Shown: positions 1 through 64,000 of the stretch, piece by piece
How positions within the stretch are numbered: position 1 is the first letter of the stretch
How the letters are laid out: every line of letters starts with the position of its first letter
Assembly (NCBI RefSeq): GCF_019375475.1
Contig: NZ_JAHXGQ010000003.1
Span: forward strand, 558,001 to 622,000
DNA length: 64,000 bases
Direction: 5' to 3'
Origin: Saccharothrix obliqua
GTDB taxonomy: Bacteria > Actinomycetota > Actinomycetes > Mycobacteriales > Pseudonocardiaceae
Translations under genes and position numbers: made by a program
The notes under the pieces: model-generated
Told to the model about the DNA's origin: nothing
Database searches by the model: none
The model's input: the letters and a program-made list of their open reading frames with translations, nothing else

Positions 1-327
1 GGGCAGCAGGTCCGCCGCGTCGAGCAGCACGTGCTCGGCCCACCCGCCGGTCTTGGTGAGCGCGGCGAACCGCCTGCCGGTGAGGCCGGTGTCCACGCCG
101 GGCCCGGTCGCGACCACCACGCCGACCACGTCGTAGCCGGGCACGAACGGGAACGGCGGCTGGTCGAAATACTTCGCCCGGCGCATCTGCTGCTCGGCGA
201 AGGACACCCCCGTCGCCTCCACCCGGACCAGCGCCTGGCCGGGGCCGGGCGGCGGCAGGTCGCGGTGCCGCAGCTCCAGGCCCTCGGGTTCGACGACGCC
301 GGGTAGGACGACTTCCAGTGCCCGCAT
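1..327 (-). CDS. Zinc-type alcohol dehydrogenase / quinone oxidoreductase (MDR family), 3' part cut by window edge
   Basis: Seen: the first 109 codons of a minus-strand gene running off the left edge, from the ATG at 325-327. The N-terminal GroES-like fold of medium-chain dehydrogenases is recognisable: LELRHRDLPPPGPGQALVRV, then an ATGVSFAEQQMRR segment, the FVPGYDVVGVVVATGPGV strand and a FAALTKTGGWAEH loop. Position VSFAEQ replaces the zinc-ligand CGTD motif of true alcohol dehydrogenases, so a zinc-free NAD(P)H:quinone oxidoreductase-type member is more likely. The cofactor-binding Rossmann half is outside the window. Substrate cannot be told. Confidence 0.85.
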   Translation of the reverse strand, partial: MRALEVVLPGVVEPEGLELRHRDLPPPGPGQALVRVEATGVSFAEQQMRRAKYFDQPPFPFVPGYDVVGVVVATGPGVDTGLTGRRFAALTKTGGWAEHVLLDAADLLP

Positions 328-403
328 GACGCACTCCCAGTATGTGTGGTTGACCAATCACTACTCAGGTCAGGCAAATTCCGGTTCAGGTGCCTGCTGA
401 TAG

Positions 404-419
404 GAGTGATTGAACACTC
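404..419. promoter_or_regulatory. Inverted repeat GAGTG-N6-CACTC between oxidoreductase and DoxX genes
   Basis: A 5-bp inverted repeat with a 6-bp spacer lies at the edge of the 90-bp AT-richer gap upstream of the oxidoreductase gene. A second short palindrome, TGGTTGACCA, lies at 347-356, closer to the start codon. Either could be an operator; no -10/-35 pair stands out. Inference only. Confidence 0.25.
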
Positions 420-891
420 ACACTTGCGCGCCGTCAAGTCGCCGTTCGGTTCGGCGCTGCCCGACGATCACGGACACGGTGGCCGCGAGGAACACGAGTT
501 GCATGATCGTGCGTGGCACCAGCGCGTCGCCGAACGAGGGGGACAGGCCCTCGTGCGCCGCGTGCACGTTGGCCGGGAACATCGCCACCAGCAGCACCGT
601 CAGTCCGGTCGCGGCCCACTTCGCGGTGCGGTGCACCAGGAGTCCGGCGACGCCCGCGAGTTCGAGCAGTCCGGTGACGGTGACCAGCAGGCCCGGCGCG
701 GGCAGGGCGGGCGGCACCATCGCGACGAGTTCGTCGCGCAGCCCGACGAAGTGCGCCAGTCCGGTCGCGGCGAACATGCCGGCCAGGCCCATCCGCACGG
801 CGAACGGCCACGGCGCGATCCGCGTGACGCCCGCGGCGCGCAAGGCGGCGAGCGTGAGCGTGACGGCGACGAGGATGATCAGCGGCTCCAC
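418..891 (-). CDS. DoxX-like integral membrane protein
   Basis: Seen: 157 residues with about four hydrophobic segments (LIILVAVTLTLAAL, FAVRMGLAGMFAATGLAHF, LLVTVTGLLELAGVAGLLV, IMQLVFLAATVSVIV). The early GLAHF segment followed by a helix with an embedded Glu (LLELAG) is typical of small DoxX/DUF4870-like quinol-associated proteins. A longer TTG start at 927 exists, but GTG at 889-891 is chosen because GGAGG lies 6 bases before it. It is divergent from the TetR gene, with two copies of a palindrome between them, so it is the likely target of that repressor. Function within the family is unknown. Confidence 0.75.
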   Translation of the reverse strand: MEPLIILVAVTLTLAALRAAGVTRIAPWPFAVRMGLAGMFAATGLAHFVGLRDELVAMVPPALPAPGLLVTVTGLLELAGVAGLLVHRTAKWAATGLTVLLVAMFPANVHAAHEGLSPSFGDALVPRTIMQLVFLAATVSVIVGQRRTERRLDGAQV

Positions 892-913
892 GGCCACCTC
901 CGGGATCGGTGAA

Positions 914-928
914 CTTGTCAGCGACAAG
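914..928. promoter_or_regulatory. TetR operator candidate 1
   Basis: CTTGTCAGCGACAAG is a perfect 6-3-6 inverted repeat in the 90-bp gap between the DoxX-like gene and the tetR-like gene. A near-identical copy lies 34 bp away (about three helical turns), as expected for a repressor acting on both divergent promoters. Confidence 0.65.
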
Positions 929-947
929 ATGCCTGGCCGGCCCCAAA

Positions 948-962
948 CTTGTCAACGACTAG
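948..962. promoter_or_regulatory. TetR operator candidate 2
   Basis: CTTGTCAACGACTAG repeats operator 1 with 13 of 15 bases the same (G to A in the spacer, A to T in the right arm). It ends 19 bases before the tetR-like GTG start, so binding would block that gene's own promoter. Confidence 0.6.
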
Positions 963-981
963 ATACCGCTAGGGTGGTGGC

Positions 982-1536
982 GTGACGGACCGCCGCTACC
1001 ACCACGGAGACCTCCGCCGCGCCCTCCTCACCGCCGCCGTCGAGGCGATCGGGGAGAGCGGGCCCGGCGGGCTCGGCCTGCGCGACCTGGCCCGGCGCGT
1101 GGGGGTGTCGCACGCGGCACCCGTGCACCACTTCCGGGACAAGGCGGGGTTGCTCACCGCCCTGGCCGCCGAGGGCTTCGAGCTGCTGGCCCGCAGCCTG
1201 GCGGAAACCCGCGACCGCGGCGGTGACTTCATCGACCAGGGCGTCGCCTACGTGGAGTTCGCCGTGTCGCACAAGGCGCACTTCGAGGTCATGTTCCGAC
1301 CCGACCTCCACCACGCCGACGACCCCGACCTCACCGCCGCACGCGAGCGTGCGGGCGCGTTGCTGGCGGACGGCGTCACCGACGAGGAGGACCCGCGGGT
1401 CGCGGCGGTCGCGGCCTGGTCGCTCGTGCACGGTTTCGCGACGCTGTGGAACACCGGCGCCCTGTCGCGCGAGCACGACGAGGACCCGGCGGCGGTGGGC
1501 CGGCGGGTGGCCGCCTTCCTCTTCCGCCGTAGCTGA
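982..1536 (+). CDS. TetR/AcrR family transcriptional regulator
   Basis: Seen: 184 residues. The N-terminal helix-turn-helix reads HHGDLRRALLTAAVEAIGE (about 7-25), then LRDLARRVGVSHAAPVHHFRDK (31-52), which is the classic TetR recognition helix with the VHHF..K ending. The C-terminal ligand domain resembles the WHG/TetR_C group (AAVAAWSLVHGFATLWNTGAL). Start GTG 982 follows an AGGGTGG sequence. It is divergent from the DoxX-like gene and convergent with the luciferase-like gene, with only 3 bases between stops. It likely represses the DoxX-like gene and itself through the two operators. The ligand is unknown. Confidence 0.93.
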   Translation: MTDRRYHHGDLRRALLTAAVEAIGESGPGGLGLRDLARRVGVSHAAPVHHFRDKAGLLTALAAEGFELLARSLAETRDRGGDFIDQGVAYVEFAVSHKAHFEVMFRPDLHHADDPDLTAARERAGALLADGVTDEEDPRVAAVAAWSLVHGFATLWNTGALSREHDEDPAAVGRRVAAFLFRRS

Positions 1537-1539
1537 GGC

Positions 1540-2586
1540 TCAGCCGAGTTCCGCGCGCACCTGCGGCAGGACCTCGGTGCCGAGGAGTTCGATCGCGGTC
1601 ATCACCAGCCGGTGCGGCACGCCGGACCAGTCCATGTGCATGGCGTACCGGTTGGCGCCGGTCAGCCTGCCGACCGAGATCAGGCGCTCGGCGATCTCGG
1701 CGGGGCTGCCCGCGAAGATCGAGGACGCGTCGCGGGTCCACGCGTCGTACTCGGCGCGGGACGGGACGGGCCAGCCGCGCGCCCGCGCGCCGTACTTCAT
1801 CGTCTCCAGCCAGTACGGGTAGTACGCGTCCTTGGCCGCCTGCGAATCCCGGGCAACCAGGCCGATCGCGCTCATCGTCACGTGCAGGTCGCCGGGCGCG
1901 TGGCCGCCCGCCTCGCCCGCGCGCCGGTACAGGTCGACCAGCGGCGCGAAGCGCTCCGGCTGCCCGCCGATCACGGCGTACACGACGGGCAGCCCGAGCA
2001 GGCCCGCGCGGACCGACGACTCCGGGTTGCCGCCCGTGCCGACCGAGATGCGCAGGTGCTCCCCGTACGGCCGGGGGTACACGTGCACGTTCTCCAGCGG
2101 CGCGCGGAACTTGCCGGACCAGGTGATCGGGTCCTCGCGGTCCAGGCGCAGCAGCAGCGCCAGCTTCTCCTCGAACAGCTCGTCGTAGTCCTCCAGGCGC
2201 GCGCCGAACAGCGGGAACGACTCGGTGAACGAACCGCGGCCCGCGAGCAGTTCCGCACGCCCGCGGCTGAGCTGGTCCAGCGTCGTGAACTGCTGGTACA
2301 CCCGCACCGGGTCCTCGGTGCTGAGGACGGTCACCGCGCTGCCGAGGGTGATCCGCTCGGTGATGCTCGCCGCGGCGGCGAGGACCGTGCCCGGGTTGGA
2401 ACTCGCGTAGTCGGCGATGTGGTGCTCGCCCAGCCCGTAGAAGCCGATGCCGAGTTCGTCGGCGAGCTTGATCCGCTCCAACTGCTGCGCCAGCGCGTCG
2501 GCCACCGAGACCTGCTCACCCGTGATCGGGTCGGGGTGGCGGTCGGCGAAGCTGAGAAGGCCGAGTTCCATACCTGTTGCGGACAC
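1540..2586 (-). CDS. LLM-class flavin-dependent oxidoreductase (luciferase-like monooxygenase)
   Basis: Seen: 348 residues, the usual size. Family marks are the N-terminal strand MELGLLSFADRHPDP, the GIGFYGLGEHH motif near residue 46, a TILGSAV-type strand (ITLGSAVTVLSTEDPVRVY) and the GRAELLAGRGSFTESFPLFG loop. The family uses FMNH2 or F420 to oxidise or oxygenate small molecules; no substrate can be assigned. Start is uncertain: GTG at 2586 is given, but the internal ATG at 2571 (MELGLL) begins at the conserved strand and may be the true start; neither has a strong ribosome site. Confidence 0.88.
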   Translation of the reverse strand: MSATGMELGLLSFADRHPDPITGEQVSVADALAQQLERIKLADELGIGFYGLGEHHIADYASSNPGTVLAAAASITERITLGSAVTVLSTEDPVRVYQQFTTLDQLSRGRAELLAGRGSFTESFPLFGARLEDYDELFEEKLALLLRLDREDPITWSGKFRAPLENVHVYPRPYGEHLRISVGTGGNPESSVRAGLLGLPVVYAVIGGQPERFAPLVDLYRRAGEAGGHAPGDLHVTMSAIGLVARDSQAAKDAYYPYWLETMKYGARARGWPVPSRAEYDAWTRDASSIFAGSPAEIAERLISVGRLTGANRYAMHMDWSGVPHRLVMTAIELLGTEVLPQVRAELG

Positions 2587-2719
2587 ACCGGCAATCTAAC
2601 CGGACAACCCCGATGCGGCTCGTGCACGTGGTGGGGTGCCGGTTCTCAGGGAACGCGGGATAGCCTGCGGGCGAAGTTCCGTACGGTGCCGTATGGAAAG
2701 GGTCCGGGGGAGGTACCTG

Positions 2720-3136
2720 GTGATGGCGTTGGCGCTGGTCATGTCGGTCGTGCTGGGCGCGATCGGGCTGCTGCACGTGGTGTGGGTGTTCTCGCCGTGG
2801 CCGCTGCGGTCGCGGGAGGAGTTCGCGGCCCGCGTGGTGGGCGTGCCCGAGGCGCGGCTGCCGTCGCCCGGCCTCACGATCGTGGTCGCGGCGTTGGTGG
2901 CGGTGGCGGCCTACCTCGTCGCCGCGCGCGGGGGAGTGGTCGGCGCGCCGGGACCGGCGTGGCTCACGGCCGCGGGCGCGGGCGGTGTGGCCGCCGTGCT
3001 GCTGCTGCGTGGTGTCTCCGGGCTGGTCCGCTCGACCCGCGCCGACACCCCGTTCGCCCGCCTGGACGTGCGGGTCTACTCGCCGCTGTGCCTCGTGCTG
3101 GCGGTCGGCACGGGCTTGGTGGCCGTGCTCGGGTGA
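2720..3136 (+). CDS. DUF3995 family membrane protein
   Basis: Seen: 138 residues with four hydrophobic helices. The first, LVMSVVLGAIGLLHVVWVF, followed by SPWPL, is the DUF3995 signature; others are LTIVVAALVAVAAYLVA, AAGAGGVAAVLLLRG and LCLVLAVGTGLVAVLG. GTG at 2720 is chosen over upstream ATGs because GGGGGAGG lies 6 bases before it and the conserved family start is here. Function of the family is unknown. It stands alone and runs convergently into the giant DUF4082 gene. Confidence 0.72.
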   Translation: MMALALVMSVVLGAIGLLHVVWVFSPWPLRSREEFAARVVGVPEARLPSPGLTIVVAALVAVAAYLVAARGGVVGAPGPAWLTAAGAGGVAAVLLLRGVSGLVRSTRADTPFARLDVRVYSPLCLVLAVGTGLVAVLG

Positions 3137-3143
3137 GCAGGTG

Positions 3144-3178
3144 GCGGGCCCCGCGCTGAGCAGTGGCGCGGGGCCCGC
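3144..3178. terminator. Hairpin, 13-bp perfect stem
   Basis: GCGGGCCCCGCGC pairs with GCGCGGGGCCCGC across a 9-base loop, 8 bases after the DUF3995 stop. It is GC-rich without a T tract, as usual for actinobacterial terminators, and can act on both convergent genes. Confidence 0.75.
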
Positions 3179-3183
3179 GGTGA

Positions 3184-3217
3184 ACCGGTGGCGGGCGTCG
3201 GCGTGCCCGCCACCGGT
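3184..3217. terminator. Second hairpin, 13-bp perfect stem
   Basis: ACCGGTGGCGGGC pairs with GCCCGCCACCGGT across an 8-base loop and ends 2 bases before the stop codon of the giant minus-strand gene. With the neighbouring hairpin it forms a tandem bidirectional terminator in an 83-bp convergent gap. Confidence 0.75.
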
Positions 3218-3219
3218 GG

Positions 3220-6150
3220 CTAGCCGGTCGTGAACACCACGTCCACCCAGTAGTGGTTGCCCTGGAAGCCAGCGTCCGGGAAGCCCGTGCCGACCTTGTA
3301 CAGGCCGTTCGGCACGCCTTCCGCCGTGGCGGGTGCGGACAGCGGCGGCGAGTTCACGGCGCGTCCGGCGAAGTAGCCCTCGTTGACCGCGTAGTGCCCG
3401 TCGGGTGCGGTATAGGACGCCACGTACGAGGTGCCAGCGGTGACCGCCAACGGCGTCGAGAAGGTCAAGGTCTGCCACCCGTCGGCCGACTCGCCGCTGA
3501 AGGTCCCGGTCTTGAGCGCGACCCGGTCCGCGGACCACACCGTGCCCGTGTGGGTGCCGGTGTTCCCGTTGCCTTTGTAGAACTTCACCCCGGTGATGAA
3601 GCCGTTCACCGCCGGCGTGAACCGGACGCCCAACTCGAACGGCCCGCTCGCGTCGGTCGCCGGCACCGCGGGCACGGTGGCCGAGCTGAACAGCGAGCAC
3701 GGGCACCCGGTCGCGGCGGCCGTGGTGAAGGACCACGCGACCGGAGCGGCCACGACGTTGCCGCCGGTGTCCGCCGCACGCACCGACACCCCGTACCGGG
3801 TCGAGCCCGCCAGCGGCGCGGCCGGTGTCCACACCACCGCCTGCCGGTCGGCCGACAACGCCACCTGCCCCCGGATCGTCGCGCCACCGGGGTCGGTCAC
3901 CGCGAACGTCGTGTTCCCGGGGTCCACCGGCTCGTCGAACGACGCCGTCACCCGGGTCGCCGGGTCCACCGCCACGGCGTCGCTGAGCGGCGTGTGACCG
4001 GTGTGCGCGGGCGGTGTGGTGTCGCTGCTCGGCGTGTAGTCGACGTCGACCCAGTAGTTGTTCCCCTGGTAGCTCATGGTCGGGAAACCGCCGCCGGGCA
4101 TGAACACGCCGTTCGGGTTGCCCTCGCCGGTCTGCGGCGCGGTCAGCGGCGGTGTGTTGACGCCGGTGGCCTGGAAGTAGCCGTGGTCGATCGCGTAGTG
4201 CCCGTTCGGCGCGGTGTAGGAGGCGACGTACGTGGTGCCCGGCGCGACCACCACGGGTTCCGGGAACGTCAGCGTCTGCCAACCGCCGGCCGTCTCGCCG
4301 GTGAAGGTGCCGGTCGCGAGCCGTGTGCCCGTCGCCGACCACAGCGTGCCCGTGTGGGTGCCGGTGTTGCCGGTGCCCTTGTAGAACTTGACGCCCGTGA
4401 TCCGGCCGCTGCGCGTGGGCTTGAACCGCACGCCCAGTTCGTACAGACCGGTGTCCTCGGCGGACCGGATGGTCGGTTCCGTGGCCGAGCTGAAGAGCGA
4501 ACACGGGCATGACGGCGTCGTCGTCGTGGTGAACGACCACGTGGCCGTGGACGTCATCGCGTTGCCGTTGACGTCGGCCACCAACGCGCTCGCCGTGTAC
4601 CTCGTGTTCGGCTTCAGCGTGCCGTTCGGTGCCCACGTGACGATCTTCTGATCACCGGACAACGTGACCGTCCCGGACAGCTTGGCGCCACCCGGATCGG
4701 TCAACCACACCTGCGTGGACGCCGGGTCCATCGCCTCGGGGAACCCGAGCACCAGCGCGGAGTCCAGGGCCACGTCGGTGGCGTCCACCCCCGGTGCGCG
4801 GTTGTCCAGCGCGGGTGGGGTCGTGTCGCCGTTGAGGCCGCTGCGGTAGACCACGTCGACCCAGTAGTTCGTCCCGTTGTACGAGGACGTCGGGAATCCC
4901 GCGCCGTTGTAGCGGTAGAGCCCGTTCGGTCCATCCGTCCCGTTCGACAGCGCGCGGATCGCGCCGTAGCCGGCGCTCTGCCCGTCGAAGTAGCCCGGTG
5001 TCGCCGCGTAGTGGCCGTTCGGGGCGAAGTAGGACACGACGTACGTGGTGTTCGCCTGCACCGTGACGGGCGAGGAGAACGTCAGGGCCTGCCAACCGGA
5101 TGCGGTCTCGTCGACGAACGTCCCGGTCGCCAGCAACAGGCCGTCGGACGACCACAGCGAGCCGGTGTGCGTGCCGGTGTTGCCCGTGCCCTTGTAGAAC
5201 CGGACGCCGAGCACTTCGCCCTTGCCGTTGAACCGGACCTTGGTGCCGACCTCGACGGGGTTGGCGTCGTTCGCGCTCGGCTCGGCGGGCACCGCGAAGT
5301 CGTCCCACACGGTGCAGGGGCACGTGGCGGGCCGGTTCGAGCCCGTGGTGAACGGCCAGTCGTGAACGGCCGTCTGGTTGCCGGCGGCGTCCTTCACCCG
5401 GACCGATGCCGTGTACCCGGTGCCGGGGCTGAGCGGGTCCGCGGGCGTGAACTGGGCGGTCTTCCCGTTGCCGGTCACCGATGCCGCGCCCGGCACGTCC
5501 CCGGCGGGGCCGGTGAGCGTGAACTGGAGCGAACCCGGGTTGACGGCCTCGTCGTAGGTCGCGCTCAACGTGGGCTTGAGCGCGACGCTCGCCGCACCGC
5601 TCTGCGGTGTGGTGCCGACGAGTTCCGGTGCGCGCGTGTCGGGGCCGGGGTCCGGCGCCCACACCACGTCCACCCAGTAGTTGCTGTCCTCCGCACCCGG
5701 TCGGTCGGGGAAGCCCGCGCCCGAGCGGAACACGCCGTTGGGTCCGTCGACACCGGTTTGCAGGCCGTTCAACGGTTCGAGGTACTTCGCGGACCGGCTG
5801 AAGTATTCGGTGTCGGCCGAGAAGTGCCCGGTGGGTGACAGGTAGGACACGACGTAGGTGGTGTTGGCCGACACCGCGACGGGCACGGGGAACAGCAGTG
5901 TCTGCCAGCCGGACGCCGTCTCGTTGGTGAACGTGCCAGTCGCCAACTGCCGGCCGGTCGAGGTCCAGAGCGTGCCGGTGTGCGTGCCGGAGTTGTTGGG
6001 CCCCTTGTAGAAGCGGACGCCACGCACGTACCCGTCGGTGTTCGCCCGCCACTTCACGCCCAGCTCCAACGCCGACCCGTCCACGTTGTCCGGTGTCTTG
6101 GGCGTCTCGTGGTCCGCCCAGATCCCGCACGGGCACGTGCGCGCGGCGAC
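3220..6150 (-). repeat. Four in-gene DUF4082/Ig-like repeats of about 810 bp
   Basis: The four CPC-starting modules lie near 6145, 5325, 4515 and 3705 on the minus strand, a regular period of about 810 bases. The last two begin with the same CPCSLFSSAT sequence, so they are the youngest duplication. Long near-repeats such as these can recombine and change copy number. Confidence 0.8.
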
Positions 6151-8052
6151 ACCGGGAGATGCGCTCTTGGGCGCGGACAGGTTGAGCGAGTCGTCCACCG
6201 CCCGGACCTGGATCCGCGCGGGGCCGGACGACGCCGGTGTGTACGTGTAGCTCCACGAGGACTGCCCGGCCTCCCACACCGCGGGGTGCCAGCGCACGCC
6301 GCCGTCGGTCGACACCTCGACCCCCGCCACCTGACCGGTGTCCGTCACCGTGCCGGAGAACGTGTACTGCTGCCCCACGGTGGACTGCGTCGGGACGTTC
6401 GTGAACGTCACGACCGGTGCCGCGGTGTCGCTGGTCCCGGTGGCCTGCACCAGTCCCGGCATCAAGGACGCGGCCTGGACGCCCATGTCGGCCAGCAGGT
6501 TCACCGTCGCCTGCTGCATCCGGATATCGGACGTCGGTGTGTTGGTCAGGAACGCGTGCTCATCGTCCAAGCCCCACGCCCACTGCACCGTGCCCGCACC
6601 GAACACCAACGAACCCGACGGGTACTTGTAGTAGGTGAGGGCGTGGGTCTCGGTGCCCGGTCCGTACAGGTCGCCGTGGTTGCGGAGGATGTACTGGCCG
6701 TCGTCCATGGTCACCGTGGTGCGTGACATCCGCGCCACACCGGCGGGTTGGAGACCGTTGTCCGGCACGGAGTTCCACTCGTAGCCGAGGGTGCCGGGCT
6801 GGAAGGTGTACGTGCTGCCCGCGGCCATGCTCTGCAACGACGTGTGCCGCCACAACCGCATCCTCCCGTACGCCGCCGGAACCCGGAGCGAATCGTCCCG
6901 ACGACCGTTCACCGTGAAGATGTTGCCCAACAACGCGTTCTCCGGCCGACCACCGTCCTGCGGCGGGCTGTACCGCGGATCACGCCACGTACCCGTCCAA
7001 TCCGCCAGACCGTCGTTCTGCGTGCCCTTCGTCTCCTTGAAGCACGCCACCGTCCGCCAATCCGTCCGCGACGGATCGATGCTCTTCTCCCACCGCGTCT
7101 TCCAGAAGACCTCGTTACCCGTCAGGAACGCCAGATGCACACCCGCGTCCCGCGCCGCCTCCACGTTCGCCCGCTGCTCGTTCGACCAATACTCGTCATG
7201 ACCCACCGCCATGAACACCCGGTGGTTTTTGATCAGGTGCCCACGCCGCGCGCTGTCCACATCCGTCGTGTAACTCAGGTCGTACCCATTGCGCTCCAGG
7301 AACCGCAACATCGGGTACTCCGCGTTGAAGATGAAGTTCTCATCCCCGTCCCCACCCGTGTACGGCCGGTTGTAACTCACCTTGTACGCCTGACCACCCT
7401 GACCAGGACCATCACCGAAGTACAACGAGTTCCCGCCGTACCGGTTGTACGCCACCCACGTCGCATCCGACGTCTGGAACAACACCTTCGACCGACTGGC
7501 GTCGTCGCGGACCACGAAGACGATCTCGTTGCGCAGACCGTTGTCCTCCCGCGTCACGCGGGCGTAGTAGATGCCGGACACCGCGTCGGCCGGGACGTGC
7601 CACGAGACCGAGACTTCCCAGTTGCCGCAGTCGATCAACGCCGTCGGGCCGTCCCGCAGGCACGGCGGCTGGCTCTGGGCCTGGTCACGCCGCACGGTGT
7701 CGACGTGCCGCGCGCCCTTGCCGCCGTACCAGCCGAGCCGGAAGACGTCGATCCGGTACCGGGTCGCGTTGGTGAGCACCTTGAAGTCGACCACGCCGCC
7801 CGGCGTGGTGCTGATGTCGGTGGTGTAGCCGACGATCGAGTCGTCGCGCGACAGCACCTGCCAGTCGTCCGCGCCCTCGTTCAGGTTCTCGCACAGGACC
7901 TTGTTGAGCACCGGCGGGTCGCACGGCGCGGCCCGCGCCACCGGCGCGAACCAGACCGGTGGCGCGACCACGGCCGCGGCGAAGACGAGGAGTGCGAGCA
8001 CCCGCGTCAGCGCCGCGCCGGTTCTGTGTCGGGCAGCGCCCGGTGACGTCAT
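3220..8052 (-). CDS. Giant secreted protein: N,N-dimethylformamidase-beta-like domain plus Ig-like and four DUF4082 repeats
   Basis: Seen: 1610 residues from the ATG at 8050-8052, which has GGGGGAGG 4 bases upstream. A signal peptide (LALLVFAAAVVAPPVWFAPVARA) covers about residues 16-41. Residues about 55-530 match the large-subunit fold of N,N-dimethylformamidase (VFRLGWYGGKGAR, FQTSDATWVAYNRYGG, MAVGHDEYWSNEQR, FLTGNEVFWKTRWE). An Ig-like segment follows. The rest is a repeat of about 270 residues: DUF4082 modules starting at CPC near 636, 909, 1179 and 1449 (each with VRFYKG, THTGTLW, SGWQTL and TTYVVSY), alternating with Big_5-like domains. Known: this architecture occurs in actinobacterial surface proteins; enzymatic activity is untested. 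Its place outside the cell and its repeats suggest polymer or cell-surface contact. Confidence 0.85.
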   Translation of the reverse strand: MTSPGAARHRTGAALTRVLALLVFAAAVVAPPVWFAPVARAAPCDPPVLNKVLCENLNEGADDWQVLSRDDSIVGYTTDISTTPGGVVDFKVLTNATRYRIDVFRLGWYGGKGARHVDTVRRDQAQSQPPCLRDGPTALIDCGNWEVSVSWHVPADAVSGIYYARVTREDNGLRNEIVFVVRDDASRSKVLFQTSDATWVAYNRYGGNSLYFGDGPGQGGQAYKVSYNRPYTGGDGDENFIFNAEYPMLRFLERNGYDLSYTTDVDSARRGHLIKNHRVFMAVGHDEYWSNEQRANVEAARDAGVHLAFLTGNEVFWKTRWEKSIDPSRTDWRTVACFKETKGTQNDGLADWTGTWRDPRYSPPQDGGRPENALLGNIFTVNGRRDDSLRVPAAYGRMRLWRHTSLQSMAAGSTYTFQPGTLGYEWNSVPDNGLQPAGVARMSRTTVTMDDGQYILRNHGDLYGPGTETHALTYYKYPSGSLVFGAGTVQWAWGLDDEHAFLTNTPTSDIRMQQATVNLLADMGVQAASLMPGLVQATGTSDTAAPVVTFTNVPTQSTVGQQYTFSGTVTDTGQVAGVEVSTDGGVRWHPAVWEAGQSSWSYTYTPASSGPARIQVRAVDDSLNLSAPKSASPGVAARTCPCGIWADHETPKTPDNVDGSALELGVKWRANTDGYVRGVRFYKGPNNSGTHTGTLWTSTGRQLATGTFTNETASGWQTLLFPVPVAVSANTTYVVSYLSPTGHFSADTEYFSRSAKYLEPLNGLQTGVDGPNGVFRSGAGFPDRPGAEDSNYWVDVVWAPDPGPDTRAPELVGTTPQSGAASVALKPTLSATYDEAVNPGSLQFTLTGPAGDVPGAASVTGNGKTAQFTPADPLSPGTGYTASVRVKDAAGNQTAVHDWPFTTGSNRPATCPCTVWDDFAVPAEPSANDANPVEVGTKVRFNGKGEVLGVRFYKGTGNTGTHTGSLWSSDGLLLATGTFVDETASGWQALTFSSPVTVQANTTYVVSYFAPNGHYAATPGYFDGQSAGYGAIRALSNGTDGPNGLYRYNGAGFPTSSYNGTNYWVDVVYRSGLNGDTTPPALDNRAPGVDATDVALDSALVLGFPEAMDPASTQVWLTDPGGAKLSGTVTLSGDQKIVTWAPNGTLKPNTRYTASALVADVNGNAMTSTATWSFTTTTTPSCPCSLFSSATEPTIRSAEDTGLYELGVRFKPTRSGRITGVKFYKGTGNTGTHTGTLWSATGTRLATGTFTGETAGGWQTLTFPEPVVVAPGTTYVASYTAPNGHYAIDHGYFQATGVNTPPLTAPQTGEGNPNGVFMPGGGFPTMSYQGNNYWVDVDYTPSSDTTPPAHTGHTPLSDAVAVDPATRVTASFDEPVDPGNTTFAVTDPGGATIRGQVALSADRQAVVWTPAAPLAGSTRYGVSVRAADTGGNVVAAPVAWSFTTAAATGCPCSLFSSATVPAVPATDASGPFELGVRFTPAVNGFITGVKFYKGNGNTGTHTGTVWSADRVALKTGTFSGESADGWQTLTFSTPLAVTAGTSYVASYTAPDGHYAVNEGYFAGRAVNSPPLSAPATAEGVPNGLYKVGTGFPDAGFQGNHYWVDVVFTTG

Positions 8053-8245
8053 CGGTCCTCCCCCTCCCGGAGCCCGGCGGCCCCGGTACACGGCGGAGAT
8101 CGGCGTCGGCGTGCGGACCGTTACGGCGGGGCGAAGTGCTCACGCCTCGCCGCATCCTTTCGATAAGCGTTGTGGCGCAACGGATACCGCCGAATCGCCG
8201 GGGTGGTCGCGGCCGGCCGCGTCACCGGCGCTGCTCCCGGAGGAC

Positions 8246-8989
8246 CTACCGCTGGGACTCCAGCAGCAACCGCATCGCCAGCTCCTGCAACTCGGGACCC
8301 GCCTTGTCCGGGCTGCCCGTGTCGAACGGCGGCTGCGGGTCGTACTCCAGCGCGAGCTGGACCGCCTTCGCCGTCGTGTCGTCGGTCAGCGCCGCCGCCA
8401 GGTAGAGCCCCATGTCGATGCCCGCCGACACGCCCGCCGCGGTGACGTACTTGCCGGACCGCACCCAGCGCTGCGGCACGTAGACCGCGCCCTTCTCGGC
8501 CAGCACGTCCTTGGCCGACCAGTACGTGGTGGCCTCGCGGCCGACCAGCAGACCGGCGTAGGCCAGGATGAGCGAGCCCGTGCACACCGACGTCGTCCAC
8601 GTGGTGTGCCGGTCGATGTGGCGGATCCAGCGCATGGTCGGCTCGTGCTCGACCACAGCCGTCCCCGCCGCACCGCTGCCGCCGGGCACCAGCAGCACGT
8701 CGAGCCGGTCCACGTCGTCGATCCGCAGATCCGCGATCAGCGCGCCGTGCCCGGTGTCGCCACGCACCTCACCACGCCGCCGCCCGATCAACTTCACCTC
8801 GGTGTTCGGCAGCCGCGACAGCACCTCGGCCGGCCCCACCGCGTCCAGCAAGGTCATCCGGTCGAAGACCAGCACCCCGATCCGCCGCTTGCGCCCACCG
8901 GCCACGCCGGCGCCCTCGGCGGCGACCCCGGTGGCGGCCAACACACCCGCCACCGCCGCGGCCTGCAAAACCTGCCTGCGTCCGTGCAC
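8246..8989 (-). CDS. DJ-1/PfpI (ThiJ) family protein with Tat-type signal
   Basis: Seen: 247 residues. The N-terminus HGRRQVLQAAAVAGVLAATG has a twin-Arg motif and hydrophobic stretch, indicating Tat export. The DJ-1 domain runs from RRIGVLVFDRMTLLDAVGPAEVL (GPAE carries the conserved acid) through VLLVPGGSGA to the nucleophile elbow TSVCTGSLILAYAGLL, with Cys near residue 143; the last strand holds VTAAGVSAGIDMGL. This subgroup resembles isonitrile hydratase and the amidase-like part of GlxA-type regulators. GTG at 8989 is chosen; TTG at 8995 is also possible. It follows the NRPS methyltransferase gene on the same strand after about 295 bp that contain a strong hairpin, so it is probably not part of that operon, though a late tailoring or resistance role cannot be excluded. 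Confidence 0.85.
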   Translation of the reverse strand: MHGRRQVLQAAAVAGVLAATGVAAEGAGVAGGRKRRIGVLVFDRMTLLDAVGPAEVLSRLPNTEVKLIGRRRGEVRGDTGHGALIADLRIDDVDRLDVLLVPGGSGAAGTAVVEHEPTMRWIRHIDRHTTWTTSVCTGSLILAYAGLLVGREATTYWSAKDVLAEKGAVYVPQRWVRSGKYVTAAGVSAGIDMGLYLAAALTDDTTAKAVQLALEYDPQPPFDTGSPDKAGPELQELAMRLLLESQR

Positions 8990-9176
8990 TTCCAACCCCC
9001 AGGAGTCGACAACACCGGTCAGGTTGTCGTGGGGGAGGCGGCCGTAGTTCCCGCGAGCACAAGGGAATTCTGCCTCGCCTGGACTCGGCGGGTCGCGCAC
9101 TCGTCCGGTGCCGACGGTGGTGCGCGTCGCGCCCGGTGCCCGACCCGTCCGAGGTCCGACCCGTCCGGCCCCGGGA

Positions 9177-9223
9177 GGCCGCGCGCGCCGCACTCCGACC
9201 GGCGGTCGGCGGCGCGCACGGCC
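9177..9223. terminator. Large nested hairpin after the NRPS operon
   Basis: GGCCG-GCGCGCCGC-type arms pair across a centre that is itself a palindrome (CCGACC-GGC-GGTCGG). It lies about 60 bases after the methyltransferase stop codon at 9285 on the minus strand and probably ends the NRPS transcript before the DJ-1 gene. The outer stem has one or two mismatches. Confidence 0.6.
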
Positions 9224-9284
9224 CGCCGCCGACCTGCGCCGGTGGACGAGCGTCGGAACAGGTCGGCGGGCGCGGGTTCCTCCG

Positions 9285-10283
9285 CTACCGCTTCCGGGCG
9301 ATGGTGAGCGATTGGCCGGGTGCGCTGCGCAACGGGTGCGTGGTGGTGTCGGCGAAACCCGCTCCGGCCAGCCACTCACCGATCTCCGCCGCGCCGTACA
9401 CCTGCCCGCCCTGGCCGTGGAACAGGTTGAGGCTGAACACGCGTGCGAACGCCTCCGCCGAAGGGTCCTCGGCGTGTTCGTCCAACTCCAGCAGGGCGAC
9501 CACCCCACCCGGCCGCAACGCCGCCGCGACCCGCCCGAGCAACACCCGGTTCGCCGCCGCGCCCCGTCCGTGGACGACGTTGAACAGCAGCACCGCGTCG
9601 TGGTCCGCACCCAGGTCGATCTCGTCGTAATCACCGGCCCGCAACGTGATCCGGTCCGCCAACCCCGCGTCGTCCACCGCACGGCGGCCGACCTCCAGGG
9701 CATCGGGCAGATCCACGACGGTCGCCCGCAGCGCCGGGTGTTCGGCACACAGCCGGATGGCGTACTTGGCGTGCCCGCCACCCAGGTCGAGCACACTCGC
9801 GCCGACCGGCACGAGGCCCGCGACCTCCGCACCCGTGGTGTCGGCGAGCCCGGACAGCATCCCCTGGAACCGGTGCAGCGTCTCGGGTCGCGCCGCCAGC
9901 CAGCCGTAGAAGTCCAGTGCCGGGCGGCCGGTGCGCAGCGACTCCTCCAACCCGTCCCACGACTCGAACAAGACCGCCGCCCAGAACTGGTCGACGTCGC
10001 GGTAACCGGGGCCCGACAGCCACCTCCGGGTCGGCTCGGTGTTGGCGTACCCGCCGTCGACGTGCTCCAGGTAGCCGAACGCCACCAGCGCCTCGGCCAG
10101 CAGCCCGGCCCCACGCGGGTCGACGTCGAGTTCGGCGGCCAGTTCGGGCGCGGGCAGTGGTCCGTTCACCAGCGCGCCGAACACGCCCAGCCGCAGGGCG
10201 GCGGCCATCGCCCGGTAGCCGGCGGCGGCGAGCAGGTCGGGGAACGAGGGCGGGCCGTCGCCCGGCTCCAGGTGCAGCGGCAT
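9285..10283 (-). CDS. SAM-dependent methyltransferase (O-methyltransferase fold) of the NRPS cluster
   Basis: Seen: 332 residues. The N-terminal half is the winged-helix dimerisation domain of O-methyltransferases (AMAAALRLGVFGALVNGPLP, LAEALVAFGYLEHVDGGY). The SAM site is VLDLGGGHAKYAIRLCAEHP near residue 167, followed by ATVVDLPDALEVG; the late part has LLFNVVHGRG and GGVVALLELDEH. Known relatives include plant-like O-methyltransferases and the SibL/SfmM2-type C-methyltransferases that act on 3-hydroxykynurenine or tyrosine in reductase-released NRPS pathways. Next to the KMO-like enzyme, methylation of a hydroxykynurenine-type unit is the natural inference; O- versus C-methylation is not decidable. 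Start ATG lies 2 bases after the preceding NRPS stop. Confidence 0.85.
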   Translation of the reverse strand: MPLHLEPGDGPPSFPDLLAAAGYRAMAAALRLGVFGALVNGPLPAPELAAELDVDPRGAGLLAEALVAFGYLEHVDGGYANTEPTRRWLSGPGYRDVDQFWAAVLFESWDGLEESLRTGRPALDFYGWLAARPETLHRFQGMLSGLADTTGAEVAGLVPVGASVLDLGGGHAKYAIRLCAEHPALRATVVDLPDALEVGRRAVDDAGLADRITLRAGDYDEIDLGADHDAVLLFNVVHGRGAAANRVLLGRVAAALRPGGVVALLELDEHAEDPSAEAFARVFSLNLFHGQGGQVYGAAEIGEWLAGAGFADTTTHPLRSAPGQSLTIARKR

Positions 10284-10284
10284 G

Positions 10285-13200
10285 TCAGGACCTCTCCGGT
10301 AGTGCGCCCACGCGGGCCAGGTAGTCGATGTGGCGGCCGATCATCTCGACGTCGGCGGGCGGGAACTCGACGCCGCACGCCGCCGCCGCGGTCCAGGTGG
10401 CCGTGCAGTCGAAGCGCGGCCGGGGCCGGCCGGTGGCGGTGAGGCCGAACGCCAGCGGGCCGAAGGCGCTGTCCGGGTTGTCCAGCATCAGCGACCGCCA
10501 CGCCGGGTAGTCCAGCACCCGCGTCGGGTACCCCTTGGCGGTCAGCACCTCGCCGAGCGCCGGGTAGGTCAGGCCGTCCTCCCGGTAGTAGTGGAAGTCC
10601 CCGCCCAGCAGCTCCGGCCGGGTGGCGATGCCCGCGATCGCGCCCGCGACCCGGTCCACCGGCACCATGTCGATGACGTCGGACGTCCGCGGCACGGCGC
10701 CGGTCTGCGCGCAGGTCGCGATCTGCCTGCTCAGGTACGACTCGGCCTTCGCGGTGCCGGTGGCCACGTCGCCGACGATCGCGGCGATCCGGTGGATCGA
10801 CACCGGTAGGCCCCGGTCACGTGCCAGGACGCCCATCATGTCGGCCACCCACTTGGTGGTGTTGTAGCCGGTGTCCAGGCCGGTCGGGTCGTCGGGCCGG
10901 TCGGTCTCGCGCACGACCACGCCGCCGTAGCCGGTGCCCAGGAACACGCCGAGCGTGGACACCAGGTGCAGTGGTTTGGTGGAGTGCTTCGTGGCCAGCC
11001 GGAGGATGTCCACGGTGCCGGACACGTGCTGCGGCATCATCAGGTGGTACGGGAGCACGAAGTTGAGCACCGCGCCGTTGTGGAACACGGCGTCCATGCT
11101 TTCCGCGAGCCGGTCGAACCCGTGCTGCCCGAGGCCGAGCAGCGGTTGCGACAGGTCGCCCACCACCGGCACCACCCGCGCCCACCGCTCCTCCGGCACG
11201 TCGAGCCGCGCGCGCCGCAGGTTCGCGCGCAGCCGGGCGCCGGCCGCGTCGGGCGACTCGGCCCGCACCAGGCAGTGCACCTCGGCGGTCGTGCGGGCCA
11301 GCAGCTCGGCGAGCAGGTGCGCGCCGAGGAACCCGGTCGCGCCGGTGAGCAGCACGCGCTCGGGCGGGCCGGTCCGCACCGGGTGCGTCGGCACGATGTC
11401 GTCCGGCGGTCGGGCGTCGGCACGCATCCGGTCCGCGCTGGGCAGCCCGGTCCGGTAGCGCTCGGCGAACGCGTGGTCCGACGCGGCGGCGGCCGTCACG
11501 ACCTCGGCCAGCTCGGCGAGGTCGGCCGTGCCGAACAACGCGCGCAGCGGCACCGTGACGCCGAGCAGCGAGCGCACCTTCGCCAGCACCGCCGCCGCGA
11601 TCAGCGAGTGGCCGCCCAGCCCGAAGAAAGAGTCGTGCCTGCCCACCAGCGGCACGTCCAGCACCTCCGACCAGACGTCCGCCAGCGCCCGTTCGACGGG
11701 CGTGCGCGGTGGCTCGTAGGGCGCGACCGCGATGTCCGGTTCGGGCAGCCGCGCCACGTCCACCTTGACGTGCGCGGTGAGCGGCAGCTCCGGCAGCACG
11801 ACCCGCGCGCCCGGCAGCATCGCCGCCGGCAGGTGCTCGGCGCAGAACGCCCGCAGCTCGGCCAGTTCCGGCGCGGTCGCGCCCGGTCGCGGCACGACGT
11901 ACGCCACCAGGGTCTCCGACTTGACCGCTACAGCCGCGTCCGCGAGGTCCGGGTGTTCGAGCAGCACGGCCCGCACCTCGCCCGGTTCGATCCGGTGGCC
12001 GCGCAGCTTCACCTGGTCGTCCACCCGGCCCAGGAACTCCAGGGCGCCGTCCGGCAGCAGCCGGACCAGGTCGCCGGTCCGGTACATCCGGCCGCTCGGC
12101 ACGGTGGGGTCGGGCAGGTACCGGGCGGCGGTGCGTGCCGGGTCGTTCCGGTAACCGCGAGCGGGTGCCGCGCCGCCGATGTGGAGCTGACCGGGCACGC
12201 CGACCGGTGTCGGCCGCAGGTCCTCGTCCAACACGTACGCGCGCACGCCGGGCAACGGCCTGCCGATCGGCAGCGTCGCCGCCCGACCATCCACTTCGGA
12301 CGCGTCGAGCGTGCGGTGCGCCGTCGCGCACACCGTGGCCTCGGTGGGGCCGTAGTGGTTGACCAGCTCCACGCCGGTGGCCTTCGCCCAGTCCGCGACG
12401 GTACGCGGCGGCACGGTCTCGCCGCCGATCATCATCATCCGCAGCGGCGTGTTCTCGACGGTCACGCCCGCCAGGTCGGCCACCCACCGCTTCCACAGCG
12501 GCGCGGGCGCGTCCACGGCGGTCAACGCGTGGTCGGCGCACAACCGCACCAACTCCGGCCCACCCACCGCGGCCGGTTCCGGGTGGACGACCACGGCCGC
12601 GCCCGCGCACCACGCCGGGAACACGATGCCCGCCGACGCGTCGAAGCTCAGCGGTGGCACCATCAGGACGCGTTGCCCCGGCCCGAACCCGTGCAGGTCC
12701 ACGAACGCCCGCGCCAGGTTCGCCAGGGTGTCGTGCTGCACCTGGACGCCCTTGGGCACGCCGGTCGACCCCGACGTGTAGATGATGTACGCCAACGCGT
12801 TGTCCGCCACCCGCACGGCGGGCGGCTCGGCGGCCTCCTCGGTGAACGCGGTGAGGGAGGTGTCCAGCAGCACACCGCGGTAGTCGCCGAACCGGTCACG
12901 CGCGCCGGGCGCGGCGACGACCACCGGCGCGCCGCAGTCGGCGAGCAGCCCCGCGAGCCGGGCGGGCGGGTGCGCCGGGTCCAGCGGCACGTACGCGCCG
13001 CCCGCCTTGAGGATGCCCAGCAACGCCACCAGCGCGTCCGGTCCCGCGCGCAGCGCGAGGCCGACCGGCGTCTCCGGGCCGACGCCCAGTTCCACCAGCA
13101 GGTGCGCGACCCGGTTGGCACGGCGGTCCAGCTCGGCGAACGTCAGCTCGGCGGCGGTCGCGCCGTCCGCGTCGAGCGCCAGCACGGCCGTCGTGCCGGG

Positions 13201-14673
13201 GTGCGCGGCGGCCTGCGCGGCGATCCGGCCCACCACGCCGGGCGCGGGTTCGACCGGCGGCCCGTTCAACGCCGCCGCGGCGGCCCGGTCCGCCGCCGTC
13301 GTGGTGTCCAGTTCGGACAGTCGCGCGTCCGGGTGGTCGGTGACCGCGGCGAGCGCGGCGAGCACCTGCTCGGCCAGGCGGGCGACGGTGTCCGGTTCGA
13401 ACAGGTCCGCGCTGTAGTCCAGGTTCGCGGGCCAGTCGCCGTCGGTCTCCCGCACGTGCAGCGTGAGGTCGAACCGGCTGGTGCCGCGGTCGACCGGCAG
13501 CGCGGTCGCGGGCAACCCGCCCCAGTCACCCGTGCCGCCGCCCCGGTTGAGCACCAGCATCACCTGGAACAGCGGGTGGTGGGCGAGGTCGCGGCGTGGC
13601 GCGACCCGCGCGGTCACCTCGTCGAAGCTCACCTCGGCGTGGTCCAGCGCGTCCACCGCCACGTCCCGCGCGCGGGCGAACAGCTCGGCCACCGTCGGGT
13701 CGCCGGACAGGTCCACCCGCAGCGCGGTCGTCGTGACGAACATGCCGACCGCGTTCTCCAGCTCCGGGAACGGCCGGTGCGTCGTCGGCGCGCCGACCAC
13801 CAGGTCGGTCACGCCCGCGCGGCGGCCCAGCACCACCGCGAACACCGCCAGCAGGCCCGCGAACGACGTGCAGCCGCGTGCCCTGGTCACCGCGGTGAAC
13901 CGGCGTGCCAGGTCGGCCGGGACCGTGAACCGGTGGCTCCCGCCCGCGACGGTGCGCCGCCGGTTGCGCGGCCGGTCCGCCGCGAGGTCCAGCACCTCGG
14001 GCGCGCCGGCCAGCCGGTCCGCCCAGTGGTCGAGCTGCCGCTGCCGCTCGCCGTCGCCCAGGCGGGTCGCCTGCCAGTGCGCGTAGTCCGGGAACTGCGC
14101 GGGCGCGGGTGGCAGCCCGCCGCCCGCGTAGTGGTCGCCGATCTCGCGGGCCACGACGGTCAGCGACAGGTCGTCGCACACGATGTGGTGGCCGACGACC
14201 AGCAGCACGTGGTCGTCCGGCGCGACCCGGACCAGCCGCACCCGCAGCAGGGGACCGGCGGCCAGGTCGAACGGCGCGTCGACGGCGGCGACCACCAGCT
14301 CGGCCAGGTCCCGGTCGCCGAGGTCGGTGGCGGTCACGTCGACCACCGCGTCCGGCGACACGACCTGCACGGGTGTGCCGTCGTCCTCCGCGATCCGGGT
14401 GCGCAGCGCCTCGTGCCGCGTGACGACGGCGGCCGTCGCCGCCCGCAGCCGCTCCTCGTCCACCTCGCCGTGCACGCGCATCGCGGCGAACATCGCGTAC
14501 GCGCCCGCGTCCAGACCAAGGCGGCCGGTCAGCCACAGGCCGCGCTGGTTGCCGGTCAGCGGCGCGGTCGCGCCCGCGGGTCGGCGCGGCACACCGCTCG
14601 GTGCGGCGCCGAGGCCGCGTTCGGCGAGCAGGCGCTCCAGCAGGCGGGCGCGGGCGTCGGACAGGTCGGTCAC
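10285..14673 (-). CDS. NRPS module C-A-T-R, terminal module with reductive release
   Basis: Seen: 1462 residues. Condensation domain about 40-460 with HHIVCDD near 162 (catalytic His kept, the usual final Gly replaced by Asp). Adenylation domain about 490-960, with YTSGSTGVPKG near 632 and NHYGPTEATVC. Carrier Ser in FFGLGGHSL near 1016. A thioester reductase starts near 1100: NAD(P) motif LTGATGFLGAHLL and active site YNTTK near 1268. By-eye specificity residues are D-A-G-A-M-G-H-V-C; the V-C ending is common in aromatic-activating domains, but there is no clear match. The R domain makes this the last module and predicts an aldehyde or alcohol product. GTG 14671-14673 overlaps the MFS stop (GTGA). 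Confidence 0.93.
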   Translation of the reverse strand: MTDLSDARARLLERLLAERGLGAAPSGVPRRPAGATAPLTGNQRGLWLTGRLGLDAGAYAMFAAMRVHGEVDEERLRAATAAVVTRHEALRTRIAEDDGTPVQVVSPDAVVDVTATDLGDRDLAELVVAAVDAPFDLAAGPLLRVRLVRVAPDDHVLLVVGHHIVCDDLSLTVVAREIGDHYAGGGLPPAPAQFPDYAHWQATRLGDGERQRQLDHWADRLAGAPEVLDLAADRPRNRRRTVAGGSHRFTVPADLARRFTAVTRARGCTSFAGLLAVFAVVLGRRAGVTDLVVGAPTTHRPFPELENAVGMFVTTTALRVDLSGDPTVAELFARARDVAVDALDHAEVSFDEVTARVAPRRDLAHHPLFQVMLVLNRGGGTGDWGGLPATALPVDRGTSRFDLTLHVRETDGDWPANLDYSADLFEPDTVARLAEQVLAALAAVTDHPDARLSELDTTTAADRAAAAALNGPPVEPAPGVVGRIAAQAAAHPGTTAVLALDADGATAAELTFAELDRRANRVAHLLVELGVGPETPVGLALRAGPDALVALLGILKAGGAYVPLDPAHPPARLAGLLADCGAPVVVAAPGARDRFGDYRGVLLDTSLTAFTEEAAEPPAVRVADNALAYIIYTSGSTGVPKGVQVQHDTLANLARAFVDLHGFGPGQRVLMVPPLSFDASAGIVFPAWCAGAAVVVHPEPAAVGGPELVRLCADHALTAVDAPAPLWKRWVADLAGVTVENTPLRMMMIGGETVPPRTVADWAKATGVELVNHYGPTEATVCATAHRTLDASEVDGRAATLPIGRPLPGVRAYVLDEDLRPTPVGVPGQLHIGGAAPARGYRNDPARTAARYLPDPTVPSGRMYRTGDLVRLLPDGALEFLGRVDDQVKLRGHRIEPGEVRAVLLEHPDLADAAVAVKSETLVAYVVPRPGATAPELAELRAFCAEHLPAAMLPGARVVLPELPLTAHVKVDVARLPEPDIAVAPYEPPRTPVERALADVWSEVLDVPLVGRHDSFFGLGGHSLIAAAVLAKVRSLLGVTVPLRALFGTADLAELAEVVTAAAASDHAFAERYRTGLPSADRMRADARPPDDIVPTHPVRTGPPERVLLTGATGFLGAHLLAELLARTTAEVHCLVRAESPDAAGARLRANLRRARLDVPEERWARVVPVVGDLSQPLLGLGQHGFDRLAESMDAVFHNGAVLNFVLPYHLMMPQHVSGTVDILRLATKHSTKPLHLVSTLGVFLGTGYGGVVVRETDRPDDPTGLDTGYNTTKWVADMMGVLARDRGLPVSIHRIAAIVGDVATGTAKAESYLSRQIATCAQTGAVPRTSDVIDMVPVDRVAGAIAGIATRPELLGGDFHYYREDGLTYPALGEVLTAKGYPTRVLDYPAWRSLMLDNPDSAFGPLAFGLTATGRPRPRFDCTATWTAAAACGVEFPPADVEMIGRHIDYLARVGALPERS

Positions 14674-15952
14674 GGGCTGGTCCTCTCCGGTGTGCCGGCC
14701 ACCGCGTCCGGCAGGTCGTCCACGGTCCGCAGCCGGGGCCGCGTCCAGGCGTACGCGGCCAGCGCGAGCATCAGCACGCCGGTCACGAGGAACACCAGGG
14801 CGATGCCCCGGCCGGGCCCGGTGCCGATCAACGCGCCCACCGACAACGCCAGCGGCCCGTCGGGCGTCATCAGGGGTTCCGCCACGCCGTCCGACAGGGG
14901 ACCGATCAGCAGGTACGCGACCGGCATCGCCGCGGTGCCGAGCATCCGCACCACGGCGAGCACCCGGCCGAGCACCGCCGGGTCGACCTTGGTCTGCAAC
15001 AGGGTGACGCAACTGGTGTTCATCAGCGGCAGCGTGGCCAGGAACGCGGGCGCGGCCAGGCCGATCAGCCACGGGGACGGCGCGAGGGAGTGCAGGACGA
15101 GGAACACCCCGCCCAGCGCGAGCCCGAGGTAGACGCCGAGGACGCGGCGCTTCGGGCCGCCCCACGCGCCCATCACCAGCCCGCTCGCGAACAGGCCGCC
15201 ACCACCGGCCGCCATCAGCACGCCCAGCGTGGCGGGGCCGGAGAAGGACAGGATCAGCGGCTGCACCAGGCCGCCCGCGACGGCGAACAGGAAGTTCCAC
15301 ACCCCGAACACCACGCAGAGCGCGAACAGGCCGGGCGCGCCGCGCAACCACCGCAGCCCCTCACCCGCCGCCGCCCGACCGCCACCGCCGCCACCACCGG
15401 TGACCGCGGGCAGCCTGGCGACGAGCAACGCGCCCACCGCGAACACCATCGAGACCACGTCGATCAGCAGCACGCCGGGCAACCCGACCAGGCCGAGCAA
15501 CGCGCCCGCCACCAGCGGAGCGGCGACCTGGACGCCCTGGGTGAGCTGCATCAGGCCGTTGACCCGGCCCAGGTGCTTCGGCGGCACCAGCGCGGGCACC
15601 AGCGCCTGGTAGGCGATCAGGTGGAACAGGTTGAGCGTGGCCGTGAGCGCCGCGGCGGCGTAGACCTGCCACACCGCCAACGCGCCCGCGCCGACCGACA
15701 CCAGCAGCAGCGCGGTGACCAACCCGCCACCCACGTCGGCGACCAGCATGATCCTCTTGCGGTCGTACCGGTCGGCCAGCGCGCCCGCGTACGGCGCGAG
15801 CAGGATGCCCGGCACCACGGCGCAGAACTGGATCAGCACGAACTGCGTGACCGAGCCCGTGCCCATGTACACCCACACGCCGAGCACGAACGCGGTGAGC
15901 GCGGAACCGATCACCGACACCAGCTGTCCGGCCCATACCACGGCGAACCGCT

Positions 15953-15956
<4 letters not shown>
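14670..15956 (-). CDS. MFS transporter, probable peptide exporter of the cluster
   Basis: Seen: 428 residues and about 12 membrane helices. The loop between helices 2 and 3, [16 protein letters not shown], is the MFS A-motif (G-x-L-x-D-R-x-x-R-K). The central loop has a run of glycines ([10 protein letters not shown]) separating the two halves. It resembles the enterobactin-exporter-like MFS_3 group ([16 protein letters not shown] near the start, [24 protein letters not shown]) often found inside NRPS operons. GTG at 15954-15956 overlaps the stop of the upstream NRPS gene and its own stop overlaps the next NRPS start, so its expression is locked to synthesis. It likely exports the product and gives self-protection. 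Confidence 0.88.
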
Positions 15957-19186
<3,230 letters not shown>

Positions 19187-19188
19187 GG

Positions 19189-19869
19189 TCAGCTCCCGGA
19201 CGTGGCGAGTCGGTCGGCGGCGGCGCGCACGTCGTCGCGCAGGTGCGTGGGCACGCGGTCGCCGAAGCGGCGCAGGTACGCGGCGAGCGTCACGTCGTCG
19301 TCGCGCAGGAAGGGGAAGTCGGTGGGCACCATGTTGCGGATGCCCAGCAGCGCCACGGGGCTGCGCAGCGGCCGGAAGTCCGGGTTCCACAGGCCGCCCT
19401 TGTCCGGCGGGCCGGGGTGGAACTCGCCGACCATCAGGCCGTGGTCGGTGTACTCGCGCTTCAGCAGCTCCTGCGCGCGGTCCACCACCGCCCAGTCGCC
19501 GCTGCCGGTCAGGTCCGGCAACAGCACCAGCACGGTCTTGAACTGCGCGACCGGTCCGGTGCGCGGCTCCAGCTCCAGGAACCAGTCCCGGTAGGCGAGC
19601 AGCAGGTCCGCCAGTTCCCGCGGCCCGGACGGCACACCGGGGTGCACCGACATGAAGAACAGGCCGCGCTGCAACGAGGTCGGCGTGTACGGGCACACGT
19701 CGCCGCGCCGCCCGAGGTCGGGGTGCGGTGACGACAGGTAGTCGCCCGCCCACTCGTACACGGCCCGCAACGCGGTCTCGTGCGCGGCGACCTCGTCCGG
19801 CAGCCGCTCGGCGGCGAAGTCCGCCGGTTCGACCAGCGGGTGGGTCGGCCGGGTCGGGTGGATCAGCAT
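19189..19869 (-). CDS. DUF6875-domain protein, unknown role in NRPS cluster
   Basis: Seen: 226 residues with no signal peptide or membrane segment. Recognisable blocks are [20 protein letters not shown] near 70-90, [11 protein letters not shown] near 120, an [21 protein letters not shown] segment and [15 protein letters not shown]. These match my memory of DUF6875, an uncharacterised family; that assignment needs a profile search. The conserved Cys, Tyr, His and Glu residues suggest an enzyme, and acceptance of a tailored aromatic unit is possible because the gene directly follows the KMO-like gene. Its ATG shares bases with the KMO stop (TGATG) and only 2 bases separate its stop from the next NRPS start. 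Confidence 0.7.
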
Positions 19870-21236
19870 CAGCTCACCTGCCTTCGGGCACGTCGGGTGC
19901 GGGACCGGCGGGCCAGTCCCGCGAGCGCCGCGCCGGCCAGCGCGGCGGTCACCCCGCCCAGCAGGCGGTCCTGGCGGCGCGCGCGGGCCAGGGCTTCGCC
20001 GTAGGGCACGGTGGTGTGCGTGATCAACGTGTAGAGCGGGACCCAGGACCGGGGGAAAGCCCGGTGCAGCACCAGGTCCGCCTTCTTGCGCGCGACGAAC
20101 AGCGGTGACCGCAGCTTGTCCCGCAGCTCCACGAAGTTCTGCTTGGACAGCTCGGCGAGCACGTCGGTGTGCGGACGTCGGGCCTGCTCGAACGCGGCCA
20201 GCGCGCCCGGCAGGTCGTCGGGGTGCGCGCCCAGGCACCGGTCCAGCACCGAGCAGTCCTCGAACGCCGCGTTCATGCCCTGCCCGAAGAACGGGTAGAC
20301 GGCGTGCGCGGCGTCGCCCAGCAGCACGGTGCCGCGCCCGTCGCCGGTCGGCACGTGCCACGGCGCGGTCCGGATGGTGACCAGGCTCGCCGGGCGGTGC
20401 GCGAGGAACTGCTCCACCACGTCCGGGACGAGCGCCGGCACGTCCGGGAACGCGCGGGCGAAGAAGTCGGCCACCCCGGCGTGCGTGTCCAGCCCCGCGA
20501 ACCCGTCCCGGCCCTCGAACGGCAGGAACACCGTGGCGGTGAGCGAGCCGTCCACGTTGGGGTGGGCCACGATCAGGCCGCGTTCGCCCGGCCACACGTG
20601 CAGCGCGTGCAGCGGGGTGCGTGGCCGCCCGTCGTCGCCGACGGGGATCAGCAGCTCCTTGTAGCCCCACTCCAGGAACTCCTGGTGCAACGTCATCCGC
20701 GTCCCGCGCCCGAGCTGGGCGCGCACCGCGGAGAACGCGCCGTCCGCGCCGATCACCAGCCGCGCCTCGTGCTCCACCACGCCCCGCGGGCCCTCGGCGG
20801 TGACGGCCGGTCGTTCCCGGTCGACGGCGACGACCCGGTGGCCCCAGTGGAACTCGACGCCCAGCCGCTCGGCCTCGTCCACCAGGACGACGTTCAGGTC
20901 GTGCCGGAACACCGAGTGCAGGACCTGGTCCTCCTCCGTGCCGTAGGGGTGGAAGCTCAGCGACCCGTCCGGCGCGTGCACGACCCGGCCGCGCATCGGG
21001 ACGGTGCCCGGCGCGATCCGGTCGAACAACCCGACCTCCCGGAGCGCCCGGACGCCGCGCTGCGACATGCCGAGGTTGATCGACCGACCCGCCTCGCGCG
21101 CGCCGGGCGTGCGCGGGTCGGCACGCCGCTCCAGCACGGTCACGCGGAACCCGCGCCGGGCCAGGTAGACCGACACCAGCGAACCGGCCAGCCCGGCGCC
21201 CACCACCACCGCGTCCGTCACGTGTTCATCCCCCAT
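19869..21236 (-). CDS. Kynurenine 3-monooxygenase-like FAD enzyme
   Basis: Seen: 455 residues. FAD fingerprint [20 protein letters not shown] (about 9-28), then [15 protein letters not shown] (kynurenine monooxygenase hallmark), the DG-type motif [12 protein letters not shown], and [21 protein letters not shown] near 305-325, which is nearly diagnostic of [13 protein letters not shown] segment is also KMO-like. The C-terminus is hydrophobic ([18 protein letters not shown]), as in membrane-associated KMO. Known reaction: L-kynurenine + O2 + NADPH to 3-hydroxykynurenine. No tryptophan dioxygenase or kynureninase is in the window, so kynurenine must come from elsewhere or the substrate may be carrier-bound or different. 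ATG overlaps the NRPS stop (TGATG). Confidence 0.88.
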
Positions 21237-24200
21237 CACCGGTCGTCGTCGCTCAACGTGCCGAGCAGCCGGTCGATCTCGGCGTCGGACAGGTCGTCGA
21301 GCTGGTCCAGCAGCGGCGCCGGGCCACGCGTGCCGCCGTCCGCCGTGGCCAGCGCGGCGCACAGGCCCGCGATGGTCGGCGCGGCGAACAACGCCGCGAG
21401 CGGCAGGTCCGCGCCCAGCGCCGCGCGGACGCGGGCCAGCATCCGGGTCGCGGTCAACGAGTGGCCGCCCAGCGCGAAGAAGTTGTCGTGCACGCCGAGC
21501 GGCCCGTCCTCCGGGATGCTCAGCACGTCCCGCCAGATGTCGGCCACCCGCGCCTCGTTCTCGTCACGCGGAGCGACGCGTTCCGGCGCCTCGGTGGACC
21601 AGGCGGGCTCGGGCAGGGCGGCCCGGTCGGTCTTGCCGGTGCCGGTGCGCGGCAGCTCGTCCAGCGCGGTGAGCACGCCGGGCACCAGGTACTCCGGCAG
21701 CCGCGTGGCCAGGTGCGGGCGCAGCGCGGCCAGGTCGCCGCCGGGGCGCAGCACGACGTACCCGACCAGCCGCACGTCCTCCGCGCTCGCCGACCACGTG
21801 GTGACGGCCGCGTCCGCCACGTCCGGGTGCGCCCGCAGCACGGCCTCCACCTCGCCGGGCTCGATGCGGAACCCGCGCACCTTCACCTGCCGGTCGGCGC
21901 GGCCCAGGAACTCCAGCCGCCCGTCCGCGCGCCGCCGGACCAGGTCGCCGGACGCGTAGAGCCGCCCCGCGCCGAAGGGGTCGGGCACGAACCGGTCGGC
22001 GGTCAGCCGGGGCAGTCCCTGGTAACCACGCGCCACGCCCGCGCCGCCGATGTGCAGCTCGCCGATCACACCCGGCAGCACCGGCCGCAGCAGCGGGTCC
22101 AGCACGTGCAGCGCCGTGCCGGGCACCGGCGGGCCGAGCCGGATCGGCGCGGGACCGGGCGGCACGACACCGGCCGCCGAGTACACGGTGGTCTCGGTGG
22201 GGCCGTAGCCGTCGATCAACGTCGCCCCGCCGGACTGGAGTTCGTCGGCCAGGTCCCGGCTCAGCGCCTCGCCGCCGGTCACCCGCAACCGGACCCCGGC
22301 GGGCACCCCGCCCGCCGCCACCACCAGCCGCCACGCCGCCGGGCCGCCCTGCACGACGGTCGCGCCGGACTCCGCGATGCGCCGGCGCAGCAGCGCGCCG
22401 TCCGCCACGTCCGACGGCTCCAGGGCGACCAGCGGCACGCCGCGCAGCAGCGGCACCAGCATCTCCACCGTCGAGACGTCGAACGCCGGTGTGCTGATGG
22501 CCGCCCACCGGTCGGCGGGCGACAGGTCGAGCAGCGCGTCCATCGCCCGCAGCAGCGCCGCCAGCCCGCCCTGCGTGACCTGGACGCCCTTGGGGCGGCC
22601 GGTGGAGCCGGACGTGTAGATGACGTAGGCGAGGGATTCCGGGATCAGCGGCACCGCGTCGGGTGGTGTCGCCGGGCCCTCGGCGGTGTCGAAGTCGACC
22701 TCGGTCCACGGCCCGGCGAGCCCGCCCACCGCAGCCCGCGACGGCGCGTCGGTGACCAGCACGGGCGCGCCCGCGTCGGCGACCATGGCGGCGAGGCGTG
22801 CCGCCGGCCACGACGGGTCCAGCGGCAGGTAACCCGCGCCGGCCCGCCACGCGGCGAGGATGGCGGTGATCGTCGGCGCGCCGCGGCGCAGGCACAACGC
22901 CACCGGGCGGTCGGGACGCGCCCCGGCGGCGAGCAAGGCGTGTGCCAGCCGGTTGGCGTCGCGGTCGACCTCCCCGCACGTGACGCCCTCGGCGACGGCG
23001 TCGGGATGCGCCGCCAGCGCCGCGGACACCAGGCCATGAGCGGTGTCCGCCGGTGCTGCGGTCGCCAGGCCGTGAGCGGTGTCCGCCGGTGCGGTGGTGT
23101 CCGCGTGCACCACCGGCGTCGGGTCGACCAGCGGCAGCTCGGCCACCCGCGCGGTCGGGTCGTCGTCGGCCGCCGCGGCGGCGAACACGTCGTGCAGCGC
23201 GGAGATCGTCGCCTCGTCGAACAACGCCGAGTCGTACTGCCAGCGCCCGAACCACCGGTCGCCGTCCCGCTCCACGGTCAGGAACAGGTCGAACTTCGCG
23301 CCGCCGTTCGGCACCGGCTCCGGCCGCATGGTGACGGCGCCCGCGTGCCGCGCGGCGGGCAGCGGCTGGACCGCGAACATCACCTGCACCAGCGGCGCGT
23401 GGGCGAGCACCCGCTCCGGCGCGACCAGCTCCACCACCTGCTCGAACGGCAGGTCCTGGTGCTCCAGCGCGGCCACCGTCGCCGCCTCGGCGGCACGCAC
23501 GACGTCGCCGACGGTGGTGTCCGGCGTGAACGTCGCACGCAGCGGGAGGGTGTTCGCGACGAACCCGACCAACCCCTCGGTCTCCGGTCGGGTCCGGGCG
23601 GCCACCGGCGTCGCCACCAGGAAGTCCGCCTGCCCGGTCACGCGGTGCAGCACGCACTGGAACACCGCGAGCAACCGCGCGAACGAACCGTCCGCCGCGG
23701 TCAGCTCGCGCCGCAGCTCCGCACCGCGCCCGGTGGGCGTCGCGGGCCGGGGCCGGTCGCCGGGCAGCGGCAGCACGGTCGGCACGTCCCGCAACGCCTC
23801 CCGCCAGTAGCGGGCGTCGGCGGCGAACGCGCCCGCCTCCACCTGCTCCCGTTGCCACACCGCGTAATCCGGGTACTGGACGGGCAGTTCGGGCAGCGCG
23901 TCGCCCTCACCCGCGTAGCAGCGGGCCAGCTCGTCGAACAGCACGTCGCACGACCAGCCGTCCACGACGCTGTGGTGCAGCACGAGCACCAGCACCCACC
24001 GGTCGGGCAGCCGCAGCAACGCGGACCGCAGCAGTGGACCGGCGTGCAGGTCGAACGGCTGCTCCACCAGCTCGCGCACGACCTCGTCCACCTCGTCGTC
24101 CGCCACGTCCCGCACCGGCAGGTCGACCGGCCGCGCCGTCGTCACCACCTGCACCGGAACGCCGTCCTCGGCCGCGAACGTGGTCCGCAACGCCTCGTGC

Positions 24201-24385
24201 CGCGCGACCACGGCGTTCAGCGCGCCGTGCAGCGACTCCGGCTCCACCGGGCCGTCCAGCGCCACCCGCCAGCCGATGTTGTAGACAGGGCCCGGCATGA
24301 GCTGGTCCAGCAGCCACAACCGCCGCTGGCCGGACGAGGCGGGGAACCGGAACACCTCCCGCCCGTCGGGGATCACCGTGCTCAC
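21236..24385 (-). CDS. NRPS module C-A-T
   Basis: Seen: 1049 residues. Condensation domain from SGQRRLWLLDQLMPGP with HHSVVDG near 137. Adenylation domain about 440-930 with YTSGSTGRPKG near 590, [11 protein letters not shown] and the lysine motif RTGTGKTDR near 915. Carrier Ser in [11 protein letters not shown] near 973. By-eye specificity residues are D-V-V-Q-V-G-G-V-Y; I know no firm match. The C-A linker contains a 12-residue in-frame tandem duplication (APADTAHGL repeated), and the A domain lacks part of the usual N-terminal block before that. GTG at 24385 overlaps the stop of the LanB-fused NRPS (GTGA); the stop overlaps the KMO start. Confidence 0.92.
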   Translation of the reverse strand: MSTVIPDGREVFRFPASSGQRRLWLLDQLMPGPVYNIGWRVALDGPVEPESLHGALNAVVARHEALRTTFAAEDGVPVQVVTTARPVDLPVRDVADDEVDEVVRELVEQPFDLHAGPLLRSALLRLPDRWVLVLVLHHSVVDGWSCDVLFDELARCYAGEGDALPELPVQYPDYAVWQREQVEAGAFAADARYWREALRDVPTVLPLPGDRPRPATPTGRGAELRRELTAADGSFARLLAVFQCVLHRVTGQADFLVATPVAARTRPETEGLVGFVANTLPLRATFTPDTTVGDVVRAAEAATVAALEHQDLPFEQVVELVAPERVLAHAPLVQVMFAVQPLPAARHAGAVTMRPEPVPNGGAKFDLFLTVERDGDRWFGRWQYDSALFDEATISALHDVFAAAAADDDPTARVAELPLVDPTPVVHADTTAPADTAHGLATAAPADTAHGLVSAALAAHPDAVAEGVTCGEVDRDANRLAHALLAAGARPDRPVALCLRRGAPTITAILAAWRAGAGYLPLDPSWPAARLAAMVADAGAPVLVTDAPSRAAVGGLAGPWTEVDFDTAEGPATPPDAVPLIPESLAYVIYTSGSTGRPKGVQVTQGGLAALLRAMDALLDLSPADRWAAISTPAFDVSTVEMLVPLLRGVPLVALEPSDVADGALLRRRIAESGATVVQGGPAAWRLVVAAGGVPAGVRLRVTGGEALSRDLADELQSGGATLIDGYGPTETTVYSAAGVVPPGPAPIRLGPPVPGTALHVLDPLLRPVLPGVIGELHIGGAGVARGYQGLPRLTADRFVPDPFGAGRLYASGDLVRRRADGRLEFLGRADRQVKVRGFRIEPGEVEAVLRAHPDVADAAVTTWSASAEDVRLVGYVVLRPGGDLAALRPHLATRLPEYLVPGVLTALDELPRTGTGKTDRAALPEPAWSTEAPERVAPRDENEARVADIWRDVLSIPEDGPLGVHDNFFALGGHSLTATRMLARVRAALGADLPLAALFAAPTIAGLCAALATADGGTRGPAPLLDQLDDLSDAEIDRLLGTLSDDDR
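23030..23092. repeat. Imperfect 36-bp tandem duplication in NRPS linker
   Basis: A 27-base unit beginning CAGGCC at 23030 recurs at 23066 with one change (A to G). The 36-base offset keeps frame and doubles the APADTAHGL sequence in the flexible condensation-adenylation linker. Confidence 0.75.
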
Positions 24386-27300
24386 CGCGCTCCTCCCTTG
24401 CGCCAACCACGCCGGTCGACCGCGACCAGCCGGAACTCCGCCGTGTGCCGGTTGCCCTTGGCGTCGGTGAGCCACAACCGGTCGGGGCCGGGCAGCATCT
24501 CGCCGACGGCCACCGGTGCACCCGGCCGTTCCCGTTCCAAAGCACGCACCGCGTGCGCGAACAGCTCCACCGACGGACCGCTCTCCAGGTCCACGTAGAA
24601 CGGCTTGTGCTCGATCGGGCTCTTCACGAACACGAACCGGGGAATCCCGTGCTCGCGCCGCCACGCCCGCGCGCCGAGGAACCGGGCGGGTTCGTCGGCG
24701 GCGAACGCGAACCGCGTGCGGGCCGCGGGCAGCTGCCAGCTCTCCCGCACCACGACCAGCCGGTCCAGGCTCACCCGCGGCGTGTGCTCGCCCGCGGGCA
24801 CCAGCCGGAACCGCTGCACCAGCTGACCCATCACCTGCTCGCCGAGCAGTTCGGGCAGGTCCAGGTCCACCCGGCCGTCCCGGCTGCGCACCCGCAGCCG
24901 GCCGCCCTCCTCCACCACCTCGCACTCGCCGACCGGCACCGCGCCCGCCAGGTCCGAGCCGCACGAGTCGTGGCCGTACGCGATCCGCAGGTCCTCCGGC
25001 AGCACCAGCGCGTCGGCCAGCCGCTGCGGCGTGCCGCCCTCCTCGCGGGTGGCGCCCATGACGACCCGCGGCCCGCCCATGTCGCGTGCCATCGCCGTGC
25101 GCAACTGCGCCGGGTCGGGGTGCTGCGACACGAACAACGCCGACCGCATGGTGTTCACGCCGGGGTGCACCTCGCCCAGCACCCACTGGAAATCGCCCGC
25201 CCGCACGGCATCCGCGTCACGCGCGGCGAGCAGCACGTCCGGGCTGTGCTGCACCGCGCCCCGCCACCCCGGCCGGGGCGCGGCGAACAACCCCAGCGCG
25301 GCGTCCCGCACGTCCGCGACGGACCGCCGCACGTGGCGGGCGGCCGGGTCGTGCGTGCCGATCGCCGTGGCCCACCGCTCCTGGAGCGCGGTGACCAGGC
25401 GTCCGGTCACGCGGTCGTCCAAGCGGAAGATGGTGTCGTTGGCCCACAACCAGAAGTCCGCCAACCGCACCGGACCGCGCCCGCCGCCGTGCTCCCGGAA
25501 CACGTCCTTGAGCGCCCGCGCGTACAACGCGGAACCGGCGCAGGTGAACCAGCGCGCGGCTTCGAGCACCGGTTCCAGCGCGGGCCACAGGGTGTCCAGC
25601 AGGTCGGGGGAGAGGGTGACCTCCAGGTCGCGGCGGCACTCCTCGTGCACCACCGTGCGACCCGCGTAGAACAGGCCGGGTCGGCGCACCGCCTCCGTGC
25701 CGGTCAGCGCGGTGAACCTGGCGTGCAGGGCGTCGACGGCACGCACGAGGGCGTCCGGATCGCCCGCGGCGGCGGCGACTTCGTCGCGCCCGGCGACGAC
25801 CTCGTCCAGCGCCGCGGTGACCCGTGCCCGCACACCGGCGTCGCCGATCGCGTCGACCTGCGCGCGCAACGCGTCCTCCGGCACCAGCGCGGACGGCGGC
25901 ACCTCCAGCGTCCACGCGATGCGCTTGGCCCGGCGCAGGCGGTCCAGGACGGCGAACACCGCGTCCGGCTCCGCGCCGATCCGGCCCGCGATGGCGTGGG
26001 CCGGGGTGCTGCCGTCGCACGCGGCGAGCACGGCGGCCTCCAGCGGCGGCAGCCGGATCGGCTCGGCCAGCGGCACGTGCAGGAGATCGCCCGTCACCGC
26101 CAGGAACGGCATCCGCCGCGGCACGGCCCACGGCCGCACCTCGTCGTCGGTCAGCGCCTCGGCGAGCCGCTGCACCGCCCAGTTCTCCAGGTACGTGGTC
26201 CGCTGGTCGACCAGGCCGGGGCCGGGCCGGAACCGCAGCGGTTCGGTCGCGTCGTCCTCGATCCGAGCCCAGCCGACCGGGCCGAAGAAGCCGATGGTGT
26301 CGTTCTTGGCGCAGTACCGCTGGAGGTAGCTGACGACGGTGTGCTCCCAGCGCCGGTAGTCGACGTTGCGCTCGGCGCCGCGCCGCCCGCTCAACGCCTC
26401 GTGCAGCGCGTCCACGGCGGTCTGGAGGGCACGCGGGTTCTGCCACGCGACGGCTTCCCGGAACTTCGGGTCGCCGCTCACCTCGCGCAGCACCTCGGCG
26501 GCTGCCCGCCGCCCCGCCTCGAACCGCTCGGCGTAGTCGGCCAGCGCGGCGGCGTGCCGCTCGGCGGCGCGCGCGGCTCCGGTGAGGGCTCGCGCCACGT
26601 CGCCCAGCGACTCCGCTTCGAGCGCTGAACCAGTCGGATCGCCCGGCGCGGTGCCGGCTGCCGCGGCGTCCACTTCGGACGCTGTTCCGGCACCGGGTGT
26701 CGCGTCTCCCAGCGCGGCGAGCGCGTCCGCGAACCGGCCCTTGCGGATCAGCCGCCCGATCCGGCGCAGCGCCGAGCGCTGCTCGCCCGTCGTCCGGTCC
26801 TCCACGGCGCGCAGCACCCGGAAAGCACCCCACCGGGCCTGCCCGAGCGCGTCCTCGGCGGCCAGCACCTCCTCGGCGGCGCGTGCCGCGTCCGGACTGG
26901 CCACGGCGAGCAGCGGCTCGATCCCGAAGCCCGTGGCACGCAGCTCGACCCACCGCCACACCGCCCAGTCACCGGTGCCGCGCGGCAGCACTAGGTGGTC
27001 GGGGACGGTGGTCGCCGGCGTGCGTTGCGCGGGCACCCGGTAGGCGGTGCGGTCGCGCCGGGTGATGCCACCGGACGGCCGCACGGCCCGCGCGCGGTCC
27101 ACGACTTCGGCGCACGCGGCGAGCGTCCGGGCCCGGTGCAGGTCGGCCACCGCCACGTCCACGCCGAACTCCTCGCGCACCCGGAACGCCATCCGCACGG
27201 CGAGCAGCGAGTTGCCGCCCACCGCGAAGAAGTCGTCCCCGGGCGCGACGTCCGGGTGGCCGAGCAGCGCGTGCCACAGCTTCGCCAACCGCTGCTGCGT

Positions 27301-30123
27301 GCCCGCGGCGGGCGCGGCCCGCCCGGCCGACCTGGTCGCGCGCAGGGCGGCCCGGTCCAGCTTGCCGGACCGGTTGAGCGGCAACGCGTCCAGCGGCACG
27401 TACCGCGCCGGGCGCAGGTACTCGGGCAGCCGGTCCGCCACCGCGCGGCGCAGGTCGTCCTCGGTCGCGCCGACCACGTACGCCACCAGGTGCCGCGCGT
27501 CGTCGTCACCGGACGGCAGCACCGCGGCCTCCACCGCGCCCGCGGCCCGCAACGCCGCCTCCACCTCGGCGGGCTCGACCAGGTAACCACGCACCTTCAC
27601 CTGCCGGTCGGCGCGGCCCAGGAACTCCAGCACGCCGTCGGGTCGCCACCGGGCCAGGTCGCCGGTCCGGTACAGCCGCGCGCCGGGCGTCGTGGCGAAC
27701 GGGTCGGGCACGAACTTCGCCGCCGTCAGCGCGGCGTCGCCCCAGTACCCGCGCGCCAGGCCCGCGCCACCGGTGTACAGCTCGCCGGGCACGCCGACCG
27801 GGACCGGGCGCATCCGCCGGTCCAGCACGTACACCGACGTGCCCCGGATCGGCGTGCCGATCGGCACGGTCGCCCCGACCCGCTCCGGGTCGGTGAGCAC
27901 GTGGCACGCGGTGAACGTGGTGTTCTCGGTGGGGCCGTAGCCGTTGACCACCGGCTTGCCCACGCGGGCCACCAGGGCGGTGCGCACGGCGTCCGGCTGG
28001 AGCACGTCGCCGCCCGCCAGCACCTGGTCCACTTCGGCGAGCACGTCCGGCGCGTGCGCCGCGAGCTGGTGGAACAGCCCGGCGGTCAGCCACAGCACGT
28101 CGACCCGGTGCGTGCGCAGCGCTTCCGCCAGCACCGCCGGGTCCGCCGCGCCGTCCGGCGCGGGCGCCACCCGGCCGCCGGTCAGCAGCGCTCCCCACAC
28201 CTCCAGCGTCGTGGCGTCGAACGCCGTCGACGACAGGTGCAGCGTCGTCCGGCCGGGGCCGAGGGTCGCGAACGAGGGCTCCCACACCAGGCGCGCCACA
28301 CCCCGGTGCGGCACCGCCACGCCCTTGGGCCGGCCGGTCGAGCCGGACGTGTAGTTCAGGTACGCCAGGCCGAGCGGGTGCGCGACCGGCGGCAGGGGCG
28401 TCGCCGGACCGTCCAGTTCGGACAGCCGCAGCGCGGTCACGCCGGCCGGCAGTGCGCGTGGTTCGGCCACGACGACCAGTTCGGCACCGGACTCGGTGAG
28501 CGCCACCGCGTCCCGCGCCGCCGGGTTCCCGGGGTCCAGCGGCAGGTACGCCGCGCCGGTCTTGAGCACGGCGAGCATGGCGGTCACCAGGTCCGCGCCA
28601 CGCGGCAGCGCCAGCCCGACGGGGTGGTCCGGCCGCGCGCCACGCGCGAGCAACGCGTGGGCGACGCGGTTGGACCGCGCGTCCAGTTCCGCGTAGCTCA
28701 GCCACCGGGTCGAGTCGTGCACCGCGTCGGCGTCCGGGCGCAGCCGCACCTGCTCGGCGAACAGCTCGGGCACGGTCGCGTCCACCGTCAGCGCGGCCAC
28801 GCCGCTCCACCGCTCCAGCAGCCGGGTACGTTCCGCGCCACGTGGTTCGAGCAGCTCGCGCACCGGGCGGTCCGGCGCCTGCGCCAAGCCCGCCAGCAGG
28901 TCGCGGTACCGGGTGAGCAGCGCGTCGGGCGCCCAGTCGGGGAACCGGGTGGTGTCGTGGATGAGCCGCAGGCTCAGGCGTGGTTCGGCGAACGCGTAGA
29001 GCGTCAGGGCGTAACCGGGGCTGCGCAGGATGTCCACGTGCCGTCCGGGCGGCGCGGTCGGGCGTGCGGACAGCACGGTGTTGATCTCGCGGTGCTCGAA
29101 CAGCACGAGGCTGCGCATCAGGTCGTCGTGGCCCGCCGCGTGCTGGATCTCCGGCAGCGGCGTGAGCTGGTGGTCGCGCGCGGCGACCGATCGCGCCCGC
29201 ACGTCGCGCAGCCAGTCCGCCACCGCGCGCTCGCCCGGCACCGGCAGGCGCAGCGGGACGGTGGCGAGCAGCAGGCCGACCATGTCCTCCGCGCCCGGTG
29301 TCGAACCGTGCCGGGCGGCGCGGGTCACGCCGAACACCGCCTCGTCCGCACCGGAGTGCATGGCGAGCAGCAGGCCCCACGCGGCGAGCACGACGGTGTT
29401 CGGCGTGACGCCCGCGGACTCGGCCAGCACGCGCACCGCGGTCGTCTCCCCGGTGGACAGCTCGACCGTCGCGGTGGCCATCACCGGCGCGTCGGAACCG
29501 TTGTGCTCCAACGGGAGCGGTGCGGGCGCGGGCAGCCCGGACAGCTCGGTCGCCCAGAACCGGCGGTCCGCGACGGCCCGCGGGTCGGCGGGGTCGGTGC
29601 GCTCGGCGTACCAGCGCGCGTAGTCGGCGAAGTCCGGGCGCGGCGCGAACTCGGCCGTGCCGCCGGCCGCGTACGCGTCGTCGATCTCGGACAGCAGGAT
29701 CGCGAGCGACCGCCCGTCCAGGATCGCGTGGTGGAACGTCGCCACCACCACGTTGCCGGGCAGTGCGCGCACCCGCAGCGGGGGGCCGTTCACCGGGTCC
29801 ACCCCGGCCCGCCGGTCGGCGGCGAGGAACGCGGCCAGGTCGGTGACCGAGTCGTCCGCGGTGATCGGCACGTCCGACGCCGGGCCGGGCACCTGCTCGG
29901 CGTCGCCGTCGGGCCGCCAGCGGAACCGCGTGCGCAGCACCGGGTGCCGTCGCACGGCACCCCGCCACGCCGCCAGGTAGGCCGCGCGGTCGAACGGCGC
30001 GGCGAACCGCTGCACGCACTGGATGACGTCGGTGCCCGCCGCCGGGTCGCGCAGACCGGCCGCGATCATTCCGCGTTGCAGCGGCAGCGCGGGCGCGCCC
30101 CGGACCGCCGGATACGTGTCCAC
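24382..30123 (-). CDS. NRPS C-A-T fused to a LanB-type (lantibiotic dehydratase N-terminal) domain
   Basis: Seen: 1913 residues. Condensation domain 1-430 with HHAILDG near 129. Adenylation domain about 440-920 with YTSGSTGRPKG near 590, GYGPTENTTF and RSGKLDR near 916. Carrier Ser in FFAVGGNSLL near 969. From about 1020 to the end (about 890 residues) is a lantibiotic-dehydratase-like region: DHLVLPRGTGDWAVWRWVEL, YRRWEHTVVSYLQRYCAKND, TIGFFGPVGWARI, ETLFDLDVTLSP-like LEVTLSPDLLDTLWPALEP, and a C-terminal RFVFVKSPIEHKPFYVDLES. The SpaB_C elimination domain is absent. By-eye A code D-A-L-W-L-G-G-T-F fits valine or a similar aliphatic residue. Known LanB and PEARL enzymes use aminoacyl-tRNA; here the role is unknown. 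GTG at 30123 has GGGAGG 5 bases before. Confidence 0.92.
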   Translation of the reverse strand: MDTYPAVRGAPALPLQRGMIAAGLRDPAAGTDVIQCVQRFAAPFDRAAYLAAWRGAVRRHPVLRTRFRWRPDGDAEQVPGPASDVPITADDSVTDLAAFLAADRRAGVDPVNGPPLRVRALPGNVVVATFHHAILDGRSLAILLSEIDDAYAAGGTAEFAPRPDFADYARWYAERTDPADPRAVADRRFWATELSGLPAPAPLPLEHNGSDAPVMATATVELSTGETTAVRVLAESAGVTPNTVVLAAWGLLLAMHSGADEAVFGVTRAARHGSTPGAEDMVGLLLATVPLRLPVPGERAVADWLRDVRARSVAARDHQLTPLPEIQHAAGHDDLMRSLVLFEHREINTVLSARPTAPPGRHVDILRSPGYALTLYAFAEPRLSLRLIHDTTRFPDWAPDALLTRYRDLLAGLAQAPDRPVRELLEPRGAERTRLLERWSGVAALTVDATVPELFAEQVRLRPDADAVHDSTRWLSYAELDARSNRVAHALLARGARPDHPVGLALPRGADLVTAMLAVLKTGAAYLPLDPGNPAARDAVALTESGAELVVVAEPRALPAGVTALRLSELDGPATPLPPVAHPLGLAYLNYTSGSTGRPKGVAVPHRGVARLVWEPSFATLGPGRTTLHLSSTAFDATTLEVWGALLTGGRVAPAPDGAADPAVLAEALRTHRVDVLWLTAGLFHQLAAHAPDVLAEVDQVLAGGDVLQPDAVRTALVARVGKPVVNGYGPTENTTFTACHVLTDPERVGATVPIGTPIRGTSVYVLDRRMRPVPVGVPGELYTGGAGLARGYWGDAALTAAKFVPDPFATTPGARLYRTGDLARWRPDGVLEFLGRADRQVKVRGYLVEPAEVEAALRAAGAVEAAVLPSGDDDARHLVAYVVGATEDDLRRAVADRLPEYLRPARYVPLDALPLNRSGKLDRAALRATRSAGRAAPAAGTQQRLAKLWHALLGHPDVAPGDDFFAVGGNSLLAVRMAFRVREEFGVDVAVADLHRARTLAACAEVVDRARAVRPSGGITRRDRTAYRVPAQRTPATTVPDHLVLPRGTGDWAVWRWVELRATGFGIEPLLAVASPDAARAAEEVLAAEDALGQARWGAFRVLRAVEDRTTGEQRSALRRIGRLIRKGRFADALAALGDATPGAGTASEVDAAAAGTAPGDPTGSALEAESLGDVARALTGAARAAERHAAALADYAERFEAGRRAAAEVLREVSGDPKFREAVAWQNPRALQTAVDALHEALSGRRGAERNVDYRRWEHTVVSYLQRYCAKNDTIGFFGPVGWARIEDDATEPLRFRPGPGLVDQRTTYLENWAVQRLAEALTDDEVRPWAVPRRMPFLAVTGDLLHVPLAEPIRLPPLEAAVLAACDGSTPAHAIAGRIGAEPDAVFAVLDRLRRAKRIAWTLEVPPSALVPEDALRAQVDAIGDAGVRARVTAALDEVVAGRDEVAAAAGDPDALVRAVDALHARFTALTGTEAVRRPGLFYAGRTVVHEECRRDLEVTLSPDLLDTLWPALEPVLEAARWFTCAGSALYARALKDVFREHGGGRGPVRLADFWLWANDTIFRLDDRVTGRLVTALQERWATAIGTHDPAARHVRRSVADVRDAALGLFAAPRPGWRGAVQHSPDVLLAARDADAVRAGDFQWVLGEVHPGVNTMRSALFVSQHPDPAQLRTAMARDMGGPRVVMGATREEGGTPQRLADALVLPEDLRIAYGHDSCGSDLAGAVPVGECEVVEEGGRLRVRSRDGRVDLDLPELLGEQVMGQLVQRFRLVPAGEHTPRVSLDRLVVVRESWQLPAARTRFAFAADEPARFLGARAWRREHGIPRFVFVKSPIEHKPFYVDLESGPSVELFAHAVRALERERPGAPVAVGEMLPGPDRLWLTDAKGNRHTAEFRLVAVDRRGWRKGGAR

Positions 30124-30194
30124 CAAAGCCTCCCACTAATGTGCCGGTCGCCCGCGCGCCGGAATTCGCGACTTATTCCGGGCAGCCCGGAGCC

Positions 30195-30210
30195 GCCCGG
30201 AAAACCGGGC
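30195..30210. promoter_or_regulatory. Intercistronic hairpin between mbtH-like gene and first NRPS gene
   Basis: GCCCGG-AAAA-CCGGGC forms a tight stem-loop in the 107-bp gap, the only non-coupled junction in the operon. It could attenuate or stabilise the message so that the small MbtH-like protein is made in excess. Confidence 0.4.
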
Positions 30211-30230
30211 CGGCTAAATGGTCGACGGGG

Positions 30231-30446
30231 TCAGTCGCCGTGTGCGGCGAGGTGCTCGCGGACGCTGCGCGGACGCAGGTCCGTCCAGACCCGCTCGATG
30301 TGGTCCAGGCACTCCTGCCTGGTACCCGACGTGCCTTCGGCGCGCCAGCCCGCGGGGAGGTCGCGGTCGGCGAACCAGACCGAGTGCTGCTCCTCGTCGT
30401 TCAGCACGACCAGGAATTGGGTGGATTCGGTGTTCTCGACGCCCAT
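30231..30446 (-). CDS. MbtH-like protein, NRPS adenylation-domain partner
   Basis: Seen: 71 residues, the normal size. Family marks are FLVVLNDEEQHSVWFADRDLP, PAGWRAEGTSGTRQECLDHI and the ending WTDLRPRSVREHL, including the conserved S-x-W, P-x-G-W, G and W-T-D-x-R-P residues. Known role: binds adenylation domains and is often needed for their solubility and activity. ATG at 30444-30446 has AGGAG about 10 bases upstream. It is the first gene of the operon, so its promoter, between here and 30661, should drive the whole cluster. Confidence 0.95.
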   Translation of the reverse strand: MGVENTESTQFLVVLNDEEQHSVWFADRDLPAGWRAEGTSGTRQECLDHIERVWTDLRPRSVREHLAAHGD

Positions 30447-30530
30447 GTCGCTCGATCTCCTGCCCTCCGTCGGCGGGACGGGTTGCCGTCCGTAAAAGCT
30501 ACGCGGCGGGCCGATCGTTGAAATCCGCCA

Positions 30531-30545
30531 ACCGGTCGAACCGGT
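30531..30545. promoter_or_regulatory. Repeated ACCGGT palindromes upstream of NRPS operon
   Basis: ACCGGT-CGA-ACCGGT makes a 15-bp symmetric element about 85 bases before the mbtH-like start, in a 215-bp gap that is AT-richer than its surroundings. It is the most obvious operator-like site for the NRPS operon. I cannot place a convincing -10/-35 pair. Confidence 0.4.
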
Positions 30546-30661
30546 CATTTAGAAAACGAGTCGCGGACTATTTGCGCTGACTATGGGTCGTCACGCGGCG
30601 TGTTCACCCGGTACCGGAAATGTTCTACGTCGGTGGTCGGAATCGATCTACCCGGCCGGCC

Positions 30662-31843
30662 TCAGGCGGAGCGGAGGGTGAGCAGCGAGATCTCGTTGGG
30701 CGCGAACACGCGGAACGGCGGACCCCAGAACCCCGCGCCGCGGCTGGTCCACAGCAGTGTCCGCGGGCCGTGCGTGCTCAGCCCGGAGAGCACCGGTTGC
30801 TGGAGGCGGACCAGGAGGTGGAACGGCCAGATCTGGCCGCCGTGGGTGTGGCCGGACAGCTGGAGGTCCACCCCGGCCGCCACCGCCTTGCCGACCTCGC
30901 TCGGCTGGTGGGCCAGCAGCACCACCGGGTCGTCCGGGCGCACGCCCGCGAGCGCCGCCGCGAGGTCCGCGCCGTGACCGGCCTCGCCGGAGTGCGCGGC
31001 GGTGATGTCGTCGACGCCCGCGAACACCAGTCGTGCGCCGGCGCGTTCGAGGACCCGGTGCTGGTTGTGCAGGCCGGTCCAGCCGAGTTCGGCCATGTGC
31101 TCCAGCCACGCCTGCGCGTTGCTCAGGTACTCGTGGTTGCCGGAAACGTAGAACCGCCGCGCCGCTCGCACTTCCGCCAGCGGAGCCGTCTGCCCGCGCC
31201 GTTGCTCCACCGTGCCGTCGGCCAGGTCGCCGACGTGCACGACGACGTCCGCGTCCAGCTCGTTCACCGCGGCCACCAGGCCACGTGACCACCGGGTGCG
31301 GTCGATGGGGCCGTAGTGCGTGTCGGCCAGCACGGCGATGGTGAGGCCGTCGAACGCCTTGTCCAGGCGTGGCAGCACCACGTCGGCTCGGCGCACGGGT
31401 GGCACGCGCATGGCGACGCGGTGGCCGTGCAGGGCGAGGGTTGCCACGATCACCACCAGCAGAACGGCGATCACCCTGCCGCGCAACGGGTTCTCGACAC
31501 CCGCCAGCGCGAGGACGAGCCGCAGCACGTGGGTGGCGATCGTCCACGCGAACGCGATCCACGCGATACCCAGCAACGGCAGGGCGATCCGCGCGGCGCG
31601 GTCGGAATGGCGGCCGAGGGCGCGGATGAGCAGGAACGGGAACGCCACGTACGCGACGGCGATCAGCGCGGTGCCGGCAACCACCACACCCCGCGGCCAC
31701 TGCGCGCCCGGGGCGAGCAAACCCGTCCACGGCACCCAGAACAACAACGTGGTGATGACGAACAACACCACCCCGAACCCGATCCGCCGCCGGTTCGCGC
31801 CGGGGGAGCGGGTGGTCCGGTTGGGCGCGGTGGTGTCGGCCAT
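30662..31843 (-). CDS. Membrane-anchored metallophosphoesterase (YkuE/YaeI type)
   Basis: Seen: 393 residues. Four hydrophobic helices fill the first 145 residues (IGFGVVLFVITTLLFWVPW, VVVAGTALIAVAYVAFPFLL, LPLLGIAWIAFAWTI, VIAVLLVVIVATLAL). The calcineurin-like domain follows with all metal motifs: LADTHYG, HVGDLADG, SGNHEY, LAHQPSE and SGHTHGGQIWP. Known members hydrolyse phosphomonoesters or UDP-diacylglucosamine-like lipids at the membrane; the substrate here is unknown. ATG at 31843 has GGAGAT 5 bases upstream. It is transcribed toward the NRPS operon but separated by its promoter region. Confidence 0.93.
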   Translation of the reverse strand: MADTTAPNRTTRSPGANRRRIGFGVVLFVITTLLFWVPWTGLLAPGAQWPRGVVVAGTALIAVAYVAFPFLLIRALGRHSDRAARIALPLLGIAWIAFAWTIATHVLRLVLALAGVENPLRGRVIAVLLVVIVATLALHGHRVAMRVPPVRRADVVLPRLDKAFDGLTIAVLADTHYGPIDRTRWSRGLVAAVNELDADVVVHVGDLADGTVEQRRGQTAPLAEVRAARRFYVSGNHEYLSNAQAWLEHMAELGWTGLHNQHRVLERAGARLVFAGVDDITAAHSGEAGHGADLAAALAGVRPDDPVVLLAHQPSEVGKAVAAGVDLQLSGHTHGGQIWPFHLLVRLQQPVLSGLSTHGPRTLLWTSRGAGFWGPPFRVFAPNEISLLTLRSA

Positions 31844-32414
31844 GGGGATCTCCGTGGTTCGCGGCGGTCCATCCAGCGTACGCCGGTCGCTTGTGCTGGC
31901 TGTTGATCACCGTGCGAGGTCCGCCACGCCGCGAGTGACAATCCACCCCGTGCCCAGGGCGGCACGGCGAGCAGTGCCGAGACGCCGTAGGCGACGACGA
32001 CGCGCAACGGCAACGGTTGGGCTCGGTGTTGGTGGCATCGGTGCCAGGTGGGCCAGCCCCTGGGCGGGCCAAGGTGCAAGCAGTCGGTCGGGGAAGCCGA
32101 TCGGCGTCGGTGGGCTGGGTGTCGGCACCGAACGAATAATCGATATTCGCGGCACCACACGACGGCAGCGTCTGTCCAGATCTTCCTGACTCCGGTCCTC
32201 CCGTCGACGGCACGGTGAAGGAGGACCCATCCCCGCTGCGCGGGGAGAACTGATGCCGAGCGCGGGGGAGGCACCGAGGCTGAGCAGTACGACGGTGCAG
32301 ATGCCGTACAGGGCGGTGGTTCCCGCGGTGAGCTTTGTTGACGGGGTCGCCGGCGTCGAAGTCGTGGGGGTCGTAGGACCGCGGAACGGGCCGACACGGT
32401 GTTGGCGGGGGAGG
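31844..32414. other. Gene-free stretch with a CRISPR-like repeat and a short palindrome
   Basis: About 570 bases with lower GC and no convincing reading frame on either strand. It holds CGAATA-N5-TATTCG at 32133-32149, an operator-like palindrome, and the lone CRISPR-type repeat at 32223-32250. Confidence 0.6.
32223..32250 (-). CRISPR. Solitary type I-E-like CRISPR repeat (remnant)
   Basis: Twenty-eight bases whose centre, CCCCGCTGCGCGGGG, is the GC stem of actinobacterial and E. coli type I-E repeats, with the usual GAGAAC end. Read on the minus strand it begins GTTCTCCCCG and ends GATGGGTCC. No second copy is present at the expected 61-base spacing on either side, and no cas genes are in the window. 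It is therefore a decayed array end or a chance match rather than a working array. Confidence 0.5.
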
Positions 32415-32844
32415 ATCTGGACGGACGCGGTGGACGGCCGGGGTGTCGAGCACCGGCCGCAGCGCGGTCTCCGCCGCGGCGAGGTCGCCGAGCACCAGGT
32501 GCGCCTTGACCTGTTGCAGGCGCGTCATGCGTTCGGAGCTGCGGTGGCGGTGTTCGTCGGCGGGTGCGCGGTCTCGGTGACGTGCTGCGCCCGCAGCAGC
32601 GCCTGCCCTCGCCGGCCCGCGCGAGATCCACCGCCAGCGCGCTGGACAGGAACAGCTCCGCGGTGCCAGTGTGGCGCAGCCCCTCGGCGGCGTGTCGGGC
32701 GGCGGCGAGGTAGTCGCCCCGCCAGAACGACGCGGTGTGCCGGGTGGCGCACACCCGCGCGGCCCGTCCGTGGGCGTCGGCGGCGTCGGCGTTGTCCAGG
32801 TCCACGGAAATCCAGGACAGCAGCGTCAACGACCATCCCGCCAC
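32415..32844 (-). pseudogene. Degraded C-terminal part of a TPR-type (XRE-like) regulator
   Basis: Three frames give consecutive pieces of one helical-repeat protein: AGWSLTLLSWISVDLDNADA through ALAVDLARAGEG in one frame, GQALLRAQHVTETA in the next, then QVKAHLVLGDLAAAETALRP and VLDTPAVHRVRP in the third. The paired-helix pattern and the ending resemble the tail of large actinobacterial helix-turn-helix/TPR regulators. At least two frameshifts and a missing N-terminus mean it is not functional. Confidence 0.6.
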
Positions 32845-33294
32845 GGCCTACAACTCCCGGGTATGACGAGGTCGGTTTCGCAGTGCTCTGGTCCGCGCGG
32901 ACAACGGCAGGGTGGGCACCTTCCGGTAAGCACGCGCGATGTGCCCGCTCTCCACCGCGTCGGACCAGACGACATGCCTTGCCGGATCTCCGCCTGTCCA
33001 CTCCCGCGAGGCCGACGGAATCCGTAATCCCACGCCAACCTCCTCGACTGCGGCAGAGAAGACCGGCGCGACATCCCGCGCGTTGGTCGAGCGGACAGCC
33101 GAACGCGATGCCGCGGGTTGCGTTGTCGGCGCGCCCACCACCGCGGCGACGGGGTGCCCGTCGCTGCACCTTCGCTTGCTCGTGCTTATCCGCGCCAAGC
33201 CGAGGCTCGCGAGCCCGGTGGTTGATCGAATTGGATGGCGCCGCTCAGCAGCAGGTGTGGCATCATGGCGACATGATGTCGACCCCAAGGGGCA
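32845..33294. other. Stretch without a recognisable gene
   Basis: About 450 bases. Several open frames cross it on both strands, but their translations are low-complexity and show no known motif. It is probably decayed sequence between the TPR-regulator remnant and the small conserved gene that follows. Confidence 0.5.
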
Positions 33295-33708
33295 ATGCCT
33301 CGTAGGAGGCCCGGCGCTGTGCGCGCCGATCGAGCTGAGACCCGTGATCGCGGATCGGTGATTCAGATTCCCGGTGTCAGCCGGAGAACGCAGACCGCCA
33401 TTGAGATCGCGGAGTGGGCCGGAAGCGTCTTCCAAGCGCTTGACGGGTATCGACGCTTCCTGCGCCGGCCTGGCCGCTGGCTGTACGTTCCGCGGGCCGA
33501 CTGCCCGTGCTGTGATCCGGTCTTCGCCCGTGACGATCTGGAAGCCGCTCTGCGAGCACTGCCACGCAGCGCCCGCGTCGAACTGCGCAGAATCGTTGCA
33601 CCACTCGATGATGAGTTCAGACGAAGGACCCTGCCCGACCCGACGGCGAGTTCGATCAGCTCCTGGCATGCTGATGCGTGGTGGCGCCAACGACTGCACG
33701 AGTGGTGA
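33295..33708 (+). CDS. Conserved hypothetical protein
   Basis: Seen: 137 residues. The body RRPGRWLYVPRADCPCCDPVF, then LEAALRALPRSARVELRRIVAPLDDEFRRRTLPDP and a final WWRQRLHEW, reads as a genuine compact protein, not random frame. The CPCC pair may bind metal or form a disulfide. I recognise the style from small actinobacterial proteins of unknown function, often near mobile or decayed regions, but cannot name a family. ATG 33295 has AAGGGG 3 bases upstream; a later start is possible because the first 20 residues look unstructured. Confidence 0.55.
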   Translation: MPRRRPGAVRADRAETRDRGSVIQIPGVSRRTQTAIEIAEWAGSVFQALDGYRRFLRRPGRWLYVPRADCPCCDPVFARDDLEAALRALPRSARVELRRIVAPLDDEFRRRTLPDPTASSISSWHADAWWRQRLHEW

Positions 33709-33984
33709 GACAGTCCTCGCCGAGTGAAGGCGAACTTCGCACGGATATCTCGGGATGACCTGCTTTAGCGTCATGGAAGCACCTTCTTTGCCGTGTTGTG
33801 CTGGCAGGGCGTGTCGTAGGGGCACCCGCAGGAGCCAAGTTCGGCCATCGACCGGGCAGCCCTCCAGGTCTAGCGAATCGTCACGTCGGCCGGATCAGCC
33901 TTCGGATCGGGTGCTCCGGCACCGACTCAGCCGCACTAGACCTAAGAGCACACGCGAGCAGAAGGGGTGGCGCGTGGGGATTCG

Positions 33985-34737
33985 TCACAGGCTGTCCCAG
34001 AACTCCGTCAGCACGCGTGCCGCCCGCGCCGGGTCTTGCAGCATCCACCAGTGACCGATTCCGTCGAGGTCGACGGCGCGAGCGCCGGCACGTCGGGCGG
34101 CGCGGTGGCGGAGAGTGACGCTGCCGCCTGTGTGGTCCTCGGTGGCGACGGGAACCAGTCCGGGTCTGGCAGCGGCCGTGGGCAGGGCTCGGCCGCGTTC
34201 GAGCAGGACCTCCGGGGGAATGGACCGGTACAGCGCGAGGATGGCCTTGCCCATTTCCGGCCCCTGACCTGCCGCCACCTCGCCGGCCGTCGGCTCGGGA
34301 ATGCCCCACTCGACCATGCGCCCCACCCGGTCCCGGTTGTCCCCGGCGAAGAGTTCCTCGACGTGGCGTTCCCCGTCGCCCGGTGTCTGCCAGAGCTTCG
34401 CGATCTCGTGCCAGACGTAGCCCGGTTCGTAACCCCCGATGGTGTCGCTGACCCAGCTGCGCAGCAGGTCGGGACGGCTCATCGCCACCTCCAGCACGTA
34501 GCCTCCGCTGAGGCTGTGGCCGACGAGATCCACAGGTGTGTCGAAGCGGGACAGCTCGTCGATCAGCCAGTCCCGGTAGTCGAAGATGGTCGCCCCGAAT
34601 CCGGAGGGCAGCGGCGCCCCGAAGCCGGGAGGGGGGAGCAGGACCGTCTCCCGCTGCCGCGATTCGGGCAACTCGCTGATCAGTGGGCTCCACACCGCGG
34701 GAGTCAGGGGAACGCCGTTGACGAACACGATGGTCAT
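33985..34737 (-). CDS. Alpha/beta hydrolase
   Basis: Seen: 250 residues. N-terminal strand TIVFVNGVPLTPAVW, nucleophile elbow LVGHSLSGGYV (Ser near residue 74), a probable acid in the late strand, and GIGHWWMLQDPARAARVL with the catalytic His near 235. This is the standard esterase/haloperoxidase-like fold. ATG at 34735-34737. It is divergent from a LysR regulator with a perfect inverted repeat in the 90-bp gap, the usual arrangement for a LysR target gene. The segment around 130-200 looks less conserved, and substrate is unknown. Confidence 0.85.
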   Translation of the reverse strand: MTIVFVNGVPLTPAVWSPLISELPESRQRETVLLPPPGFGAPLPSGFGATIFDYRDWLIDELSRFDTPVDLVGHSLSGGYVLEVAMSRPDLLRSWVSDTIGGYEPGYVWHEIAKLWQTPGDGERHVEELFAGDNRDRVGRMVEWGIPEPTAGEVAAGQGPEMGKAILALYRSIPPEVLLERGRALPTAAARPGLVPVATEDHTGGSVTLRHRAARRAGARAVDLDGIGHWWMLQDPARAARVLTEFWDSL

Positions 34738-34790
34738 AGCGACGAGGACAGCAGGGGCCGGGACAGCCGTCCAAGACCGGTTCCGCACGT

Positions 34791-34813
34791 CGTCATGCCG
34801 CATCCGCATGACG
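34791..34813. promoter_or_regulatory. LysR operator candidate, 8-7-8 inverted repeat
   Basis: CGTCATGC-CGCATCC-GCATGACG is a perfect inverted repeat centred between the divergent hydrolase and LysR genes, 14 bases before the LysR start. LysR regulators bind dyads with a T-N11-A core; this site contains such a core. Confidence 0.65.
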
Positions 34814-34827
34814 AGTACGCTGCGTAC

Positions 34828-35718
34828 ATGCTTCCCGACCTGGACCTGAGGCTGGTCCGTTACTTCGCGGTCGTCGCCGAGCACCTGAACTTCGCCCGCG
34901 CCGCCGAGGAGTTGCGGGTCGCTCAGCCCTCGCTGAGCCGTCAGATCCAGCGGCTGGAGAACACCCTCGGCGTGCGCCTGCTGGAGCGCACCACCCAGGG
35001 CAGCCGGCTCACCGCGGCCGGTGCGGCGTTCCTGCCCGAAGCGCAGCGGCTGCTGCACGGCGCCCGGAACGCGGTTCTCACCGCACGCGCCGCGGCACCC
35101 GCACACACCGTCACGGTCGGGTACGTCGACGACCTGGTCATCACGCCCGCCGTACGCGGCCTGCGCCGCCGCCACCCCGACGCCCACGTCCAGACCCGCC
35201 ACCTCGACTCGAAGGCCGCCGGCGCCCTCCTCGACCGGCGCGTCGACGCCCTGGTCATCCGCGCACCGCTGCCGATCCCGACAGCGGAACTCGACCTGAC
35301 GGTTCTCTACACCGAGCCCCGGTTCCTGCTCATGTCCGCTTCCCACCGCCTTGCCGGCAAGGAGTCGGTCGCCGCCGCCGACATCGCCGCGGAACCACTC
35401 GTCGGCTGTACGGGCATGGGCGCCGACTGGACCGGCTTCTGGCGGCTCGAACCCCGGCCGGACAACGAACCCGCCCCGCTCGGCCCGACCGTGGCCGAGA
35501 CCTACGACGACAAACTCGAAGCCATCGTCGAGGGCACGGCCATCGCCGTCATCCCGGCCCACGACCGGCGTTTCACCCTGCGACCCGACCTGGTCGCCGT
35601 TCCCCTCCACGGGATCGAGCCCTGCCAAGTGGTCGTCGCCACCCGCGCCGCGGACACCAACCCCCTCGTCCCGGAGTTCGTCCATTTCGCCGAGAGCCTT
35701 CTCGCCCGCGACTCGTGA
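34828..35718 (+). CDS. LysR family transcriptional regulator
   Basis: Seen: 296 residues. Winged helix-turn-helix: LDLRLVRYFAVVAEHLNFARAAEELRVAQPSLSRQIQRLE, the diagnostic LysR N-terminus, then LGVRLLERTTQGSRLTAAG. The effector domain follows (VTVGYVDDLVITPAVRGLRRR, LLDRRVDALVIRAPL). The ATG at 34828 matches the family start; an upstream in-frame ATG at 34798 lies inside the operator. It likely controls the divergent hydrolase. A strong terminator follows its stop by one base. Confidence 0.93.
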   Translation: MLPDLDLRLVRYFAVVAEHLNFARAAEELRVAQPSLSRQIQRLENTLGVRLLERTTQGSRLTAAGAAFLPEAQRLLHGARNAVLTARAAAPAHTVTVGYVDDLVITPAVRGLRRRHPDAHVQTRHLDSKAAGALLDRRVDALVIRAPLPIPTAELDLTVLYTEPRFLLMSASHRLAGKESVAAADIAAEPLVGCTGMGADWTGFWRLEPRPDNEPAPLGPTVAETYDDKLEAIVEGTAIAVIPAHDRRFTLRPDLVAVPLHGIEPCQVVVATRAADTNPLVPEFVHFAESLLARDS

Positions 35719-35719
35719 A

Positions 35720-35754
35720 CACCGGCGTGATGCGACTCCCGCATCACGCCGGTG
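35720..35754. terminator. Terminator hairpin after LysR gene, 15-bp perfect stem
   Basis: CACCGGCGTGATGCG pairs exactly with CGCATCACGCCGGTG over a 5-base loop, starting one base after the LysR stop codon. Confidence 0.85.
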
Positions 35755-35801
35755 CGAAACAGGTCTTGGACGAGACCAACGGCAGTCCGTTTGCTGAACA
35801 C

Positions 35802-36354
35802 ATGACCGTCAACCACCGCGCACAAACCGTACTGCTCACCGGAGCGAGTTCCGGGCTCGGAGCCGCCTTCGCGCGGCGCGTCCACGTCACCAGCCTGATC
35901 AACAACGCGGGGATCGGGTCGTTCGCTCCGTTCACCGAAGCGGACAGCGAAACCCTCGCCGCCGAGATCGCCGTTGACGTGGTGGCACCGGTGTGGCTGA
36001 CGGCGGCGTTCCTGCCCGGAATGATCAGCGCTGGTGTCACTGTGGACGGAGCTGCGCGGTACGGGCGTCACAGCGTTCGCCGTCGCACCCGGTGCCACCG
36101 CCACCGAGTTCACGACCGGGATGGGACCGGACGCCCGGGTGCTGACCGCCGGGAGGCTGCGTACGCCCGAGGACGTCGTCGCGACCGCACTGGACCACCT
36201 CGATCGACGGGATCCCGGCCCGACCGTCATCGACGGGCGGCTCAACCGGCTCGCGGTGCTCTCCAGCCGGCTCATGAGCCGCCGCCGCAGTGCCTTGACG
36301 ATGGCACGTGTCTTCGACCCCGGCCGCCTGTCTGCCTCGCACCCTGCCCGATGA
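35802..36354 (+). pseudogene. Short-chain dehydrogenase remnant with internal deletions
   Basis: The start VLLTGASSGLGAAFARR is the SDR cofactor motif, but it jumps straight to VTSLINNAGIGSFAPF, so the stretch from the second beta strand to the NNAG motif is missing. After AAFLPGMISAG the frame is lost, and LWTELRGTGVTAFAVAPGATATEF continues in another frame at 36040; the catalytic Ser and Tyr-x-x-x-Lys segment is deleted. The tail to residue end is intact (DVVATALDHLDRRDPGPTVIDGRL). Two deletions remove essential parts, so no enzyme is made. Confidence 0.85.
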
Positions 36355-36397
36355 ACTCATCCCACCAAAGGCGCGGGAACCGCGCCGCCCGCGGACG

Positions 36398-37447
36398 TCA
36401 CGACGATGGCGCGCGCACTGGCGACGGCGGGCAGTACACGGAGCTGAACAACCGGATGAGTTCTTCCCCCGGCACGCCACCGGGAAGCGGGTTGTAGGAC
36501 AGCACCGCGCGCTTGCCGTCGTCGTCGCGGAGCGCGTAGGTGAGGTAGCCGATCAGTTCACCGCCGTGACCCCACACCGAACGTCCACACGGCAGGTCGA
36601 AGCGCTGCAAACCCAAGCCGTACGCGAAGATCGAGCCGGTCGACTGGGTGGTGCGCATGGCCGCGAGCGACGCGGGGCTGAGCAGCCTCCCGCCGAGGAG
36701 CGCGTCGAGGAACCGGCTCAGGTCCTCGGCGGTGGAGATCATCTCGCCCGCGGCCCAGTCCAGGGACGGGTTCATCAGCGTGGCGTCGACCAGGCGGCCG
36801 TCGACCTCGGTGTAGCCCCGTGCGTGGGGGTGGGGCAGCCACGGGCGGTTGCCGGGCACGCTGGTGTGCCGCAGGCCCAGCGGTTCGATGACGCGACGGC
36901 CGACCTCCACGCCGTACGGCCGCCCGGTGACCCGCTCGATGAGCAGACCGGCCACGACGTAGTTGGTGTTGGAGTACCGCCAACTCGTGCCGGGCGGGAA
37001 GTTCGCCGGGTGGCCGAAGGCGACGTCCAGCAGCTCACGCGGCTGGTAGGAGCGGAACCGCGCGGTGCCGCGCCAGCGGTTCGTGGACCAGTCCCGCTCG
37101 TGGGCGTAGTCGTAGAGCCCGCTGGTGTGGTCGAGCACCTGGCGCACGGTGATCGCCGCGCCGTCCGGCACGCCGTCGACGTACCGGGAGATCGGGTCGT
37201 CGAGCGCCACCCGGCCCTCGTCCACCAGTTGCAGCACAACGGTGGCGACGAACGTCTTGGTCACGCTGCCGATGCGGAAGTGCCCGTCCACCCGGGCCTC
37301 GCCCGCCGCGTGCGACGACACGCCGGTGCCGTCCTCCACGCGCATCAAGGCGGCCGAAGCCCGGTGGTCGGTGATCCAGGAGTCCAGTTGCCCAGCCGGG
37401 ACGACGCTGCCGGCGACCAGGGACGCGGCCACCAATGTTTTGATCAT
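36398..37447 (-). CDS. Secreted serine hydrolase, class C beta-lactamase / DD-peptidase R61 family
   Basis: Seen: 349 residues. The N-terminus MIKTLVAASLVAGSVVPAG is a short signal peptide. Active-site motifs are FRIGSVTKTFVATV (Ser-x-x-Lys), RYSNTNYVVAGLLIERVTG (Tyr-x-Asn) and VWGHGGELIGYLT (His-x-Gly near residue 295), the pattern of Streptomyces R61 DD-carboxypeptidase and related esterases or D-aminopeptidases. ATG at 37447 is preferred over an earlier ATG at 37474 because it begins the signal peptide. Probably acts on cell-wall peptides or small esters; not evidence for resistance by itself. Confidence 0.9.
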   Translation of the reverse strand: MIKTLVAASLVAGSVVPAGQLDSWITDHRASAALMRVEDGTGVSSHAAGEARVDGHFRIGSVTKTFVATVVLQLVDEGRVALDDPISRYVDGVPDGAAITVRQVLDHTSGLYDYAHERDWSTNRWRGTARFRSYQPRELLDVAFGHPANFPPGTSWRYSNTNYVVAGLLIERVTGRPYGVEVGRRVIEPLGLRHTSVPGNRPWLPHPHARGYTEVDGRLVDATLMNPSLDWAAGEMISTAEDLSRFLDALLGGRLLSPASLAAMRTTQSTGSIFAYGLGLQRFDLPCGRSVWGHGGELIGYLTYALRDDDGKRAVLSYNPLPGGVPGEELIRLFSSVYCPPSPVRAPSS

Positions 37448-37519
37448 CACCGGCCCGACGCTACGGACGGCCACCGCACCGGACCATGAGGTCGACCACC
37501 CGGTCCACTGCGGATTTCC

Positions 37520-38089
37520 TCAAGCGATCAGTGCGGACAACCGGTCCACCGAGTCCGACCACGGCCGCGCGGTCAGCACCGGCAGGCCGTGCCGCAGCGC
37601 CTCGGCGGCCAGCCAGTCGCCGTAGTGCGCGCTGTCGCGGGCGCGCTTGCGCTGCGCACCCGACTCCGGTTCGCGCCGCGCGTAGTTGCCCTCCAGCCAC
37701 GCGGCGTCCGGCTCGTGCACGAACACCGCCCGCACGTCGTCGCCGACCCACTTCGCGCAGAACTCGGGCAGCAGGTAGTCGCCCTCCAGCACCAGCGGCA
37801 TGGCGGTCTCCAGGTGGTTGGTGATCACCGCCTCCAGCGCCGGGGCGAGGGCGTGGCCGATCGCGACCTGGGCGACGCGCACCTGCTCCGCCGTCAGGTC
37901 CGCGGCCGAGTGCCGCAGCCAGTGGTGCAGGGCGGGTTGCTGCTCGGCCGTCGTCATGGCCTGGACCGCCTCGACGAGGTCGTCCACCTCCACCAGCGCG
38001 GCGCCCCGCGCCCGCGCCACCGGGTAGGACAACGCGCTCTTGCCGCTGCCCGACGCGCCACCCAGCATCAGCACCTGCCACTCGCTCAT
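37520..38089 (-). CDS. P-loop NTPase, small-molecule kinase-like
   Basis: Seen: 189 residues. Walker A LMLGGASGSGKSALSYPVAR at about 7-26, an acidic VEVDDLVEAV segment after strand 2, LVLEGDYLLPEF (Walker B-like with Asp), and a lid rich in Arg and Lys (RREPESGAQRKRARDS). The layout fits AAA_33/zeta-type kinases and 2-phosphoglycerate kinase-like proteins that phosphorylate small molecules. ATG has AAGG 6 bases upstream. Substrate is unknown. It lies on the same strand as the PLP enzyme gene, separated by a large palindrome. Confidence 0.75.
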   Translation of the reverse strand: MSEWQVLMLGGASGSGKSALSYPVARARGAALVEVDDLVEAVQAMTTAEQQPALHHWLRHSAADLTAEQVRVAQVAIGHALAPALEAVITNHLETAMPLVLEGDYLLPEFCAKWVGDDVRAVFVHEPDAAWLEGNYARREPESGAQRKRARDSAHYGDWLAAEALRHGLPVLTARPWSDSVDRLSALIA

Positions 38090-38112
38090 GCCGGAACCTT
38101 CGCAACCGACCG

Positions 38113-38144
38113 CCGGTCGGCGCAAACCGGTTTGCGCCGACCGG
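38113..38144. terminator. Perfect 32-bp palindrome between PLP-enzyme and kinase genes
   Basis: CCGGTCGGCGCAAACC is followed directly by its exact reverse complement. As RNA it folds into a 14-bp stem with a CCGG loop, starting 8 bases after the PLP-enzyme stop (minus strand) and 23 bases before the kinase start. Most likely a terminator; the complete symmetry also permits a protein-binding site. Confidence 0.7.
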
Positions 38145-38152
38145 CCCACCGG

Positions 38153-39544
38153 TCAGGAGTGCAACACGCCCAGGAACTCCACGAGCAACCGCTCGCGCAA
38201 CGCGGGTGGCGCGGCGGCGAGCAGCGCGTTCACGGTCGCCATGCGCTCCGGCAGCACCGCGCCGCCACCCAGCCCGGCCGCCGCGAGCAGACCGGCGAAC
38301 TCCCGCGGCGACAGGGTGTCCGGGTCCAGCGCGCCGATCGCCGCCACCACCTCGGGCGCGACCCGCACCGGACCGGCGGCCGTCGCCGCGCGCACCGAGT
38401 CACGCAGGTCGGCCAGCAACTCCGCCTCACCGCCCGCGTTCGCGGCGGTCACCGTCAGGTGCAGGTTGGTGGGGGAGGAGCCGTGGGCGAACTGCGGCTG
38501 CACGTACCAGTCGCGGGCACGCATCTCGTCGGCCACCGTGAACACGTCGAAGTCGTCACGCGTGGCGGTGACGGCGAGCAGCGTCGACTCGGGTTCACCC
38601 AGCACGCGCAGGCCGTCGATACCGGCGACGCCCTCCCGGACGCGGTGGGCGCTGTCCAACGCCCGCCGGGCCAAAGTGCGGTAGCCGTCGTCGCCGATGT
38701 GCCGCAGCACGGCCCACGCGGCGGCCAACGGACCTCCCGAGCGGGTGGACTGGGTGGTGGTGTTGAGCATCGTGTAGCCCGGCCAGTCGGCGGCGGCGAA
38801 GAACTGCGGGCGGCGCAGGTCGGCGTTGGCGTGCAACAGCACCGACGTGCCCTTCGGGCAGTACGCGTACTTGTGCAGGTCCACGGAGATGCTGGTGACA
38901 CCCGGCACGGAGAAGTCGAACGGCGCGACGTCGGCGTGCGGCAGCACCCAACCGCCGATGCACGCGTCCACGTGGCAGCGGACGCCGCGAGCCGCTGCGG
39001 CGGCGGCGATCGGGGCGACGGGGTCGATGACGCCGTGCGCGTACGAAGGCGCGCTGACGACCACCAGCACCGTGTCGTCGGTGATGGCGGCGGCCATCGC
39101 GGTCGGGTCGGCGCGGAACGTCGCGGGGTCCACCGGCACGGTCACCAGCCGGACCCCGAAGTAGTGCGCTGCCTTGTGGAACGCCGCGTGCGCGGTCTCC
39201 GGCAGCACCACGGACGGCGTGGTGACCTCCGGCCGCGAGTCGCGTGCCGCCAGCACGGCCAGCAGGCACGACTCCGTGCCGCCGGAGGTGACCGTGCCGA
39301 CGCCGCCGCCGAGCAGGCGTGCCGCGGCGGCGACCACGTCGTTCTCCAGCTCCAGCAGGCTCGGGAACGCGGTCGGGTCCAGGCCGTTCGCCGAGGACGC
39401 CAGCGCGTGCGCCCGCGCCGCGAGGTCGTCCAGGCCGGGCAGCGCGCTGTCGTAGACGTAGGCCAGCGTCCGGCCGCCGTGGGTCGGCAGGTCGCCGGCA
39501 CGCAGCGCGCGCAGTTCGGCCAGCACGTCTTCGGGCGCGGTCAT
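38153..39544 (-). CDS. PLP-dependent group II decarboxylase / sphingosine-1-phosphate-lyase-like enzyme
   Basis: Seen: 463 residues. Fold-type I features: VGTVTSGGTESCLLAVLAARD (phosphate-binding GGTES), PETAHAAFHKAAHYFGV, CHVDACIGGWVLP (Asp pairing the pyridine nitrogen) and SVDLHKYAYCPKGTSVLL with the Schiff-base Lys. This DLHKY-CPKG motif is typical of the sphingosine-1-phosphate lyase/L-tyrosine decarboxylase branch. Reaction likely decarboxylation or retro-aldol cleavage of an amino compound. Its ATG overlaps the stop of the upstream MFS symporter (ATGA), so the pair probably imports and breaks down one substrate. Confidence 0.9.
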   Translation of the reverse strand: MTAPEDVLAELRALRAGDLPTHGGRTLAYVYDSALPGLDDLAARAHALASSANGLDPTAFPSLLELENDVVAAAARLLGGGVGTVTSGGTESCLLAVLAARDSRPEVTTPSVVLPETAHAAFHKAAHYFGVRLVTVPVDPATFRADPTAMAAAITDDTVLVVVSAPSYAHGVIDPVAPIAAAAAARGVRCHVDACIGGWVLPHADVAPFDFSVPGVTSISVDLHKYAYCPKGTSVLLHANADLRRPQFFAAADWPGYTMLNTTTQSTRSGGPLAAAWAVLRHIGDDGYRTLARRALDSAHRVREGVAGIDGLRVLGEPESTLLAVTATRDDFDVFTVADEMRARDWYVQPQFAHGSSPTNLHLTVTAANAGGEAELLADLRDSVRAATAAGPVRVAPEVVAAIGALDPDTLSPREFAGLLAAAGLGGGAVLPERMATVNALLAAAPPALRERLLVEFLGVLHS

Positions 39545-40806
39545 GCGGTCTCCTCGCGGGGCAGCAGCGGCAGTGCGACGACGGCCAGCACGGCCGGGAT
39601 GGCGGTGAACCCGATGAGCGCGGCGAGCACCGCGCCGGGTGACTGGGGTGCGGCGCCGCCGGTGCTCGCGACGTACCCGCCGAGCGCGAGCACCAGGCCG
39701 TACACGCCGGGGCCGAGCGCGAGGCCGAGCGTTTCGCCCGCCGTCCACACGCCGGAGAACAGCCCGGCACGCGCGTCGCCGCCGCGTTCCTCGGCGGTGA
39801 TCACGTCCGGCAGCATGGCCATCGGGAACACCTGCATCCCGGCGTAGCCGACGCCGCCGACGGCCACCAGTCCCAGCACGACCCCGACCGGCGCCGAGCG
39901 GGCCGCGATCAGCCCGGCCATGCCCGCCGCGTACAGCAGCGAGGCCGCGACCAGCCCGTACCGCTTGCCGCGCCGCCTGCCGACGCGTTGCCACAGCGGC
40001 ATGACCACCAGCGCCGGTCCGACGAAGCCGACGAACAGCAGCGCCTGGAGTCCCTGGTCGCCCAGCACGAGCCGGGCGAAGTAGTCGACGCCCGCCAACA
40101 TCGTGCCCAGACCGACGGCCTGCACCACGAACACGGTCAGCAGCAGGCGGAACGGCCGCGACCCGCGCACCGCCGCCACCAGTTCACGCGGGGTGGCCGC
40201 GGTGGGGGCCCGGCGCGACACCGGCACCCCGCGCGTCCCGACGACGGTCGCCAGCGTGCCCGCGAGGATCAGCACGCCGACCGCCGCGCCCACCGCCCAG
40301 TAGCCGCCCGCGAGATCACGCACGGCGGGCGCGCCCGCGCCGCTGACCAGGATGGCGAGCGCCAGGAACGCCATCCGCCACGCCATCAGCCGGGTGCGCT
40401 CGTCGTAGTCCTCGGTGATCTCGGCGGCCATCGCGACGTAGGGCACCTGGAAGAACGCGAAGGCCGTGGCGCAGGCCATGAACACCAACGCCACGTACAC
40501 GGCGCCCGACGCACCCGTGAAAGGACCGGCGAACAAGGCCGCGAACAGCACCGCTACGGTGGCCCCGCCGCGCAGCAGGAACGGTCGACGGGCGCCCGCC
40601 CGGTCGCTGACCCGGCCCGCAACCGGGTTGAGCAGCACGTCCCACGCCTTCGGCGCGAGCACCAGCAGCCCCGCGACGGCGGCGGGCACGGCCAGGCCGT
40701 CGGTCAGGTACGGCAGCAGGAGCAGGCCGGGCACGGTGCCGAACGCGCCGGTGACGAAGGAGCCCATCGCGTAGCCGGCGCGGACCCGGTGGGTGAGCTG
40801 GGGCAT
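39541..40806 (-). CDS. MFS / GPH-type symporter
   Basis: Seen: 421 residues with about 12 helices. The start RAGYAMGSFVTGAFGTVPGLLLLPYLTDGLAV and the loop LLNPVAGRVSDRAGARRPFLL match the glycoside-pentoside-hexuronide/MelB branch of MFS (N-P-x-x-G-x-x-S-D-R-x-x-x-R-R-P). A second conserved loop is MAAEITEDYDERTRLMAWRM. The linked PLP enzyme suggests the substrate may be an amino compound, not a sugar, but this is inference. The ribosome site is weak. Divergent from the 46-residue gene. Confidence 0.87.
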   Translation of the reverse strand: MPQLTHRVRAGYAMGSFVTGAFGTVPGLLLLPYLTDGLAVPAAVAGLLVLAPKAWDVLLNPVAGRVSDRAGARRPFLLRGGATVAVLFAALFAGPFTGASGAVYVALVFMACATAFAFFQVPYVAMAAEITEDYDERTRLMAWRMAFLALAILVSGAGAPAVRDLAGGYWAVGAAVGVLILAGTLATVVGTRGVPVSRRAPTAATPRELVAAVRGSRPFRLLLTVFVVQAVGLGTMLAGVDYFARLVLGDQGLQALLFVGFVGPALVVMPLWQRVGRRRGKRYGLVAASLLYAAGMAGLIAARSAPVGVVLGLVAVGGVGYAGMQVFPMAMLPDVITAEERGGDARAGLFSGVWTAGETLGLALGPGVYGLVLALGGYVASTGGAAPQSPGAVLAALIGFTAIPAVLAVVALPLLPREETA

Positions 40807-40907
40807 AGGCAAAGGATCTTCGCATTCCCGGAGCGGCGATTCCAGGGGATGTGTGAAGCGCCCGGGTGGTGGGTACCAGCCGGGCGGAAGTCGAGGGGAG
40901 CACGCGA

Positions 40908-41048
40908 ATGGGCAAGCACAGCATGGGTGCGAGCGACCGCCAGTGGGGCGGGCCGGAGCTGGTGGCCGACACCGAGGCCGCGGCCGAGGCGGCGACCGCG
41001 CCACTGCCGGCGGCGGACGAGGCGGAGGTCTCGACCGACTCCGAGTAG
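40908..41048 (+). CDS. Small hypothetical protein, 46 residues
   Basis: Starts MGKHSMGASDRQWGGPELV and ends in an Ala/Glu-rich acidic tail (AAEAATAPLPAADEAEVSTD). GAGGGGAG lies about 6 bases before the ATG, which supports translation. No known family is recognised; the charged tail suggests a disordered protein. It precedes the Hsp20-like gene by 80 bp on the same strand and may be co-transcribed with it. Confidence 0.5.
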   Translation: MGKHSMGASDRQWGGPELVADTEAAAEAATAPLPAADEAEVSTDSE

Positions 41049-41128
41049 TTCACCCGTTCGCCCGAGCGTGTGCCCACTTCCTGGTGGGTACCCGCTACTT
41101 GTGGTGTCCACCGAACGGGGGTGGCGTC

Positions 41129-41545
41129 GTGGAGTGGCTGACCGTGCGCCGGGGCGTCCCCGCCGAACCGGGGCCGTTGCGCGAGATGGACGTGTGGTGG
41201 GACCGGATGGGTCGCACCCTGGGCCGTACCTGGGACGTGTCGGCCGACGAGAGCTGCCCGTCGTCCGTGGACGTCGTGGTGACCGCGCAGGCGTACCTGT
41301 TCGCGACCGAACTGCCCGGTGTCGCCTCGCACGACCTGGCGGTGGAGGTGCACGACCACGACGTGCGCCCAGATGGCCTCCCCGTGCCACGCGCCCGCAT
41401 CGCCATCACCGTCCGCGGCCCCCGTGGCTGCTACTACCGCGCCACGCTGCCGGCGGAGGTCGACGTGGACCACGTCGAGGCGTGGCTGCTGGACGGCGTG
41501 CTGGTCGTCCGAGCCCCCCGCGTCACGTCGGCCGTGGGCAACTGA
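41129..41545 (+). CDS. Hsp20 / alpha-crystallin-like protein
   Basis: Seen: 138 residues. After MDVWWDRMGRTLGRTWDVS, the domain shows the small heat-shock beta-sandwich pattern: VDVVVTAQAYLFATELPGVASHDLAVEVHD, then ARIAITVRGPRGCYYRATLP and the final AWLLDGVLVVRAPR, equivalent to the Hsp20 A-x-L-x-N-G-V-L motif with Asp for Asn. The C-terminal I-x-I tail is missing, so large oligomers may not form. GTG at 41129 has GGGGGTGG upstream. Chaperone role is inference from fold. Confidence 0.72.
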   Translation: MEWLTVRRGVPAEPGPLREMDVWWDRMGRTLGRTWDVSADESCPSSVDVVVTAQAYLFATELPGVASHDLAVEVHDHDVRPDGLPVPRARIAITVRGPRGCYYRATLPAEVDVDHVEAWLLDGVLVVRAPRVTSAVGN

Positions 41546-42331
41546 GCGCCGGCTCCTCCCCACGCCGGCCCGGATGCGGAATGCGCGGTCCCCGTTGCCG
41601 ACAACGGGCCTTCCGCTTTCGCTGGCAGGTATTTATTCCTTACCGCAGCGAATTTTGTGAGTGCGGACTAATCGGTGGTGCACTTCGGCGTATCCGGGGA
41701 TCAGCGCTGGATGATGCGTGCTGATTGGTTGCGCTGAACGGTCCGAGGCCGTTCGACGCAGCACGGCCGCCGTTTGTCGAGCGGCACTGCTCGGCATTGG
41801 CTTTCCGATCGCGCGGTCCGGCACACTTCAGGACATCCCTGTCCGGAGTTGACGCCCGGGCAGGAGTGCGGCCCCCTGCGCCAACAGGGGGCCGCGTGAG
41901 TCCCAGCCCTGTCGATCCCGGGTCTGCAACCGGAAGACCGTTGGAGGAACTGCCGTTGAGTGTAGTGCCGTCTACAGGTGTAGGCACCGCGATTGACGAA
42001 TCCCGAACGGATGGTCTCGGTCGGAGAGCGTGGCGCCGCACCGGAGTGCCGCGGTCTCCCAGGTCGGAGGCGAGTTCGCGGGAGGTCCGTTGACCCCGTC
42101 CGCATGTCGGGTCCGGTGCTCATCCGACTGCCGCGCATCGGCCGCCGAGCCGTCCCGCTGACCCCGCGGCCCGGCGTCAGACGCCTGCCGCTGTCCGGAA
42201 TCCGACACCAGTCGGATTCCCGTCCATCGCCGTGCGATGCCCGCGCCCCGAAAGCGGGCAGTGCGCGCACTCGACTTCCCGGACCGGCCTGTGCGCGTGT
42301 CCGGCCTCACGACAAGGACTTCGAAATAACC
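41546..42331. other. Intergenic stretch with terminator and AT-richer segments
   Basis: About 785 bases between the Hsp20-like and TIGR04141-like genes. I find no supported gene. It contains an AT-rich segment at about 41630-41690, likely promoter-bearing, and the strong hairpin at 41868-41895. The sequence style differs from its neighbours, which fits an insertion edge. Confidence 0.6.
41868..41895. terminator. Hairpin with 11-bp perfect stem
   Basis: GCGGCCCCCTG-CGCCAA-CAGGGGGCCGC. It is about 320 bases beyond the Hsp20-like stop and 440 before the next gene, so it probably insulates the TIGR04141-like gene from upstream transcription. Confidence 0.65.
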
Positions 42332-43999
42332 ATGAGCCGCCAGCCGCTGCCGTGTGCCCAGGTGACACTGCACCGTTATAGGGGTGGTCGCCCCCTGCCT
42401 GAGTACGTACCTTTCATCGCTGGCCTGATCATCCAACGCGAGGGTTACGTCGCTATTGATGGTGTTCGTGCGTACACCATCGCGGGCGTCCGGCCCGCCG
42501 GCGCGCCGGCTTGGCACAAGGACTACACGCACGTCATCGACGAGAACGTGGACCTCGTGGGTACCACGCCATTTGCCGTGATCGTGCTGCCGGTGGGCCG
42601 CTGGGTGGTGGTCGCCACCTACGGAGGTGGTCACCACTTGCTGGACGACTCCGGTTTGGACGAGGGCTTCGGCCTCCTCTACGCGATCCGGAGGCTCGAC
42701 CCGGCCGAGCTCCGCACGGTGACCAGCAGCAGGCTCGACTTGTCGGCGCGGGTCAGCCGGACGTCGTTCCCGTCCGGGAGTCCCGTCGCCGGGTTCGGCG
42801 TCGACCCGGTGGGTGAACTGGTCACCGGGCTGACGGGCAAGGCGAGCCTGGAGGGGATGACCTACCACGAGGCGACGGGTGGTCGGCAGTACCAGATCCG
42901 GGCGGGTGACTCGTTGGCGATCAAGGTCGGCAACGCCCCGGAGACCTTCGTGGCCGACATCAAGGCCATCTGCCGCATCGTGGACGAGAGCGACGACGGC
43001 TCGCCGCTGCGCCTGATCTCGCAGGTGAGGCCGTTGCGGACCAGCAGCCCGCTGATCGCCGGGCTGGAGGACCGCCTCGCGGTCGCGCTCGGTGGCGACG
43101 ACCGGTTCGGGTCGCTCGGCCTTTGCCTGCCGACGACCGCGGTGGCCGCCGTGGACGAGGCGAACTCGTACTACTCCGACGGCGTGGGTGGTTCCGGACC
43201 GTTCGCGCTCGACGCCGACCTGGACGCGACGGTGCTCGTCGAGCGCTTCGCCGCGATCTCGGAGTCCACGCGCGTCAGCGAGCTGCGCAAGAGCCGCCTG
43301 ACGCCCTGCGCGGACGAGCACGGCGAGGAGTCGCTGACCCGCCCGATCCCGATGGAGAAGTGGATCGCGTTCGAAACGGTGATCGACGGCAACACGTACT
43401 GCCTGCACCAGGGTCGGTGGTACGAGATCGGGGAGGACGCCGCCGACCGGGTGCGGGAGCAGGTCGCCGACTTGCTCGTGAACCGGAGTTCGCTCGACTT
43501 CCCGCTGTGGACGCCGACCGGGAAGAGCGACGACGAGCACCGGTACTGCGAGCGGGTGGCGCGGCAGCCGGGCTACCTGTGCCTCGACAAAAGCTTCGCG
43601 CACACACCGATGCACCCGAGGTTCGAACTGGCGGACGTGATCGGGCCGGGCAACGAGATCGTGCACGTCAAGTGGCTGGCCCGAGCGGCGGCCGCGAGCC
43701 ACCTGTTCACCCAGGTCAGGGTGTCGGCTTGGGCGCAGCGGGTGGAGGCGGCCGCGATGGCGCAGTTGGACGCCAAGGTCCACCTGCTCGACGACAGCCG
43801 GCGGGTGACCGAGCGCCCGCGGGTGGTGGTCCTGGCGATCGCCGGGCGGAAGTGGGACGTGAAGACGCTTTTCACGCTCTCGATGGTGGAACTGCTGCGC
43901 CTCCGCGTCGACCTGTCGGTCGACGGGATCAGCTTGCAGTTCGCGGACATCCCGTTCGTGGCGAAGCAAGGCGGTAGCGCACGTCGCAGGGCCGCCTAG
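42332..43999 (+). CDS. TIGR04141/DUF6119 family sporadically distributed protein
   Basis: Seen: 555 residues, soluble, family-size. Recognised blocks: FAVIVLPVGRWVVVATYGGGHHLL, then LDEGFGLLYAIRRLDPAELR with TVTSSRLD, ADIKAICRIVDE, a GNTYCLHQGRWYEIG segment (the DUF6119 dGkty-L--GkWYe pattern) and EIVHVKWLARAAAASHLFTQ. Known: the family is scattered across bacteria, often near restriction or other defence genes; no function is proven. The ATG at 42332 has AAGGA about 13 bases upstream, which is far. It stands alone here, followed by a hairpin and a possible lasso precursor. Patchy distribution suggests transfer. Confidence 0.75.
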   Translation: MSRQPLPCAQVTLHRYRGGRPLPEYVPFIAGLIIQREGYVAIDGVRAYTIAGVRPAGAPAWHKDYTHVIDENVDLVGTTPFAVIVLPVGRWVVVATYGGGHHLLDDSGLDEGFGLLYAIRRLDPAELRTVTSSRLDLSARVSRTSFPSGSPVAGFGVDPVGELVTGLTGKASLEGMTYHEATGGRQYQIRAGDSLAIKVGNAPETFVADIKAICRIVDESDDGSPLRLISQVRPLRTSSPLIAGLEDRLAVALGGDDRFGSLGLCLPTTAVAAVDEANSYYSDGVGGSGPFALDADLDATVLVERFAAISESTRVSELRKSRLTPCADEHGEESLTRPIPMEKWIAFETVIDGNTYCLHQGRWYEIGEDAADRVREQVADLLVNRSSLDFPLWTPTGKSDDEHRYCERVARQPGYLCLDKSFAHTPMHPRFELADVIGPGNEIVHVKWLARAAAASHLFTQVRVSAWAQRVEAAAMAQLDAKVHLLDDSRRVTERPRVVVLAIAGRKWDVKTLFTLSMVELLRLRVDLSVDGISLQFADIPFVAKQGGSARRRAA

Positions 44000-44006
44000 G
44001 ACATGC

Positions 44007-44022
44007 CGGGGTGGTCGCCCCG
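44007..44022. terminator. Short hairpin after TIGR04141-like gene
   Basis: CGGGG-TGGTCG-CCCCG begins 8 bases after the stop codon. The 5-bp stem is modest but well placed. Confidence 0.5.
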
Positions 44023-44207
44023 ACAACCAGCCGAGACGAGCGGACACCCGGACGGGGTGGGCATTGCTTGCTCCCGGTGAGGGCGACCACCCACACGGTT
44101 GGACCCCGGGAGTCTCAGGTGGGACGTCGTTGCGCCACGTGCCGCGGGCGGCCGATGGTAGGTGGTGCGGCGGTCGTGCCGGCTGTCGCGGGTGGAAGGG
44201 GATGGTC

Positions 44208-44351
44208 ATGAACGCAAAGCCACGCCCGACTCGTTACGTGCCCCCGCTGGCCGCCAAGGCGGGGCGGGTCGGGGTTGACACGTCGGGCACCAGCATCCTC
44301 GGCTTCACGGACACCGCCACGTGGGGCTACAAGCGCCCGAAGGCGCGCTGA
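44208..44351 (+). CDS. Possible lasso-peptide precursor (47 residues), orphan
   Basis: Seen: leader MNAKPRPTRYVPPLAAKAGR followed by VGVDTS and a 21-residue end beginning GTSILGFTD and closing WGYKRPKAR. Known lasso rules: leader Y-x-x-P-x-L-x-x-x-G recognition motif, Thr at position -2, core Gly1 with Asp or Glu at 7-9. Here Tyr10, Pro13 and Gly19 keep the spacing (Leu is one residue early), Thr25 is at -2, and Gly27 pairs with Asp35 at core position 9. GGAAGGGG lies 7 bases before the ATG. No asparagine-synthetase-like cyclase, PqqD-like or transglutaminase-like gene is in the window, so maturation would need distant enzymes. It may instead be an ordinary small protein. Confidence 0.5.
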   Translation: MNAKPRPTRYVPPLAAKAGRVGVDTSGTSILGFTDTATWGYKRPKAR

Positions 44352-44357
44352 CCGGTC

Positions 44358-44780
44358 CTACACCAGGCTGCGCAGCATCCCGGCCAGGTCGACGACGGTG
44401 TGCCGGCCGACCCGGTCGGCCAGGGCGCGCTCGTGCGCCGCGGCCAGGGACTCCAGGCGCCGCAGCTTGACGTGACCCAGGTCGGAGACGTGGACGGAGA
44501 TCCGGCGGCGGTCCTCCGCGGACTGGGAGCGGTACAGGTAGGCGGAGTCCACGAGGGTGTCGACGGTCCGGGTCAGCGTGGCGTGCGGGATCTCCAGGGC
44601 GGCGGCCAGTTCGCCCATCGAGCGCTCCTCGGCGGCCAGGGCGCGGAGCACCCGCCACTGGTCCACCGTGACGCCCTCCTCCTCCAGCGCGCCGGCCAGG
44701 GCGCGGACCAGGGCGCGCTGCGCGCGGGTGAGCAGGTCGACCAAGTCCGCGCGGGCGAGGGTGTGGTGCTGATCAGGCAT
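44358..44780 (-). CDS. MarR family transcriptional regulator
   Basis: Seen: 140 residues. Winged-helix features: VTVDQWRVLRALAAEERSMGELAAALEIPHATLTRTVDTLVDSAYLYRSQSAEDRRRISVHVSD split over residues about 36-100; the D-R-R-x wing motif is clear. ATG has AAGG 7 bases upstream. It is divergent from the AmiC-like gene by 49 bp, with a short palindrome between, and convergent with the small peptide gene (6 bases between stops). It probably regulates the amide-uptake genes in response to a small molecule. Confidence 0.92.
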   Translation of the reverse strand: MPDQHHTLARADLVDLLTRAQRALVRALAGALEEEGVTVDQWRVLRALAAEERSMGELAAALEIPHATLTRTVDTLVDSAYLYRSQSAEDRRRISVHVSDLGHVKLRRLESLAAAHERALADRVGRHTVVDLAGMLRSLV

Positions 44781-44803
44781 GACGCGCCTTTCGCCGGGTG
44801 GGA

Positions 44804-44815
44804 CTCGCTGGCGAG
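44804..44815. promoter_or_regulatory. MarR operator candidate
   Basis: CTCGC-TG-GCGAG is a short perfect inverted repeat in the 49-bp divergent gap, directly followed by CATACT (44816-44821), a plausible -10 box for the AmiC-like gene 9 bases before its ATG. Confidence 0.45.
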
Positions 44816-44829
44816 CATACTGTCCGACC

Positions 44830-45957
44830 ATGGATTCCTCGGCGGTCGTGCGCGCGGTGCTGCGCGACCGGCTGGAGGTGGCGTTGACGGGGCCCGACCC
44901 CGACGTGCTGCGGCTCGGGCTGCTGCTGCCGCTGTCCGGCGCGCTCGGGCTCACCGGTCCCTCGGGGCTGCTCGCGGCGGCGTTGGCGGCGACCGAGCTG
45001 AACGCGGCCGGCGGTGTCCGGGGCCGACCGGTGCACCTGGTCCTGGTGGACGCGGGCCGGCTGCCGCACGAGGTGGCGGCCGAGGCGTCCGCGCTGGTCG
45101 GGCTGGTGGACGGGTTCGTCGGCTTCCACACCAGCGACGTGCACCGGGCGCTGGAGGCGGCGCTCGGCGGGCGCGTGCCCTACGTGTTCACGCCACCGCA
45201 CGAGGGCGGCGCGCGGCGGCCCGGCGTGGTGCTGCTCGGCGACTCGCCGGCCCGCCAGCTCGCGCCCGCCGTCCGCTGGCTGGTGGCGCGGCGCGGGTTG
45301 CGGCGGTGGGCGCTGGTGGGCAGCGACTACATCTGGCCACGCGCCGTGCACCGGGCCGCGGTGGGCATCGTGCGTGCCGTGGGCGCGGAGGTCGTGGCGG
45401 CGCGGCTCGCTCCGTTCCCGGGTCCGGAGGTCGACGCGGAGCGGATCGTCGCGGAGCTGGCGGAGGTCCGCCCGGACGCCGTGCTGCTCAGCCTGGTCGG
45501 CCGCGATCTGGCCCTCTTCAACCGGGTGTTCACGGCCTCGCCGCTCGCGGGACGCGTGGTGCGGTTGTCCGGTTCGCTGGAGGAGAACGGCCTGCTCGCG
45601 GCGGGCGGTGACGACACAGGCGGGCTGTACGCGGCGATGCGGTCGTTCGCCGGCCAGGGCGACGAGCGGCGGGTGGCGCTGGCGGAACGGCACCGGGCGT
45701 TGTTCGGCGGACGCGCCCCGGTGCTCGACGCGTACGCCGAGGGCTGTTACGACGGCGTGCACCTGGTGGCCGCCCTGGCGCGGGCGGACCGGCTGACCGC
45801 CGACCGGGCACAGGCGGGCGCGGCGGAGCTGCTGGCGACCGCGAACCGGCACGCGTGGTCGGCCGCGCCGCTCGGCCCGCCACGCGCGGGCGGCTTCCTG
45901 GCGCGGGCGGACGGGCTGGACCTCACCGTCGTCGCGCCGCTCCGCCACGGGTGGTGA
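44830..45957 (+). CDS. AmiC-like type I periplasmic-binding-fold protein, no signal peptide
   Basis: Seen: 375 residues. The binding fold starts VLRLGLLLPLSGALGLTGPSGL, then LAATELNAAGGVRGRPVHLVLVDAG (typical of amide/branched-amino-acid binding proteins), RRWALVGSDYIWPRAVHRAA, AVLLSLVGRDLALFNRVF and AYAEGCYDGVHLVAALARAD. The first 25 residues are charged, with no signal or lipobox, so it is cytoplasmic. Known parallel: AmiC of Pseudomonas, an amide sensor that controls amidase expression, and FmdD/UrtA-type binding proteins. With an acetamidase/formamidase and a permease nearby, an amide-sensing role is the best inference. No AmiR partner is seen; the adjacent MarR protein may take its place. 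Confidence 0.8.
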   Translation: MDSSAVVRAVLRDRLEVALTGPDPDVLRLGLLLPLSGALGLTGPSGLLAAALAATELNAAGGVRGRPVHLVLVDAGRLPHEVAAEASALVGLVDGFVGFHTSDVHRALEAALGGRVPYVFTPPHEGGARRPGVVLLGDSPARQLAPAVRWLVARRGLRRWALVGSDYIWPRAVHRAAVGIVRAVGAEVVAARLAPFPGPEVDAERIVAELAEVRPDAVLLSLVGRDLALFNRVFTASPLAGRVVRLSGSLEENGLLAAGGDDTGGLYAAMRSFAGQGDERRVALAERHRALFGGRAPVLDAYAEGCYDGVHLVAALARADRLTADRAQAGAAELLATANRHAWSAAPLGPPRAGGFLARADGLDLTVVAPLRHGW

Positions 45958-45971
45958 TCAGCCGGATCCGC

Positions 45972-45998
45972 TTCCGATCGGAACCTTTCCAAATGGAA
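45972..45998. promoter_or_regulatory. Paired palindromes TTCC-N4-GGAA upstream of permease operon
   Basis: TTCCGATCGGAA (45972-45983) and TTCCAAATGGAA (45987-45998) share the TTCC-N4-GGAA form, 15 bases centre to centre. They lie in the 87-bp gap before the permease ATG. TTTCCA and TAGGCT (46009-46014) have 17-base spacing and could be -35 and -10, so a bound repressor would cover the promoter. Confidence 0.6.
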
Positions 45999-46044
45999 GC
46001 AACGTGTCTAGGCTCGCCGCACCACCGCGCGGCAGGAGGACGGC

Positions 46045-47436
46045 ATGGCGCAAGACCCGGGCCTGGAGCAGTACGGCTACACCCAGGAACTGCGGCGGTC
46101 CCTGGGTTTCAAGGACCTGCTGGTGTACGGGCTGATCTTCATGGTGCCGATCGCGCCGTTCGGCATCTTCGGCAGCGTGTTCCAGGGTTCCGGCGGCATG
46201 GTCGCCTTGGCCTACGCCATCGGGATGCTCGCCATGCTGTTCACGGCGGGCTCGTACGCCCAGATGTCCAAGGCGTTCCCGATCGCGGGCTCGGTCTACA
46301 CCTACGCGGGACGCGGCATCGGCGCGCCGGTCGGCTTCCTGGCCGGCTGGATGATCCTGCTGGACTACGTGCTGGTGCCCGGCCTGCTCTACCTCATCGC
46401 GGGCATCGCGATGAACTCGCTGCTGCCCGCCGTCCCGGTGTGGTTGTGGCTGATCCTGTTCGTGCTGCTGAACACCGCCGTCAACTACCTCGGCATCGAG
46501 ATGACCGCCAAGGTCAACCGCGTCATGCTGGTCGCGCAACTGCTGATCCTCGCGGTGTTCCTGGTGATCGGCGTCGTCGCGCTCGCCCAGGGCAAGGGCC
46601 GCGGGTTCAGCTTCGACCCCCTGTTCAACAGCGGCACGTTCTCGTGGCCGCTGGTGTTCGGCGCGGTGTCCATCGCGGTGCTCAGCTTCCTCGGCTTCGA
46701 CGGCATCTCCACGCTGGCCGAGGAGAACCGCGACTCGGCACGCGCCATCGGCCGGTCCATGGTGGCCGCGCTGGTGGTCACCGGCCTGCTGTTCATCGTG
46801 CAGACGTGGGTCGCCGCGCTGCTGGTGCCCGACCCCGACAAGCTGCTGGCCGAGGGCGACGCGGGCGGCACCGCGTTCTACGACGCGGCGGGCGTCGCCG
46901 GTGGCGGCTGGCTCGCCACGCTCACCGCCGCCGCGACCGCCGTGTCCTGGGGCTTCGCGAACTCCCTGGTGGCGCAGGCCGCCACGTCGCGGCTGCTGTT
47001 CGCCATGGCGCGTGACCGGCAGCTGCCGAAGTTCCTGGCCAGGGTGCACCCGACCCGGCGCGTGCCGGTCAACGCCACGCTGCTGGTCGCGGGCGTGTCG
47101 CTGGTGCTGGGCCTGTACATGCAGTCCCGCGAGGACGGGATCACGCTGCTCAGCTCACTGGTGAACTTCGGCGCCATGACGGCGTTCCTGGTGCTGCACG
47201 TGTCCGTCGTCGCGCACTACGTGATCCGGCGGCGCAGCCGCGACTGGTGGAAGCACCTGGTCGCGCCCGCCATCGGGTTCGCGATCCTGGCGTACGTGGT
47301 GATCAACGCGAAGGTCGCCGCGCAGACGGTCGGCTTCGTGTGGCTGGCCGTCGGCGCGGCGGTCCTGATCGGCCTGCTGATCGCGGGCCGGCGGCCGGCG
47401 TTGTCCGGCATCGGTGGAAACGAGGAGGGCAAGTGA
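46045..47436 (+). CDS. APC superfamily amino acid/amide permease
   Basis: Seen: 463 residues with about 12 helices. Motifs of the amino acid-polyamine-organocation family: LGFKDLLVYGLIFMVPIAPFGIFG, SYAQMSKAFPIAGSVYTYAGRGIG, FGAVSIAVLSFLGFDGISTLAEENRD and LFAMARDRQLPKFLARVHPTRRVPVNA. ATG has GGAGGA 5 bases upstream. The stop overlaps the acetamidase/formamidase start (GTGA), so the imported solute is probably the amide or a related nitrogen source. Confidence 0.92.
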   Translation: MAQDPGLEQYGYTQELRRSLGFKDLLVYGLIFMVPIAPFGIFGSVFQGSGGMVALAYAIGMLAMLFTAGSYAQMSKAFPIAGSVYTYAGRGIGAPVGFLAGWMILLDYVLVPGLLYLIAGIAMNSLLPAVPVWLWLILFVLLNTAVNYLGIEMTAKVNRVMLVAQLLILAVFLVIGVVALAQGKGRGFSFDPLFNSGTFSWPLVFGAVSIAVLSFLGFDGISTLAEENRDSARAIGRSMVAALVVTGLLFIVQTWVAALLVPDPDKLLAEGDAGGTAFYDAAGVAGGGWLATLTAAATAVSWGFANSLVAQAATSRLLFAMARDRQLPKFLARVHPTRRVPVNATLLVAGVSLVLGLYMQSREDGITLLSSLVNFGAMTAFLVLHVSVVAHYVIRRRSRDWWKHLVAPAIGFAILAYVVINAKVAAQTVGFVWLAVGAAVLIGLLIAGRRPALSGIGGNEEGK

Positions 47437-48452
47437 GCATCGAGGTCGTTGCGCTGCACCCGGAACGGGGCGACCTGGGGTACGCGTTCGGCGGGCGGGA
47501 GCCGCTGCTGACCGTCCGGCCCGGCACCGTGGTGGAGCTGACCACCGAGGACTGCTTCGGCGGCGCGGTGCGCGGTGTCGACGACCTGCCGAGCCGGGTG
47601 TGCGAGTTCCCCTACCTGAACCCGGTCACCGGGCCGATCGCGGTCGAGGGCGCGGAGCCCGGTGACACCGTCGCGGTGCACTTCGTGGACATCCGACCCA
47701 CCCGCGACTGGGCCGTGTCCACGACGTTCCCCCACTTCGGCGCGCTGACCACGACGCACACCACGGCGATGCTGCACGACCCGTTGCCCGAGCGGGTGTG
47801 GCTGTACGACGTGGACACCGCCAAGGGCGTGTGCCGTTTCCACGCGCGGGAGAGCGACTTCTCCGTGGAACTGCCGCTGGACCCGATGCACGGCACGGTC
47901 GGCGTCGCGCCCGCCGCCAACGAGGTGATCATGAGCATCACGCCGGGCGCGCACGGCGGCAACATGGACACCCCGGAGATGCGCGCGGGCACCACGGCGT
48001 ACTTCGGCGTGAACGTGCCGGGCGCGTTGATCTCCATCGGCGACGGCCACTGCCGCCAGGGCGAGGGCGAGGTGTGCGGCACGGCCGTGGAAGCCGCCAT
48101 GTCCACCGTCGTCGTGGTCGACCTGATCAAGGGTGCGACGACGCCGTGGCCCCGGCTGGAGAACGACACCCACCTCATGTCGACCGGCACGGCCCGGCCG
48201 CTGGAGGACGCGTTCCGGATCAGCCAGCACGACCTGGTCGGCTGGGCGGGCGAACTGCTCGGCCTGGCGCCGCTGGACGCGTACCAACTGGTGAGCCAGG
48301 CCGGGCTCGCGCCCGCGGGCAACGTCGTGGACACGAACTACACGATGCTCGCGAAACTGCCCAAGGACATCCTGCCGGGTGCTGTGGTATTTGACGGGGT
48401 GCATTCCCGCCTGCGGGCCACCGCTGCCCGCTATCTGTCCGAACGGGGCTAA
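47433..48452 (+). CDS. Acetamidase/formamidase family amidohydrolase
   Basis: Seen: 339 residues. Family pattern (PF03069): VRPGTVVELTTEDCFGGAV, NPVTGPIAVEGAEPGDTVAVHFVDI, PMHGTVGVAP, SITPGAHGGNMDTPEMRAGTTAYFGVNVPGALISIGDGHCRQGEGEVCG, given here in short blocks, with conserved Asp, His and Glu metal or catalytic positions. Reaction: short amide + water to acid + ammonia. GTG 47433 overlaps the permease stop and has GAGGAGGG upstream. Together with the permease and the AmiC-like sensor it forms an amide nitrogen-acquisition locus. Confidence 0.93.
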   Translation: MSIEVVALHPERGDLGYAFGGREPLLTVRPGTVVELTTEDCFGGAVRGVDDLPSRVCEFPYLNPVTGPIAVEGAEPGDTVAVHFVDIRPTRDWAVSTTFPHFGALTTTHTTAMLHDPLPERVWLYDVDTAKGVCRFHARESDFSVELPLDPMHGTVGVAPAANEVIMSITPGAHGGNMDTPEMRAGTTAYFGVNVPGALISIGDGHCRQGEGEVCGTAVEAAMSTVVVVDLIKGATTPWPRLENDTHLMSTGTARPLEDAFRISQHDLVGWAGELLGLAPLDAYQLVSQAGLAPAGNVVDTNYTMLAKLPKDILPGAVVFDGVHSRLRATAARYLSERG

Positions 48453-48541
48453 CTCGTCTCGTTTCGCGATTTGGTTTGTTCGGAGCAAGAGGAGACCGGG
48501 GAAGCCCACTACGTTGAGTGCAGGCCGCCAGTTGAGCAGAA

Positions 48542-50131
48542 GTGGACGTGCCTGTGTTCAAACGGAAACATCGCATCCTCGCAGGGGTTGGCGTGGTCGC
48601 GCTGCTGGTCGGCGGCGCGACCTCCGCCAGCGGCAACGCGCCCGGCGGGCACCGGTCCGGTGACTGGCCGAGCTGGCAGGGCGACAAGTCCGGTTCGCGC
48701 TACAACGCGGCGGAACGCCGCATCACGCCGTGGACCGCGGGCAAGCTCAAGCTGAAGTGGGCTTTTGCCTATCCGAAGAACGGATTTCCGGCGAAGAGCC
48801 AGCCCGCCGTGGTGGACGGCGGCATCTACTTCGGCAGCCCGGACGGCAAATTCCACGCGCTGGACGCGAAGACGGGCGCGGCGCGCTGGACGTTCGACCT
48901 GTCCTCGGTGAACGCGGGCGGCGTCGTCATCGACGGGCCGGCCGTGGCCCGCGGCAAGGTGTACTTCGGCGACAACGGCGGCCACGTGTACGCGTTGGAC
49001 CAGCGCACCGGCCGCCTGGTGTGGCAGAAGGACACCGAACCGCACGTGGCAGGTATGCACACCAGTTCGCCGCTCTACCACGACGGCCGGATCTACCTCG
49101 GCGCGTCCAGCGGCGAGAACATCAACCCCGACAAGAACTACCCGTGCTGCACGTTCCGGGGCCACATCGACTCCCTGGACGCCGACACCGGCGAACTCGT
49201 GTGGCGTTACTTCACCACGCCGGAGCCGAAGGCCGTCGGGACGTGGCCGAGCGGCGCGACGCGTTACGAGCCGTCCGGCGCGGGCGTGTGGAGTTCGCCG
49301 GTCGTCGACCAGCGCACCAACACCCTCTACGTCGGCACCGGTCAGCTCTACTCGGGCACCACGGGCGACTTCGACTCGTTGCTGGCGCTCGACGCGCGCA
49401 CCGGCGGGGTGAAGTGGAAGCAGCAGGTGACCAAGGCCGACACCTGGCGGCTGCTGTGCGGCTTCCCCGACTCCGAGGGCTACTGCCCCGGTCAGAAGGA
49501 CGGCACCGCGCTGGACTACGACATCGGCGCGACGCCCACCGTGTTCCACGTCAAGGGCCGCACGCTCGTCGGCGTCGGCCAGAAGAGCGGCGTGTTCCAC
49601 GTGTTCGACGCCCGCACCGGTGAGGTGCAGTGGCGGCGCCAGCTGTCCAAGCCCATGCCCGGCGGTGGCCTGAGCGGCATCCAGTGGGGCAGCAGCTTCG
49701 ACGGCAGGCGGCTGTACATGGCGACGAACTTCGGCAACCCGGGCGCGGTGTTCGCGCTCGACCCGGAGAACGGCGACGTGCTGTGGGAGACGCCCAACCC
49801 GGCCGACGGGTGCACCACGGGCGGCGCGGCGCAGTTCCCCAAGGTCTGCGTCCCTGCGCACACCCCCGCCGTCTCCAGCAGCCCGGGTCTGGTCTACGAG
49901 GGCAGCGTGGACGGCAAGATGCGGGTCTACGACTCGAACACCGGCAAGATCCGGTGGGAGTTCGACACGATCCGCGACTTCACCGGCGTCAACGGCCTGA
50001 CCGGGCGCGGCAGCGCGATCTCCGGCAACGGTGGCGCGGTCGTCGCGGACGGGATGCTCTACGTCCAGTCCGGCTACTGGCCCTCCTACCCGAGCGACCA
50101 CGGCAACGTGCTGCTCGCGTTCGGACTCTGA
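48542..50131 (+). CDS. Secreted PQQ-like beta-propeller protein (quinoprotein-type)
   Basis: Seen: 529 residues. Signal peptide RILAGVGVVALLVGGATSASG. The mature part is a chain of propeller blades with the W-motif ending each: ALDAKTGAARWTF, ALDQRTGRLVWQK, SLDADTGELVWRY, ALDARTGGVKWKQ, VFDARTGEVQWRR, ALDPENGDVLWET, VYDSNTGKIRWEF. An adjacent-cysteine pair (PCC) occurs near residue 200, reminiscent of PQQ-dependent alcohol dehydrogenases, where vicinal Cys contact the quinone. No cytochrome c motif is seen. It could be a polyvinyl-alcohol dehydrogenase-like oxidoreductase or a non-enzymatic propeller. GTG start is uncertain; the ribosome site is weak. Confidence 0.82.
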   Translation: MDVPVFKRKHRILAGVGVVALLVGGATSASGNAPGGHRSGDWPSWQGDKSGSRYNAAERRITPWTAGKLKLKWAFAYPKNGFPAKSQPAVVDGGIYFGSPDGKFHALDAKTGAARWTFDLSSVNAGGVVIDGPAVARGKVYFGDNGGHVYALDQRTGRLVWQKDTEPHVAGMHTSSPLYHDGRIYLGASSGENINPDKNYPCCTFRGHIDSLDADTGELVWRYFTTPEPKAVGTWPSGATRYEPSGAGVWSSPVVDQRTNTLYVGTGQLYSGTTGDFDSLLALDARTGGVKWKQQVTKADTWRLLCGFPDSEGYCPGQKDGTALDYDIGATPTVFHVKGRTLVGVGQKSGVFHVFDARTGEVQWRRQLSKPMPGGGLSGIQWGSSFDGRRLYMATNFGNPGAVFALDPENGDVLWETPNPADGCTTGGAAQFPKVCVPAHTPAVSSSPGLVYEGSVDGKMRVYDSNTGKIRWEFDTIRDFTGVNGLTGRGSAISGNGGAVVADGMLYVQSGYWPSYPSDHGNVLLAFGL

Positions 50132-50199
50132 CCTCGACGCCCCCGTGCCGGGACCGTCGCCCCCGGCGCGGGGACGCGACCGCGCAAGGAGATTCCGGT

Positions 50200-53166
50200 A
50201 TGCGTACTGCGAACCACCGGCGACTCGGCGGCGCTGTCCTGGCCTGCGCCCTGCTCGTGTCGTCGGCCACCGCGGCCGAAGCCCGGCCCGACCCGACGCG
50301 GGTCACCGTCAGCGAGGGCACGAACCTCGCGGTGACCGTGTCGCCCCGCGACGGCTCTCTCGTCCTCGACCTCCAGGGCCAGCTGTTCAGGCTGCCCCGG
50401 GAAGGCGGCACGGCCGAACCCATCGGCGGCGACCTCCTCGACCCCTACTGGCCCGCGTTCTCCCCGGACGGCAGCCGGATCGCCATCCAGTCCTTCGCGG
50501 AGGGCATGTTCCACATCCGCACCGTCGCCGCGGACGGCAGCGACCCCCGCACGCTCACGCGGGGCGACTTCGACGACATGTACCCCGCCTGGTCACCGGA
50601 CGGCAACCGGATCGCGTTCACCTCGGACCGCAAGGGCACCGAGGACGTGTGGACCGTCGACGTGCGGACCGGGCAGCTCACCCAGATCACCTCGGCGACG
50701 TCCGCCGAGACGCACCCGACGTGGTCGCCGGACGGCAAGTCCATCGCCTACGTGCACAACAACGCGGTGGAACGCGTCGACCTGGCGACCCGCGCGGTGA
50801 CCACCCTGGTGCCCGCCGCGGCGGGCTTCATCGCCGCGCCCTCGTGGTCGCCGGACGGCAAGCGCCTCGCCTTCCTGCGCGCCGGCCAGGGCGGGCGCAC
50901 GCTCCAGGTGTACGAGGGCGGCGCGGTGCGCCAAGTGGGACCGCACCGCGACGCGTTCCCGTTCCCGCCGCGCTGGACGTCGCCGAACGACGTGGTCTAC
51001 GGCGCGGACGGCCACGTCGTCACGTCGCGTGTCGACACGGGCGCGTCCCGCGTGATCCCGTTCAAGGCGACTTTCACGCTGCACCGCGACAAGTACGAGC
51101 GCAAGGCGTACGACTTCGACAGCGAGCGCCCGCGACAGGTGCGGGGCATCGCCGGACCCGCCCTCGCGCCCGACGGCAAGTCGGTGGTGTTCAAGGCGCT
51201 CAACGACCTGTGGCTGACGCCGGTCGGCGGCACGCCGAAGCAGCTCACCCGCGACCGCTACGCCGAGACCGATCCCGCTTGGTCGCGTGACGGCAAGCGG
51301 ATCGCTTACGCCTCCGACAAAGCGGGCACCATGGACCTGTACGCGCTCGACGTGGCCGACGGCCGGGAACAGCGGCTGACGTCGTTGCCCGGCGCGGAGG
51401 TCGCGCCGACCTGGTCGCCCGACGGCCGGGCACTCGTGTTCCAGGACCAGAACGCGCAGACGCTCAAGCTCGACCTGGCGTCCGGTGCGACGACCCGCGT
51501 GCTGGGAGCGCAGAACGCGCCGGGCAGGCCGAGCTGGTCGCCGGACGGCCGGACGCTCGCGCTGACCACGTCGGTGGCGGAGCGCAACCAGATCCTGCTG
51601 GTGAACCTGGCGTCCGGCACGACGAAGACGGTCGAGCCCGCGCCGCTCGGCTCGGTGTCCACGCGTGGTGACGACGGGCCGGTGTGGTCGCCGGACGGGC
51701 GGCTGCTCGCGTTCTCCATGGACAGCACGCTCTGGGTGCTGCCGGTGGACGCGACCGGCACGCCGACCGGCAAGGCGCGGCAGGTCACCCGCGAGGTGAG
51801 CGACGCGCCGAGCTGGGGACCCGGCAACACGCTGCTGTACCTGAGCAACGGCCGCCTCCGGCTGACCGCGGTGGACAACGGCCAGGCGCGTGACGTGCCG
51901 GTGCCGCTGACCTACCGGCGGGACAACCCGGACACCCGCCTGGTGATCCGCGCCGGCCGGTTGTGGGACGGCCGCCACGCCGAAGTGCGCACCGACGTGG
52001 ACATCGTGGTGGTGGGCAACCGGATTGCGAGCATCGAGCCGCACCGCCCGGACCGGGCCCTCGCGGGCTGGAAGTACGTGGACGCGAGCGACCTGACCGT
52101 GACGCCCGGCCTGGTCGACATGCACGTCCACCAGGAGATGCGGTCGCGGTTCGTGGGCGACCGGCTGGGCAGGCTGCTGCTGTCGTTCGGCATCACGTCG
52201 ACCCGCTCCACCGGCGACCCCGCGTACCGGGCGCTGGAGGACCGCGAGTCGCTGGACGCGAACGCCCGCACCGGACCCCGGTTCTTCATGACCGGCGAGA
52301 TGCTGGAGGGTTCGCGGGTCGGCTGGGAGTTCGCCCGGCCGGTGCGCGGCGAGCAGCAGCTCGGCCTGGAGCTGTCCCGCGTGCAGGCGCTGGACTACGA
52401 CCTGGTGAAGACCTACGAGCGGTTCCCGTTCGACTGGCAGGCGCGTGTCGCCGGGCACGCCCACGGGCTCGGCATCCCGACCACGTCGCACTACCTGTAC
52501 CCGGGCATCGCGCACGGCGTCGACATGAAGGAACACCTGACCGGGCCGTCGAAGTGGGGTTTCGGGTTCGCCCGCGACTCGTCGTTCGCCGGCGTGTACG
52601 ACGACGTCGTCCAGCTGGCCGCGCGGGGCAACATGCCGTTCACCACCACCCTGTTCAGCGCGGGTTCGCTGCTGGCCGACGACCCGGCGATCGAGAACGA
52701 CCGGCGCGTGCGCACCCTCTACACCGGGCAGGAGCAGCAGACCCTGCACGCGAAGGTGCTCTGCGCGCAGGGCCGCGGGCCGTGCGGCTTCCTGGACGGC
52801 TCGCCGGAGCAGGCGAAGCGGGACGTCACCACGATCACCCGGCTGCTCGCCGCCGGCGGCACGGTGCTCGCCGGCACCGACGCGCCGCTGGACACCATGG
52901 CGGTCGCCCTGCACCTGAACCTGCGGGCGATGGCGAAGTACGGCGTCAACCCGTTCCAGGTGCTCCAGAGCGCGACCCTGCTGCCCGCGCGGCAGCTCGG
53001 CGTGGAGGGCGACCTGGGCAGCGTGGAGGAGGGCAAGCTCGCGGACTTCGTGGTCACCGGCGGCGACGCGTCCCGCGACGTGACCGCGCTGGCCGACGTG
53101 CGGATCGTCGTGAAGAACGGTCAAGTGTCCACTGTGGACGAACTGCTCAAGCCCTTCGGGGGCTGA
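50200..53166 (+). CDS. Secreted TolB-like beta-propeller fused to amidohydrolase
   Basis: Seen: 988 residues. Signal peptide LGGAVLACALLVSSATAAEA. Residues about 40-590 carry many TolB/WD40-like PD40 units (WSPDGNRIAFTSDRKGTEDV, WSPDGKSIAYVH, WSPDGRTLAL). The amidohydrolase starts near 590 (LVIRAGRLWDGRHAEVRTDV) and holds VTPGLVDMHVHQEM (metal HxH), a DLVKTYER segment with the usual Lys, TTSHYLYPG, and AGTDAPLDTMAVALHLNLRA with the catalytic Asp. Ends with DLGSVEEGKLADFVV. Known relatives are extracellular imidazolonepropionase/prolidase-like proteins. ATG has AAGGAG 8 bases upstream. A strong terminator follows. Confidence 0.9.
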   Translation: MRTANHRRLGGAVLACALLVSSATAAEARPDPTRVTVSEGTNLAVTVSPRDGSLVLDLQGQLFRLPREGGTAEPIGGDLLDPYWPAFSPDGSRIAIQSFAEGMFHIRTVAADGSDPRTLTRGDFDDMYPAWSPDGNRIAFTSDRKGTEDVWTVDVRTGQLTQITSATSAETHPTWSPDGKSIAYVHNNAVERVDLATRAVTTLVPAAAGFIAAPSWSPDGKRLAFLRAGQGGRTLQVYEGGAVRQVGPHRDAFPFPPRWTSPNDVVYGADGHVVTSRVDTGASRVIPFKATFTLHRDKYERKAYDFDSERPRQVRGIAGPALAPDGKSVVFKALNDLWLTPVGGTPKQLTRDRYAETDPAWSRDGKRIAYASDKAGTMDLYALDVADGREQRLTSLPGAEVAPTWSPDGRALVFQDQNAQTLKLDLASGATTRVLGAQNAPGRPSWSPDGRTLALTTSVAERNQILLVNLASGTTKTVEPAPLGSVSTRGDDGPVWSPDGRLLAFSMDSTLWVLPVDATGTPTGKARQVTREVSDAPSWGPGNTLLYLSNGRLRLTAVDNGQARDVPVPLTYRRDNPDTRLVIRAGRLWDGRHAEVRTDVDIVVVGNRIASIEPHRPDRALAGWKYVDASDLTVTPGLVDMHVHQEMRSRFVGDRLGRLLLSFGITSTRSTGDPAYRALEDRESLDANARTGPRFFMTGEMLEGSRVGWEFARPVRGEQQLGLELSRVQALDYDLVKTYERFPFDWQARVAGHAHGLGIPTTSHYLYPGIAHGVDMKEHLTGPSKWGFGFARDSSFAGVYDDVVQLAARGNMPFTTTLFSAGSLLADDPAIENDRRVRTLYTGQEQQTLHAKVLCAQGRGPCGFLDGSPEQAKRDVTTITRLLAAGGTVLAGTDAPLDTMAVALHLNLRAMAKYGVNPFQVLQSATLLPARQLGVEGDLGSVEEGKLADFVVTGGDASRDVTALADVRIVVKNGQVSTVDELLKPFGG

Positions 53167-53179
53167 GCACACCACACCG

Positions 53180-53214
53180 CGGCGCCCCGGTCGGGAACTC
53201 CGACCGGGGCGCCG
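53180..53214. terminator. Bidirectional terminator, 15-bp perfect stem
   Basis: CGGCGCCCCGGTCGG pairs with CCGACCGGGGCGCCG around GAACT, in the 59-bp gap between the convergent amidohydrolase and membrane-protein genes. Confidence 0.88.
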
Positions 53215-53225
53215 TCGCCCGGCGG

Positions 53226-53996
53226 TCACGGCACGAGGCGCGTCAGCACCGTCACCTCGGACTCGTCGTGCGGCAGGTACTTCACCCGCACCACCGAGCC
53301 CGCCTGCAACTGCGGCACGGCCGTCGGCGGCACGGCCTTCTCCTGCGTCACGTCGAACCGGCTGCCGTCCGGGCGGGTCACCCGCAACGCCAGCCGCACC
53401 ACCGAGCGGTCCAGCCGCACCTCGCCGGTCGGGTTCATCGCCAGCACCACGGCCTGCGCGTCGACGCCGGCCCGCGCGATGTGCAACTGCTTCTCGGTGA
53501 CCAGCCCCTTCGCCAGCTGCACCCGGTCCAGCGCGTCCTGGAGCACGTGCGGCGGCGCGTCGGCGGCGATCGACGCCCGGCCGTCCGGCAGGTAGCGGAC
53601 CGGGAGGGTGCTGCCGACCTGCACGGCCGCGAGGTCGGTCAGGTCGACCAGCTCCCGCGCGGTGGCGGGCAGCGTCCGGCCGTCGGTGGTGTCGACCTCC
53701 AGCCGGATCTCCAACTGCGGCCGGTCGTTCACGCTCAGCCCGGTGCGGGCGACGCCGACGACCCGCCCGATGCCGATCGGCGCGTCCCGGAACACCCGGT
53801 GCACGCGGCCGGAGGCGGACACGCCGTCCATCATCCGCGCGACGCGGAACAGCGAGGGCACGAAGAACACCAGCAGCATCGGGCCCGCCATCCACCCGTT
53901 CAGCCAGGAGAACTCGTCACCGGTCAGGCCGTGCGCGATGTAGCCGATCGTGCAGATGACGCCGACGATGAGCATCGTCCAGGCCAGTGCCTTCAT
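53226..53996 (-). CDS. Membrane protein with two DUF3592-like beta domains
   Basis: Seen: 256 residues. Two N-terminal helices (TMLIVGVICTIGYIAHGL and MLLVFFVPSLFRVARMM) followed by two soluble units of the same style: GIGRVVGVARTGLSVNDRPQLEI ending LPVRYLPDGRASI, and AQAVVLAMNPTGEVRLDRSVVRL ending VRVKYLPHDESEV. The V-R-Y/K-Y-L-P-D pattern is that of DUF3592-type proteins. ATG overlaps the stop of the upstream PA2928-like gene (ATGA), so the two are made together. Function unknown. Confidence 0.7.
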   Translation of the reverse strand: MKALAWTMLIVGVICTIGYIAHGLTGDEFSWLNGWMAGPMLLVFFVPSLFRVARMMDGVSASGRVHRVFRDAPIGIGRVVGVARTGLSVNDRPQLEIRLEVDTTDGRTLPATARELVDLTDLAAVQVGSTLPVRYLPDGRASIAADAPPHVLQDALDRVQLAKGLVTEKQLHIARAGVDAQAVVLAMNPTGEVRLDRSVVRLALRVTRPDGSRFDVTQEKAVPPTAVPQLQAGSVVRVKYLPHDESEVTVLTRLVP

Positions 53997-55099
53997 GGTG
54001 CGTCCTTTCCGGAGGGAGAGCCGAAGAAGTCGGTGTCGCCGAGGCGGATCGCGGTGAGGCGGCCGTCCGGCGCGAGGGTGGCGACGACACCGCCGACGCC
54101 GATCGCCGTGGTGCCGCGCGGGCTCGCGGCGGCCTCGCCGGCGGACGCGGACTCCAGCGGCACGGCGCCGGTGACCCGCCCGTCGGCCAGGTCGACCGCG
54201 CTGAGCTGCCGACCGGTGTCGTTCACGCCCCGGTGGTGCACCACCAGCACCCGGTCACCGGTGCCGGTCGGGACGATGGCCGCGTTGTGGAACACGGCGC
54301 CGCCGACGGGCGTCCGGCCGCCGTCCGGCGCGACCTTCACCAGGACCTGGCCGGGCCCGAGGTCCGGTCGGGCGGCCAGCTCGACCTGCCCGCCCGCGTA
54401 CTCGACCCGGGTCGAGGGCAGGGCGCGCCGGGGCGTCTGCGCGCCGGCGGTCAGCAGGCCCGCCCAGCGGGCGGCGGTCTCCGGTTCGACGGGCGTGGCG
54501 GTCGCCGAGTCCAGCGGGATGCCGAACACCTGGCCGGTGCCCGCCATCGCCATGACCCGGTGGTTGTCCCGGTCGAACCGGTACGCCCACCGCGCGGCGA
54601 CGTACGAGTCGCGCAGGCCGTCGATGCCGTCGTGCTGGGCGATGCGGGAACCGTCGCGCACGTCCAGGATCACCAGGCCGTCCTCGGTGGCCACGTAGGC
54701 GTACCGGTCGCCGGCCGCGAGCACCGCCGCCTCCCACACCAGCTCGTCGGACAGCTGCACGTCCCAGAGCCGTGCACCGCTCGCCACGTCCAGCGCCGCC
54801 AACCGCACCTGGAACATGTCCCGGAACACCAGCTGGAACATCCCCCGCGCCCCGTCGCGCCGGTAGGGCGTCAGCACCACCTCGCGGCCGTCCACCGCCG
54901 CGAAGCCGATACCCGACTCGGCCTCCGCGGTCGGCTCCGGCATCGCGAGGTAGGAGCCGCCGAAGAACAGCAGGGCGAACAACACCACCGGGGCGAGCAC
55001 CAGCAGGCCGGGCGACCGGCGGCGGGGAGTCTCGTAGGGCGCCACCGGGAAGTGCACGGACGGGGTGCCCTGGACGGGTTCTCCGTACGGGATCTTCAT
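53993..55099 (-). CDS. PA2928-family protein, membrane-anchored propeller
   Basis: Seen: 368 residues. One N-terminal membrane helix, PGLLVLAPVVLFALLFFGGSYLAM (about 30-53 in parts), then an extracytoplasmic beta-rich domain with FQVRLAALDVASGARLWDVQL, DRYAYVATEDGLVILDVRDG, and RVMAMAGTGQVFGIPL. The layout matches PA2928 proteins as I remember them; function is unknown. ATG at 55099 has GGAGG about 9 bases upstream, better than an ATG 39 bases earlier. It is divergent from the four-gene CHAT operon by about 100 bp. Confidence 0.65.
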   Translation of the reverse strand: MKIPYGEPVQGTPSVHFPVAPYETPRRRSPGLLVLAPVVLFALLFFGGSYLAMPEPTAEAESGIGFAAVDGREVVLTPYRRDGARGMFQLVFRDMFQVRLAALDVASGARLWDVQLSDELVWEAAVLAAGDRYAYVATEDGLVILDVRDGSRIAQHDGIDGLRDSYVAARWAYRFDRDNHRVMAMAGTGQVFGIPLDSATATPVEPETAARWAGLLTAGAQTPRRALPSTRVEYAGGQVELAARPDLGPGQVLVKVAPDGGRTPVGGAVFHNAAIVPTGTGDRVLVVHHRGVNDTGRQLSAVDLADGRVTGAVPLESASAGEAAASPRGTTAIGVGGVVATLAPDGRLTAIRLGDTDFFGSPSGKDAP

Positions 55100-55200
55100 G
55101 GTGCCCAGCCTCCGGCGCGGCGGCCTCCTACCGATCACAGGAAGCGGTCGCGGTGCGCGTTCCGACCTGCGCGGACGGCGAACCGGCTAGGCTGCGCGGG

Positions 55201-56451
55201 GTGAGCACAGAGGCGCGGGCGCCGGTCGCGAAGGCGGTGCCGAGGGGACTGCTGATCGACCGGGCCTGGTCCCGGCTCGGCGACGCCGTCGCACCGCTGG
55301 GCAACGGCGCGGGCCGCCCGCTGGCGCGCACCGTGAAGCTCATCCTCGACCCGCTGGTGCTGCGGCCGGTGCTGCACCCGGAGTTCGCGGGCGGCGCGGT
55401 GCGCCCGGAGCACGCCGACGCGTTGTGCGACCGGATCACGGCGGCGGGCCCGGTGCTGGCGGCCACCGCCGCCTGGTTCCAGGTGTTGAAGAAGGCGCGG
55501 CGGCGCGCGGGCATCACCGACGGCAACCCGCAGGACCTGTACTTCCAGCGCTGCTACGAGCTGGCCACCGCGCACGGCGACCCCCGGCTGGACCCGAAGG
55601 CCGCGGACCGCGCCGCCGCCGTGCTGGCCGAGGTGCACGACCAGGGCGGGCCGACCGCGGCGGGACTGCGGGCGTTCGTCACCGACCCGGCCAACGCCGC
55701 CGAGCTGGCCGACCTGCTGGCCGCGGCGTGGTCCGCGCCCGCCGAGCCGGTCGGACCGCCCGCGACCGATCCCGCCGCGTTCCTCGACACCTGCGCGACC
55801 GCACCGGACCAGCGGCGGTTCGACGCGCTGGTGGCCGACCGGGCGGGCACGCGCGGCGCGGCCGGGCTGGCGGCACCGGGCGCGGCCCGCGCGCACGGCC
55901 TGTCCGACCGCGACGTGCCGCGTCGGCCCGAACTCGGTGACACGGCGGCGAAGCAGCACCTGCCGAAGCCGTTCGACCGGTCCGTGGTGGAACGGCTGTT
56001 CGGCCCGCTGACCAACGCGCACCGGGACGCGCTGGACGACGTGCCCGCGCTGGTGCGGCGGGAGATCACGCGGACCGGTCGGCCGTGGCAGCTCGCGGAG
56101 GAGGAGGGCCGCGTGGTGCTGGTGCTCGGCCGGGAGGCGTCGGCCGGGCTGGTCGGACCGGCGACCGGTGACGCGGCGACCCGGCTGCGGGCGCGCTGGG
56201 AGCGGGAGGCGTACGTGCGCCGGGCGGCGCGGATGCCGTCGGCGGTGCCCGCGCGGGCCCGCGCGGACGTGCTCGGCGTGCGGGAGGCGTACCTGCGGCG
56301 GCTGTGGGTGCGGGCGCACGGCCTGGAGCTGCGGCGCGAGACCGTGCCCGCCGCGGGGCTGTGGGACGTGCTGGACGGCGTGCTGCGATCGGTGATCCTC
56401 GACCAGCGGGACCGGCTGCGGTCGGCGCTGGAGCGGCGGGCCGCCGGGTGA
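55201..56451 (+). CDS. Unknown protein, first gene of the CHAT/TPR operon
   Basis: Seen: 416 residues, soluble, Ala/Arg-rich and mainly helical. No known domain recognised. Landmarks are DRAWSRLGDAVAPLGNGAG, LILDPLVLRPVLHPEFAGG, KKARRRAGITDGNPQDLYFQ with a lone Cys following, and the C-terminal half WEREAYVRRAARMPSAVPAR then LRRLWVRAHGLELRRETVPA. GTG at 55201 begins after a GGCTGCGCGG sequence without a clear ribosome site. It overlaps the next gene (GTGA). Could be a substrate or effector of the CHAT protease, by position only. Confidence 0.7.
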   Translation: MSTEARAPVAKAVPRGLLIDRAWSRLGDAVAPLGNGAGRPLARTVKLILDPLVLRPVLHPEFAGGAVRPEHADALCDRITAAGPVLAATAAWFQVLKKARRRAGITDGNPQDLYFQRCYELATAHGDPRLDPKAADRAAAVLAEVHDQGGPTAAGLRAFVTDPANAAELADLLAAAWSAPAEPVGPPATDPAAFLDTCATAPDQRRFDALVADRAGTRGAAGLAAPGAARAHGLSDRDVPRRPELGDTAAKQHLPKPFDRSVVERLFGPLTNAHRDALDDVPALVRREITRTGRPWQLAEEEGRVVLVLGREASAGLVGPATGDAATRLRARWEREAYVRRAARMPSAVPARARADVLGVREAYLRRLWVRAHGLELRRETVPAAGLWDVLDGVLRSVILDQRDRLRSALERRAAG

Positions 56452-57437
56452 GGGTGGTGCGCGGGAACGGCATCGAGGTCGGCGACTGGCCGCACCCGGA
56501 GCGCGCGGCGTTGCTGGAGGGCCGGGGCGCGCTGGTGGCGTGGGACGTGCTGGGCGGCGGCGCGCCGGCTGCCCGCGTGCACGACCCGGACCGGGCCGCG
56601 GACTGGCTGTGGGAGGTGTACGGGCCGGAGGCGGCGGACGCGGTCCTCGGTGACGCGGCGGTGGTGACGCCGACCGGGCCGGGCGCGGGGCGGACCCTCG
56701 CGCAGCTCGACTGGGCGCGGGCGTGGTGGCCCGCGTCCGCCGTGGCGGGCGTGCCCGCGCTGGACCCGGTGCTGCTGAGCGCCGAGCGGGCCGTGGCGAC
56801 GTGCGAGGTGGAGCACCTGCTGGACGACGAGGACGCGACGGCGCGGGCGCTGGCCGAGGTGCCCGCCGACCCGGCCGTGCCCGGCCTGTCCGAGCGGCTC
56901 GCGGACCTGGCCGAGGACTTCGGCGTCGAGCTGCCGCCCGCGGTGCTCCCGGCGCGGGCGGAGTTCGCCCTCGCGGCGGGTTCCGCCACCGCCGCCACCG
57001 CCGCGACCGGCACCACCGTCCACAGCGGAGCGAGTCCGGTGGACTGGGCGCTGGTGCCCGCCGGCGCGGTGGACGCGGCGGCCGACGCGCGGTGGGCCGT
57101 GGTGCGGCAGGGCGGTGCGACGTTCGTGGACGTGGTCGTCGCCGCCGGGCCGCGTCCCGACGTGCCGCTGGTGGCGCGGTTCGCCGACGTGGACGTCGAA
57201 CTGGGCGACGTGGACGACTTCGGCCGGCGCACCGGCCGCGCGCCCGTGCCGCCGACCGTGTTGTTGTTGCCGCCCGCGCGACGCGTGCTCACCGTGCACG
57301 CGCCCGACTTCGCGTCGCCGCCCGGCGAACCCGACCCGGACGCGCCCGCCCGGCGGGCCGCGCTCGTCGCCTACGCGCGGTCCCGGGTGGGCGACCCGGC
57401 GGCCACGCTCACCGAACGGCTGGCGGGTCGCCGGTGA
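56448..57437 (+). CDS. Unknown protein, second gene of the CHAT/TPR operon
   Basis: Seen: 329 residues, soluble. N-terminal VRVVRGNGIEVGDWPHPERA, a mid section TLAQLDWARAWWPASAVAGVPALDP, a low-complexity Ala/Thr patch (AAGSATAATAATGTT) that may be a linker, and a C-terminal beta-like region FVDVVVAAGPRPDVPLVARFADVDVELG. No family recognised. The mix of a helical N-terminal part and a beta C-terminal part joined by a flexible linker suggests two domains. Starts and stops overlap both neighbours by 4 bases. Confidence 0.7.
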   Translation: MRVVRGNGIEVGDWPHPERAALLEGRGALVAWDVLGGGAPAARVHDPDRAADWLWEVYGPEAADAVLGDAAVVTPTGPGAGRTLAQLDWARAWWPASAVAGVPALDPVLLSAERAVATCEVEHLLDDEDATARALAEVPADPAVPGLSERLADLAEDFGVELPPAVLPARAEFALAAGSATAATAATGTTVHSGASPVDWALVPAGAVDAAADARWAVVRQGGATFVDVVVAAGPRPDVPLVARFADVDVELGDVDDFGRRTGRAPVPPTVLLLPPARRVLTVHAPDFASPPGEPDPDAPARRAALVAYARSRVGDPAATLTERLAGRR

Positions 57438-59485
57438 CGGGCTGGCAGGAGCTGAACGACGAGGGCGTGCGCCTGATCCAGGCCGGTGACGTCGCCGGCG
57501 CGCGCGTGCTGCTGGAGCGCGCCCGGCTGGTCGCCGAGGGCGAGCAGCGCACGCCGACCCTGGTGAACCTGGCCGCCGCCGCCGATGTCGCGGGTGACGG
57601 GGAACTCGCGCTGGGCCTGCTCACCGAGGCGTTGGCGGTCGCGTCGCCCGTGACGCGGGTGGCCGTGCTGGCGGCGCGTGCCGGGGTGCTGGCCGAGTTG
57701 GGCCGGGCCGACGAGGCGTGGCAGGACACCGAGGCGGCGCTGGGGATCGCGCGACCGCACGAGGAGGTGCTGCTGCGTGACGTCCGGGCGGGCTTGCACC
57801 TGGCGGCCGGGCGGCTCGCCGAGGCCGAAGCCGAGGCGCGTGCCGCCGCCGACCTGGCGCACGCGCCCGAGCAGGTCGCCCTGGCGCACCAGCGGCTCGC
57901 GGGTATCGCGGAGGCGGCGGGCGACCCGGTCCGCGCCGCCGAGTACCGGCAGGCGCGGCCGGTCGACCACCGGTGGCACCGCTGCGTCGAGCTGAACGGC
58001 CGGGGCGCCGAGCTGGCCGCCGCCGGTGACCTGGCGGGCGCGCGCGAGCTGTTCGAGGCCGCGCACCGGGAGGTGGCCGACGAGGACGACCTGGACGCGC
58101 TGGTGTGCCGGGCGGTGGTCGCGGGCAACCTCGCGGGTGTCGCGGACGCGGTGCGCTGGAGCACCGAGGCGATCGACGTGGGTCGGGTCGTGCTGGCGCG
58201 GGGCGGCGACCCCCACGGCACCACGCAGGTGGTGGTGAACGCGTTGCTGACGCGTGCCCAGCACCTGCGGCACGGTTCGCGCCTGGACGAGGCGTTGGCC
58301 GACCTGGACGAGGCCGCCGCGCTGGTCGGCGAGCAGCCGCCCGTGGTGGCCCTGCGCGCGGCCGTGCTGGCGGCGGCCGGGCGGTTCGCGGAGGCGTCGG
58401 TCGCGGCGGGCCGGGCGCTCGACCTGGCCTACGCGTCCGCGCCGGAACTCCTGCCGTTCGTGCACTCGACGCTCGCCGAGATCGCGGGCGGCACGGGTGA
58501 CCACGACGGTGGCGTGGAGCACCACTCGCTCGCCCGTGACCTCGCGGAGGCGACCGGTGACGGCAACGCGCGGGCCGCGGCCCTGGTGAGCCTCGCGCGG
58601 CTGGCCTACCTGGCGTCCGACCACGACCGCGCCGCCGCGTTGTACGACGAGGCGGAGGCTTTGCTGCGCACGGCGGGCGACGAGCGGGCGCTCGCGCCGT
58701 GCCTGCTGGGGCGCGCGGCCGTGGAGACGGCACGCGGGCGGCCCCGTGCCGCGCTTCCCCTGGTGGAACAGGCGTTGGCGGTGTTCGGCGACCGGGTGAC
58801 GCCGGTCGAGCTGATCGTCGCCTCCCAGGTGCACGGCGCGGCGCTGGAGGCGTTGGGCGAGTACGCGGCGGCGGACGAGCGGTACGCCGCCGCCGAGGAA
58901 GCGTGTGAGCGGGCGGGGTTGTGGCACGTGTCGCTCGGTGCGGCGTGGTGGCGGGCCGACGCCCTGGTGCGGCGCGCGGCGACCGTCGACGGCGTGCGTC
59001 GGCAGGAACTGGCCCGGCGTGCGTTGGACGTGGCGTTGCCCGCCGCGTTGGCGGCCGAAGCGGTGCGGCAGCGGTTCCCGCACGGCCCGTTGCGCGAGCG
59101 GTGGGTGGCGTTGGCCGCCGCGCCCGCCGTCCAGTCGGCGTTCACGGCGCTGGCCGCCGTGGGCGACGTGGACCTGGCCGCCGCGTACATCGACCACGTG
59201 GCCGGGACGGTGTCGCTCAGCCCGGCCGAGGAGGCGCCCGTGGAGCGCGGTGACCTGGTGGCGTTGCCCGCGCCGCCCGTGCCGGAGGAGGACCACCTGC
59301 CCTACGCGGCGTCGTTCCTGACCACGGCGGGGGAGGACCCGGCGTTCCCGGCGGCGGGTTTCGCGTTGCCCCCGCGCGTGCGGCTGGACCCGGCCACCCC
59401 GACCGCGCTGGACGCCTGGCTGGACACCGCCGAGCGCCGCTACGGCTTCCCGGTCCGGTCGGCGGAGGCGGTGGCGTCGTGGTAG
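57434..59485 (+). CDS. Tetratricopeptide-repeat protein, partner of CHAT protease
   Basis: Seen: 683 residues. Helix-turn-helix pairs of about 34-40 residues run through residues 5-560: NDEGVRLIQAGDVAGARVLLERA, VLAELGRADEAWQDTEAALG, LHLAAGRLAEAEAEARAAADLA, GAELAAAGDLAGARELFEAA, ALDEAAALVG-type and YLASDHDRAAALYDEAEALLR. The C-terminal 120 residues are different (VGDVDLAAAYIDHVAG then an acidic, Pro-rich stretch) and may dock the protease. TPR proteins commonly sense a ligand and control CHAT proteases. GTG overlaps the upstream stop; its stop overlaps the CHAT start by 7 bases. Confidence 0.85.
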   Translation: MTGWQELNDEGVRLIQAGDVAGARVLLERARLVAEGEQRTPTLVNLAAAADVAGDGELALGLLTEALAVASPVTRVAVLAARAGVLAELGRADEAWQDTEAALGIARPHEEVLLRDVRAGLHLAAGRLAEAEAEARAAADLAHAPEQVALAHQRLAGIAEAAGDPVRAAEYRQARPVDHRWHRCVELNGRGAELAAAGDLAGARELFEAAHREVADEDDLDALVCRAVVAGNLAGVADAVRWSTEAIDVGRVVLARGGDPHGTTQVVVNALLTRAQHLRHGSRLDEALADLDEAAALVGEQPPVVALRAAVLAAAGRFAEASVAAGRALDLAYASAPELLPFVHSTLAEIAGGTGDHDGGVEHHSLARDLAEATGDGNARAAALVSLARLAYLASDHDRAAALYDEAEALLRTAGDERALAPCLLGRAAVETARGRPRAALPLVEQALAVFGDRVTPVELIVASQVHGAALEALGEYAAADERYAAAEEACERAGLWHVSLGAAWWRADALVRRAATVDGVRRQELARRALDVALPAALAAEAVRQRFPHGPLRERWVALAAAPAVQSAFTALAAVGDVDLAAAYIDHVAGTVSLSPAEEAPVERGDLVALPAPPVPEEDHLPYAASFLTTAGEDPAFPAAGFALPPRVRLDPATPTALDAWLDTAERRYGFPVRSAEAVASW

Positions 59486-60675
59486 CGGTGCAGGTGAAGC
59501 TGGTCGACGCCGGTGACCTGTACGTGTCGTGGCGGTGGGAGCACGCGCTCGACCAGCCGCGGGTGCTGGCGGTGCCGCGCGACTTGGTGCGGGGTGCGCT
59601 GGCCGAGTGGGCGCGGGCCGTGCCGACACCCCTGCCGGGCGAGACCGCCCGTGCCGCGCTGGAACGCGCGCTCACCCGGGGACCGCTGGTGGACCGCGAC
59701 CGGGAGGTCGAGCTGACCACCGCGCTGGCCCGTGCCCTGTTCCCGCACCAGCTCGCGCAGGAGCTGAACGCGTTGCTGACGCAGGGGATCAGGCCGCACC
59801 TGCGGATCAGCCCGTCGCCGTCGACGGCGTTGGTGCCGTGGGAGGCGCTGCACGTGGACGAGGGGGAGCGGACCGTGCACAACGTGGACGTGTCGATCCT
59901 GCCGCCCGCCACCGTGCGCAACGCCCCGGGCCGGGTGGTGTCGCCGTTCAGCGGGCCGGTGGTCGGCGTGCTGGACCCCGTGGTGCCCGGCTTCGGCGAC
60001 GCGTCCGGGTTGGGCTCGGTCCTCGGCGAACCCGGTCCGGACCTGCTGGCGCTGGCCGCCCGGATGACGCCGGGTGGCGTGCGGCGTGCCGACATCGACC
60101 GCGTTGTTCTGGAGGACGCCCTCCGCTCCGCCGGTCGCCTGTTGTACGTGGGGCACGTCACCACCGGTGGTCATGGTCTCGACGCGCGGTTGCACCTGTC
60201 GTGCGGGGCGACCACCACGGGGCGTGCGGCCCCCATCGGTCCACACCGCCCGTTGACCGCCGCGGACATCGCGCTCGGCCACCGACCCGGCGTGCCGCGC
60301 CCTTGGCGCATCCCGAACCGGGTCGCGCTGGTGGCCTGCGACAGCGGCGGGGAGACGCGTTTCGCGGAGCCGTCCGGGTTGGTCGCCGCCCTGGTGCACG
60401 GCGGGGCGGAGTACGTGGTGTCGACCCGGTGGACGTTGCCGACCGACGCCGGTTTGGCGGCGCTCGTGCCGGGCTTCCCGGGTGCGCCGGTGCTGGGCCC
60501 GGCGGTCGTCGCGATCGACGCCGCCCAGGGTGCGGCGAACCCCGTGGCGGCGTTGAACGCGTGGCAACGCGAGCGCGCGGACCTCTGGGAGAAGACCGGC
60601 GATCCCACCCACTCACCAGTCACGTGGGCCGCCTTCAGCACGGCTTGGGCAGAGGAAAGGGCTCGCCCGGCATGA
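59479..60675 (+). CDS. CHAT-domain caspase-like protease
   Basis: Seen: 398 residues. The N-terminal 110 residues include a helical block ALARALFPHQLAQELNALL typical of CHAT proteins. SPSPSTALVPWEALHVDEGE is the strand preceding the protease core. The catalytic His lies in GRLLYVGHVTTGGHG near 226, and the Cys in VALVACDSGGETRFAEPSG near 287, with YVVSTRWTLPTDAG after it; both required residues are present. Known: CHAT enzymes cleave specific proteins, sometimes releasing gasdermin pores or acting as type III-E CRISPR proteases. Substrate here unknown. Last gene of the operon; two hairpins follow. Confidence 0.9.
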   Translation: MVAVQVKLVDAGDLYVSWRWEHALDQPRVLAVPRDLVRGALAEWARAVPTPLPGETARAALERALTRGPLVDRDREVELTTALARALFPHQLAQELNALLTQGIRPHLRISPSPSTALVPWEALHVDEGERTVHNVDVSILPPATVRNAPGRVVSPFSGPVVGVLDPVVPGFGDASGLGSVLGEPGPDLLALAARMTPGGVRRADIDRVVLEDALRSAGRLLYVGHVTTGGHGLDARLHLSCGATTTGRAAPIGPHRPLTAADIALGHRPGVPRPWRIPNRVALVACDSGGETRFAEPSGLVAALVHGGAEYVVSTRWTLPTDAGLAALVPGFPGAPVLGPAVVAIDAAQGAANPVAALNAWQRERADLWEKTGDPTHSPVTWAAFSTAWAEERARPA

Positions 60676-60735
60676 TCCCGGAGGAACCATGGTGAGTTCG
60701 TGAGCAACGAGGATAGACCCTTGGTCGGTATCCGG

Positions 60736-60752
60736 CGCACATCGGATGTGCG
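60736..60752. terminator. Hairpin CGCACAT-CGG-ATGTGCG
   Basis: A perfect 7-bp inverted repeat 60 bases after the CHAT stop, first of two hairpins in the convergent gap. Confidence 0.5.
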
Positions 60753-60799
60753 AGTGTACAGCGGGGCGACATGTTCCGTGCCTGCTGATGCGACGAGAC

Positions 60800-60825
60800 G
60801 TCCGACGCTGGGTTGTGCGTCGGAC
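60800..60825. terminator. Hairpin with 9-bp stem between CHAT gene and SGNH remnant
   Basis: GTCCGACGC-TGGGTTGT-GCGTCGGAC followed by a T-rich ATCCCTTGATTGTTG. Good rho-independent form for the plus-strand operon. Confidence 0.7.
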
Positions 60826-60858
60826 ATCCCTTGATTGTTGCCATTGGAAGCAGGAAGT

Positions 60859-61332
60859 TTACAGCTCTGCGCGGGGTGGAAAGTCATTGATGGCGTTGGC
60901 CAAATACTGGGCAATTTGATTGTGGTAAGCGGCGTTTGGTAGACCGTCGGTGAGGTACTGCGCAGCGAGCTTGCTTGGGTCGGCTGCATCGCGAACGGCG
61001 GTGTCGTAGTCGACCACGTAGTCAGCCTGCAAATCGGCGTAATTGTTCAGGAGTAGTTGATTGAGTTTGCGGCGTTCGGCCTCTCTCGGGTCGCCGACGT
61101 CGAGGCCGAGTGGTGGGATGGTGGTCACGATGATGTGGACCCAATCCCCGTCGGGACGCTTGTGCCTCTTGAGGCCTTTAGCGCTGTCCGTGCTGACGAC
61201 ATCGGTGAGGTTGCCGGCGATCTCTGTCGCTGTGGCACCGCTGAGAATGTCAGTTGCGCCGACGGCCACCAGGACGGTGCGCAGGTTGGGTGCGCCGAGT
61301 GCGGTGTGGTGGAGGTCCGCAGTCCGCTCCAA
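60859..61332 (-). pseudogene. Truncated SGNH/GDSL hydrolase (C-terminal part)
   Basis: Seen: 157 residues matching only the back half of an SGNH hydrolase: APNLRTVLVAVGATDILSG (block III position, where G-x-N-D reads GATD), WVHIIVTTIPPLGLDV, then YVVDYDTAVRDAADPSKLA and YLTDGLPNAAYHNQIAQYLA. The N-terminal GDS block is absent and the usual D-G-x-H-P reads DGLPN, so nucleophile and catalytic His are both missing. GC is lower than its neighbours. It meets the toxin cassette head-on at about 61340, which looks like an insertion boundary. Confidence 0.75.
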
Positions 61333-61343
61333 AAACCAAGTCC

Positions 61344-62074
61344 ATGTGCGCGAACAGCTTCACGGGGGACACCTATGTGCTGATGGCCGATGGTAGCGCC
61401 AAGCGTATCGACGAGATCGAGGTGGGTGACAAGGTAGCCAGCAGTGAGCCGGAAAGTGCACAGAGCGAGTCGCACGAGGTGCTTGCGGTTCACATCAGTG
61501 ACGCGGAAAAGGCATACGTTGATCTAGAGGTTGCTACCCCGGACGGTCTGAAGCGGATTCGGGCGACCGCGCATCACCTGTTTTACGATGCGAATAGCGG
61601 TGAGTGGGTCGACGCTGCGAACCTGAAAGCCGCCGGGCAACTGAACACGCCGGAAAACGGTCGAGCGGTCATCGAAAGCGTGCGCGAGTACCGCGCCACA
61701 CTGCGGACTTTTAACTTGAGTGTGGCGGAGTTGCAAACTTTCTTCGTACTGGCTGGTGCCACTCCGGTCCTGGTTCACAATGCCCCACCTCCGTGTAGAA
61801 AGTCGGTGAACGGCTGGCCTAAGCAGGAGGGTGGGAACTGTGAGGCATGCGCAAAGCGGATCCAAAAGATGATCGGTGGCAAGATGCACCGATTCGCAGG
61901 GGGCTGCTGTCGCTGGGCCCGTCCAAGCATGACCCGGATGGGCTTTGGGATCACCACTGGGTGGTGGTGAAGGATGGTCGGGTATATGATGGCACTACTG
62001 GCCCGAAGGGGTTGGACATCGACACCTTCAAGAAGCAATGGGTTTACCATGACGGAATCGATTTCGGATTTTAG
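61344..62074 (+). pseudogene. Displaced polymorphic-toxin cassette: Hint pretoxin domain plus papain-fold toxin, frameshifted
   Basis: Seen: the sequence starts exactly at the Hint first cysteine (MCANSFTGDTYVLMADGSAK), passes IDEIEVGDKVASSEPESA, ATAHHLFYDANSGEWV and ends with FFVLAGATPVLVHNA, a complete Hint self-splicing-like domain. A toxin follows: NCEACAKRIQKMIGG with a likely Cys nucleophile, then, in the -1 frame, GLWDHHWVVVKDGRVYDGTT with the His, the pattern of papain-fold toxins. The two parts join if a five-G run near 61901-61905 had six Gs. No RHS or secretion domain precedes it, so it is a C-terminal cassette without a carrier. An immunity candidate starts 3 bases later. Confidence 0.8.
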
Positions 62075-62077
62075 GGT

Positions 62078-62380
62078 ATGACACCTGAAGAGTTGCTGGT
62101 GCGCCTGGAGAAGTATCCCAGGATGTACGTCCCGGATGGTCGTTACCACACTTTGGTGGCGTTCATTCTGGGTTATGACGTGGCCCTCGAAGGTCGATTC
62201 CTGGAAGGTTTCAAAGAGTGGTGTCTGGCGGCGCTCGGAGTAGGCGAATCGAGCCTGAACTGGCCGGCGCTGATCTGGGATGACGTAACAGAACGGGTTG
62301 CGGGAGGGCTGCCGGGCGACCCGGAAGAGGAAATGAAAGCAGAGGTCATCCGCCTCTTGAAAGGTTTCCTCTCGCGTTGA
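62078..62380 (+). CDS. Probable immunity protein for the papain-fold toxin
   Basis: Seen: 100 residues, acidic, soluble. MTPEELLVRLEKYPRMYVPD opens it, then RYHTLVAFILGYDVALEGRF, FKEWCLAALGVGESSLNWPA and a helical end EEEMKAEVIRLLKGFLSR. The short aromatic-rich acidic profile and the position 3 bases after a toxin stop codon are the standard signs of an immunity protein; similar small proteins with R-Y-x-x-L-x-A-F-I-x-G-Y motifs follow many polymorphic toxins. The ribosome site is weak (TTTTAGGG), so it may depend on coupling to the toxin gene. It stays intact although the toxin is broken. Confidence 0.7.
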   Translation: MTPEELLVRLEKYPRMYVPDGRYHTLVAFILGYDVALEGRFLEGFKEWCLAALGVGESSLNWPALIWDDVTERVAGGLPGDPEEEMKAEVIRLLKGFLSR

Positions 62381-62435
62381 CGCCCGGTCTCGTCGGAAGT
62401 TCGGCACCGAAGGGCTGGACCGGTTCCCGCCCGCT

Positions 62436-63737
62436 TCACAGCCACTCGGGGCGGTCCGTGCCCCAGGGGCCCCCGGGGTGGCTCCAGGTGCGGGGTGCGC
62501 CGTCGTAGTGGACCGGCGGCAGGGCGTGGCGCAGGGGGCCGTACGGGGACTGGACGGTGGTGAGCCAGGGTTCCGGGTCGTGCGGCTCGCCGTCCACATC
62601 GGACGGCACGAGGTCGTGCAGCAGCCAGGAAGCCGTTCCCGCCAGGGAAAGGCGCACGTGCCGACCCCCGGCCTCCCGCTCGGTGAGACCACGCAGGACG
62701 GCGGCGGCCAGGAGGTAGCCCGTGGCGTGGTCCAACGCCTGCACGGGGAGCGCACCGGGGTGGTCCCCGTCGCCTTCCACCAGGGCGATGCCGCTACCCG
62801 CCTGGACCAGGCTGTCGAACCCGCGTCGACCCGCCCACGGACCCGTCCAGCCCCACGCGCACAGCTGGGCCACCACCAGACCGGGCCGCCGGTCCAGCAA
62901 CGCGTCGGGGGACAGGCCGTAGCGGTCCAGCGCACCCGGTCGGTAGCCGGTCACCACGACGTCCGCTCCCCGCAGCAAATCCTCGAACACGGCCCGGTCG
63001 GCGGACAGGTCCAGCACCGCCGAACGCTTCCCGAGCCCGGTGTCGGCCACGGTGTCGGGCAACCCCGGGGGGTCGAGGCGCAGCACGTCCGCACCCAGCA
63101 GGGCCAGCACGCGGGTGGCGACGGGGCCGGCGATCACCCGCGTCAGGTCCAGCACGCGCACGCCGGCGGCGGGCAGGTCGGCGGGACCCGGGATCGGCAC
63201 GCCCTCGCCGACCACGCGGGTCTCGACCAACGGGAACCGTTGGCCCGTCACGGGTTTCACCGCCACGGCGAGCCCGCCCGCGGCGTAGACCGCTTCCTGG
63301 ACCTCCTCGGCCGTGCGCTCGGCGAACGCCGCTTGGAGTTCGGCCTCGACACCCATGACCGCGAGCAGGCGTGCCCGGTGGTGCGGGTAGTTGGCGTGCG
63401 TCCGCACCCAGCCGTCGGCGGTGCGCCAGAACCGGGACAGCGGGGCGAACGACGTCATCTCCCGGCCGTCGACCCGCAGGTGCCGCTCGCCGGCGAACGC
63501 CGTCGCCACGGCGCCCTCGTGCACCCGCACGGCCGGCGGCGGCGTGTTGTTGCGGCGGCCCAGGAGTTCGGCTGCCGCGAGTGAGCACGCGCCCACCGCC
63601 GCGCGCGCCAGTTCCCGCACCGGCAGCCGGGCGGGCAGCGCGCCGCGCACCGGTCGGTAGTCCACCACCGCGGGCGCTCCACCCAACGCCGCCCACGCCT
63701 GTGCCGTGCCGAGGTCTTCGAGGGTCACGACCGCCAT
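62436..63737 (-). CDS. CoA-transferase family III (CaiB/BaiF-like) protein
   Basis: Seen: 433 residues. Family motifs: VRVLDLTRVIAGPVATRVLALLGADVLRLDPP (given here as the class III core at about 195-226), KRSAVLDLSADRAVFEDLLRGADVVVTGYRPGALDRYGL and LVVAQLCAWGWTGPWAGRRGFDSLVQA. The catalytic Asp position usually follows the FD(S) segment. About 190 residues precede the core, resembling an N-terminal remnant of a second CaiB domain (SRFWRTADGWVRTHANYPHH), so it is a tandem-type member. Reaction: CoA transfer between acids; substrate unknown. ATG at 63737 has AGGTGGGG 5 bases upstream. Confidence 0.88.
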   Translation of the reverse strand: MAVVTLEDLGTAQAWAALGGAPAVVDYRPVRGALPARLPVRELARAAVGACSLAAAELLGRRNNTPPPAVRVHEGAVATAFAGERHLRVDGREMTSFAPLSRFWRTADGWVRTHANYPHHRARLLAVMGVEAELQAAFAERTAEEVQEAVYAAGGLAVAVKPVTGQRFPLVETRVVGEGVPIPGPADLPAAGVRVLDLTRVIAGPVATRVLALLGADVLRLDPPGLPDTVADTGLGKRSAVLDLSADRAVFEDLLRGADVVVTGYRPGALDRYGLSPDALLDRRPGLVVAQLCAWGWTGPWAGRRGFDSLVQAGSGIALVEGDGDHPGALPVQALDHATGYLLAAAVLRGLTEREAGGRHVRLSLAGTASWLLHDLVPSDVDGEPHDPEPWLTTVQSPYGPLRHALPPVHYDGAPRTWSHPGGPWGTDRPEWL

Positions 63738-63790
63738 GGTGCCCCACCTCATATCCTGGTTCGGGTTTCCGACCGCGACAGGGGGCGGCA

Positions 63791-64000
63791 GTGCGATACG
63801 TGGCCATCGGCGACAGCTTCACCGAGGGAGTGGGCGACGAACTGCCCGACGGCTCGTGCCGCGGCTGGGCGGACCTGGTGGCGGCGGGACTGGCCACCGC
63901 GCTCGGCGAGACCGTCCAGTACGCGAACCTCGCCATCCGGGGCAGGCTGCTGGAGCCGATCGTCACCGACCAGCTGGAGGCGGCGCTGGCGTTGTCACCG
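63791..64000 (+). CDS. SGNH/GDSL hydrolase, 5' part cut by window edge
   Basis: Seen: the first 70 codons from GTG 63791 (GGGGGCGG 2-9 bases upstream). The N-terminus MRYVAIGDSFTEGVGDELPD holds block I with the nucleophile Ser in GDSFTEG, then RGWADLVAAGLATALG and YANLAIRGRLLEPIV, the block II Gly region. Typical cytoplasmic actinobacterial lipase/esterase-like SGNH protein. Divergent from the CoA-transferase gene by 53 bp. Confidence 0.9.
   Translation, partial: MRYVAIGDSFTEGVGDELPDGSCRGWADLVAAGLATALGETVQYANLAIRGRLLEPIVTDQLEAALALSP

Follow-up and report, generated by a model that had tools for sequence, protein, structure and literature searches.

The window analysed here is a stretch of 64,000 nucleotides from Saccharothrix obliqua (G000:C23:558001-622000), part of a genome, G000, of 8.04 Mb in 49 contigs. 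It contains a small gene for a predicted lasso peptide precursor, whose features and surroundings are given below in window coordinates; other places in G000 are given by contig, C23 being the window's own.

41518 to 44353, no strand assigned: approximate insert carrying a TIGR04141/DUF6119 gene and the predicted lasso precursor gene, drawn from synteny with G006, G009, G011 and G016 and from GC content; edges inexact
42332 to 43999, plus strand: gene of the TIGR04141/DUF6119 family (TIGR04141, 315.6 bits; Pfam PF19614, 287.2 bits)
44070 to 44204, plus strand: stretch resembling the DNA upstream of a cyclase gene on contig C47
44129 to 44161, plus strand: promoter-like motif GTTGC-N21-ATGGTAG, 79 bp 5' of the ATG, from a pattern scan of the genome
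44194 to 44201, plus strand: ribosome-binding site GGAAGGGG, read from the sequence
44208 to 44351, plus strand: predicted lasso precursor gene A, 47 amino acids and a TGA stop (44349-44351), recognised by its open reading frame, its ribosome site and homologues in or beside lasso clusters
44208 to 44285, plus strand: predicted leader peptide MNAKPRPTRYVPPLAAKAGRVGVDTS, 26 amino acids, assigned by leader residues that are invariant in the family
44286 to 44348, plus strand: predicted core GTSILGFTDTATWGYKRPKAR, 21 amino acids, with a putative ring from Gly1 to Asp9

A preliminary description of this DNA had proposed a peptide of lasso-precursor architecture behind a strong ribosome site. Such a site is present (GGAAGGGG) and lies 6 nt 5' of the ATG; translation could also start from an in-frame ATG (44202) or a TTG (44064). 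The N-terminal residue of lasso cores is usually Gly, and the ring is closed on Asp or Glu at positions 7-9. In the window peptide, Tyr at -17, Pro at -14, Gly at -8, Thr at -2, Gly1 and Asp9 all fall where the preliminary description had placed them, corresponding to Tyr10, Pro13, Gly19, Thr25, Gly27 and Asp35 of the full peptide, with a further Pro at position 12. According to PMC10368454, the leader of lasso precursors carries the motif YxxPxL between -17 and -12 and, at -2, a conserved Thr with rare Ile or Val exceptions. The Leu of this motif is missing from the window peptide, which has Ala at -12, and from its whole family (Leu in none of seven members, Ala in four, Val in three).

Searched with a strict regular expression covering the leader and the ring acid, the window matched at this open reading frame and nowhere else; 100 dinucleotide shuffles gave a mean of 0.01 matches. 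A looser expression averaged 0.46 matches per shuffle (n=100) and by itself would not convince. The peptide had no match at E <= 10 among the NCBIfam and Pfam models. Across the 64 kb no match was found to PF00733 (Asn_synthase), PF13471 (B2) or NF033530 (lasso PqqD/RRE), and the earlier statement that the window has neither cyclase nor protease holds for those families. Clustering of C, B1 and B2 with the precursor is the usual arrangement of lasso genes, though it does not define them. Elsewhere in the window, on the minus strand at 10285-30123, open reading frames of 1049 to 1913 amino acids resemble a nonribosomal peptide synthetase cluster; condensation, AMP-binding and carrier domains are present in the frame that was checked (21236-24385).

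Homologues of the peptide and their neighbours

A search with the single peptide across 149 genomes, its own included, gave two convincing homologues, one in the same genus (G016; 47% identity, E 4.5e-6) and one in G000 itself at C33:~242213. At E <= 1 as many as 124 of the 149 genomes match, nearly all of it noise; nothing is left below 1e-3 but G016, C33 and the window peptide. The C33 gene encodes a second G000 precursor, which reads MEAQPKRYVPPMASKTGEVTRDTLGIRHRGHKDNGREGYRRRPY and has the core GIRHRGHKDNGREGYRRRPY. With a three-row model, a search of 390 genomes of the taxonomic family added a member from another genus, G269 (E 5.7e-14). This model matched 20 of the 390 genomes at E <= 0.01, but below 1e-10 only G000, G016 and G269, and its matches outside these three read as unrelated frames or as other lasso precursors. 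In a class-wide sample, one genome of 394 matched at E <= 1e-4, and that genome was the window's own. The two family-model searches (390 and 394 genomes) scored 18 candidates per genome and a cyclase search of 397 genomes, described below, scored three, so that absence from a genome is not proven by them.

In G016 the locus consists, in this order, of the precursor, a cyclase of 620 aa and a B2-B1 fusion of 234 aa; in G269 the genes after the precursor encode a cyclase of 615 aa, a B2-B1 fusion of 216 aa and an ABC transporter. We also ran a pattern-limited contig scan that covered 84,980 species with a single genome each. With three cyclases as queries, 104 stretches matched and four were confirmed; with three precursors as queries, 25 stretches matched and none was confirmed. 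Three of the four confirmed cyclase loci belong to Streptomyces celluloflavus, Streptomyces sp. RPT161 and S. pinistramenti (L083-L085; cyclases 58-59% identical). All three carry a precursor of the same family (for example MTKNKQQPERYVPPTVAKVGHFSKDTDGTVYTLKDATTLGFKKPK), but here it is encoded divergently, ~0.65-0.85 kb from the cyclase start, and the ring Asp is at position 8, compared with 9 in the window peptide. Because these precursors were reached through the cyclase and the peptide was not the query, they provide independent support. Separate genes for B2 (PF13471) and B1 (PF05402) are present at the RPT161 and S. pinistramenti loci, together with an ABC transporter that was recognised by Pfam in the former and by eye in the latter, and the S. 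celluloflavus contig stops just past the cyclase. At the fourth locus, in Amycolatopsis anabasis (L082), no family precursor was found in the locus or the genome (150 of 152 candidates scored). By eye, the A. anabasis cyclase is followed by a cut-short B2-like start, possibly the mark of a decaying cluster.

Eleven positions, in window-peptide numbering, are invariant in all seven family members: P7, R9, Y10, P13, K17, G19, D24, T25, G27, D35 and G40. The leader Tyr at -17 and Pro at -14 are thereby present throughout, and the predicted ring has nine residues in three members and eight in four. As to two checks named in the preliminary description, the peptide gene lies ~0.1-0.85 kb from a lasso cyclase in all five of the other genomes in which close homologues were found, and no variation was seen at Thr25, Gly27 or Asp35. 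That description had also called the core unlike known lasso cores, a statement to be softened: the window tail, DTATWGYKRP, resembles the DATT(I/L/F)GFKKP of four cyclase-linked relatives. The NCBIfam leader model NF033521 (lasso_leader_L3, cut-off 19) is passed by the S. celluloflavus relative (22.2 bits), and the G269 relative (16.9) and the precursor of a further G000 cluster at C23:814 kb (16.5) both score just under the cut-off. The window peptide and the C33 precursor gave no match to it at E <= 10 and would go unflagged by this annotation model. A likeness to lariocidin and triculamin was considered and is unsupported: PMC11451635 describes conserved Gly neighbours of the ring Asp in these peptides, and a Gly stands directly beside the ring Asp in none of the seven members.

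Homologues beside lasso cyclases, together with the constancy of Thr at -2, Gly1 and the ring Asp, bear out the proposed architecture, and the comparison of sequences makes a strong case that the 44208-44351 frame encodes a lasso precursor. Core strings and fragments had no match in the literature searched, which also yielded no characterised product of the small family that the window peptide newly joins.

A precursor-less enzyme operon on another contig

The preliminary description had offered two explanations for the orphan gene: maturation genes elsewhere, or another class of enzyme. The former is the one that stood. An operon at C47:158147-160706 encodes a B2-B1 fusion (C47:158147-158812) and a cyclase (C47:158856-160706, with its start at 160706 on the minus strand), both in open reading frames. 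The cyclase is 72% identical to that of G016 and 68% to that of G269, compared with 56% for the next G000 cyclase, and in a tree of 29 cyclases it is sister to the G016 enzyme (support 0.954), followed by that of G269 (0.996). For this tree, 19 relatives' cyclase loci were taken from the search of 397 genomes of the order, in which 34 matched at E <= 1e-60 and from which G016 and G269 were absent, presumably as they fall outside the sample; G441, G069, G121 and G682 were dropped, having no frame that passed the motif filter, and one row, the second cyclase of G016, is partial. The C47 cyclase scores above the PF00733 cut-off and below the cyclase-specific NCBIfam cut-offs (NF033561, 236.6 against 300; NF033535, 33.4 against 525). 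The fusion exceeds the cut-offs of both the lasso B2 model NF033537 (105.9 bits, cut-off 33) and the PqqD/RRE model NF033530 (88.3, cut-off 70). The genome of the window peptide therefore contains C, B1 and B2 proteins orthologous to those encoded beside its homologues, and these would be its cognate partners.

The G016 and G269 operons, of A-C-B2/B1 type, share with G000 the same precursor family (P.RYVPP.A.K.G....DT.G....D....G[YF]) and an orthologous cyclase and B2-B1 fusion. In both of them the precursor is the first gene, whereas in G000 none was found in the operon and two precursors lie elsewhere. A family-model search of the G000 genome (E <= 1, with 150 of 157 candidates scored) and a reading of 1.1 kb around the cyclase start both failed to show a precursor on C47. 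The place ahead of the cyclase that holds the precursor in G016 and G269 is taken by a good ribosome site, an ATG, seven codons (MAAGAIP) and a stop. When this gap was compared with four precursor genes, a weak test for a leftover precursor, 12, 40, 219 and 7 of 300 shuffles scored as high. The locus is well inside a contig of 442 kb, so an assembly edge is not the cause of the missing precursor. Inspection by eye showed no ABC exporter gene next to the window gene or next to the C47 operon; a gene for an ABC ATPase, with no match to a membrane domain, begins ~2.6 kb past the operon.

The DNA upstream of the window gene resembles that upstream of the C47 cyclase. Of the 150 bp before the gene, ~135 bp (44070-44204), reaching the ribosome site, are aligned, with a local alignment score of 67 against a maximum of 48 for 134 controls (the DNA before other called genes, taken from the window and from nine loci) and a BLASTN match of 77% over 35 bp (E 0.004). 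The upstream regions of the C33 and G016 precursors are closer still to each other (score 97; 73.6% over 106 bp, E 1.1e-10). The window region scored 50 with each of the C33 and G269 regions, a value attained by none of the 134 controls, and C33 with C47 was borderline (45; 1 of 134 as high). Control-level scores were obtained for the window with G016 (32; 25 of 134 as high) and for C47 with G016 (30; 49 of 134). Four of the upstream regions share a motif, GTTGC-N20/21-ATSGTRG, which is 79 bp from the window gene and likewise from the C33 gene, 82 bp from that of G016 and 185 bp from the C47 cyclase; the G269 upstream had no match to the pattern used. In the whole genome the motif has eight sites, compared with two for a reversed-pattern control, and three of the eight precede the window gene, the C33 precursor and the C47 cyclase; as the pattern was derived from the sites on which it is counted, plus that of G016, and the choice of the C47 segment followed an initial BLAST, these are controlled descriptions and not blind tests. 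The similarities are consistent with a common regulation of the three units, which they may reflect.

A perfect 12-nt inverted repeat, GGGTGGTCGCCC / GGGCGACCACCC, lies between the DUF6119 gene and the precursor (44009-44020 and 44081-44092, 60 nt apart), and the aligned DNA before the C47 cyclase contains 10 nt of the repeat's right arm.

Since the C47 enzymes have no precursor and the two family precursors have no adjacent cognate enzymes, we infer that they act together in trans. We regard it as most likely that the window frame is a lasso precursor whose maturation enzymes are those of the C47 operon.

G000 has other lasso genes as well. Seven of its 12 PF00733 matches read as lasso-type cyclases; five PF13471 (B2-type) matches are over the cut-off among nine listed, and the lasso PqqD/RRE model has four matches over the cut-off and one below. 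At C33:~209 kb (L053 7590-10004) A, C and B1 are present and B2 was not found, and at C33:~237 kb (L039 4343-6939) A, C and B2 are present and B1 was not found; these two clusters are ~27 kb apart and complementary, and their cyclases are 57% identical. At C44:275542-278095 (L054 about 5543-8156) three precursors in a row (family-model matches at 275542, 275881 and 276188) are followed by one cyclase, and neither B1 nor B2 was found on C44. Such incomplete sets make the sharing of parts in trans more plausible, although they do not prove it. The family precursor at C33:~242213 is ~3.3 kb from the precursor of the 237-kb cluster and ~3.6 kb from its cyclase start; a pairing by proximity was rejected, the cluster's own leader being of another type (MYETPRLMKLG...).

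A different source of enzymes would be the complete lasso cluster at C23:814-817 kb, on the window's own contig and ~212 kb away, in which B2 and B1 are both over the cut-off. Its precursor has a related leader, RYESPVAAEVGRFTTETKG (family-model E 7.7e-10), its cyclase is 56% identical to that of C47, and it could also accept the window peptide. That this cluster matures the peptide in place of the C47 enzymes is nevertheless unlikely: it already has a precursor of its own, whose upstream region (C23:815) is unlike that of the window gene (score 28; 49 of 134 controls as high), and the close homologues found of the window peptide sit with cyclases of the C47 type and not of the C23 type.

The insert around the precursor gene

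The window gene is located in a segment that appears to have been inserted. The binding-protein gene downstream has orthologues (78-87%) in six genomes of the same genus, and no precursor was seen in the 1.5 kb before any of these orthologues. In four of the six genomes (G006, G009, G011 and G016) the gene upstream of the MarR gene corresponds to the window's own segment before 41546, and in G017 and G019 other genes are found there. The G009 sequence is homologous up to window position 41517 and again from 44390, with ~116 bp between these points compared with 2.87 kb in the window. From this comparison, the window precursor is carried by an apparent insert of ~2.8 kb that was not seen at that place in the six relatives. 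GC content is 0.66-0.71 in the insert (500-bp windows starting at 41500-43750) and 0.72-0.79 in the flanks (39.5-41.5 kb and 44.25-46 kb), but it is likewise 0.668 at 46.0-46.5 kb, so GC alone does not mark the insert. No repeats were seen exactly at the edges; a 22-nt inverted pair, 77% complementary, is found near them (41805 and 44398).

The other cargo of the insert, the DUF6119 gene, has no demonstrated tie to lasso biosynthesis. It matched none of the PADLOC models at E <= 0.01, and a literature search for TIGR04141 or DUF6119 found a single paper, off topic by its title (wheat MADS-box genes).

An insert of this kind might have carried in a stranded copy, a lasso precursor by descent that is out of use. 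The absence of the segment from that place in relatives would agree with this, as would a C47 pathway that may be decaying, having no precursor in place; the unpaired A. anabasis cyclase indicates that a cyclase without a family precursor can also be a decaying one. We find a stranded copy improbable all the same. The precursor frame, its ribosome site and its upstream region are all intact, the invariant residues have been retained though the rest of the core diverged, GC at the third codon position is 0.89, and the C47 cyclase and B2-B1 frames are still open.

That the frame is a chance or unrelated small open reading frame, or the substrate of another class of RiPP enzyme, is scarcely credible: no family model reaches the peptide directly and the window has no lasso enzyme match, but its leader and core are homologous in three genera to precursors beside lasso cyclases, the strict leader expression has almost no chance matches in shuffled windows, and the other enzyme class of the preliminary description is not needed and was rejected, since the homologues sit with lasso enzymes.

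A proposed pathway in trans

Under the reading that we prefer, a lasso precursor served by the C47 operon, the general steps of lasso biosynthesis are taken as established. The RRE (B1) half of the C47 fusion would bind the leader through YxxP, the transglutaminase-like B2 half would cleave after Ser26, with Thr at -2, and the C47 cyclase would close a ring around the tail by joining the Gly1 amine with the Asp9 side chain. The expected outcome would be a cationic lasso of 21 residues, for which the computed lactam mass of the uncut core, before any trimming, is 2307.212 Da. The general steps are described in PMC10368454 and the role of B1 in PMC5067487. By analogy with its class, the product may be guessed to be secreted and to have an antibacterial or signalling action.

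The arrangement may extend beyond a single pair. One precursor-less operon could serve two remote precursors, with the cores GTSILGFTDTATWGYKRPKAR and GIRHRGHKDNGREGYRRRPY, under related upstream regions, the precursors being insertable cassettes for a fixed set of enzymes; we give this dispersed system an even chance. The dispersed arrangement of the lasso pathway in G000 is unusual. The citrulassins (PMC12971885) likewise have a lasso pathway that is not confined to one cluster, but there the remote part is a tailoring enzyme, a PAD, whereas in G000 it is the precursor itself. No report of remote, orphan or in-trans lasso precursors was found by title and the start of the abstract, in a literature search confined mostly to journals that need no subscription.

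Tools for lasso mining rely on a precursor lying close to a cyclase. A remote precursor would be missed twice, once as a cluster without a precursor and once as a peptide without a cluster, and gene-cluster searches would catch only half of such a pathway. If lasso enzymes use remote precursors in nature, cyclase operons that have no precursor deserve a genome-wide precursor search. The two G000 precursors of the family, in the window and on C33, are delimited, like the enzyme pair, with enough precision for testing in a laboratory Streptomyces host. If the proposal is true, lasso products may spread by transfer of a short precursor gene alone.
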